From positions 1 through 30,665 of the IMG/VR virus record IMGVR_UViG_3300025736_002212: a DNA stretch of 30,665 nucleotides; one strand, given 5' to 3'. This DNA comes from a virus. Every line of letters starts with the position of its first letter. Position 1 is the stretch's first letter. The notes under the pieces are model-generated. The model searched no databases. It was not told the origin of the DNA and saw only the letters and a list, made by a program, of their open reading frames with translations. The translations under genes and the position numbers were made by a program. Positions 1-30,665 of the stretch are shown here, in pieces.

Positions 1-192
1 ATCGGCCCCGTGCAAATCGGCCCCGTGCAAATCGGCCCCGAACAAGTTGGCCTCGCGCAAGTTGGCCCTGCGCAAATCGGCGTCGCTCAAGTGGGCCCTG
101 CGCAAATCAATGCCCACTTCCCACTCAACTGGCAGTTTGTCTGCATCAATACCGCACTCAATCAATCGCGTTCTTGTCTCTGTCCAGCTCAT
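1..192 (-). CDS. Pentapeptide-repeat protein, N-terminal part (cut by window edge)
   Basis: Reading leftward from the ATG at 192, the frame stays open to base 1 (64 codons). After about 34 ordinary residues it enters tandem five-residue units of the A-D/N-L-x-x type: [35 protein letters not shown]. This is the signature of pentapeptide-repeat proteins, which fold into a right-handed quadrilateral beta helix. Some members mimic DNA and inhibit gyrase, but nothing here shows that role. An AGGGG Shine-Dalgarno lies just upstream of the start. The gene overlaps the end of the preceding leftward gene by 35 bp, so it is the last visible gene of that operon. The C-terminus lies outside the window. 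The plus-strand reading of the same repeat is a shadow. Confidence 0.85.
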
Positions 193-361
193 TTAACCGC
201 CCCTTGTTTCGCTCGATCTGAATAGATAATGCCGCCTCGGTTGCCGCCAGTAACACCCTGCCAATCAGCACCTCTGGCGGGACCGCCTGACAATCGCGGC
301 GTAGGTTTTTAGCGGCCTCGGTTGAGGCCCTGACGATGATGTCCTCCGTTGTCTCACTCAT
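158..361 (-). CDS. Small hypothetical protein, MSETTE family leader (67 aa)
   Basis: This is a 67-residue protein of unknown function, mostly predicted helical and rich in Ala, Arg and Glu, with no membrane segment or recognised motif. The ATG at 361 is chosen because its first 14 bases (ATGAGTGAGACAAC) are identical to the start of the next gene upstream at 524, and because an AGGGG-type ribosome site precedes it. The start overlaps the stop of the upstream gene by 8 bp, indicating translational coupling. Its own 3' end overlaps the pentapeptide-repeat gene. It sits in the leftward operon downstream of the HTH regulator, so an early or lysogenic accessory role is plausible, but this is inference. 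Confidence 0.65.
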
Positions 362-524
362 GGCGGGGCCCCTCACCCTGTGTTTCGGTTGACATTGAAG
401 GCATTACTGGGGGCTTGGGTGCGTATCTAAGCCACGCATACCCCTCGGTTCGCGTTGTCGTAACTGTCCTGATTTCGCGCCCCCATGCGTCAACCGGAAA
501 CTTGGTTTCAGTTGTCTCACTCAT
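354..524 (-). CDS. Small hypothetical protein, MSETTE leader (56 aa)
   Basis: This is a 56-residue protein with the leader MSETTE and a Trp/Tyr-containing middle (EGYAWLRYAPKPP), of unknown function. The middle looks like a short beta-hairpin of the kind seen in many small phage early proteins. The ATG at 524 lies 10 bases after the stop of the HTH regulator gene, with an AAGGGG ribosome site in the gap. A longer frame running upstream to 740 exists, but it overlaps the regulator gene fully and has no ribosome site, so it is not used. The stop overlaps the next start by 8 bp. Confidence 0.6.
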   Translation of the reverse strand: MSETTETKFPVDAWGREIRTVTTTRTEGYAWLRYAPKPPVMPSMSTETQGEGPRHE

Positions 525-534
525 AGCGTTCCCC

Positions 535-747
535 TTATTGTTCGTCGGCCAAAATATCCTCAGGCGGGCATCCGATCCCGTGTGCAATCCAGCCAACAGT
601 TGCCGGGATGAAATTTTTGCCATCCTTGGCATTTCGCAGCGTTGCATATACATGCCCGGCTGTTTTCCCTTCACGCGCCGCAATGTCGATGTTGCGGACG
701 CGGTTTTGAGCCATTTGCATTTGCAGTTTGTAGTAGTCAATTTTCAT
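535..747 (-). CDS. Small Cro/C1-type HTH transcriptional regulator (70 aa)
   Basis: The 70-residue protein fits the lambda-repressor-like HTH fold. A first helix (KLQMQMAQNRV) is followed by NIDIAAREGKTAGHVYATLRN as the helix-turn-helix, and the C-terminal part matches the usual 'tVgkIAkaLgvdpedIL' ending (here ATVGWIAHGIG and PPEDIL). There is no C-terminal cleavage/dimerisation domain, so it resembles Cro or small Xre proteins more than full-length CI. The ATG at 747 lies six bases after a -10 box and there is no Shine-Dalgarno, which suggests a leaderless mRNA. It heads a leftward operon of small genes. It is a candidate ligand for the operator repeats at 1967-2032, but that is untested. 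Confidence 0.75.
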   Translation of the reverse strand: MKIDYYKLQMQMAQNRVRNIDIAAREGKTAGHVYATLRNAKDGKNFIPATVGWIAHGIGCPPEDILADEQ

Positions 748-753
748 GAGGTC

Positions 754-782
754 AATGTAATCACCAAAAACTATGGAGTCAA
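754..782 (-). promoter_or_regulatory. Sigma70-type promoter giving a leaderless HTH regulator mRNA
   Basis: On the minus strand, TTGACT (782-777) and TACATT (759-754) are separated by exactly 17 bp. Six bases (GACCTC) separate the -10 box from the ATG at 747, so the expected start of transcription falls on the A of the start codon. No Shine-Dalgarno lies between. The lambda cI gene under PRM is the classic example of this arrangement. Confidence 0.7.
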
Positions 783-806
783 GGCTTTTTTTATCTATTT
801 TTAGTC

Positions 807-1016
807 TCAATATCCCAAAATCAGATCGCAGAACCAGAAAGCAAAAATACCTACCGGGATGGCTAACACCAAAGTCAATCCGATCACAAAGTTTTTTTCC
901 TGCTGAGTAGGATTCCGCGGCGGACGCGGTGCCCCACAATGAGGGCAAACATGCGCCGTATTGGCGATTTCCCGATTACAGGCATGACACGATATCATCC
1001 ATGTTGCGTTCTCCAT
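807..1016 (-). CDS. Zinc-ribbon membrane protein (69 aa)
   Basis: Two CxxC knuckles, CHAC at residues 10-13 and CPHC at 24-27, form a typical zinc ribbon. A Pro/Arg linker follows, then one hydrophobic segment at about residues 44-66 that should be a single transmembrane helix. The ATG at 1016 is preceded by GGAGG nine bases upstream, and this site overlaps the stop codon region of the upstream gene. Small zinc-ribbon/TM proteins are common in prophages and their roles are mostly unknown. The cysteine pattern makes metal binding likely, while any regulatory or membrane-targeted function is inference. Confidence 0.7.
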   Translation of the reverse strand: MENATWMISCHACNREIANTAHVCPHCGAPRPPRNPTQQEKNFVIGLTLVLAIPVGIFAFWFCDLILGY

Positions 1017-1020
1017 GGTC

Positions 1021-1224
1021 TCAATCCTCCGTAACGTGGATAATATAGCGATCACCCATCAACCCTTTGCGTCGAGCTAGAGCCTCAATAGAGTGGTGTG
1101 CAGCCTCCCATGTCGTATAGCGACGCGTAGCCGCTCGCGACTCGCCTAGCAGCCGATCGGTTGCAAATCCGCGATACATTTGCGTTTCGCTCATTGTTTC
1201 GTTGCTCCGTTTGTTTGCGTTCAT
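1021..1224 (-). CDS. Small hypothetical protein with MSETQ internal start (67 or 57 aa)
   Basis: This is a small basic protein of unknown function whose C-terminal half (TTWEAAHHSIEALARRKGL then GDRYIIHVTED) looks like a helix followed by a strand. Two starts are possible. The ATG at 1224 has GGAG close upstream. The ATG at 1194 gives MSETQ, resembling the MSETTE leaders of the genes at 524 and 361, and also has a GGAG. The outer start is listed here. A still longer version from 1314 would cover a GC-rich hairpin and lacks a ribosome site. The stop codon overlaps the Shine-Dalgarno of the zinc-ribbon gene, so the two are coupled. Confidence 0.6.
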   Translation of the reverse strand: MNANKRSNETMSETQMYRGFATDRLLGESRAATRRYTTWEAAHHSIEALARRKGLMGDRYIIHVTED

Positions 1225-1249
1225 TTTTTTCTCCAATCGGTTTTTTTGT

Positions 1250-1282
1250 AGCCCACGGGGGAATCTGACCCCCCCATGAGCC
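1250..1282. other. GC-rich hairpin in a small intergenic gap
   Basis: GGGGG (1257-1261) faces a run of seven C (1269-1275), and the stem is extended by AGCCCA (1250-1255) against TGAGCC (1277-1282) with two wobble pairs. Neither strand has a U-tract after it, so it is not a clear terminator. It lies just upstream of the 67-aa gene on the minus strand. Confidence 0.4.
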
Positions 1283-1355
1283 TCGGCAATCGCGGGGAGA
1301 TGCGCCGGAGACATCTACTCAGGCCTGGCAACGGGCCCGCCCCTCGCCTCGGAGG

Positions 1356-1682
1356 TCAGTAACCCATTACCTTGCGCATGGCCTCGCGGTTGTGATCATA
1401 ATCAGCCAACCCGGCTTCGCGCTCTGTGCGCTCGGTCTCGGTCTCGTGGGGAGACTCATCATACGCGGCGACCTCATCACGGAGCGCAACGACCTGCGCC
1501 CACAGTGCGGGCTCGACCGGGCGGCGGTCATTGGTCTCCCAGTCGATGCTCTCCCCGCGATAGAGATCGCGGCCAGTGACAGTATCAACCATCCGATTAA
1601 CGCTGGCCATATAGCTCAGTCGCCCGTCGTCACTGGTAGCGCTCTCGATTTCCCGTCCTGCTGTCAGTTCGGTGATTTTCAT
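1356..1682 (-). CDS. Hypothetical phage early protein (108 aa)
   Basis: This 108-residue soluble acidic protein has a C-terminal half rich in Glu, Arg and Ala that should be helical. No family was recognised. The ATG at 1682 has GGGGAG about nine bases upstream and lies about 54 bases after the predicted start of the leftward promoter at 1743-1771, so it is the first gene of that transcript. A 131-bp gap holding a GC hairpin separates it from the next gene. Its position between the control region and the regulator operon suggests an early-expressed accessory gene, but no function can be given. Confidence 0.7.
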   Translation of the reverse strand: MKITELTAGREIESATSDDGRLSYMASVNRMVDTVTGRDLYRGESIDWETNDRRPVEPALWAQVVALRDEVAAYDESPHETETERTEREAGLADYDHNREAMRKVMGY

Positions 1683-1742
1683 GGTCCGTGCTCCCCTGTT
1701 TTTTTTGGCCGCTGCGTCGTCCTGGCCGTCTCATCTGCATAT

Positions 1743-1771
1743 AGTATCGGTGATCCTCATCGGCACGTCAA
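1743..1771 (-). promoter_or_regulatory. Leftward promoter for the early small-gene operon
   Basis: On the minus strand, TTGACG (1771-1766) and GATACT (1748-1743) are 17 bp apart. The -35 box is directly preceded by three A-tracts, as in UP elements. The expected start near 1736 leaves about 54 bases of leader before the ATG at 1682. Confidence 0.6.
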
Positions 1772-1774
1772 GCC

Positions 1775-1802
1775 TTTTTTTCGCTTTTTTTCGCTTTTTT
1801 TT
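1775..1802. repeat. Three phased A/T-tracts, 10-bp period
   Basis: The plus strand carries T runs at 1775-1781, 1785-1791 and 1795-1802, each separated by CGC, giving an exact 10-bp period. Phased A-tracts bend DNA. Read on the minus strand they sit immediately upstream of the -35 box of the leftward promoter, a position suited to an UP element or an upstream curved activator region. Confidence 0.75.
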
Positions 1803-1966
1803 ACGCACCACTAGAAAACAAAGCGCAAGTCCAATATGCTCAGACCTGCGCAGATTCCTCTTTGTTGATTCGTTTGATTTTTATTGTTGAGCTTTCAGGC
1901 CATGTGTATAGATAAGGCAAGAGCCGCCCATCCACGCAATCCATAAATCATTTGACCGCCTCATGT

Positions 1967-1992
1967 TTTGTCGCTCACTTATGAGCGTCAAA
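1967..1992. promoter_or_regulatory. Operator-like inverted repeat 1
   Basis: TTTGTCGCTCAC (1967-1978) faces ATGAGCGTCAAA (1981-1992). The arms match with one mismatch inside TTTG.CGCTCA / TGAGCG.CAAA. The same 12-bp half-site recurs in the neighbouring palindrome, which argues for a sequence-specific dimeric regulator. Confidence 0.65.
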
Positions 1993-1996
1993 CTAC

Positions 1997-2032
1997 TTTG
2001 TCGCTCATATTTCGCGTTTTATGAGCGCCAAA
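1997..2032. promoter_or_regulatory. Operator-like inverted repeat 2
   Basis: TTTGTCGCTCAT (1997-2008) and ATGAGCGCCAAA (2021-2032) are inverted with one mismatch, separated by 12 bp containing CGCG. It uses the same half-site as operator 1 but with a wider spacing. It ends eight bases before the -35 box at 2040, so a bound regulator could activate or block that promoter. Confidence 0.65.
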
Positions 2033-2039
2033 GGAATAC

Positions 2040-2069
2040 TTGACGGTTGACGCGTGTGTGGCGTAGTAT
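2040..2069 (+). promoter_or_regulatory. Rightward promoter next to paired operators
   Basis: TTGACG (2040-2045) and TAGTAT (2064-2069) are 18 bp apart. A second TTGACG copy begins at 2047 but is too close to the -10 box to serve as its -35. No protein frame follows. The next downstream element is the terminator at 2156-2199. Confidence 0.6.
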
Positions 2070-2075
2070 GCCCCG

Positions 2076-2199
2076 TGGGCAGTTGCCCCTGCCTTTAGGT
2101 GCTTAAACTCTTAACCCGCGAAAGGTTATACTTCCCTTTTTGTGGTTTTTAGAACGGCCCTGCGTTAAGGTTCATGACCTGCGCGGGGCCATTTCTTTT
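2076..2199 (+). ncRNA. Putative small RNA between promoter and terminator (about 124 nt)
   Basis: The segment runs from the predicted start of the promoter at 2040-2069 to a strong intrinsic terminator and contains no plausible open frame. It has local stems: GGCAG with CTGCC around 2079-2094, and CCTTT with AAAGG around 2090-2125. The existence of a transcript is inferred from promoter plus terminator. Its function is unknown; antisense or immunity RNAs such as C4 of P1/P4-type phages occupy comparable positions, but no specific match is claimed. Confidence 0.45.
2156..2199 (+). terminator. Rho-independent terminator of the putative small RNA
   Basis: GGCCCTGCG (2156-2164) pairs with CGCGGGGCC (2082-... 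on the 3' side, 2182-2190), with one wobble pair. An inner AGGT/ACCT stem closes the loop TCATG. The hairpin is followed by ATTTCTTTT. Upstream on the other side there is no matching U-tract for minus-strand termination. Confidence 0.75.
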
Positions 2200-2205
2200 G
2201 TCAAT

Positions 2206-2239
2206 TTGATCATATTGTTGACATCAACAAATTGATCAA
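2206..2239. promoter_or_regulatory. 34-bp near-perfect palindrome over a promoter
   Basis: TTGATCA (2206-2212) and TGTTGA (2216-2221) are mirrored by TCAACA (2224-2229) and TGATCAA (2233-2239). Only the three-base joints and the centre deviate. The -35 box TTGACA at 2218-2223 lies in the centre, so a bound dimer would occlude RNA polymerase. Confidence 0.65.
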
Positions 2240-2249
2240 GTGCTATATG
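2218..2249 (+). promoter_or_regulatory. Rightward promoter into the iteron region
   Basis: A consensus TTGACA (2218-2223) is followed by TGCTATATG at 2241-2249, which offers TGCTAT at 17-bp spacing or GCTATA at 18 bp. The -10 assignment is uncertain. Transcription would run through the inverted repeat and iterons toward the terminase genes. Confidence 0.5.
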
Positions 2250-2275
2250 CTAACAGCGCCGAATTTAGCATATAG
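2243..2275. repeat. Perfect 11-bp inverted repeat with 11-bp spacer
   Basis: CTATATGCTAA (2243-2253) and TTAGCATATAG (2265-2275) are exact reverse complements, separated by 11 bp. The repeat lies directly before the iterons and overlaps the -10 region of the promoter at 2218-2249. It could be a protein-binding site or a cruciform/hairpin. Confidence 0.75.
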
Positions 2276-2285
2276 ACGGCATATT

Positions 2286-2395
2286 TCAGTGAGCGTTCAG
2301 TGAGCGTTCAGTGAATGATCAGTGAGCGTTCAGTGAATGATCAGTGAGCGTTCAGTGAATGATCAGTGAGCGTTCAGTGAATGATCAGTGAATGT
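2286..2395. repeat. Ten tandem 11-bp iterons (A/B alternating)
   Basis: There are ten uninterrupted 11-bp units. TCAGTGAGCGT (A) starts at 2286, 2297, 2319, 2341 and 2363. TCAGTGAATGA (B) starts at 2308, 2330, 2352 and 2374. A variant TCAGTGAATGT starts at 2385. From 2297 the A and B units alternate, giving a 22-bp higher-order repeat. The period of one helical turn puts all sites on one face of the DNA. Iterons of this kind bind replication initiators or partition proteins. No such gene is visible in the window. Confidence 0.9.
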
Positions 2396-2442
2396 TATAA
2401 GCATAGCATTATCAGCATTCCACGCCCTAGTAATTTGGCCTT

Positions 2443-2480
2443 TACCGTAATACTACCGTAATACTACCGTAACGCTACCG
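2443..2480. repeat. Second 11-bp direct-repeat array
   Basis: TACCGTAATAC occurs at 2443 and 2454, TACCGTAACGC at 2465, and a partial TACCG at 2476. The unit length equals that of the neighbouring iterons but the sequence is unrelated, suggesting a second protein with the same helical phasing. Confidence 0.8.
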
Positions 2481-2525
2481 GAATTCTCCTATATTTTCCC
2501 CGCTTTTGCCCTCGCGCGTGCGCGT

Positions 2526-2586
2526 TTAATCAGTATTTATATTAAATATCAAAGAAGAAAAAGAATACAAAGAAAAAGAAGAAAGG
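2526..2586. other. AT-rich stretch and polypurine tract
   Basis: An A/T-rich segment (about 2526-2550) is followed by an almost pure A/G run (2551-2586). An easily melted region beside iterons is a usual part of a replication origin. This is inference from composition only. Confidence 0.45.
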
Positions 2587-2626
2587 CCAGCCGCAAATAA
2601 CTCCCACGCTTCATTAAGAAAGCGAC

Positions 2627-2643
2627 GCGGGGGAAACCCCCGC
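2627..2643. other. GC triloop hairpin
   Basis: GCGGGGG (2627-2633), AAA and CCCCCGC (2637-2643) form a perfect seven-pair stem, followed by another ACCCCC. There is no U-tract. It lies about 200 bp before the small terminase gene, where a packaging or nicking site could be. Confidence 0.55.
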
Positions 2644-2710
2644 ACCCCCGGATTTGGTTCAACCCTCATTTCCATTCCGTCCCTGAACATGCGACGCTAA
2701 AAGCAATCTA

Positions 2711-2750
2711 CTGCAAGCCTGCAAGCCTGTAAACCTAGGAACCTGTAAGC
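2711..2750. repeat. Five 8-bp direct repeats upstream of the terminase gene
   Basis: CTGCAAGC (2711), CTGCAAGC (2719), CTGTAAAC (2727), CTAGGAAC (2735) and CTGTAAGC (2743) are tandem and degenerate. Several phages place small-terminase binding repeats in or near the small terminase gene, so a pac/cos-associated role is possible. Confidence 0.6.
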
Positions 2751-2855
2751 CTTATTCCTTGGCTACCCCCTCCCGTCTTGCGTTATGATCAAATCGACGA
2801 CAACGCCACGGGCAAGGCGGAGCCCCGACAAGACAAAACAATCCGCCATTATCAA

Positions 2856-3242
2856 ATGACCGCTGGCCGCCCAAAACTTCCGATCGATCCCGTGAAGGTC
2901 AAAGACTTGGCAATGATCCATTGCACCATGGAGGAAATTGGACACATTCTCGGATGCTGTGTTCAAACCCTGGAAAATAATTTTTTGGATATCATAAAAG
3001 AGGGTCGTGACAATGGCAAGGCCAGCTTGCGCAGGATGCAATATGCCAAAGCCAAAGAAGGCAACCCGACGATGATGATTTGGCTTGGCAAACAATTGCT
3101 AGGCCAGAGCGACAAGGCCGAAACCCAAGTCTCCGGTCCAGGCGGCGCGGCTATCGAATTTGTGATCAATAACGCGATGGGTATCAAGCCGGGCGAGGTG
3201 GCAAATGCTGGCACCAACAAAGCCGACGAAGACACGGATTGA
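2856..3242 (+). CDS. terS: Terminase small subunit (HTH type, 128 aa)
   Basis: This is the DNA-recognition subunit of the packaging motor. The sequence MTAGRPKLPIDPVKVKDLA followed by CTMEEIGHILGCCVQTLEN is the N-terminal helix-turn-helix of a common TerS family. The later KASLRRMQYAKAKEG and MMIWLGKQLLGQSDK segments are also characteristic, including the 'WLGKQ.LGQ' motif. The ATG at 2856 is chosen because homologues usually begin just before the GRP motif. A TTG at 2778 would add 26 residues, and neither start has a good ribosome site. The gene overlaps the large subunit by 38 bp, and the pair fixes its identity. It is the first gene of the rightward structural operon. Confidence 0.8.
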   Translation: MTAGRPKLPIDPVKVKDLAMIHCTMEEIGHILGCCVQTLENNFLDIIKEGRDNGKASLRRMQYAKAKEGNPTMMIWLGKQLLGQSDKAETQVSGPGGAAIEFVINNAMGIKPGEVANAGTNKADEDTD

Positions 3243-4461
3243 TTTATGCGAGTGCGTCAACAACATCTTTCAGCCGTTCCTCGGAAATCAATCGCGTTTC
3301 CTTGTTTTGTATGGCGGGGCAGGATCGGGTAAAAGTTATTTCGCTGCACAAAAAGTTATCATGCGTTGCCTAACTGAAACACCTCACACTCTAGTTTGTG
3401 TCCGCAAGATTGCCAGGACGTTGCGCGAGTCTGTCTTTGTGGCATTGTTGGGCGTGATTTCCCAGTGGGGCTTAGCGGATCATTTCAGGGTCCATGAAAC
3501 TAACATGACCTTCACGTGCCTCGATAATGGCAATCGAATCTTGTGCGTCGGCCTGAACGATCCCGAGCGGATCAAGTCAATCACTGGCGCGGACGGTTTG
3601 GGCATCACGGGCGGATGGGTAGAGGAGCCGACTGAATTAACCCCGTTTGATCTCATACAATTTGACCTTCGTTTGCGTGGTCGATCACCCAATTACAAAC
3701 AAATCATTCTGACCTTTAACCCCATCAGTCATTTGCATTGGCTCAAAGGCCGATTCTTTGATAATGAATCCCCCAACACCACAATCAGCAAAACCACCTA
3801 CCTGAATAATCGATTCATTGATGATGGATATGAAGCTGTGTTGTTCGCCACACGCAACGAGAGCGAAACCTATTATCAGGTCTATGCCTTGGGCAACTGG
3901 GGCGTTCTCAAAGGCGTGATTTACAAGCCCTTCGAGAGCTTGGCAAGATACCCTGATGAATTCGGTGAGACAATTTACGGCCTTGACTTTGGCTTCAATC
4001 ATCCGACTGCGTTGGTTGGCATAGGCCTCCGGGATGGCGAGGTTTATCTGGATGAAGCCTTTTACGAAACCGGCAAGACCAATGCCGACTTGATCAAAGC
4101 CATGGGGGCGATGGGTATTTCAAAGCGTCATCCAATTTATGCAGATTCGGCAGAACCAGATCGCATTATGGAAATCAAGCGGGCTGGGTATAACATCCAC
4201 CCGGCAGATAAAGGCCAAGGAAGCGTTATCGCTGGCATCGACTTTTGTAAGTCCATGAAAATCTATACCCGCCCTGGCAATATCAACATCAACAATGAGA
4301 ATGCAGCCTACAGATACCGAGAAGACAAAGACGGAAACACCCTTGAAGAACCAGCCAAGCTCGATGATCACGCGATGGACGCCATGCGTTACGGCCTATT
4401 TTCCCATATCCGCAAACCCAAGCTGATCAAACCATTCCCTCGCTCAGAGATGGGGATTTAA
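3205..4461 (+). CDS. terL: Terminase large subunit (Terminase_3 / PBSX type)
   Basis: This is the packaging ATPase and nuclease, 418 aa, a normal length for the family. Visible motifs are Walker A GGAGSGKS at residues 37-44, Walker B TGGWVEEPTE at 135-144 with the catalytic Glu, coupling motif LTFNP at 169-173, and the RNase H-like nuclease centre. The nuclease acidic residues are in GLDFGFNHP (D261), YADSAEPD (D314) and LDDHAMDAMRYG (D388). The ATG at 3205 follows GAGG by seven bases and overlaps terS. It cuts concatemeric DNA and drives it through the portal encoded next door. Confidence 0.95.
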   Translation: MLAPTKPTKTRIDLCECVNNIFQPFLGNQSRFLVLYGGAGSGKSYFAAQKVIMRCLTETPHTLVCVRKIARTLRESVFVALLGVISQWGLADHFRVHETNMTFTCLDNGNRILCVGLNDPERIKSITGADGLGITGGWVEEPTELTPFDLIQFDLRLRGRSPNYKQIILTFNPISHLHWLKGRFFDNESPNTTISKTTYLNNRFIDDGYEAVLFATRNESETYYQVYALGNWGVLKGVIYKPFESLARYPDEFGETIYGLDFGFNHPTALVGIGLRDGEVYLDEAFYETGKTNADLIKAMGAMGISKRHPIYADSAEPDRIMEIKRAGYNIHPADKGQGSVIAGIDFCKSMKIYTRPGNININNENAAYRYREDKDGNTLEEPAKLDDHAMDAMRYGLFSHIRKPKLIKPFPRSEMGI

Positions 4462-4464
4462 GCC

Positions 4465-5922
4465 ATGCCTGTCACATTGACCAACGAGCAAATAGTATCG
4501 ATATGGGATAACGACGATGCCCGCCGGACTATTCAGACGGCGAGACGTGAATACTACGACGGCACGCAAGATATTCTCGATGAGGATTCAGAGCGGATCG
4601 ACGGCAGTGACCGGACGCGCAATGTCATTAATTGGGTTAAATACATCGTCAACGCCCATGTTTCGTTCCTGACCTGCGAGCCATTCCGGTATTCACTGGA
4701 CGCCGCCGGAGCTGAACGGGGCGAGGGGGTGTCAGCGGACGACCAACGCGAAGCCCTAGCCAACCTATCGGCCATCTATGACGATAATAACCTCAACGCC
4801 ATGGACGTGGAGAACATGACCAGCGCCGTCCTTTGTTTGAATGGCGTAGAGGTCCATTCATATGATCCCGAAGGCAATGACGGCGAGGGCAAAATAGTCA
4901 TCAACTCATACGACCCCGAGGATTGGGGTTTTCTGCGAGACGCCAGCGGCAACGTCGTGGCGGCTATCTACAAAACAACCATCCCGGCAGGGTCATATTT
5001 CGAGGAAGCGATTGTTGACGAAGATTTCGATCTTTACGCGGTTTATGACGATGCCAATATCAGGGTTCTCAAAGCCGAAGGGTCGAACTTGTCGGAGGTT
5101 TCCAACACGGCCCATCAATATGGGCGTTTGCCCGTGGTGGTTTATTACACCGGGCCGAACGATGATAAACCGTTCGTTTCTGATGCCCTTGTTGGGTTGC
5201 AGAATAGTTATAACTTCGTAGCGTCCGGCAACATCGATGCTTTGCTTTACAATCTGGATGGCCTTTTGAAAATGATGGGTATTGAGCAGGGGGCGCTCTA
5301 CGAAAAGGATGAAAACGGCGTAAGGGCGATTGACTTGATTCGACAGAATCGCGTTCTACCGATGCCAGAGGGTGGTGATGCGTCGTTCATCGAGAAGAAC
5401 AACAACTATGATGCGTATGATTTTTCACTCACCACGCTACGCCGGGCCATTCACATGATGGGAGCGGTCCCGGATAAAGAGGAAATCGCTGGTGCAACTG
5501 GCGCAACGTCGGGCATTGCTCTAAAATTAAAATTGCAACCGCAAATCGAGCAGGGATCGAATTTCTTTAAGTATTTTGTGGCGGGTTTACGCCAGCGCAT
5601 CGATTTGATTAACGCAATGTGGGAAATCAAAAGTTTCCCCATGCTGACCAATTACAATATCAAGCCCGATTTAAACATCCCGGTCAATGAAACCGAAATC
5701 TGGACAAGCATCGGGGCGCTTGAGCCATATTTGACATTGCCTGAAATGTTGCGGCGCATTCCTGGGATTGAAGACCCGGACGCCACGGCAGAGGCGAAGA
5801 AAGCCGAAAACGAAGAAAACACCTCATTGGAATTAGAACGAATTAAGGCCACGCAACCAGTTGACGGGGTGGCGGATGATGCCGACCTGAACGCCGGGGG
5901 TGATGATGCCGATTTTGAATAA
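4465..5922 (+). CDS. Portal protein (SPP1 gp6-like)
   Basis: The 485-aa protein matches the SPP1 gp6 portal family. It has an N-terminal helical part with RTRNVINWVKYIVNAHVSFL. A wing region with GRLPVVVYYTGPNDDKPF follows, then the stem/crown part with ALVGLQNSYNFVASGNIDA and the GATGATSGIALKLKLQPQIE segment typical of these portals. The C-terminus is acidic. Portals form the dodecameric channel at one capsid vertex. The ATG lies three bases after the terL stop, with GGGG upstream. The order terS, terL, portal, scaffold, capsid is standard. Confidence 0.93.
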   Translation: MPVTLTNEQIVSIWDNDDARRTIQTARREYYDGTQDILDEDSERIDGSDRTRNVINWVKYIVNAHVSFLTCEPFRYSLDAAGAERGEGVSADDQREALANLSAIYDDNNLNAMDVENMTSAVLCLNGVEVHSYDPEGNDGEGKIVINSYDPEDWGFLRDASGNVVAAIYKTTIPAGSYFEEAIVDEDFDLYAVYDDANIRVLKAEGSNLSEVSNTAHQYGRLPVVVYYTGPNDDKPFVSDALVGLQNSYNFVASGNIDALLYNLDGLLKMMGIEQGALYEKDENGVRAIDLIRQNRVLPMPEGGDASFIEKNNNYDAYDFSLTTLRRAIHMMGAVPDKEEIAGATGATSGIALKLKLQPQIEQGSNFFKYFVAGLRQRIDLINAMWEIKSFPMLTNYNIKPDLNIPVNETEIWTSIGALEPYLTLPEMLRRIPGIEDPDATAEAKKAENEENTSLELERIKATQPVDGVADDADLNAGGDDADFE

Positions 5923-5938
5923 TAAAGGAACGTGACTC

Positions 5939-6613
5939 ATGGCAAAGGAAGACAAGGACCAAACCAAGGAACCCGGCAATGAGAACGCTGGGGGCCAAGG
6001 CGAAGGGACTGAAAACGAAACGGCAAACACCAATGAAACGCCAATGGATCAGGCGGCGGTGGATGCGTTATTGGAAAAACCTGAAGTCAAAGCAGTTTTG
6101 AATGAATTGCTTCAAAGGAATGGCGACAAACGGGCAACGCAAGCAGCGGCAACGGCCAAGAAAAGCGCCCTCGAAGATGCCAAAAAGCAACAGCGAGAAG
6201 ATAAGTTGCTTGAGGACCAGAACTTCAAGGAATTGCTCACCGTGCGCGAGCAGGAAGCGGCAGAGGCCAAGGCGAAATTGGAAGCCTACGAACGTAAGGA
6301 TCGGGTGTCAGCGTTACTGGACAAGGAACTCGTAACGGACCCGGAACAGCGCGAGGGTTTTCATTTGCTATCTGGAGACCTTGAGATAATCAAGGCTCAG
6401 ATCGACGCCCAAAAGGCAATGATTGCCCGTCTGGTCGATGAAACTGTAAATAAACGATTGAAAACAGATCCCCCACCTGGCGGGAAAACAAGTGACTCCA
6501 CCCTGACGGCTGAAGACGTGCGCGGATGGTCAACAGAAAAGCGCACTGAGTTTATCCGCAAAGAAGGCGCGGCAGCCTATGCCGCCGTCCTTGCGAAACG
6601 AGACAAAAAATAA
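5939..6613 (+). CDS. Capsid scaffolding protein
   Basis: This is a 224-residue, highly charged protein. It has an N-terminal disordered Glu/Asn/Gly/Thr-rich tail to about residue 35, a long Ala/Lys/Glu coiled-coil region at about 60-165, and a basic C-terminus ending KRDKK. The composition and the position between portal and major capsid genes fit a scaffold of the DUF4355-like type that templates procapsid assembly and is then removed. The ATG at 5939 has an AAAGGA ribosome site. No protease domain is seen, so the scaffold is probably expelled or cut by another protease. Confidence 0.85.
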   Translation: MAKEDKDQTKEPGNENAGGQGEGTENETANTNETPMDQAAVDALLEKPEVKAVLNELLQRNGDKRATQAAATAKKSALEDAKKQQREDKLLEDQNFKELLTVREQEAAEAKAKLEAYERKDRVSALLDKELVTDPEQREGFHLLSGDLEIIKAQIDAQKAMIARLVDETVNKRLKTDPPPGGKTSDSTLTAEDVRGWSTEKRTEFIRKEGAAAYAAVLAKRDKK

Positions 6614-6651
6614 CGCCGTCCATTGATAATAAAAAGGACAGGTGAAACAAA

Positions 6652-7635
6652 ATGACGATCGGACTGCAAAGCGACCTGCAAATCTATAACGCACTATTTA
6701 ACGGTGCGATGTATGAATCAGTTGCTCAAAACCTTGATGCCCTTAATGCCAATTCGGCAGGGACAATCCTGTTGGGCAACGAATTTCTGAAAGGCAATTA
6801 TGCTCAAACCTCGTTTTGGAAGGCGCTGACCACGCCCGTAACGCGGCGCAATATGACTAGCGTTTCAGCCGTGACCGATAAGGCTGCATCTCAGGCTGAA
6901 GTCGTGTCGGTGAAGATCCTGAAGAAATTCGGGCCTTTTGCTCACGCGATTGGTGCGCTGAAACAGGTCGGCACTACCCCGGCGGCCTGGTTTGAAATGA
7001 TGGGCGGCCAGTATGGCAAGACCAAAACGGAGGAGCAGTTGAACATGGCGTTTAACGCCCTTGTGGCGGCCCTGGAAGCCCAAACGGCTATTGTCTATGA
7101 TGCAACGGGCACAAGCGCAACGTCATTGACTCACGGCAACCTGGTTGAGGGCATGGCGCTGTTTGGCGACCGGTCGAGCTCAATCAAGGCCTGGGTCATG
7201 CATAGCAAGCCTTATTTCGATCTGGTTGGCAATGCGATTTCCGACAAAATCACCAATGTGGCCGATGTGGTTATTTATGGTGGTGGTCCGGGCACGTTCA
7301 ACAAGCCAGTCATCGTGTCGGATTCGAGTTATCTAATCGATTCCTCGACATCGACCAGTGAATATTATGTCCTTGGCCTGACCGAGGGAGCCGCACAACT
7401 CACGCAATCTGCAGAAGATACGATCGCCAATGTGGATGAGGTCACCGGCCTTGAACAGTTGGCCGTTCGTAGCCAAGCTGAGTTTGCTTATAACCTAAGC
7501 ATCAAGGGTTTTGAATGGGATTCTGATATCGGATCATCCAACCCTACGGCGGCCTCGGTTGGCACCGGTAGTAACTGGGATAAAGTTGTCACGTCCGATA
7601 AGGACCTGGCAGGCATTATGATTAAGGTGCTGTAA
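6652..7635 (+). CDS. Major capsid protein
   Basis: The 327-aa protein lies directly after the scaffold and is preceded by AAAAAGGACAGG. Features of HK97-fold coats used with SPP1-type heads are visible. These are an N-terminal LQIYNALFNGAMYESVAQN helix, the RRNMTSVSAVTDKAASQAEVVSVKILKKFGP strand-rich segment, a long spine-helix-like EEQLNMAFNALVAALEAQTA, and late strands (KPVIVSDSSYLI). It should be the most abundant product of the operon. It is a plausible acceptor for the glycan cassette downstream because it is rich in Ser and Thr, but that is inference. Confidence 0.9.
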   Translation: MTIGLQSDLQIYNALFNGAMYESVAQNLDALNANSAGTILLGNEFLKGNYAQTSFWKALTTPVTRRNMTSVSAVTDKAASQAEVVSVKILKKFGPFAHAIGALKQVGTTPAAWFEMMGGQYGKTKTEEQLNMAFNALVAALEAQTAIVYDATGTSATSLTHGNLVEGMALFGDRSSSIKAWVMHSKPYFDLVGNAISDKITNVADVVIYGGGPGTFNKPVIVSDSSYLIDSSTSTSEYYVLGLTEGAAQLTQSAEDTIANVDEVTGLEQLAVRSQAEFAYNLSIKGFEWDSDIGSSNPTAASVGTGSNWDKVVTSDKDLAGIMIKVL

Positions 7636-7648
7636 ATCGAAAGGTAAA

Positions 7649-8341
7649 ATGATGGAATCGATTGGCATTTATGCGTTAATTCGCAATGAAATCACCACAG
7701 CTACTATGGATGGGGTTAGAGCCATTGGGTATCGCGCCCGCCATATAAGCCCAAAGGTTTTTTCACAGGTAGATGATGTTGAGCCTTTCAGGGCGGTTAT
7801 TCTCGGTGATTTAAGCCCCCGTCAGTCTGATATTGTGTCGGCCTATGCCAACGTATCAGGGGTGAGGGGTTTAGCGAAACGCCAATCGATTCCGATCATG
7901 GCTGTAATTCCTGCGGCCCAAGAGACCGCGAGTGATGATTCATGGGTAGTTTTCATGCCGACGGCAACGGGATTGTTAGAGGACAGAACGACGATATCCT
8001 GTTCGATGGATGCCATTAAAAAGGGCGTTCCGTTCAAGACGATTCTGCAACGATATACAGCTCATGAAATGGGTTTGGCGATTGAAGAACCCGGCAAGGT
8101 TAAACAACCGCCACGGGGGGCGGAAATGGCTGAGGCAGACACCAGCGACGCCATAGCGCCCCCCGAAACCATGAATATACGGACTGATCCTCCATGTGCG
8201 GAACCAGCGTTAGAAGCCGTTGCCCCTGAACCGGTGGCGGTTTTGGATTTGCCGGTAGCTCCCATTACTCGTCCTAAGCCAAGTGCAAAGCGCGGGCGGC
8301 CCTTTGGAAGCAAGAACGTCAAGCCAAGGAGTAAAACCTAA
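7649..8341 (+). CDS. Unknown head-operon protein with AT-hook-like C-terminus
   Basis: This is a 230-aa protein of unknown family. The first roughly 150 residues look like a compact alpha/beta domain (FRAVILGDLS, SIPIMAVIPAA, DSWVVFMPTA). A Pro/Ala/Glu-rich linker of about 60 residues follows. The C-terminus AKRGRPFGSKNVKPRSKT contains the RGRP core and GSKN tail of an AT-hook, a minor-groove DNA-binding motif. Two ATG codons are adjacent at 7649 and 7652, and the second has the better spacing from AAAGG. The stop overlaps the next start (TAATG). Its position after the coat gene suggests a head accessory or internal DNA-binding protein. Confidence 0.7.
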   Translation: MMESIGIYALIRNEITTATMDGVRAIGYRARHISPKVFSQVDDVEPFRAVILGDLSPRQSDIVSAYANVSGVRGLAKRQSIPIMAVIPAAQETASDDSWVVFMPTATGLLEDRTTISCSMDAIKKGVPFKTILQRYTAHEMGLAIEEPGKVKQPPRGAEMAEADTSDAIAPPETMNIRTDPPCAEPALEAVAPEPVAVLDLPVAPITRPKPSAKRGRPFGSKNVKPRSKT

Positions 8342-8754
8342 TGGCTTTAGTATATACATTCTGCACGGAAGCCGAAGCGGATGCTTTTTTCCTGGGACGG
8401 TTGGGGTCTGATTCTTATTGGACATCGGGGGCGGAAAAGGAAGCAGCGTTAACCACAGCATACCGACAGATTTATTATAATAAAGAATATGAATTCACTG
8501 ACCCGGCCAGCGGGGTTGAATGGGCGACAGTGATTAAGTATGCCCAATGTGAACAGGCTTTATTTTTGCTTATCCATCAAGAGGACATGGATAAGCGCGT
8601 CGGATTGCAAGCGCAGGGCGTGCGAACGGCATGGTCAGTGCAGGAGGGCTATGCCGAGGGCGTGAAGCGACCGCCTATTTGTATCTCGGCAAAGGAATAT
8701 CTGAAACCGTATCGGAAATACGGAATGGGCTTGATGGTCAACATGCCAGATTAG
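8341..8754 (+). CDS. Head-tail connector protein (DnaT-like/adaptor type)
   Basis: The 137-aa protein fits the family of small helical adaptors placed after the coat gene. The N-terminus MALVYTFCTEAEADAFFLGR and the helical EKEAALTTAYRQIYYNKEYEF and KYAQCEQALFLLIHQ are typical. This group is often labelled 'DnaT-like' but acts as the head-completion adaptor that docks on the portal. It begins in the TAATG overlap with the preceding gene. In most related phages the next genes are head closure and neck; here a ten-gene cassette intervenes. Confidence 0.8.
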   Translation: MALVYTFCTEAEADAFFLGRLGSDSYWTSGAEKEAALTTAYRQIYYNKEYEFTDPASGVEWATVIKYAQCEQALFLLIHQEDMDKRVGLQAQGVRTAWSVQEGYAEGVKRPPICISAKEYLKPYRKYGMGLMVNMPD

Positions 8755-8771
8755 AAAAGGGGGTTTATATT

Positions 8772-10172
8772 GTGAGCCAAAGGACAGAAATAATGGCCGC
8801 GCGCGCAGCCGCCCGTAGGCGCTTGGGTATTAAGCCGGATGGCGCTGTTGGACATAGAGCCGGTGTGGATAATATGACTGTCAGAAATCCCGCGTCCGGT
8901 GTTTTGCGTGATGGCATGTGGCGCGGACAGCGGTGTTTTCTTATTGGGGGCGGCCCATCCTTGAGGGGGTTCAATTGGGATTCACTTGATGGGGAATTGA
9001 CCATCGGGGTTAATCGCGTCATTGAGAAAATGACACCAACCATTCTTTATTCCATGGATACGCGGTTTATCAGGTGGCTATTATCCGGACGTTACGGGGC
9101 GGAGGCGCGTGATAAATTTATCAACTCTGAATGTTTGCGGGTTTGTTTACGCAATGACCCCAAGTTTATTTTCCCACAATATGTGCATCAAATCCCGTGC
9201 GTTGGCGGCCCGGCTTGGAGTAAGTCGCTCAATCAGGGATTGGGCGGTGGATCAAACTCTGGTTATGGCGCATTAAATATGGCGGTATTGTTAGGGGCGA
9301 GTCCGATATATCTTTTGGGGTATGACATGATGGGCGATGGTAATGGGCATCAAGCGCATTGGCATGATGGGCATCCAGAGACTCAAAAGGGAAAGATATA
9401 TTCCGAACAATTCATCCCGAAATATGAAGCCGCTCTCCCCAATATAAAAGAGACTGGCGCGCGGGTGATCAATTTGAATCCACTATCGGCCATGAAATGT
9501 TTCGAGTTTGGTGATTCAGGCGACATACCGCCACAGCGCAAGCCCGTGGTGGTCGCCTATTATACCGAGGGGACAGGCTACGAGGCCGAGGCGGACCGCT
9601 TGAAGGCTAGCCTGAAGCCCTTGGGCCTTGAGGCGTGTATTGCCCCCGTGGAGAATCTTGGATCATGGCAGGCCAATACCCAATACAAGGCACGGTTTCT
9701 GAGAGAGATGTTTGATTGTTGCAAGGGGCGTGACTTGCTTTACGTGGATGCTGATGCCACGTTTGAGCGGTATCCTACAAGGGTGATTGATTTTAAGGGC
9801 GATATTGGGATACACTACAGAGCGAAACGGAACGGGAGCAAGGAGCTACTTTCGGGGACTATCTATTTGGCCAACAATAGCAGGACAAGGGCCTTGATTG
9901 ATGAGTGGATAAAATACAATGAGGCTCACCCGCTTGAATGGGATCAGCGCAATTTGCAAAAGGTTATTCATTCAATGTCTAGGGGCACAACGGCAGAAGA
10001 TGCGAAACGGCGCACGCGGGAAGTGCTGGCAGGGGACGAGGAAGAGCGAGCTTTGTTCTCCTTGGTAGAATTGCCAGCCGAATACTGCGCAATATTTGAT
10101 CAGGACATGGCTCCGAATCCTGTAATCAAACACTGGCAAGCGTCGCGTCGGCTCAAAGCCACAATAGGGTGA
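8772..10172 (+). CDS. Fused MptE/DUF115-like and GT-A glycosyltransferase protein
   Basis: The 466-aa product has two domains. Residues about 52-245 carry RCFLIGGGPSL, TIGVNRVIEK and YGALNMAVLLGASPIYLLGYD, the pattern of DUF115/MptE-like proteins, a fold related to GT42 sialyltransferases. Residues about 256-405 carry KPVVVAYYTEGTGYEAEADRL and LLYVDADATFERYP, a GT-A nucleotide-sugar transferase with DxD at 326-328. The start is the GTG at 8772 with AAAAGGGGG upstream; a longer frame overlapping the connector gene has no ribosome site. It opens the glycan cassette. Exact donor and acceptor cannot be told. Confidence 0.82.
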   Translation: MSQRTEIMAARAAARRRLGIKPDGAVGHRAGVDNMTVRNPASGVLRDGMWRGQRCFLIGGGPSLRGFNWDSLDGELTIGVNRVIEKMTPTILYSMDTRFIRWLLSGRYGAEARDKFINSECLRVCLRNDPKFIFPQYVHQIPCVGGPAWSKSLNQGLGGGSNSGYGALNMAVLLGASPIYLLGYDMMGDGNGHQAHWHDGHPETQKGKIYSEQFIPKYEAALPNIKETGARVINLNPLSAMKCFEFGDSGDIPPQRKPVVVAYYTEGTGYEAEADRLKASLKPLGLEACIAPVENLGSWQANTQYKARFLREMFDCCKGRDLLYVDADATFERYPTRVIDFKGDIGIHYRAKRNGSKELLSGTIYLANNSRTRALIDEWIKYNEAHPLEWDQRNLQKVIHSMSRGTTAEDAKRRTREVLAGDEEERALFSLVELPAEYCAIFDQDMAPNPVIKHWQASRRLKATIG

Positions 10173-10177
10173 ACATC

Positions 10178-11065
10178 ATGACACTAGGCGATTTGCATAT
10201 CGGGAGGGGAACATTTGAAAACGGAAGCGGGAAAGCGCACCGATCATCAAAAAACCATACCCCAGTATTCAATTGTCAAATGGTCGGAACGTTTAACGTC
10301 AATGCTGATTTCAGCATCGGGGATTTTGAACCTTGCATGACGTATCTCGATAAACGTTATTGGCTTGTTAGGATAGACGATACTTATTATGGATGGGCGA
10401 TGCGCTGGGATGGGAGCAAGTTTCGCTTGAAAAAACTTGAGATATTGACCCGCTCACCACTGCCGGATAAATTGAAGGACGGGCGGGAATTGAAGATTGA
10501 GGTTTTATCGCGCTGGGATAGCAGACGAATCAATCAATGGGCATCTGATATAACCTGGTTTCAATCGTTCCCGTGGTCGCCCCAACGAGCGGATAGCGCC
10601 ATGGTGTGGGATACCATCAAGGGGCACGGTGAATGGTCGGGGTCAACCGTATTGGATATTGGTTGCAATTATGGGTTCTTTTCCTTTCAGGCGGCAAAGG
10701 CGGGGGCGCAGGTCACTGGAACGGATCGAGCGCCCGTCATGGGCGTTGCCAAAACAATCAATGACCACATTGAGATGATGGATGTCAAGTTTCGTGCCGG
10801 GTGGGGTGAAGAGACGTTCGATTATATCTTTTATTTGAGTGTCCACCATCAAATAGATCCCATATATGAAACTCTTGGGAGGACGATTGAAAACTTGCGT
10901 AGGCGCGCGCGCAAGGGCCTGTTTGTTGAATTGATCAATCCCCCGTTGAAGGGTGAAAGAAGCGAGGCGGATGTGAATGAAATCATGGGCGGTGAAGTTC
11001 TTACACGCTATAAGCACCGCGTCCGCTGTATGAGAACCATCTATAAGATGGGGGGAGAAGCATGA
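10178..11065 (+). CDS. Class I SAM-dependent methyltransferase
   Basis: The 295-aa protein has a Rossmann methyltransferase domain in its C-terminal half. Motif I is VLDIGCNYGFFSF from residue 158, and GTD (D183) is the ribose-binding acidic position. The KGLFVELINPP strand comes near the end. The first 140 residues, ending in FQSFPWSPQRAD, resemble the substrate region of CmoB-like or sugar methyltransferases. The ATG at 10178 has AGGGTGA upstream. A GTG at 10169, overlapping the previous stop by four bases, is the alternative. A small-molecule or glycan methyltransferase role is inferred from the neighbours. Confidence 0.85.
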   Translation: MTLGDLHIGRGTFENGSGKAHRSSKNHTPVFNCQMVGTFNVNADFSIGDFEPCMTYLDKRYWLVRIDDTYYGWAMRWDGSKFRLKKLEILTRSPLPDKLKDGRELKIEVLSRWDSRRINQWASDITWFQSFPWSPQRADSAMVWDTIKGHGEWSGSTVLDIGCNYGFFSFQAAKAGAQVTGTDRAPVMGVAKTINDHIEMMDVKFRAGWGEETFDYIFYLSVHHQIDPIYETLGRTIENLRRRARKGLFVELINPPLKGERSEADVNEIMGGEVLTRYKHRVRCMRTIYKMGGEA

Positions 11066-11712
11066 AGCGTATAACCATTGTCATTCCCACCCGCAATCGA
11101 TGGGATAAATTGCGCCGCGCTTTGGCCTCTTGTATCGAGCATCCGCAGGTTGACGTGACGGTTGTTTGTGATGGGGATAGGGATACGTTTGACAGGCTGA
11201 TGGACGTCCAGGCCCACAATCTAAGGGTGATGTATGTCCCGGAAAACAAAGGCGCGGTGTTCTGCCGGAATCTTGCGTGCAAGGATATCCAGGACGGCTT
11301 GCTTTACGCCACGGATGATATTGAGTTTAAGCCCGGCGCGATTGACGCGGCCTTGGCGGCTTTCAACAAGCATTTTACGGACGATGACGGGGTTGTCGGG
11401 TTTACCCAAACACCCCACTCATTTCACCCGTCCGGCGTGGCGCTGATGGGTCTGGCGTTTCTTGGCCGGTATCCAGACAGGCAGCCATTCTGCCCGGACT
11501 ATTATCATTTTGCGGCGCAAGAGATTTATGAATTGGCCAACAAGCTTGGGCGGTTCGTTCAATGCCCGGAGTCGTGCGTTATCCACCGGCACCCATGTTT
11601 CAACCCCGATCAAATGGACCAAACACACAAGGACGCCCGGCGACTCAAAAAACAAGACGACGAAACCCGCCGGCACCGCAAGGCTCAAGGCCTTATTTGG
11701 GGAGAACAATGA
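11062..11712 (+). CDS. GT2-family glycosyltransferase
   Basis: The 216-aa protein starts ITIVIPTRNRWDKLRRALAS, the hallmark N-terminus of GT2 (GT-A fold) enzymes that bind the nucleotide sugar. ENKGAVFCRNLA and the metal-binding acidic pair in YATDDIEF (D85, D86) follow. It is shorter than most GT2 enzymes, has no membrane helix and ends in a charged helical tail. The start overlaps the previous stop (ATGA) and the stop overlaps the next start (ATGA), so translation is coupled through three genes. It should add one sugar to a protein or glycan acceptor. Confidence 0.88.
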   Translation: MKRITIVIPTRNRWDKLRRALASCIEHPQVDVTVVCDGDRDTFDRLMDVQAHNLRVMYVPENKGAVFCRNLACKDIQDGLLYATDDIEFKPGAIDAALAAFNKHFTDDDGVVGFTQTPHSFHPSGVALMGLAFLGRYPDRQPFCPDYYHFAAQEIYELANKLGRFVQCPESCVIHRHPCFNPDQMDQTHKDARRLKKQDDETRRHRKAQGLIWGEQ

Positions 11713-12017
11713 GGGCATTTATTCTAATCGTCATGGTTTTGTTATTGGCTGGGTGTGTGGCGTCAAGGTCGATGTGCGTTCAGGTGCCCGTGAGTGGGGC
11801 AGAAACCTTCACCACGGCTGAAATAGAAGAGAAGGCTACAACGCCGTGGAGTGTGGGCGATTTGACGCTGACGGCCTTTACCGTGCGTGCGGCTGATGGG
11901 GCAACAACCTCAAGCGCAACCATAACGGCAACCAAGGATTCAGCGGTGGGTATGTGGACAACGATTTTCACTTACGCGGCTGGGATCATAACGGCCCTGG
12001 CAGCGGCGGGATTATAA
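11709..12017 (+). CDS. Small lipoprotein
   Basis: The 102-aa protein starts MRAFILIVMVLLLAGC, a signal peptide with a consensus lipobox (LAGC, Cys16), so it should be lipid-modified by the host Lgt/Lsp pathway and anchored in an envelope membrane. The middle is Thr/Ala-rich. The C-terminal 25 residues (WTTIFTYAAGIITALAAAGL) are hydrophobic and could form a membrane segment. The start overlaps the preceding stop as ATGA. Phage lipoproteins often act in superinfection exclusion or lysis (Rz1), but this one lacks the proline-rich Rz1 composition. A longer upstream frame was rejected because it overlaps the GT2 gene. Confidence 0.78.
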   Translation: MRAFILIVMVLLLAGCVASRSMCVQVPVSGAETFTTAEIEEKATTPWSVGDLTLTAFTVRAADGATTSSATITATKDSAVGMWTTIFTYAAGIITALAAAGL

Positions 12018-12018
12018 T

Positions 12019-12753
12019 ATGAAGCCAACAGTCACCCACATCGTCAATATCTTCCTGGATTATGATCGGCCCGATGTGATTCTCAAACCGGAATGGATTG
12101 TTAAGCGTTTCGATCAGTTTCAGGCCACAACGCTGCGCTCATTGTTGGGCCAGACGTATCAGGATTTCAGGATTTGGGTTTATTGCGGCTTACGCAACAA
12201 GGCGCTGACACAATCATTTGATTGGCATCCACGAATCGAACGGATTTACGGCGAGGGGCGGGACGCGATGAAAACGGTTGATACTGATTTCGTCGCTGTT
12301 ACACGTATTGACTCGGACGATCTAATGCATCGTGAAGCCATGGCCGACGTTCATAACGCCATGGTTTATGACGCCACAAAGAGGTGCGTGCTGATTTTTA
12401 AAAGGAATCTAGCATGGAATCAGAACTATAATTTCATTGGGTATCATTACCGGAAGGCGCCGCCATTCTTCACCCATATTTTTCCCCGGTCGATTTATCA
12501 GGATTTTACGGCATACTATCGTGGCCATTTTGTTAAACACGGGCAGTCTGGGGCGAGGCGCTCCGATGCTATTGAGTTGCCCGTCCATCGTATTTGCGTC
12601 ATCAAACATCAAGAAAACATATCTGATATCAAGCGCAACAGAGAACCGGCAGCGCTCACCCCGGAAGGGTTGGCCCGCCTTCGTGCCAAGGGTTGCATTT
12701 ACGCAGAGGATGAAAAAATCATAGGAAATATATTAACGGAGTTTGGGCAATGA
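12019..12753 (+). CDS. Putative rhamnosyltransferase-family glycosyltransferase
   Basis: The 244-aa protein matches the layout of the 'putative rhamnosyl transferase' family (PF11316-like). An N-terminal WIVKRFDQFQATTLRSLLGQTYQDFRIWV segment lies at residues 26-54. An acidic metal/donor motif TRIDSDDLMH follows with D98, D100 and D101, then an aromatic acceptor region. It is a soluble GT-A type enzyme. The ATG comes one base after the lipoprotein stop, and the end overlaps the next start (ATGA). The sugar is not certain; the family name is historical. Confidence 0.78.
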   Translation: MKPTVTHIVNIFLDYDRPDVILKPEWIVKRFDQFQATTLRSLLGQTYQDFRIWVYCGLRNKALTQSFDWHPRIERIYGEGRDAMKTVDTDFVAVTRIDSDDLMHREAMADVHNAMVYDATKRCVLIFKRNLAWNQNYNFIGYHYRKAPPFFTHIFPRSIYQDFTAYYRGHFVKHGQSGARRSDAIELPVHRICVIKHQENISDIKRNREPAALTPEGLARLRAKGCIYAEDEKIIGNILTEFGQ

Positions 12754-13514
12754 ATGAAGCAGATGCACAGGGGTATCATTGGACATTCGGCGACCATTCG
12801 CACATCGGACATGCTCTCGCCGAAAGGGGGGTTTATGAACCTACCGGAACCGAGGCTGTTGTGCGCCTTGTTAAGCCTGGACAAACGTTTGTGGATGTCG
12901 GCGCGAACATTGGTTATTATTCCCTCATTGCGGCTATGGCAATGAAGGGGGACGGTCAGGTTGACGCCTATGAACCCGATCCGGCCAACAGCCGTTTTCT
13001 TAATGAAAATATCATGGCTAACGGAATTGATGATATTGTTTCACCCTATCGGGTCGCGCTGTCGAATGAGCGCGGAACCCTGCCGTTGTGTTTTTGTAAA
13101 AAGAACGACGGCGACCATCGCGTTTATGAGTCGGATGAAAGCCGTGAGGTTATTCAGGTACCAGCCTTCAAGGGCGATGACATCTATAAAAACGAGCAGG
13201 TGGATTTTATTAAATGCGATGTTCAGGGCTGGGATGGTTTCGTCCTGGATGGCTTCAAGAGGGTCATTGAGCGGTCCGATAGGTTGATAATCATGGTTGA
13301 GTTCTGGCCATGGGGCCTTAATGCATCTGGCTACGGGGCAGAGGCTTTTCTGAATCGTCTTGAGGGATTCGGGTTTTCAATGCATACAATGAGCCGGGGG
13401 AAAACGCTTATTAAACCGGCAGACTCCAGAGACCTTCATAAATTTGCAAAAATGTCTGACCATTGGGCATACACGAATCTGCTTTGCCTTAAAGACGGTT
13501 GGGGGATTGAGTAA
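12750..13514 (+). CDS. FkbM-family O-methyltransferase
   Basis: The 254-aa protein contains the FkbM signature: motif I TFVDVGANIGYYSLIAA from residue 47, YEPDPANSRFLNENI with the acidic SAM contact, FIKCDVQGWDGFVLDG, and IMVEFWP. FkbM enzymes methylate hydroxyl groups on polyketides and on sugars of cell-surface polysaccharides. The N-terminal WTFGDHSHIGHALAERGVYEP is usual for the family. It is coupled by ATGA to the previous gene and by TAATG to the next. O-methylation of a sugar made by the neighbouring glycosyltransferases is the simplest role. Confidence 0.88.
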   Translation: MNEADAQGYHWTFGDHSHIGHALAERGVYEPTGTEAVVRLVKPGQTFVDVGANIGYYSLIAAMAMKGDGQVDAYEPDPANSRFLNENIMANGIDDIVSPYRVALSNERGTLPLCFCKKNDGDHRVYESDESREVIQVPAFKGDDIYKNEQVDFIKCDVQGWDGFVLDGFKRVIERSDRLIIMVEFWPWGLNASGYGAEAFLNRLEGFGFSMHTMSRGKTLIKPADSRDLHKFAKMSDHWAYTNLLCLKDGWGIE

Positions 13515-14209
13515 TGATTAACGACCAGAAAGTGTCATGTTTGCTGCTAACCCATCATCCATCAAGGATGCCGGTTGTCGATGAAATATGTATGGAATGG
13601 CTCAAAGAGCCCATCGACGAATTAATTCTTTGCGATTGCACAAAGACCGGTTTTAAGAATCTTCAAGCGGCCAAGGATGGGCGGTTCCAGGTTGTTTCGT
13701 TTAGCAAAGATCCAGGTATCAGAGCACGCCACACGCTCGCACTATTATCACGCGGGGATTTTGTTATTCAGGCCGATGACGACGTTATGCCCAAGAATGG
13801 ATTTGCAACGGATCTTTATAATGGATGGGAAATTCACGACGGCATTGTTGGAATAATCGGGCGTAAATTTACAGGCTCGGATTATCGGAAGGGTTCGACG
13901 TTTTTCCGATCAAGCAAAATAGATAAAATCACACCAGTAGATTGGGTTGGCGTGGTTTATGGGTGCGGACGTGATTGTTTGATTATGGATATGCGCGATC
14001 TTGAAACGGCCTATAGTGACCTTTTCTGGTGCTGCGAAGCGCATAAAGATAAACCCAAACACGTCATTCAGACTCAACGGTATGAAAACCTCCCATCTTG
14101 CAATGACAATGATTGCCTTTTCCATAATCAGAACGCTAGAGCAATCAGGCAGGATTATTATGCTGGCCTCTGGGAATCTCACTATAAGATTGAGGATTTA
14201 ATAAAATGA
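13514..14209 (+). CDS. GT-A type glycosyltransferase (GT2/GT64-like)
   Basis: The 231-aa protein has the ordering of a compact GT-A enzyme. SCLLLTHHPSRMPVVDEI forms the first nucleotide-binding strand and helix, and FSKDPGIRARHTLALLSRG is the segment before the DxD. QADDDVMPKNGF supplies three consecutive Asp at 88-90. The C-terminal half is Cys-rich (VVYGCGRDCL, FWCCEAH, LPSCNDNDC). The DDD motif and the HxL region recall exostosin-type GT64 domains as well as GT2. It is tightly coupled on both sides (TAATG, ATGA). Specificity is unknown. Confidence 0.78.
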   Translation: MINDQKVSCLLLTHHPSRMPVVDEICMEWLKEPIDELILCDCTKTGFKNLQAAKDGRFQVVSFSKDPGIRARHTLALLSRGDFVIQADDDVMPKNGFATDLYNGWEIHDGIVGIIGRKFTGSDYRKGSTFFRSSKIDKITPVDWVGVVYGCGRDCLIMDMRDLETAYSDLFWCCEAHKDKPKHVIQTQRYENLPSCNDNDCLFHNQNARAIRQDYYAGLWESHYKIEDLIK

Positions 14210-14739
14210 ACGCTGATCAATATGTTGAACATTGGGAGGGGCGGCAGGTTTGGACTCACCTAACCAGACCGAAACATCAAGCGCGCCTAGCAGAATGCGC
14301 CAAGCACCTCCGGGGCGAAACCTTCGCTGACATAGGGTGCGCTTATGGCCACTCCACCGCAATTATGGCGGGGACGAAGCCCGGCAAATGGTATGGCGTT
14401 GATTTCTCGCAAAAGGCTATTGACAAAGCCGGGGAACACACGGGGAAACGTGGCATCGATTTCATTTATGTGCCCGATTCGGCCTCACTGGGTATTGAGA
14501 TGTATGATTCGGTCGTATGCTCGGAAGTCATCGAGCATGTCGAAAACGATAGGGCGTTCATCACGGACGTTATTAGCGCGGCACGGTTCAGGGCCATTTT
14601 CACAACGCCTAACAAAAGGGTCAACGATCCCGGCCACTTGCGCCTTTACAATCAGGCCATGCTGAAGGAGCTGTTCCATGGTTTCGCAACTCGGATTTTT
14701 CAATCCGGTCTCTTTTGGTTTATTATTGTGGAGAAATAG
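14206..14739 (+). CDS. Class I SAM-dependent methyltransferase (Methyltransf_11/UbiG-like)
   Basis: The 177-aa protein is a minimal Rossmann methyltransferase. Motif I is FADIGCAYGHSTAIM at residues 40-54, with acidic contact YGVDFS. The VVCSEVIEHVENDRAFI motif is characteristic of UbiG-like and sugar methyltransferases, followed by FTTPNKRVNDPGH and LRLYNQAMLKELF. No extra domains are present. It starts in an ATGA overlap. The short length and neighbours suggest a sugar or phospho-alcohol substrate rather than nucleic acid, but no substrate-specific residues can be read. Confidence 0.85.
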   Translation: MNADQYVEHWEGRQVWTHLTRPKHQARLAECAKHLRGETFADIGCAYGHSTAIMAGTKPGKWYGVDFSQKAIDKAGEHTGKRGIDFIYVPDSASLGIEMYDSVVCSEVIEHVENDRAFITDVISAARFRAIFTTPNKRVNDPGHLRLYNQAMLKELFHGFATRIFQSGLFWFIIVEK

Positions 14740-14743
14740 CACG

Positions 14744-15895
14744 ATGTCAAGACCGCCCCTTAATCCAGTTATTGCAAAAGGCATTCTCTTTGAAGTTGCC
14801 GACATCCTCGAAGAATTTAACCTGCCGTTTTTCCTGATATGCGGGACCGCCTTGGGTGCCTACAGAGACAGGGGTTTTGTGCCGTCTGATAATGATATCG
14901 ATCTTGGATATCTAATCGAAGACATGACGGGCAATATTGACGCCATTATTTCAGGATTTGAGAGCGCCGGGTTTGGAGTCTCACACGTTTTACGGGGGAC
15001 AACTGATAAGCGTGAAACCCGCGCATTCTGTGTTGATAAAAGCGGCGTTCATGTGGATCTTGTTGGATGGTCTAAAAACCGCAATGATCGTTATATAATG
15101 GCATCCAGTAAAAACCGCGCATTAGTTCATCCCGCCAAGGTCATTGAAAACCCATCGCCGGTTATAATGTTTGGGCGCACCTTCATGATGCCCGCCCCCC
15201 ATGAAACTTACCTGCACCATGAATACGGCCCCGATTTTATGATACCAAGGCCAGATTATCATAAAAGCTCATCGCGTATCTCTAACTATAAACCCGATGA
15301 AATCGATATCAAGTCATTGCTCAAGCGGGATGTCGGCAGCGCCCATCTTGACAAAATATATGGCGACAATGTGAACTATTATGCTTATTTCGATGACGCC
15401 GAAATGGTTGAAAAGGGATGGCGGCCTGTCGGCGACTGGATGGCCGCCAAGTGGGGAAATCGAAACAAGCGCGTGTCTATCCTAGACGTTGGTTGTGGGG
15501 TAGGGACGCCGCTCAGGGCTTTTGGTTTTGATTATTCATATCACGGCTTTGACGGATCGGCGTCGGCCATAAAGCGTGCGCGTGCGTTGTGGGCTGGAAA
15601 TAACGCAACGTTTGAAGTGGCGCGGGTTGATGAATTCAAAACGGATAATCGGTTTGATATCGTCATTTTTGGCTCAATGGATTATTTGCTTATGGGCGGC
15701 GCGAGGGTTCAGTTTATTGAGCATTTCCTAGCCATGACCGGAGCGCCCTATTTTGTTTTTATGGATCTGGAGAAAAGAAAAACCGATGACTTGGCCGCGA
15801 AATATTCACGCCTATATATGCAATCGTTCTCAGTGGCCGTAGAAAACATTCCCGAAGTCAAAAAACACAGGAGGATAGAGATTTATGCAGCATGA
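14744..15895 (+). CDS. LicD-like phosphotransferase fused to a SAM methyltransferase
   Basis: The 383-aa protein has two domains. Residues about 12-205 form a LicD/nucleotidyltransferase-fold domain: ICGTALGAYRDRGFVPSDND and DID around 32-53, HVDLVGW at 103-109, and HHEYGPDFMIPRPDYH near 158-173. LicD proteins move phosphocholine or similar phospho-alcohols from a CDP donor to a glycan. Residues about 244-383 form a class I methyltransferase with ILDVGCGVGTPLRAFGF. The ATG at 14744 has GGAG 11-14 bases upstream; the longer frame overlaps the previous gene. The next gene is a cytidylyltransferase that could make the CDP donor. Confidence 0.83.
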   Translation: MSRPPLNPVIAKGILFEVADILEEFNLPFFLICGTALGAYRDRGFVPSDNDIDLGYLIEDMTGNIDAIISGFESAGFGVSHVLRGTTDKRETRAFCVDKSGVHVDLVGWSKNRNDRYIMASSKNRALVHPAKVIENPSPVIMFGRTFMMPAPHETYLHHEYGPDFMIPRPDYHKSSSRISNYKPDEIDIKSLLKRDVGSAHLDKIYGDNVNYYAYFDDAEMVEKGWRPVGDWMAAKWGNRNKRVSILDVGCGVGTPLRAFGFDYSYHGFDGSASAIKRARALWAGNNATFEVARVDEFKTDNRFDIVIFGSMDYLLMGGARVQFIEHFLAMTGAPYFVFMDLEKRKTDDLAAKYSRLYMQSFSVAVENIPEVKKHRRIEIYAA

Positions 15896-16328
15896 ACAAC
15901 GAGTAATAATTCTTGGCACGTTTGATTTGTTTCACGTGGGACATTTACGCGCACTGCGATTCGCCAGCACTTTGGGAACATTTCTGGAGGTTGGTATTGA
16001 GTCCGATGATATGTGTATGGAGTCCAAAGGTCGATATCCTGTGATCAGTGAAGATCATAGAGCCGAAATTGTTCAGAACGTGAAAGGAGTCGATAGCGCG
16101 TTCATTTACCGCAACCATTTCTATGAGGGATTTATAGGCCCCAAAAATTATCAAGTATTAGCATGGAATGAAGCCAATGAAAAGCCGCGCCACTTAGCGT
16201 TTTTGGAATATTGCAGGCGAAGCGGAATTAAGATCGTTCCTATTCCACGAACGCCGGGAGTATCATCCACGGAAATCAAAGCCGACATCGCGCATAATTG
16301 CCGGTTTGCGGGGGCGTGTAATGTCTAA
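15885..16328 (+). CDS. CTP-dependent cytidylyltransferase (TagD / phosphocholine type)
   Basis: The 147-aa protein is a small nucleotidyltransferase of the glycerol-3-phosphate/phosphocholine/phosphoethanolamine cytidylyltransferase family. The HxGH motif is in GTFDLFHVGHLRAL (residues 11-24), and the second signature RTPGVSSTEIK (122-132) corresponds to the family's RTxGISTT. The length is close to TagD (about 130 aa). It would activate a phospho-alcohol with CTP. The ATG overlaps the LicD gene by 11 bases and has a full AGGAGG ten bases upstream, the strongest site in the cassette. The substrate cannot be decided. Confidence 0.88.
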   Translation: MQHEQRVIILGTFDLFHVGHLRALRFASTLGTFLEVGIESDDMCMESKGRYPVISEDHRAEIVQNVKGVDSAFIYRNHFYEGFIGPKNYQVLAWNEANEKPRHLAFLEYCRRSGIKIVPIPRTPGVSSTEIKADIAHNCRFAGACNV

Positions 16329-16590
16329 TCAATGCCCAGAGCCAAAAAGGGTTTGTCCTCTTGATCCACATTTCTGGCGAGGTTATGGCGCAATGAATGA
16401 AAAGCTGGATCGTATTATCAAAAGTCAAGAAGCCATCCACGAAACGCTTGAAGATCATGGGCGTAGATTAGATACCCTGAATCATATCCGGTCACGCGGG
16501 GCCACGGCAGGAGCCACGGCAGGCGGCGCGATTCTTGTTATTACTGGCGTTTATTCCTTCTTCCGTTCAAAGTATCAATGGCTTCCGTAA
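16321..16590 (+). CDS. Small membrane protein with coiled coil (holin/XhlA-like)
   Basis: The 89-aa protein has a Cys/Pro-rich start (CPEPKRVCPLDPHFWRG). An amphipathic helix NEKLDRIIKSQEAIHETLEDHGRRLDTLNH suits a coiled coil. One C-terminal transmembrane segment (TAGGAILVITGVYSFF) follows, then a short basic tail. This helix-then-TM layout is seen in XhlA-type and other small phage membrane proteins linked to lysis, but location in the head operon is unusual for a holin. The ATG at 16321 overlaps the preceding stop by 8 bp. Function is inferred only from topology. Confidence 0.65.
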   Translation: MSNQCPEPKRVCPLDPHFWRGYGAMNEKLDRIIKSQEAIHETLEDHGRRLDTLNHIRSRGATAGATAGGAILVITGVYSFFRSKYQWLP

Positions 16591-16605
16591 CCGAAAGGAA
16601 CCTCT

Positions 16606-17472
16606 ATGCAAGCGAGCGGTAAAAGATATATCATATACCCAAGTCGGCGCAATGTCATTAAGATTTGGAATATTGCCGATATTCATTTAGGAAATAGGGC
16701 GTGCGATAAAAAGCGGTTGGCGCGTGATATAAAGAAAGTCAAGGAAGACCCGTTTTCTTTTTGGATTGGGGGCGGCGACTATGCCGATTATATAACGCCC
16801 AATGATAAGCGCTGGGATGGCAACACGGTTGATTCTGAATTGTTAAAGGTATCAGACCTTGGGCGAATTGGCGAGGCGATGACCGAGAAGGTGGCGGCTC
16901 TATTTACCCCAATAAAAAATAAGTGCCTTGGGCTTGTTTTCGGAAATCATGAAGATAAATACATGAGTAACGAAAACCAGCAAGGCCTCCATCATAATCT
17001 ATGCGCCAGCCTGGGTGTCCCTGATTTGGGTTATGCGGCATTTCTAGATGTTGTTTTTGTAAGATCACTTGTCGAGAAAAACCCCACCCTTTTATTTGAC
17101 AAGAGCGTTGCGACGCGCGGACCTTGCTTCTCGCAACGAGTTTTTATTCATCATGGGGCTGGCGGGGCGACAACGCCAGGCGGGAAAATCAATCGCCTCA
17201 TTAAATTCATGGATTCATTTGAGGCTGATATTTACATGATCGGGCACGTCCACGACCAACTTACAATAAAGCGCCCAATTCTAACAACAAATGAGGCGTG
17301 CGAACATATTCAAGAGCGCAACCGAATAGGTATGATATCTGGCGCTTACATTCGAACCTACACGCAAGACGTTGCTGGATATGGGGAAAAGAAAGGCTAT
17401 GCGCCTGTCCCGCTCGGAGCGGTTTATGTTGAGGTGATTCCAGATAAAAAAGAAGTATACGCCAGGATTTAA
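16606..17472 (+). CDS. Calcineurin-like metallophosphoesterase
   Basis: The 288-aa protein carries all metal-binding blocks of the family: ADIHLG (D25, H27), GGGDYAD (D58), FGNHEDKY (N114, H115), the IHHGAGG block (H182, H183) and GHVHDQ (H214, H216). Such enzymes hydrolyse phosphomono- or diesters using two metals. The ATG at 16606 follows AAAGGAA. It sits between the small membrane protein and the minor head gene in the late operon. A role in trimming nucleotides, glycan phosphates or DNA ends cannot be distinguished. Phosphodiesters made by the LicD pathway nearby are one possible substrate, by inference. Confidence 0.88.
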   Translation: MQASGKRYIIYPSRRNVIKIWNIADIHLGNRACDKKRLARDIKKVKEDPFSFWIGGGDYADYITPNDKRWDGNTVDSELLKVSDLGRIGEAMTEKVAALFTPIKNKCLGLVFGNHEDKYMSNENQQGLHHNLCASLGVPDLGYAAFLDVVFVRSLVEKNPTLLFDKSVATRGPCFSQRVFIHHGAGGATTPGGKINRLIKFMDSFEADIYMIGHVHDQLTIKRPILTTNEACEHIQERNRIGMISGAYIRTYTQDVAGYGEKKGYAPVPLGAVYVEVIPDKKEVYARI

Positions 17473-17474
17473 AC

Positions 17475-19130
17475 ATGGCTAAAAAACCCAAAGTCTTTAA
17501 CGCAATCACGCCGGGCGATCCTCTGGCCTTCGAGGATAAGCGCATCGATACGCTTGTCGGTCTGTATCATGGCTCAAAGAACCGCCTACGCAAGATTGCC
17601 ACGGAAACGCCGACGCCAGCTGAACTATGGCGGGCCAATGCCCTGTTGAAACAAGTCGATGGTGAAATCGCTTTCCTGAATGAGAAGGCCGTGGAATTCT
17701 CCGGCAAGGCGGCGTCGGACAGTTACCGCGCCGGGTGGCGCGTGACAGACAAAGCAGCCAAGGCCCAGGGCGTAACCGAGGCTGCCAACTGGGGCGCACT
17801 AATCAATACGCGGGCCGTTAAAATTGTGGCCGATCAAATGGCGCAGGATCTCATAACGGCCAACCAGTCAATGAAGGGAACATTTACGCGATACATCCGC
17901 GCCACCCAACAGAAAATAATTTCTGAAAACGAAATTAACCGGATGATTGGCGAGGGCCTTATTAGTGGGGCAACACGCCGGGAAACATCGACGGCGTTTT
18001 ATAAGCAACTGACCGCTCAAATGAAGGATGATAAATTCATTACCATTAAGGGCCGGAATTATGATCCAGAACATTATGCCGAATTGGTAGCCCGCACACG
18101 CACACGCGAAGCCGCGACCGAGGGGATGATCAACGGAGCACTGCAATGCGGGATGGACCTGATGCAGGTATCGGTCCACAGCCATCCGCGCCTTGACCCG
18201 TGCTCGCCGCACCAGGGGCGTGTTTATTCTATTTCGGGCACGCACCCGGACTTCCCGAAACTGGTTGAACGGCCCCCGTATCATTGCAATTGTCGCCATG
18301 TAATATCCGCGACCAACGAGGCGACCCTCAGACGTCGAGGCCAGTATGACGCCCTTGTCGAGTTGTCGGGGAATCAACCGAAAGACCCGACGAATCGTAA
18401 ATCGCTTGAGGCCTGGGTGAAGGATGACAAGCCGAAGATGTTTGCCGATTCGCGCGAATATTATGAATATGTGCGAAAAGCAAAGGAAAACATGCCTCCC
18501 TCCGCCGTTTATATGCAAGCAGCAAGCGCCGGGGACGAGGCGAAGGCGAAAAAAATACTGGATAACGCATTGCAAGAGGCTGGGTTCCGGGCTGACGATG
18601 CAATTTATCATTTTTCACAAGCGAAAGACGCTCAAGAGTTAGCAACAAATATAGAAGAAGGCGAAGGCGGGGCTTTTTCGAACATCGGAATGTTCTTAAC
18701 TAGAGAGGATGATTTCCAGGGGGCTTACGGCGGAAAGGGTGGCACGCGATTTAGCGTTGTTGTCAAGGATGGTAAATATTTTGTTCCGTCTGAAGTAGAT
18801 ACTCAAGACATAGCCGAGCAGTTCTTGAGGAGCAACCAAGGCAAGGACATTTTTGATCAAGCTTATGATGCGGCAGATGAGTTAGATTTAATAAAAAAAG
18901 TAGCCGAGGAAATGGACGCTGGAGAAATTATTGATATCAACGAGATACTTGAAAACGCCGATTTTACAGAATGGTTAGTAGATGAAGGCTATGATGGAGT
19001 TGATATAAATGGTGGGAATCTTATTATTTATGATCCTCTGAGTAATGTTAGATTTTCCGACCCCATCTTGAGGGATTCAGATGGGAATATTATATCTCTA
19101 GAAGACAGGGTGAGAAAACTATTTCCGTAA
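17475..19130 (+). CDS. Minor head protein (Mu F/SPP1 gp7 type) with putative ADP-ribosyltransferase tail
   Basis: The 551-aa protein has a helical N-terminus and, near residues 233-275, the Mu gpF signature with VHSHPRLDPCSPHQGR and PPYHCNCRHVI. Residues about 365-545 form an additional domain: AIYHFSQAKDA, GMFLTREDDFQGAYGGKG, and GYDGVDINGGNLIIYDP. This order (YHx, 'GxFLT...A.AY', 'GYDGV...IxYDP') resembles ADP-ribosyltransferases of the phage polyvalent-protein type. GC falls from about 58% (18241-18300) to 33% (18841-18900) across the boundary. Mu F-type proteins ride in or on the head, so the extra domain could be delivered with DNA. Catalytic activity is not proven. Confidence 0.82.
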   Translation: MAKKPKVFNAITPGDPLAFEDKRIDTLVGLYHGSKNRLRKIATETPTPAELWRANALLKQVDGEIAFLNEKAVEFSGKAASDSYRAGWRVTDKAAKAQGVTEAANWGALINTRAVKIVADQMAQDLITANQSMKGTFTRYIRATQQKIISENEINRMIGEGLISGATRRETSTAFYKQLTAQMKDDKFITIKGRNYDPEHYAELVARTRTREAATEGMINGALQCGMDLMQVSVHSHPRLDPCSPHQGRVYSISGTHPDFPKLVERPPYHCNCRHVISATNEATLRRRGQYDALVELSGNQPKDPTNRKSLEAWVKDDKPKMFADSREYYEYVRKAKENMPPSAVYMQAASAGDEAKAKKILDNALQEAGFRADDAIYHFSQAKDAQELATNIEEGEGGAFSNIGMFLTREDDFQGAYGGKGGTRFSVVVKDGKYFVPSEVDTQDIAEQFLRSNQGKDIFDQAYDAADELDLIKKVAEEMDAGEIIDINEILENADFTEWLVDEGYDGVDINGGNLIIYDPLSNVRFSDPILRDSDGNIISLEDRVRKLFP

Positions 19131-19149
19131 CCAAGGAGAGCAAGACCCA

Positions 19150-19449
19150 ATGACAATGAACGTTTACAACACGCACACAATATCGGTTACGCGCCAGACC
19201 TTTGACGAATGGGGCGAAGTCGATACTGAAACCACAACGGAGTATCAGGGCCGATATAAAGTCGGCAATCGCCTAATAACGAAAACCGACGGCCAAGAGG
19301 TTATGTCCACTGGGATGGTGAGTCTTGGCGTTGACGCCGATATCGAATTAGGCGATCGCGTAACGGTTGGCGGCGTCGAGAGGCAATTGATTACCATCAA
19401 CCCACAAATGGGATTCAAACTTGAGGGCTATCAGGTTTATCTATCATGA
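19150..19449 (+). CDS. Head closure protein (SPP1 gp16-like)
   Basis: The 99-aa beta-rich protein contains VTRQTFDEWGEVDTETTTEYQGRY, MSTGMVSLGVDADIELGDRV and a final GFKLEGYQVYL, which fits the small beta-barrel head-closure/stopper family. These seal the capsid after packaging and bind the tail. An AAGGAGAG site lies upstream of the ATG at 19150. The stop overlaps the next start by 4 bp. The identification rests on size, position and strand pattern. Confidence 0.8.
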   Translation: MTMNVYNTHTISVTRQTFDEWGEVDTETTTEYQGRYKVGNRLITKTDGQEVMSTGMVSLGVDADIELGDRVTVGGVERQLITINPQMGFKLEGYQVYLS

Positions 19450-19910
19450 CAGCAAAATCCGGATTCGCATTAAACATCAGCCAATTTAACAAGACGCTCG
19501 CCAATGTTATTGAAAAGCAGATCCCCGCTAAGATCAAAAATGGATTGGAGCAAGCGGGCAATCTATGGCTAACCGATTCGGCCAATACCGTTCCGATGGT
19601 CGAATCTACACTGCGCGGGTCGGGGTCTGTGCATGTAAACGGCGAGCTGGTCGGGACATCGCCCGATACGGGCGCTGGGACGCCCAACACGGGCCCCGTC
19701 GATCATGGGACAACGCCAGAGGCCCTTGTCGGCTACAATTCGCCTTACGCCTCGTATCAGCATGAGGGTCAGCGGCGCGATGGAAGCCGTAAAGTCACAC
19801 ATTGGACCGAGGAGAATACGGGGCCGAAATTCCTTGAACGTCCTGGCGTGGAAAACGCAGACGAATATCTGCAAATCATCGCCGACGCCGTAGGATTCAA
19901 GGTAAAATAA
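19446..19910 (+). CDS. Neck/tail completion protein (HK97 gp10-like)
   Basis: The 154-aa protein begins with NISQFNKTLANVIEKQIPAKIKNGLEQAGNLWL, then the 'G(x)L..S' segment VESTLRGSGSVHVN, then YNSPYASYQHEGQ, GRKVTHWTEENTGPKFLERP-type residues and a final helix. This is the pattern of the gp10-like family that joins head and tail. It starts inside the head-closure stop (ATGA). It precedes a 46-aa gene and the tail terminator gene, as in many siphophages. Confidence 0.82.
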   Translation: MTAKSGFALNISQFNKTLANVIEKQIPAKIKNGLEQAGNLWLTDSANTVPMVESTLRGSGSVHVNGELVGTSPDTGAGTPNTGPVDHGTTPEALVGYNSPYASYQHEGQRRDGSRKVTHWTEENTGPKFLERPGVENADEYLQIIADAVGFKVK

Positions 19911-19915
19911 ACACA

Positions 19916-20056
19916 ATGGCACAGCTCGAACAACTAATCGACCTTATTAAAACATTGATTTCCGGGCGGTTTTATGGTAGCGTTTTGGTGAAGTTCGAGG
20001 GTGGGCGAATCACCCTTGTCCGAAAAGAGGAGACGCTGAAGCTGGACGGCGAGTAA
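19916..20056 (+). CDS. Small protein, YezD/DUF2292-like (46 aa)
   Basis: The frame from ATG 19916 encodes a helix (MAQLEQLIDLIKTLIS) followed by a strand-turn-strand (RFYGSVLVKFEGGRITLVRKEETLK). This matches the 'YGsv.i.ie.GkI..i...ek' pattern of small YezD-like proteins found in bacteria and in phage neck regions. It is too short for most gene finders. It lies five bases after the neck gene stop and just before the terminator hairpin. Function is unknown. Confidence 0.65.
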   Translation: MAQLEQLIDLIKTLISGRFYGSVLVKFEGGRITLVRKEETLKLDGE

Positions 20057-20093
20057 GGCCGTCACGACATAATTAACCGGTATCGAAACACTC

Positions 20094-20148
20094 GGGCCGG
20101 ATGACTGAAAGCCAATAAGAAGGCGAGTAGGTTGTCCGGCCCTTTTTT
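20094..20148 (+). terminator. Internal rho-independent terminator between neck and tail genes
   Basis: GGGCCGGA (20094-20101) and TCCGGCCC (20135-20142) form a perfect eight-pair stem followed by TTTTTT (20143-20148). The long 33-base loop has a small GCC/GGC inner stem. Because the operon continues with essential tail genes, it must be leaky or antiterminated. Confidence 0.72.
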
Positions 20149-20172
20149 ATTGCCCAGGCTAAACATAACAAA

Positions 20173-20577
20173 ATGATCCGATCCATCGCCCAACACATTG
20201 AAAACAATTCAACTCTGGTAATCGGGACCACCCTTTTTGTGGGGCATCGGCCCGATACTGCGGCAGCGAATTGCGTTTCATTGTTTGAGCGCGTGCCTGG
20301 ACGCGCTAACCCGATGGTTCCGTCTGAAATACAAAAACCCATCCAATTATTGACCCGAAACGCAAGCTATACCGCCGGGTGGACCATCGCACAAGCGGGC
20401 TACTCGATATTTTTCGGGCGAGATCAAGCCGGGTTCGCTTTGCCGGTCATGACAAGCGGGGATTCGGAGTATTACGTTAATATTGCCACCGGTTCAGAAC
20501 CGGCATTTATTGGCCGGGATGTCCATGGTAATTTCGAGTTTTCCTGTAATTTGATGCTCCGCATTAGCGAGCAATAA
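20173..20577 (+). CDS. Tail terminator / tail-to-head joining protein (gpU/gp17-like)
   Basis: The 134-aa protein has the size of lambda gpU and SPP1 gp17 (about 130 aa) and the right place, just before the tail tube gene. Visible parts are an N-terminal helix RSIAQHIENN, strand segments TLVIGTTLFVGH and CVSLFERVPG, PIQLLTRNASYTAGW, and a late strand SCNLMLRISEQ. It caps the tail tube and binds the neck. The ribosome site is weak. Identification is by position, length and secondary-structure pattern. Confidence 0.75.
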   Translation: MIRSIAQHIENNSTLVIGTTLFVGHRPDTAAANCVSLFERVPGRANPMVPSEIQKPIQLLTRNASYTAGWTIAQAGYSIFFGRDQAGFALPVMTSGDSEYYVNIATGSEPAFIGRDVHGNFEFSCNLMLRISEQ

Positions 20578-20600
20578 ACCAGTTTATGAGGTAAATTAAA

Positions 20601-21125
20601 ATGAGCGCACCCTTTGGCGATCTTGGCCCTTGCGATATATTGTTTAGCAATACGTCTCTTGGGGCAACTCACGCAACCAATTTCCAACACTCTGCCGACA
20701 CCGCGCCGCACCACACGGCACAATACGGAACATCGCCCAAAGATGAATATTATGTCGGATCGTCTTGCACTGTAGTCACGCGAATGACCGAATCAACCAT
20801 TGCCCAATTGGACGCAGTCCTTTCTAACGGAACAGTTTTGGGCAGTGAATTAATGATTGCGTCCAATGTTGGAACGTCCCTCCGTGATTCGGCGGGGCAA
20901 TTGGTCCTTAAACCCTATTCGGGCGGAACAGCCTCGGTAGATGCGGCAACGTGGATCACTGTTTTTGTGGCCGCGCCACGGGTCGAATGGGATATTGTTT
21001 TCGACGCCGCAACAGATCGTGAATATCAGGTTTCGTTTACCGGGTTTCCTGCAACGTCTGTTCCGTCCGGGGAAACCTATACAGTCAATGACCTCTTTGC
21101 CATCGGTTACGGCGAGACCTCCTAA
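20601..21125 (+). CDS. Major tail tube protein
   Basis: The 174-aa beta-rich protein begins MSAPFGDLGPCDILFSNTSLGAT, has QYGTSPKDEYYVGSSCTVVTRM, and ends in REYQVSFTGFPATSV and a Thr/Asn-rich strand. This is consistent with tail tube subunits, which stack as hexameric rings. GAGG lies upstream of the ATG at 20601. A strong hairpin after the gene would allow it to be made in excess over the chaperones. It is a second abundant virion protein and a possible glycan acceptor. Confidence 0.8.
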   Translation: MSAPFGDLGPCDILFSNTSLGATHATNFQHSADTAPHHTAQYGTSPKDEYYVGSSCTVVTRMTESTIAQLDAVLSNGTVLGSELMIASNVGTSLRDSAGQLVLKPYSGGTASVDAATWITVFVAAPRVEWDIVFDAATDREYQVSFTGFPATSVPSGETYTVNDLFAIGYGETS

Positions 21126-21130
21126 GACAT

Positions 21131-21173
21131 ACTGGCCGATGCTTTTTGCCTCCCCTCGAAAGGCGCGGCCAGT
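21131..21173 (+). other. Inverted repeat ACTGGCC/GGCCAGT after the tail tube gene
   Basis: ACTGGCC (21131-21137) and GGCCAGT (21167-21173) are exact reverse complements around a 29-base loop. It directly precedes the stronger hairpin at 21177 and is probably part of the same 3' structured segment. Confidence 0.5.
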
Positions 21174-21176
21174 CCT

Positions 21177-21208
21177 GGCGACCGGGGTTTTCCTCCGCCC
21201 CGGTCGCC
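21177..21208 (+). terminator. Strong 11-bp hairpin, probable partial terminator or RNA stabiliser
   Basis: GGCGACCGGGG (21177-21187) and CCCCGGTCGCC (21198-21208) form a perfect stem around a 10-base loop. Only CTTTAT follows, so termination would be weak. Placed between the tail tube and chaperone genes it could lower downstream expression or protect the upstream mRNA end. Confidence 0.6.
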
Positions 21209-21253
21209 CTTTATAAATCCGGGGGATATTATCTATTGAGAGGAAAAACAGTA

Positions 21254-21574
21254 ATGAAAACTTTTGATGCCGATTCTATGTATGAGCCGTTTTCTGTGAC
21301 GCTTGGCGGGCAGACGTTCGAGGTGACAAGCGTTTCGCAAACAGCCATGGAGAAGCTGATCAATCTTGGCAAAGCCCCGGAGAGTGAGCGCGGCCTTTCA
21401 GCCATTGTAGCATTTCTGGCAATTGTATTCGGGGTTGAAGTAGAAGCATTGGCCGATGTGGATGCGCGCGGAATGCTGAAGGCGTTCACATACGTCAATG
21501 AACAAATAAACGGCAAGGGTGGTGATGGTGAGGAAAAAAACGTCGCCAGCGTCGAGGGGCAGCCTACGGATTAA
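21254..21574 (+). CDS. Tail assembly chaperone (gpG-like, unshifted product)
   Basis: The 106-aa helical protein starts MKTFDADSMYEPFSVTLGGQTFEVTS and has the AMEKLINLGKA helices typical of gpG-type chaperones, with a disordered acidic end. GAGAGGAAAAACAG precedes the ATG; the frame extending upstream to 21146 runs through the hairpin and is not used. It coats the tape measure protein during tail assembly. Near its end the message contains a slippery heptamer that gives the longer GT product. Confidence 0.85.
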   Translation: MKTFDADSMYEPFSVTLGGQTFEVTSVSQTAMEKLINLGKAPESERGLSAIVAFLAIVFGVEVEALADVDARGMLKAFTYVNEQINGKGGDGEEKNVASVEGQPTD

Positions 21575-21867
21575 TTGCATCGGTTTTTCCGGGGCTTTTC
21601 TCTTATACGGACCTCACGGCGCTTGATGGCCGCGATTTGGAATTTTGGCAACAGAGGGCATATATTGAGCAGCGCATGGCGCAACTGAGAATGGCGAACG
21701 CTTGCAGGGTGGCACAATGCGAGGGGCGCGATTTCCAGAATTGGGTTTCGGGCGTGCGGCGGGATATCCTTATCATTGAGGGAACACTCACACAAGAGGA
21801 AATCTATCGGCGCAATCTCGATCACTTGAAACGGAAAGCCAATTATAAGACGGCGGGTAAAAAATAA
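21254..21867 (+). CDS. Tail assembly chaperone GT (-1 frameshift product)
   Basis: The zero-frame codons GAA AAA AAC contain the canonical -1 heptamer A AAA AAC at 21535-21541. Slipping back one base enters a frame with no stop until 21865-21867. This adds about 108 residues, including GLIASVFPGLFSYTDLTALD, GRDLEFWQQRAYIEQRMAQL and a C-terminal helical, Lys-rich segment. The second frame has no credible start of its own. Its stop overlaps the tape measure start (TAATG). This reproduces the lambda G/GT arrangement. Confidence 0.85.
21535..21541 (+). promoter_or_regulatory. Programmed -1 frameshift site A AAA AAC
   Basis: The heptamer lies in the correct phase relative to the ATG at 21254, between chaperone G and the T extension. 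A AAA AAC is among the most efficient X XXY YYZ sites. A GC-rich stretch follows at about 21542-21600 and may provide a stimulatory structure. Confidence 0.85.
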
Positions 21868-24800
21868 TGGCCTTTGAAGTTGGGGCAATCACCGGCAAGA
21901 TCGTTCTCGATGATTCGCAATATAAGCGGGCGGCGAAATCCGTTGCTAATGCTAATGCCGCGATTGCGCAAACCTCAAAGACGGTCAACCAGGCGGTCGC
22001 TAAAACATCCTCTGCGCTCAACAATGAGGCGACGGCGGCAAATAAAGCGCGGGATGCGAATGGTAGGTTTGTCAAGGCTGGGGACGCGGCAGCGGTGGCC
22101 CTTGGCGACACTGGCGGGGCCGCAGAAGGCGCGACCGATGCCCTGGAAGATTATGGCGGCGCGGCGGATGATGCCATTGAAAGTAATGGAAATCTTTCCA
22201 TGGCAACGGCCATGGTCGGTGCGGCGTTTATGGGTATGGGTGCGGCGGTCACGGCGGCCAATGGTTTGATGATCAAAATGGCAATGGACGCCGAAGAGAC
22301 AGCCAACCTTTACGTCGTTTCGGTTGGCAAAATGAAAGCATCGACCGATGCGTGGATTGACAATCTTAATTCCAATCTTGGGCTCGCCCGCAGTGATTTG
22401 CAGAAAATGGTGGGCACGTTTAATGTGATGCTGAATTCCATGGGTCTTGTCCAAAGCAAAGCCAATGACATGGGAAAGACGCTCACGAAATTGGCCTATG
22501 ATATGGCCTCATTCTACAATATCGAAGTAGAAGAGGCGTTCATGAAATTGCAGTCGGGCCTATCGGGGGAAATCGAACCACTGAAGCGGCTGGGTATTAT
22601 TGTTAATGAAACTACGGCGAAAAATTGGGCCTTAACAACGGGCATGATTAAGCAGGGCGAGGTCATGGATGAGGTGCAAAAGGTGGCGGCTCGGTATGGC
22701 GTCATCTTGGCACAAACCTCACTGGCGCAGGGCGATCTTGAGCGCACGTTAGATTCGGCAACGAACCTGTTGCGCGTTACACAGGGCCGCATAAAGGACA
22801 TGGCCGAAACGATAGGCGCTCAGCTTATCCCTGCCGTGTCGGGGGTTTTGAAAGTGCTTGGTGGTGCCCTGGAACAATTCCAAGCCATGATTGTCCAGAG
22901 TCCGCAACTGGCCGCCGGGATCGGCATGGCGTCGGTTGCGTTTGGAGCATTAGCACTAACGCTGGGGTCTGTGGCCGTCGCTTTCGGCGCGGCAACACTC
23001 GCGGCCACGGCCATGGGCATAGCCCTATTGCCACTTATAGCGAGCGTCGCCGGTGCCGTAGGCATTGTGGCCGGGATTTCCCTGCTGGTTGGCGTCTTAT
23101 ATTCATGGCGCGTCAATCAAAAGGCGTTAAGGGCCGAACTAGAGGAATCGTGGAAAGTTCACTCCAAGAATGTCGATAAAATCAGTGAACTGGAAGGCCA
23201 ATATAACGCCCTCAAGGAAAACGAAGAGGAGACTGGTGAAACGTCTAAAGAGCTTCGCGGGGTTGTTGACAAGCTGACAGAAGCATACAAAAGGGCAGGC
23301 CTTACGCTAGATGACATAAATGGAAAGTATGGGGGGCTTTCCAGCAAGGCACGACAACTGGCGGAAGATGAGCTTAAGCACGAGCGTGCTGTTATAGGTA
23401 TTGCCCTTGAGGGCATAGAAAAGGAATATTCCGCTTTATACAATAAGTTGGAAAAACCGGGTTTGTTTAAGGGTCCTATTCAGGGCAGAATGAAGGAGTT
23501 AGCCCAAAACGCCCAGCTTCTATCCGATAAATTGATCGTGATCCGCGAAGAGATAATAAAACTTCACGCACCCGGAGCTACGAAAATATCGAGCTTCTGG
23601 ATTGGCCAAAGCCCTGAAGACGCGGCAAGGGAATTAGCGAATATAGAAGCCATTACTGATGTCATTGGCAAAAGGGATTCTGCCATACGCGCAGAACTGC
23701 GAACGATGAGGAAGTTACGCGAAACCGTTCACCTTTCGGCCAATGAAAATGTGAAGTGGTTAGAAAAAGAAAAGAAGTTCTTGATCGAATTGGGGGAATT
23801 GTCCAAGAAAGAAGCCAAGGAATTTACGCTGTCAGACGCAATCGGAAAAACAGACGCAGAATTGCGAGCATACAGGGATCAACTAATTGAACTAAGCAGG
23901 GATGCAAATACGACGGCAAACGAACTTGGGAAACTGGAGAAGCAAATCGAAGGGGTTAATGAGAAGCTAGGGGAATCGGTCAAGTCTCCCAAGATTAATA
24001 TCAAGGCAATTTCCGAGATCATGAAGCCAGAGGATTTGATGAAAACCTATGGTATTGAATCGACCTCCGAATTGACAAAGAAAATCGCCGATCTCAATAA
24101 GGCCGCTATCGAACAGGCTGGCGACCCATACGCCCTCAAGCAAATTAATGCCGAATTGGATTCGCTGAATATCAAATTGGGCACAAACCTTTCGCTGACT
24201 GAAAAACTTAACCTTGCCGGGTTCGAGACAGATGAACAAATACAAAAACAAATCAGGGCCTACCAAGACCTGTTAGGAGAGGTCGAGGATAACGCGCGCG
24301 CGACCGAATATCTTTTGAGCCTACTTTCAGAAGCTCAGAACAAATTATCCGGTTCTGCCCCCATGACGTTTTTAGAGCAGATGAAAGCGGCGGGACTAGA
24401 TATGCAGGGAGCGCTGGAAAGTGGATTCCAGAATCTCTTGGTGGACGGGTTCAATGGTAAATTAACATCGGCCAAGGAAGCGTTTAGGTCGTTCGCTCAA
24501 ACCATCGTCCAACAAATGGCGCAGATTGCTGCGGCCAGGGTTGCGGCTGGTATTTTCGGCGCGATGTTTGGCGTGGGCGGTGGCGCTGCTGGTATGGCGG
24601 GCTTAATGGCCGGGTTATCTGGAAAAGATAATAGTTATGCCGACGGCATTGAATCCGTGCCTTATACCGGTGACTACAAATTGCATTCAGGCGAAAAGGT
24701 TGTTCCCGCCTATGACGCCCAAAAAACAAGCGATGCACAACCCATTATCATTAATAACTATGTGACAGATATCGCCATCGCACAGTCAATGGCGAGCAAG

Positions 24801-24884
24801 TCAGGTAAAAATGTTATAAACAACGTCATTGTGGCCAGCGCTCAAGGGAATCAACAGGTTAGGGGGATAATGCGAAATGCCTGA
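21867..24884 (+). CDS. Tail tape measure protein
   Basis: The 1005-aa protein has the classic tape measure layout. The N-terminus is Ala/Lys/Asn helical (LDDSQYKRAAKSVANANAAI), followed by a first hydrophobic stretch near residues 110-135 and a second long one near 345-415 (GMASVAFGALALTLGSVAVA and on). A long charged helical middle with Lys/Glu/Leu repeats follows. The C-terminus has a Gly-rich motif and DNSYADGIESVPYTGDYKLHSGEKVVPA, which recurs at the end of many tape measures. At about 0.15 nm per residue the tail would be roughly 150 nm. The middle is more AT-rich than the ends. Confidence 0.93.
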   Translation: MAFEVGAITGKIVLDDSQYKRAAKSVANANAAIAQTSKTVNQAVAKTSSALNNEATAANKARDANGRFVKAGDAAAVALGDTGGAAEGATDALEDYGGAADDAIESNGNLSMATAMVGAAFMGMGAAVTAANGLMIKMAMDAEETANLYVVSVGKMKASTDAWIDNLNSNLGLARSDLQKMVGTFNVMLNSMGLVQSKANDMGKTLTKLAYDMASFYNIEVEEAFMKLQSGLSGEIEPLKRLGIIVNETTAKNWALTTGMIKQGEVMDEVQKVAARYGVILAQTSLAQGDLERTLDSATNLLRVTQGRIKDMAETIGAQLIPAVSGVLKVLGGALEQFQAMIVQSPQLAAGIGMASVAFGALALTLGSVAVAFGAATLAATAMGIALLPLIASVAGAVGIVAGISLLVGVLYSWRVNQKALRAELEESWKVHSKNVDKISELEGQYNALKENEEETGETSKELRGVVDKLTEAYKRAGLTLDDINGKYGGLSSKARQLAEDELKHERAVIGIALEGIEKEYSALYNKLEKPGLFKGPIQGRMKELAQNAQLLSDKLIVIREEIIKLHAPGATKISSFWIGQSPEDAARELANIEAITDVIGKRDSAIRAELRTMRKLRETVHLSANENVKWLEKEKKFLIELGELSKKEAKEFTLSDAIGKTDAELRAYRDQLIELSRDANTTANELGKLEKQIEGVNEKLGESVKSPKINIKAISEIMKPEDLMKTYGIESTSELTKKIADLNKAAIEQAGDPYALKQINAELDSLNIKLGTNLSLTEKLNLAGFETDEQIQKQIRAYQDLLGEVEDNARATEYLLSLLSEAQNKLSGSAPMTFLEQMKAAGLDMQGALESGFQNLLVDGFNGKLTSAKEAFRSFAQTIVQQMAQIAAARVAAGIFGAMFGVGGGAAGMAGLMAGLSGKDNSYADGIESVPYTGDYKLHSGEKVVPAYDAQKTSDAQPIIINNYVTDIAIAQSMASKSGKNVINNVIVASAQGNQQVRGIMRNA

Positions 24885-25221
24885 GTTTACGCTAGAATAT
24901 ACGACATGCGAAGAGACTCTAAGCCGGGCCGTTTTGACATCGTCGTCATTTGAGGACGGGAGCGAACAGCGGCGCGAACAACATGGACGCGATATATTGG
25001 GATTCCGCTTTACGTCCACGCGCTGTTCGTTAGTTCTTTACCAATCATACCGGACGTTCTACAAAACGCAGGGCGGCGAATTAGACGGGTTCACGTTCAC
25101 AAGCCCATATGACGCGACCGTTTATAATGTCCGATTCAATGGCGAGCTCAGAGGGTCATTTAACTCCGGGCTTTTCGATTGCGAGTGGGCGTTCGTGGTT
25201 ATAAACGAGGATGAGGCATAA
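24877..25221 (+). CDS. Minor tail protein M-like
   Basis: The 114-aa protein lies between tape measure and L, the place of lambda gpM (about 109 aa). It shows FEDGSEQRREQHGRDILGFRFTSTR, GFTFTSPYDATVYNVRF and a final strand CEWAFVVINED, which fits the 'F..G..Q.' to 'P......VRf' pattern of gpM/DUF2460 proteins. It overlaps the tape measure end by 8 bp and shares a base with the start of L. It should belong to the tail tip initiator complex. Confidence 0.78.
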   Translation: MPEFTLEYTTCEETLSRAVLTSSSFEDGSEQRREQHGRDILGFRFTSTRCSLVLYQSYRTFYKTQGGELDGFTFTSPYDATVYNVRFNGELRGSFNSGLFDCEWAFVVINEDEA

Positions 25222-26717
25222 TGCGAGAGCCTTCAGCCAATTTCCTAACGGACAAAAACCTTGAAACGAATAAACCCATTTGGCTTTACCGGATCAACAT
25301 CACAGATTCTCCCGCCAGTGGTGATGATGGGGATATCTATTTTGCCGAATACAACGAAGACGTTGCCTATTATGAGACAAATAGCAACGTCGTTACCGCT
25401 CGCACTTATTTGGCATTCCCAATATCTCATGGGGGCATTACTGAAAACACAGAAAACCGAATTGACACACTAGAAGTCAGCATCTCTAATGTATCAAGAG
25501 AAATCCAGGCATTCGTCGAGCTATATGATGGATTGCGCGGCAACAAAGTAACGCTGCGCCGTGTTTTTGCCACCCACCTGGCCGACTCATCGGCATACGT
25601 GGAAGATATCTATTACATTGATTCTGTAACGGCAACAGCCAAAACAATTTCGTTCAGATTAACGTCGCGCCTTGATGTTCTAAAGGTTTATATCCCCCGG
25701 CGTCGTGTTTTGCGTAACCATTGCCCATGGACCTACAAAGGGCAGGGATGTTGGATCGAAGACGATGCTGGGAATTTTACCGCACCGACAACGTTTAACG
25801 CCGATTTGACGAATCTCTATTATTCCGAATTTATCGGCACGGCATCTAATGCTGTTGTCGCTACAGAAACGTTCACAGCCGTTAGCGTTCCACTGTTCAA
25901 TGCCGCGAATGATTCATTGCAATTTGATCTAAAGGTTTCAGATGTTTCTGGGCTTACGGCTGCTAGTCAAATCGAGGTTTCTAGTTCTACTAGCGCAGAC
26001 ACAGAGGAATATTATATCGCCGATATGACGAGCCTTGGCTTGGCTGATTCTACCTGGAAAACTATCACAATTCCATTTTCTACCATGACCGCAACGGGAG
26101 GCGCGTTCGACGAAACCGATATCAAGCGCATTCGCATTTATTCAAATGCCGATGAGCCTCTAAACATGGACTGGAAAAACGCCGGGATTGTTTGTGCGGC
26201 AAGTGGCCTCACTCATGTTCTTCACTCCGACGCGGTTTATTCGACCAATGATTATGCTTATTTGAAATTTGGCGCGAAAGACCTTGTGGGCTTGGACAAA
26301 ACAACCGATTCGTTACTTTTAGATATGAAGGTAACCGGGACGATTTCGTCTTCGGGTTATATTGGAATATTGGATGATGCCCTCGACGTTTCAAACTCTT
26401 GGCGATTGACCGACCTTTCCGGCTATGGCATCACATCCGCGTGGAAAACAATCACGTTTTCATTGGCGGATTTCTCGGTAGTCGGCGAGGGTCTTGATAC
26501 ATCGAACGTGATGCGCGTCCATTGGTTCGATACGCCATCTGCCGGGTCGATCACGTATTACATCCGCAACGCGAAAATCAAGATTTTGCGGCCTTACACA
26601 TTTGAAACGGACGCGGATGTCTGCGCCAAGACGCTCAAAGATTGCAGACGCCACAACAACGCCCTTCAGTTTGGAGGTTATCCCAATGTGCCATCAAAAC
26701 GCATCTTCAGGGCCTAA
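25221..26717 (+). CDS. Minor tail protein L with iron-sulfur cysteines split by a large insertion
   Basis: The 498-aa product is about twice lambda gpL (232 aa). Residues 1-170 match gpL, with the SISNVSREIQAFVELYDGLRG segment. Lambda gpL holds a 4Fe-4S cluster through two cysteine pairs with 9- and 7-residue spacings. Here C168/C177 (HCPWTYKGQGCW) and C468/C475 (VCAKTLKDC) keep both spacings, but about 290 residues lie between the pairs. The insertion holds two similar beta-sandwich units (about 200-325 and 331-452), each with a 'Sxx.WKTITxxx' segment, resembling carbohydrate-binding jelly-rolls. Confidence 0.88.
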   Translation: MREPSANFLTDKNLETNKPIWLYRINITDSPASGDDGDIYFAEYNEDVAYYETNSNVVTARTYLAFPISHGGITENTENRIDTLEVSISNVSREIQAFVELYDGLRGNKVTLRRVFATHLADSSAYVEDIYYIDSVTATAKTISFRLTSRLDVLKVYIPRRRVLRNHCPWTYKGQGCWIEDDAGNFTAPTTFNADLTNLYYSEFIGTASNAVVATETFTAVSVPLFNAANDSLQFDLKVSDVSGLTAASQIEVSSSTSADTEEYYIADMTSLGLADSTWKTITIPFSTMTATGGAFDETDIKRIRIYSNADEPLNMDWKNAGIVCAASGLTHVLHSDAVYSTNDYAYLKFGAKDLVGLDKTTDSLLLDMKVTGTISSSGYIGILDDALDVSNSWRLTDLSGYGITSAWKTITFSLADFSVVGEGLDTSNVMRVHWFDTPSAGSITYYIRNAKIKILRPYTFETDADVCAKTLKDCRRHNNALQFGGYPNVPSKRIFRA

Positions 26718-27120
26718 TAGAGCCGCCATAGCCGCCCAGAGGTATATCGGCATACCTTTTGCCCATAGAGGCCGTGACGGGGCCGGGATGGACTGTTACG
26801 GCCTGTTTCTGGCCATGATGCGAGACGTGGGAACGCCCGTGCCGGATTTTGAGTATATCGCCAACTGGGAAAAAGCCGGGGGCAATGTTTTGATGGAGAA
26901 TTACTGGAAACATGGAGAGATCATTCAAAAGAAGGATCTGATCCCTGGGGATGCCATCCTTTTCAAGAATTCCCCGGTTATCAACCATCTAGGCGTTTAC
27001 ATCGGCGACGGCAGATTTGTCCATGCGGCAAAATGTGGCGTATCGATCTGCACGCTTGACCGCCAACCATATAATCGAATGGCGGCCATGTTTTGCCGGG
27101 TCAAGGGGGCCACGAAATGA
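26686..27120 (+). CDS. NlpC/P60 tail assembly protein (gpK-like)
   Basis: The 144-aa protein is an NlpC/P60 cysteine peptidase: GMDCYGLF supplies the catalytic Cys37, and NHLGVYIGDGRFVHA supplies His101 and a further His113. Lambda gpK has such a domain and is needed for tail tip assembly, perhaps also for local murein cleavage. The ATG at 26686 has GGAGG eight bases upstream and lies inside the end of the L gene (32-bp overlap). The Mov34-type JAMM half of lambda gpK is not present. The stop overlaps the next start (ATGA). Confidence 0.88.
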   Translation: MCHQNASSGPNRAAIAAQRYIGIPFAHRGRDGAGMDCYGLFLAMMRDVGTPVPDFEYIANWEKAGGNVLMENYWKHGEIIQKKDLIPGDAILFKNSPVINHLGVYIGDGRFVHAAKCGVSICTLDRQPYNRMAAMFCRVKGATK

Positions 27121-30100
27121 TCAAACTGAAAATCATCCCCAATATGTTTGATAGGGAAGGCCGGACGGAATCGGAGGTTTTGACAACTGGCGAGGGAACG
27201 CCGTTGCTTGACCTTATTGATGAGAAATATCGAAAAGGCGAATGGCGTCTTATCCATTCACGTGATGGCTATATCGCCCCGGAACAATGGGAATCCACGA
27301 TTGTCTATAATGGCGACGAAATCATCATCACGCCCGTGGTAGAAGGGCCTGAAACGTGGTTACTTGTTGGAGCAATGATATTAGCAGCGGCCAGTGTTGG
27401 CGTGCCCGTTGGCGCGGTGTTCGTGATTGCCGGTATCGGCATGGTTGGATATGGGATGTATTCCATGATGCAACCCATCAAGCCCGCCTTCTCCGGTTCA
27501 GGTAATTTGTCAGATTCTCCAACATACGGCTGGGATGGCGTCCAAAACACGGCCAATGTCGGCGTGCCCGTTCCGATCATCTATGGCGAGCATCGTGTTG
27601 CCGGAAATTATATCAACCAATATTCAACGCGGGGGATTCCAAACGAGAATGAGGATGATGACGACGACACAACAAAAGAATATCAGCGCTCCTATCTGAA
27701 TATCCTTATCGCCCTTGGTGAAGGCCCTGTCCAATCTATCGCGGGCATTACAACAGACACAGACGCAACTGTTACACCAGCAACCATTGGGGATAAGATA
27801 AAAATCAATGGGAATCCGATCAGCAATTTCGAGGGTTGCAAGGTTTACACGCGCATGGGGAATCAGGAACAAACGGTCATTCCTGGATTCGGCGACCTGC
27901 ACAATTTGGTTGATTACAACGATGAATTGTTGAAGGACGATTCAAACATTTACACCACAACTGATATGGATGTTCAGGCGATTGTTTTACATTTCACGGC
28001 GTCCAGCATTATCAAGATGGAAACCGGGAGCGCAACCTGGAAACCCCAAACCATACAGGCGACGGTTGAATACAGGAAAAGCGGGATAGACGGGGAACCC
28101 TGGACTGAATGCCGGTATCATAAGGCTAAATATAAATATGGCGGCGGTGAGGGCGGGGATGGGAGTTTCCCAACAGTTTCGTTTGAGATTCACGCCAAAG
28201 AACAAAATGAATACCGATACGAATTCCGCATCGATGGCATTAGTGAAGATATTACGGATGGTCTCGCCCCCTACCAATATGATGTGCGTATAACCAAGAT
28301 CTCGCCGGACAGCAACGAAGAGCGCAATGTTGATTTTTACTTGTCTGGCGTGGATGAAATCCGGTATGATGACCTCGCCTATCCTTACACGGCCCTTTTG
28401 GGCCTGAAGGTGTTGGCAACCAGCCAGATATCCGGTGCGCTCAATTCGGTGACAACCATGGTTCAGGGTCGCACTGTTGATTACTATGATGGGGCAACCT
28501 GGACCAACGTATACCCATCAGGCGATGGTGACACCTATCGCAATCCAATCTGGTGTCTGCACGATCTCTTGACCAATAGCCGATACGGCGTTGGCGATTA
28601 TATTTCATCGGAACATATTTCGGCGGCTCACTGGAAGATCCAGGCCGATTATTGCGACGGCTTGGAAGCCGTGGAAGGTGGGAGCGACGAAACACGTTTC
28701 AGACTGGACCTTGTTATGGATAGTGACAGTTCGGCGACTGATTGGATCTCAACAATTTGCGCCTCATTCCTTTGTTTCCCGATTTGGACAGCCGGAGCGG
28801 TTATGCCCGTTATCGATAAACCTGAATCTCCCGTGCAGCTTATTTCAGCGGGCAACACCATTGCCGGATCATTTGTTGAGTCGTTTTCGTCTATCAACCA
28901 AAGCGCAAATGTTATTGAGATTCAGTTCGCCAATGAGGAAAACGACTATGAGCGAGAGACCATCCAGATCGAAAACGAGGTGGCCATGGTTGCGGGCGAT
29001 CCCATCAGGAAGAAAACCATGTTCCTCGCGGGCGTTACGCGCCTAACACAAGCCGGGCGCGTTGGCCGGTATCTGTTGAATCTTTCGCGGTATTGCACTA
29101 GGTCAATTTCGTTTTCTGCCGGGATTGATCAAATCGCTTTGCAGGCCGGGGATGTTTTCGATTTTGCATCTAATATACCTCAATGGGGCGTTGGCAGCGG
29201 GCGTGTGAAAAGTGGGACGGCCAGCACGGTGAAACTCAAGGCCAACGTGACACTGGCGACATTGGCAAGCGGCGAAACCAATCTGATACGCATTCGCCAC
29301 GCCGATGATTCTTATGAGGAGGCGACCATTTCATCCCCGGCAGGTGTTTATGCTGCAGGAAGCGATATTTCCATCGTTGGAACCTTCGACACAACCCCGG
29401 CGGCGTTTGATGTTTATACCGTCGGCACAACCCCCGCCAAGCCCTTCAGGGCCTTGGAAATCGCCAATGAGGAAGATGGGATTGTCAAGGTCACGGCACT
29501 TGAATACCATTCGGAAGTTTACGCCTATACCGGACAGGCCTTACCGCCAATCAACTATACGGCTTTGCCCGATCCGTTCAAGATCCCGGCCCAATGCGAA
29601 AACGTAAAGGCGACTAGCAAATCGGCTTATGATGTTACGATTTACGTTTCGTTTTCCGTGCCGGAACTGGACCTCGCCAACTATGGCGTATGGGATCGTG
29701 CAGAGATCCTGATGAGCACGGATGGGGGCTCGACCTATCGCAAGATTGGAGAGTCCGAAGGGGATATGTTTGCGGTTAAAAACCTTGCGCCGGGCGTGAC
29801 CTACTATTTCAAAGCGGTATCAATTACCAAATGGGATATCAAAGCTAATGTCGATAACGCCACCGCCGCGTCAATTTTGGTTCAGCCGCCAGAGTTGCCG
29901 GTTGTCCGGGGTTTGCGTTTGACTGAATCGCCGGGCGGCAACGAGTTTGTAGGGCCGGATGCGACATTCCAATGGAATGATATTGAGCTTTATACGCTGG
30001 GGGCTTACGGGGCCGGTGAAGAGCCGTTTGGGGCGGGGTCGGGCGTCCAGCGCAATCCGTATATCTTAGGATACCGGGTCGAGATTCGCGGCACGTCCGA

Positions 30101-30593
30101 TAATAAATGGGGCCGTGTTGAACACATCACCGATCCGACCTACACCTATTCTCTTGACAAAAACCGGGCCGATTTCGGAACGGCGCGACGTGATATCACC
30201 ATCAAGGTTTGGGCTGAAGATATCTTCAACCAGATTTCAGTTTATCCGGCATGGATTGAGGTTAAGAATCCGGCCCCGGCGGCGTTAGGGAATATAACTG
30301 CTGTTACACAAACGTATATTGGAGTTGACGGTGATGGGAACCACATTAATAGTGCGGTATTCAACAAATCAGAAGAAATTGATGTTGATCGATATCTAAT
30401 TCATGTTATTTACTGGGATGGAGGAACTTTTATCCCACGGCCTGATTTAGATGTATATATAAAAACTCCAAGCAATACACTTATTGTTTACCATGTTGCA
30501 GGGACAGAGTTTTCAATTAACGTTGCCGTAGCTGATACATTTGCAGACCCCGATATTGATTGGACGAATCCGGATCTGAATTGGTTATTCTAA
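27117..30593 (+). CDS. Fused tail tip protein I-J (host specificity protein)
   Basis: The 1158-aa protein combines two lambda genes. Residues 1-75 are a ubiquitin-like gpI domain, and 81-118 is its hydrophobic hairpin (WLLVGAMILAAASVGVPVGA and on). From about 130 the gpJ part begins with PTYGWDGVQNTANVGVPVPIIYGE. The Phage-tail_3 core and fibronectin-like beta units near 817-910 (QCENVKATSKSAYDVTIYVS, GVTYYFKAVS) follow. The start ATG 27117 follows AAGGGGG. The last ~100 residues (from about 30290) fall to roughly 30% GC, the receptor-binding end most exposed to exchange. Confidence 0.9.
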   Translation: MIKLKIIPNMFDREGRTESEVLTTGEGTPLLDLIDEKYRKGEWRLIHSRDGYIAPEQWESTIVYNGDEIIITPVVEGPETWLLVGAMILAAASVGVPVGAVFVIAGIGMVGYGMYSMMQPIKPAFSGSGNLSDSPTYGWDGVQNTANVGVPVPIIYGEHRVAGNYINQYSTRGIPNENEDDDDDTTKEYQRSYLNILIALGEGPVQSIAGITTDTDATVTPATIGDKIKINGNPISNFEGCKVYTRMGNQEQTVIPGFGDLHNLVDYNDELLKDDSNIYTTTDMDVQAIVLHFTASSIIKMETGSATWKPQTIQATVEYRKSGIDGEPWTECRYHKAKYKYGGGEGGDGSFPTVSFEIHAKEQNEYRYEFRIDGISEDITDGLAPYQYDVRITKISPDSNEERNVDFYLSGVDEIRYDDLAYPYTALLGLKVLATSQISGALNSVTTMVQGRTVDYYDGATWTNVYPSGDGDTYRNPIWCLHDLLTNSRYGVGDYISSEHISAAHWKIQADYCDGLEAVEGGSDETRFRLDLVMDSDSSATDWISTICASFLCFPIWTAGAVMPVIDKPESPVQLISAGNTIAGSFVESFSSINQSANVIEIQFANEENDYERETIQIENEVAMVAGDPIRKKTMFLAGVTRLTQAGRVGRYLLNLSRYCTRSISFSAGIDQIALQAGDVFDFASNIPQWGVGSGRVKSGTASTVKLKANVTLATLASGETNLIRIRHADDSYEEATISSPAGVYAAGSDISIVGTFDTTPAAFDVYTVGTTPAKPFRALEIANEEDGIVKVTALEYHSEVYAYTGQALPPINYTALPDPFKIPAQCENVKATSKSAYDVTIYVSFSVPELDLANYGVWDRAEILMSTDGGSTYRKIGESEGDMFAVKNLAPGVTYYFKAVSITKWDIKANVDNATAASILVQPPELPVVRGLRLTESPGGNEFVGPDATFQWNDIELYTLGAYGAGEEPFGAGSGVQRNPYILGYRVEIRGTSDNKWGRVEHITDPTYTYSLDKNRADFGTARRDITIKVWAEDIFNQISVYPAWIEVKNPAPAALGNITAVTQTYIGVDGDGNHINSAVFNKSEEIDVDRYLIHVIYWDGGTFIPRPDLDVYIKTPSNTLIVYHVAGTEFSINVAVADTFADPDIDWTNPDLNWLF

Positions 30594-30606
30594 GGAGTTT
30601 TGTGGC

Positions 30607-30665
30607 ATGAGTCAATACACGGCAGGGACAGTCACGACAACACTAGGGTCCGGCATTGTCACCGG
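30607..30665 (+). CDS. Start of a further tail protein (cut by window edge)
   Basis: After AAGGAG, an ATG at 30607 opens a frame to the end of the window: MSQYTAGTVTTTLGSGIVTG. The 'Y..GTVt.t.GS..VTG' start is typical of tail fibre, spike or tip-decoration proteins downstream of J. Only about 19 residues are visible, so no domain can be assigned. Confidence 0.7.
   Translation, partial: MSQYTAGTVTTTLGSGIVT

Follow-up and report, generated by a model that had tools for sequence, protein, structure and literature searches.

LicD enzymes are bacterial tools for placing phosphocholine on surface glycans. The Lic-1 pathway (LicA kinase, LicB permease, LicC cytidylyltransferase, and LicD phosphotransferase) uses LicC and CDP-choline, and bacterial LicD decorates LOS and teichoic acids (PMC10434233). 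A licD and ispD pair was described in the replication module of one "Flandersviridae" gut phage by Benler et al. (2021), who proposed a role in superinfection exclusion; the activating enzyme there is of the IspD family, and no methyltransferase is reported (PMC8008677). The mf1 cholinephosphotransferase of Mycoplasma fermentans (NF045866), which acts on a glycolipid, was characterized in vitro and accepts both CDP-choline and CDP-ethanolamine (PMC11982090). Further comparators are FKRP, a human enzyme with the LicD-family fold that transfers ribitol phosphate from a CDP-alcohol donor, and the glycerol-3-phosphate cytidylyltransferase TagD.

The DNA analyzed here (the window) comprises the 30,665 bases of the linear IMG/VR virus record IMGVR_UViG_3300025736_002212, from an uncultured phage. 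Its structural block is siphovirus-like (PHROGs), and a sugar cassette lies at 8631 to 16328, between the capsid and MuF-like genes (Pfam/PHROGs). This cassette ends with a LicD-methyltransferase (LicD-MTase) fusion gene and an HxGH transferase gene (CT). The features are as follows.

3205 to 7635 (+): terminase (starts at 3205), portal (starts at 4465), scaffold, and major capsid protein (capsid starts at 6652), upstream of the sugar cassette (PHROGs)
8631 to 14209 (+): other sugar-cassette genes, lying between those for the major capsid and minor head proteins (Pfam/PHROGs)
14206 to 14739 (+): class I methyltransferase directly upstream of LicD (Pfam Methyltransf_11, 3e-9; homologue fused in P0003 of locus L091)
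14744 to 15337 (+): LicD domain, aa 1 to 198, conserved core about aa 9 to 180 (PF04991, FKRP fold)
15338 to 15895 (+): fused class I SAM methyltransferase domain, aa 199 to 383 plus stop (PF13649, MTase folds)
15885 to 16328 (+): CT, nucleotidyltransferase of the HxGH cytidylyltransferase fold, 147 aa (PF01467)
17475 to 19130 (+): MuF-like minor head protein, downstream of the sugar cassette (phrog_4611, 3e-35)
Starting at 21867: tape measure (PHROGs)
Starting at 27093: J-like tail protein (PHROGs)

As in Lic-1, the window LicD is paired with an enzyme able to make a CDP donor. In contrast to Lic-1, in which LicC has the NTP_transferase fold, the activating enzyme in the window has the HxGH/TagD fold, and LicD is fused to a methyltransferase and is phage-borne among head genes; neither a LicA choline kinase nor a LicB permease was found in the scanned ORFs of this linear fragment. 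The window also resembles the "Flandersviridae" pair in that a phage LicD adjoins a cytidylyltransferase-family gene, and differs from it in the HxGH enzyme, the fused methyltransferase, and the position in a sugar cassette among head genes. We conclude that the window module is LicD plus an HxGH nucleotidyltransferase to which no specificity is assigned, neither a proven TagD system nor the Lic-1 pathway. It is a variant of the already known LicD/CDP-alcohol pathway; what is new is that the MTase is a constant member of the unit, that it has been fused repeatedly, and that the unit is placed in phage sugar cassettes by head or tail genes.

The fusion gene at 14744 to 15895 (+) encodes a 383-aa protein, P0001, in which a LicD domain at the N terminus is followed by a class I methyltransferase at the C terminus. 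Its ORF opens at 14678, and the ATG at 14744, with GGAG about 10 bases upstream, is the better start. The LicD domain passed the family test (PF04991, E of 9.4e-10, 39.4 bits against a gathering cut-off of 22.6, aa 24 to 60) and carries the motifs GTALGAYRD (aa 34 to 42), D49-N-D51-I-D53, and H103-V-D105; in an alignment, the module LicD proteins keep the DID aspartates (D51 and D53) and D105. The AlphaFold2 model of P0001 has a mean pLDDT of 79.8 and a pTM of 0.55, and the mutual placement of its two domains is not reliable. The top LicD match of the predicted fold is FKRP (aa 1 to 172, Z of 14.4, rmsd of 3.1, 162 aligned, 20% identity), and the FKRP complexes with CMP and CDP-ribitol (6kal and 6kam) are among the fold matches over the same residues, with Z of about 14. 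The best NCBIfam LicD match is to the mf1 model NF045866; it lies over the catalytic motif and reaches 43.7 bits, well short of the equivalog cut-off (225), and mf1 has no fused methyltransferase. Judged by its sequence, the window LicD is a LicD family member that is predicted to transfer an alcohol phosphate from a CDP donor. The preliminary description placed the HxGH gene across the end of the LicD-MTase gene, and its coordinates are right, with domains above Pfam cut-offs and matching folds. It had also named loss of the LicD active site as a finding against its proposal; no such loss was seen in the structural check, since D49, D51, D53, and D105 are all present and the fold is that of FKRP. 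A degenerate LicD was therefore rejected. Compared with the near-identical L001 over 8.6 kb, 24 of 37 differences lie within the final 600 bases, in LicD (14744 to 15342); these differences cluster at the contig end of L001, and strain variation and an assembly effect are both possible.

The ATG of CT at 15885 lies inside the LicD-MTase gene, giving an 11-bp overlap (15885 to 15895), and an AGGAGG upstream of it is inside that gene as well. CT matches PF01467 (E of 2.7e-12, 47.4 bits against a cut-off of 21), passed the CTP_transf_like superfamily test, and contains HVGH (aa 17 to 20) and the TagD-like RTxGxSxT motif as RTPGVSST (aa 122 to 129). Its AlphaFold2 model (mean pLDDT of 86.8) is closest in predicted fold to Bacillus subtilis TagD (1coz; Z of 18.3, rmsd of 1.7, 125 aligned, 31% identity), followed by the Fom1 CyTase (5x3d; Z of 18.1), with a weaker match to HldC. 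The designation "TagD-type" given earlier goes too far: the TagD fold and the HxGH motif are there, but CT cannot be assigned to TagD, as it misses the TagD equivalog cut-off (TIGR01518, 48.6 versus 165.4 bits), and GDxW is lost, replaced by WNEA. In four module members the equivalent is GDTW, GETW, GQTW, or GQNW (a GxxW form), while L091 also is without the motif.

CT might instead be a sugar-phosphate nucleotidyltransferase of the ADP-heptose type that serves the glycosyltransferases, with host CDP-alcohol feeding LicD. The PHROG that it matches bears the name heptose 1-phosphate adenyltransferase, its score against the HldE C-domain equivalog (TIGR02199, 50.5 bits) is slightly above its score against the TagD model, and in each of the nine phage enzymes that were scanned the rfaE_dom_II score equals or exceeds that of g3p_cytidyltrns. 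However, all nine score far below either curated cut-off (that of TIGR02199 is 181.5), the best folds, TagD and then Fom1 CyTase, are both CTP enzymes, linkage to LicD is tight in several lineages, and no heptose pathway genes were recognized in the fragment. We consider an ADP-heptose type enzyme improbable.

With the LicD N terminus as query, IMG/VR gave 13 loci. In L020, L022 (with its near duplicate L023), L024, and L025, LicD, MTase, and CT are separate, adjacent, overlapping genes, so that the separate-gene module is found in three other phage lineages (L020, L022/L023, and L024/L025). In a fourth lineage, L091, a homologue of the methyltransferase at 14206 to 14739, LicD, and a second MTase form one 602-aa protein, P0003, and CT (9218 to 9658) follows the fusion gene with a one-base TGATG overlap. 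L091 and the window have tail genes and the cassette position in common, and the ST, GT, and GT homologues of the window cassette keep their order in L091. In L026, L028, L029, and L031, cassettes near capsid or head genes contain LicD together with an HxGH transferase but not the module MTase, and L021 has LicD without MTase or CT. PF01467 is present in 10 of 12 LicD-bearing virus records and in 0 of 11 terminase-anchored controls; one control is itself a piece of the window phage, cut inside LicD, and without it the count is 0 of 10 (hypergeometric, 1e-4, for records that are not all independent, L024 and L025 being close). Between L024 and L025, dN/dS is 0.06 to 0.07 for LicD and MTase, a rough value with dS near saturation, and for CT dS is saturated and dN is 0.09.

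Since the LicD-MTase-CT unit is syntenic in other phages, where the three recur together, we reject chance or artifact as its origin. The module is real, conserved, and functionally coherent. Fold, motifs, synteny, co-occurrence, and purifying selection support the earlier proposal that LicD and the cytidylyltransferase would work as a CDP-alcohol activation and transfer pair. To call this pair "complete" was an overstatement, because no kinase or other phospho-alcohol source was found among the scanned ORFs of the 30.7-kb linear fragment.

The fused methyltransferase domain of P0001 matches PF13649 (E of 1.1e-8, 36.1 against a cut-off of 27, aa 246 to 314), and in the predicted structure aa 191 to 383 match methyltransferase folds with Z up to 15.2. 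The MTase family accompanies LicD-CT, fused or separate, in every lineage that has the module, while other cassette genes vary, and the fused MTase therefore belongs to the unit. That LicD and its MTase partners have fused stepwise strongly indicates joint action and brings in the gene at 14206 to 14739, which, by this comparison of sequences, is probably part of the functional unit too. What the fused MTase methylates is a separate matter. It could act on the sugar acceptor, the fusion to LicD serving only for channeling on a shared glycan: the cassette has several other methyltransferases, including one of the FkbM type, and the fold comparison favors none among the N- and O-methyltransferases, whose substrates are diverse. 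The constant presence of this family beside LicD-CT argues against that, as does a weak full-length profile match to phosphoethanolamine N-methyltransferase (E of about 4e-5), which ranks behind plantazolicin and other methyltransferases. Methylation of the sugar is a possible reading that we place somewhat below methylation of the head group, and the phosphoethanolamine N-methyltransferase likeness may serve as a lead only.

Neither the GenBank phages nor the bacteria sampled yielded a LicD-methyltransferase unit of this kind. P0001 had no match in 50,697 phage records, among which the LicD and the MTase of L020 had one weak match each, and the P0002 scan of viral contigs gave no match. A scan for the MTase covered contigs of 84,980 species genomes and gave at least 39 confirmed loci; among the 39 matches listed, none has LicD or CT near the MTase. 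LicD of the module type occurs in 2 of 398 genomes from the phylum of an alphaproteobacterial MAG and in 0 of 296 from the phylum of a Pedobacter genome, and both bacterial proteins are in other architectures, neither being a LicD-methyltransferase. Simple transfer of a bacterial LicD-methyltransferase operon is thus not supported, no such arrangement having been found in the sampled bacterial genomes. At one of the two bacterial loci, L096, an IspD-family cytidylyltransferase adjoins LicD. Like the Lic-1 locus and the gut-phage licD-ispD pair, L096 repeats the pairing of LicD and a cytidylyltransferase with an unrelated activating enzyme.

We give a probability of about 0.5 to the reading that the genes at 14206 to 16328 are a phage-borne phospho-alcohol decoration unit in a larger sugar cassette, the sugar being on a virion protein. 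As we infer them, the substrates, the order of the steps, the role of methylation, and the virion target would be as follows. The HxGH enzyme would use CTP (ATP is possible) and a phosphorylated small alcohol from the host pool to form a CDP-alcohol, and LicD would move the alcohol phosphate from this donor to a sugar built by the neighboring glycosyltransferases. The fused MTase would most likely act on the head group of the alcohol, before transfer or once the phospho-alcohol has been placed, with the sugar as the alternative. The remainder of the cassette, at 8631 to 14209, encodes a sialyltransferase/MptE-like plus nucleotide-sugar transferase protein, an MTase, a GT2, a putative rhamnosyltransferase, an FkbM MTase, and a GT2-like protein. 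The cassette enzymes show no strong transmembrane segment, and the window cassette was not seen to encode a flippase or any polyprenyl-linked or other membrane-embedded enzyme, so that assembly would probably be cytoplasmic. The cassette is among head genes, as it is in L091, L026, L028, L029, and L031, which suggests late expression. A virion protein as the probable carrier is favored because of this head-gene position and the lack of export genes, and a particle-bound sugar as target is consistent with both.

The same chemistry could be aimed at the host envelope, altering LPS or capsule and thereby blocking superinfection or changing the surface of a lysogen. The targets of bacterial LicD (PMC10434233) and the superinfection exclusion proposed for the phage licD-ispD pair (PMC8008677) speak for this. 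The position of the cassette among head genes on one strand, with the late expression that it suggests, and the lack of membrane-embedded enzymes speak against it, and a small lipoprotein gene at 11709 to 12017 is the sole envelope-like protein of the cassette. We regard an envelope target as unlikely. This small protein has a lipoprotein-like signal (LLLAGC) and is without a Pfam match.

For the preferred reading of a decorated virion, the head group may be choline, methyl-ethanolamine, glycerol, or another alcohol, among which sequence cannot tell; an assignment with NCBIfam and PDB profiles led to no choice among the candidates. Glycerol-3-phosphate is widespread in bacteria, and a glycerol head group would need no phage kinase. 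The MTase in the unit and the mf1 precedent (PMC11982090) speak for an amino alcohol. On a further reading, several unrelated phages would have their own kinase-free route from phosphoethanolamine to a methylated CDP-alcohol (CDP-monomethylethanolamine or CDP-choline, for instance) and would place the phospho-head group onto virion glycans as a zwitterionic coat; route and coat taken together, we hold this to be distinctly doubtful. If the decoration reading is true, some phages make their own phosphodiester-decorated sugars, probably on the particle, with a unit as small as the two genes in the window, and the MTase would let the head group be methylated with no need for choline uptake and a kinase.

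Several other features of these records were observed. In the window, a tRNA-Arg (CCG) gene lies at 1248 to 1337 (-), near the left end of the fragment, and the MuF-like protein (17475 to 19130) extends at its C terminus about 200 residues beyond its PHROG matches. The first cassette gene (8631 to 10172) joins a domain matching PHROG 4603, "alpha-2,3-sialyltransferase," and MptE-like PF01973 to a nucleotide-sugar transferase domain; it has homologues in L091 and in L028, where it is fused to a GT2. The homologous cassette of L091 contains a sulfotransferase at 5304 to 5894 (PF13469, 1e-15), so that its glycan may carry sulfate as well. Radical SAM-like proteins that share a similar CxxxCxGC motif are absent from the window and lie near LicD in five records (L020, 10542 to 11480; L021, 9293 to 10360; L022, 5398 to 6336; L024, 9436 to 10452; and L025, 4890 to 5837), the L020 protein matching Pfam Radical_SAM at 5e-6, below the cut-off. 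L027 has three LicD-like ORFs within 16 kb (3883 to 4473, 8013 to 8519, and 11811 to 12440) and no HxGH transferase in the record. Downstream of the capsid and LicD genes of L031, the region at 12449 to 14604 encodes NeuB (PF03102, 2e-40), an HxGH transferase, and what may be a CMP-sugar synthase.
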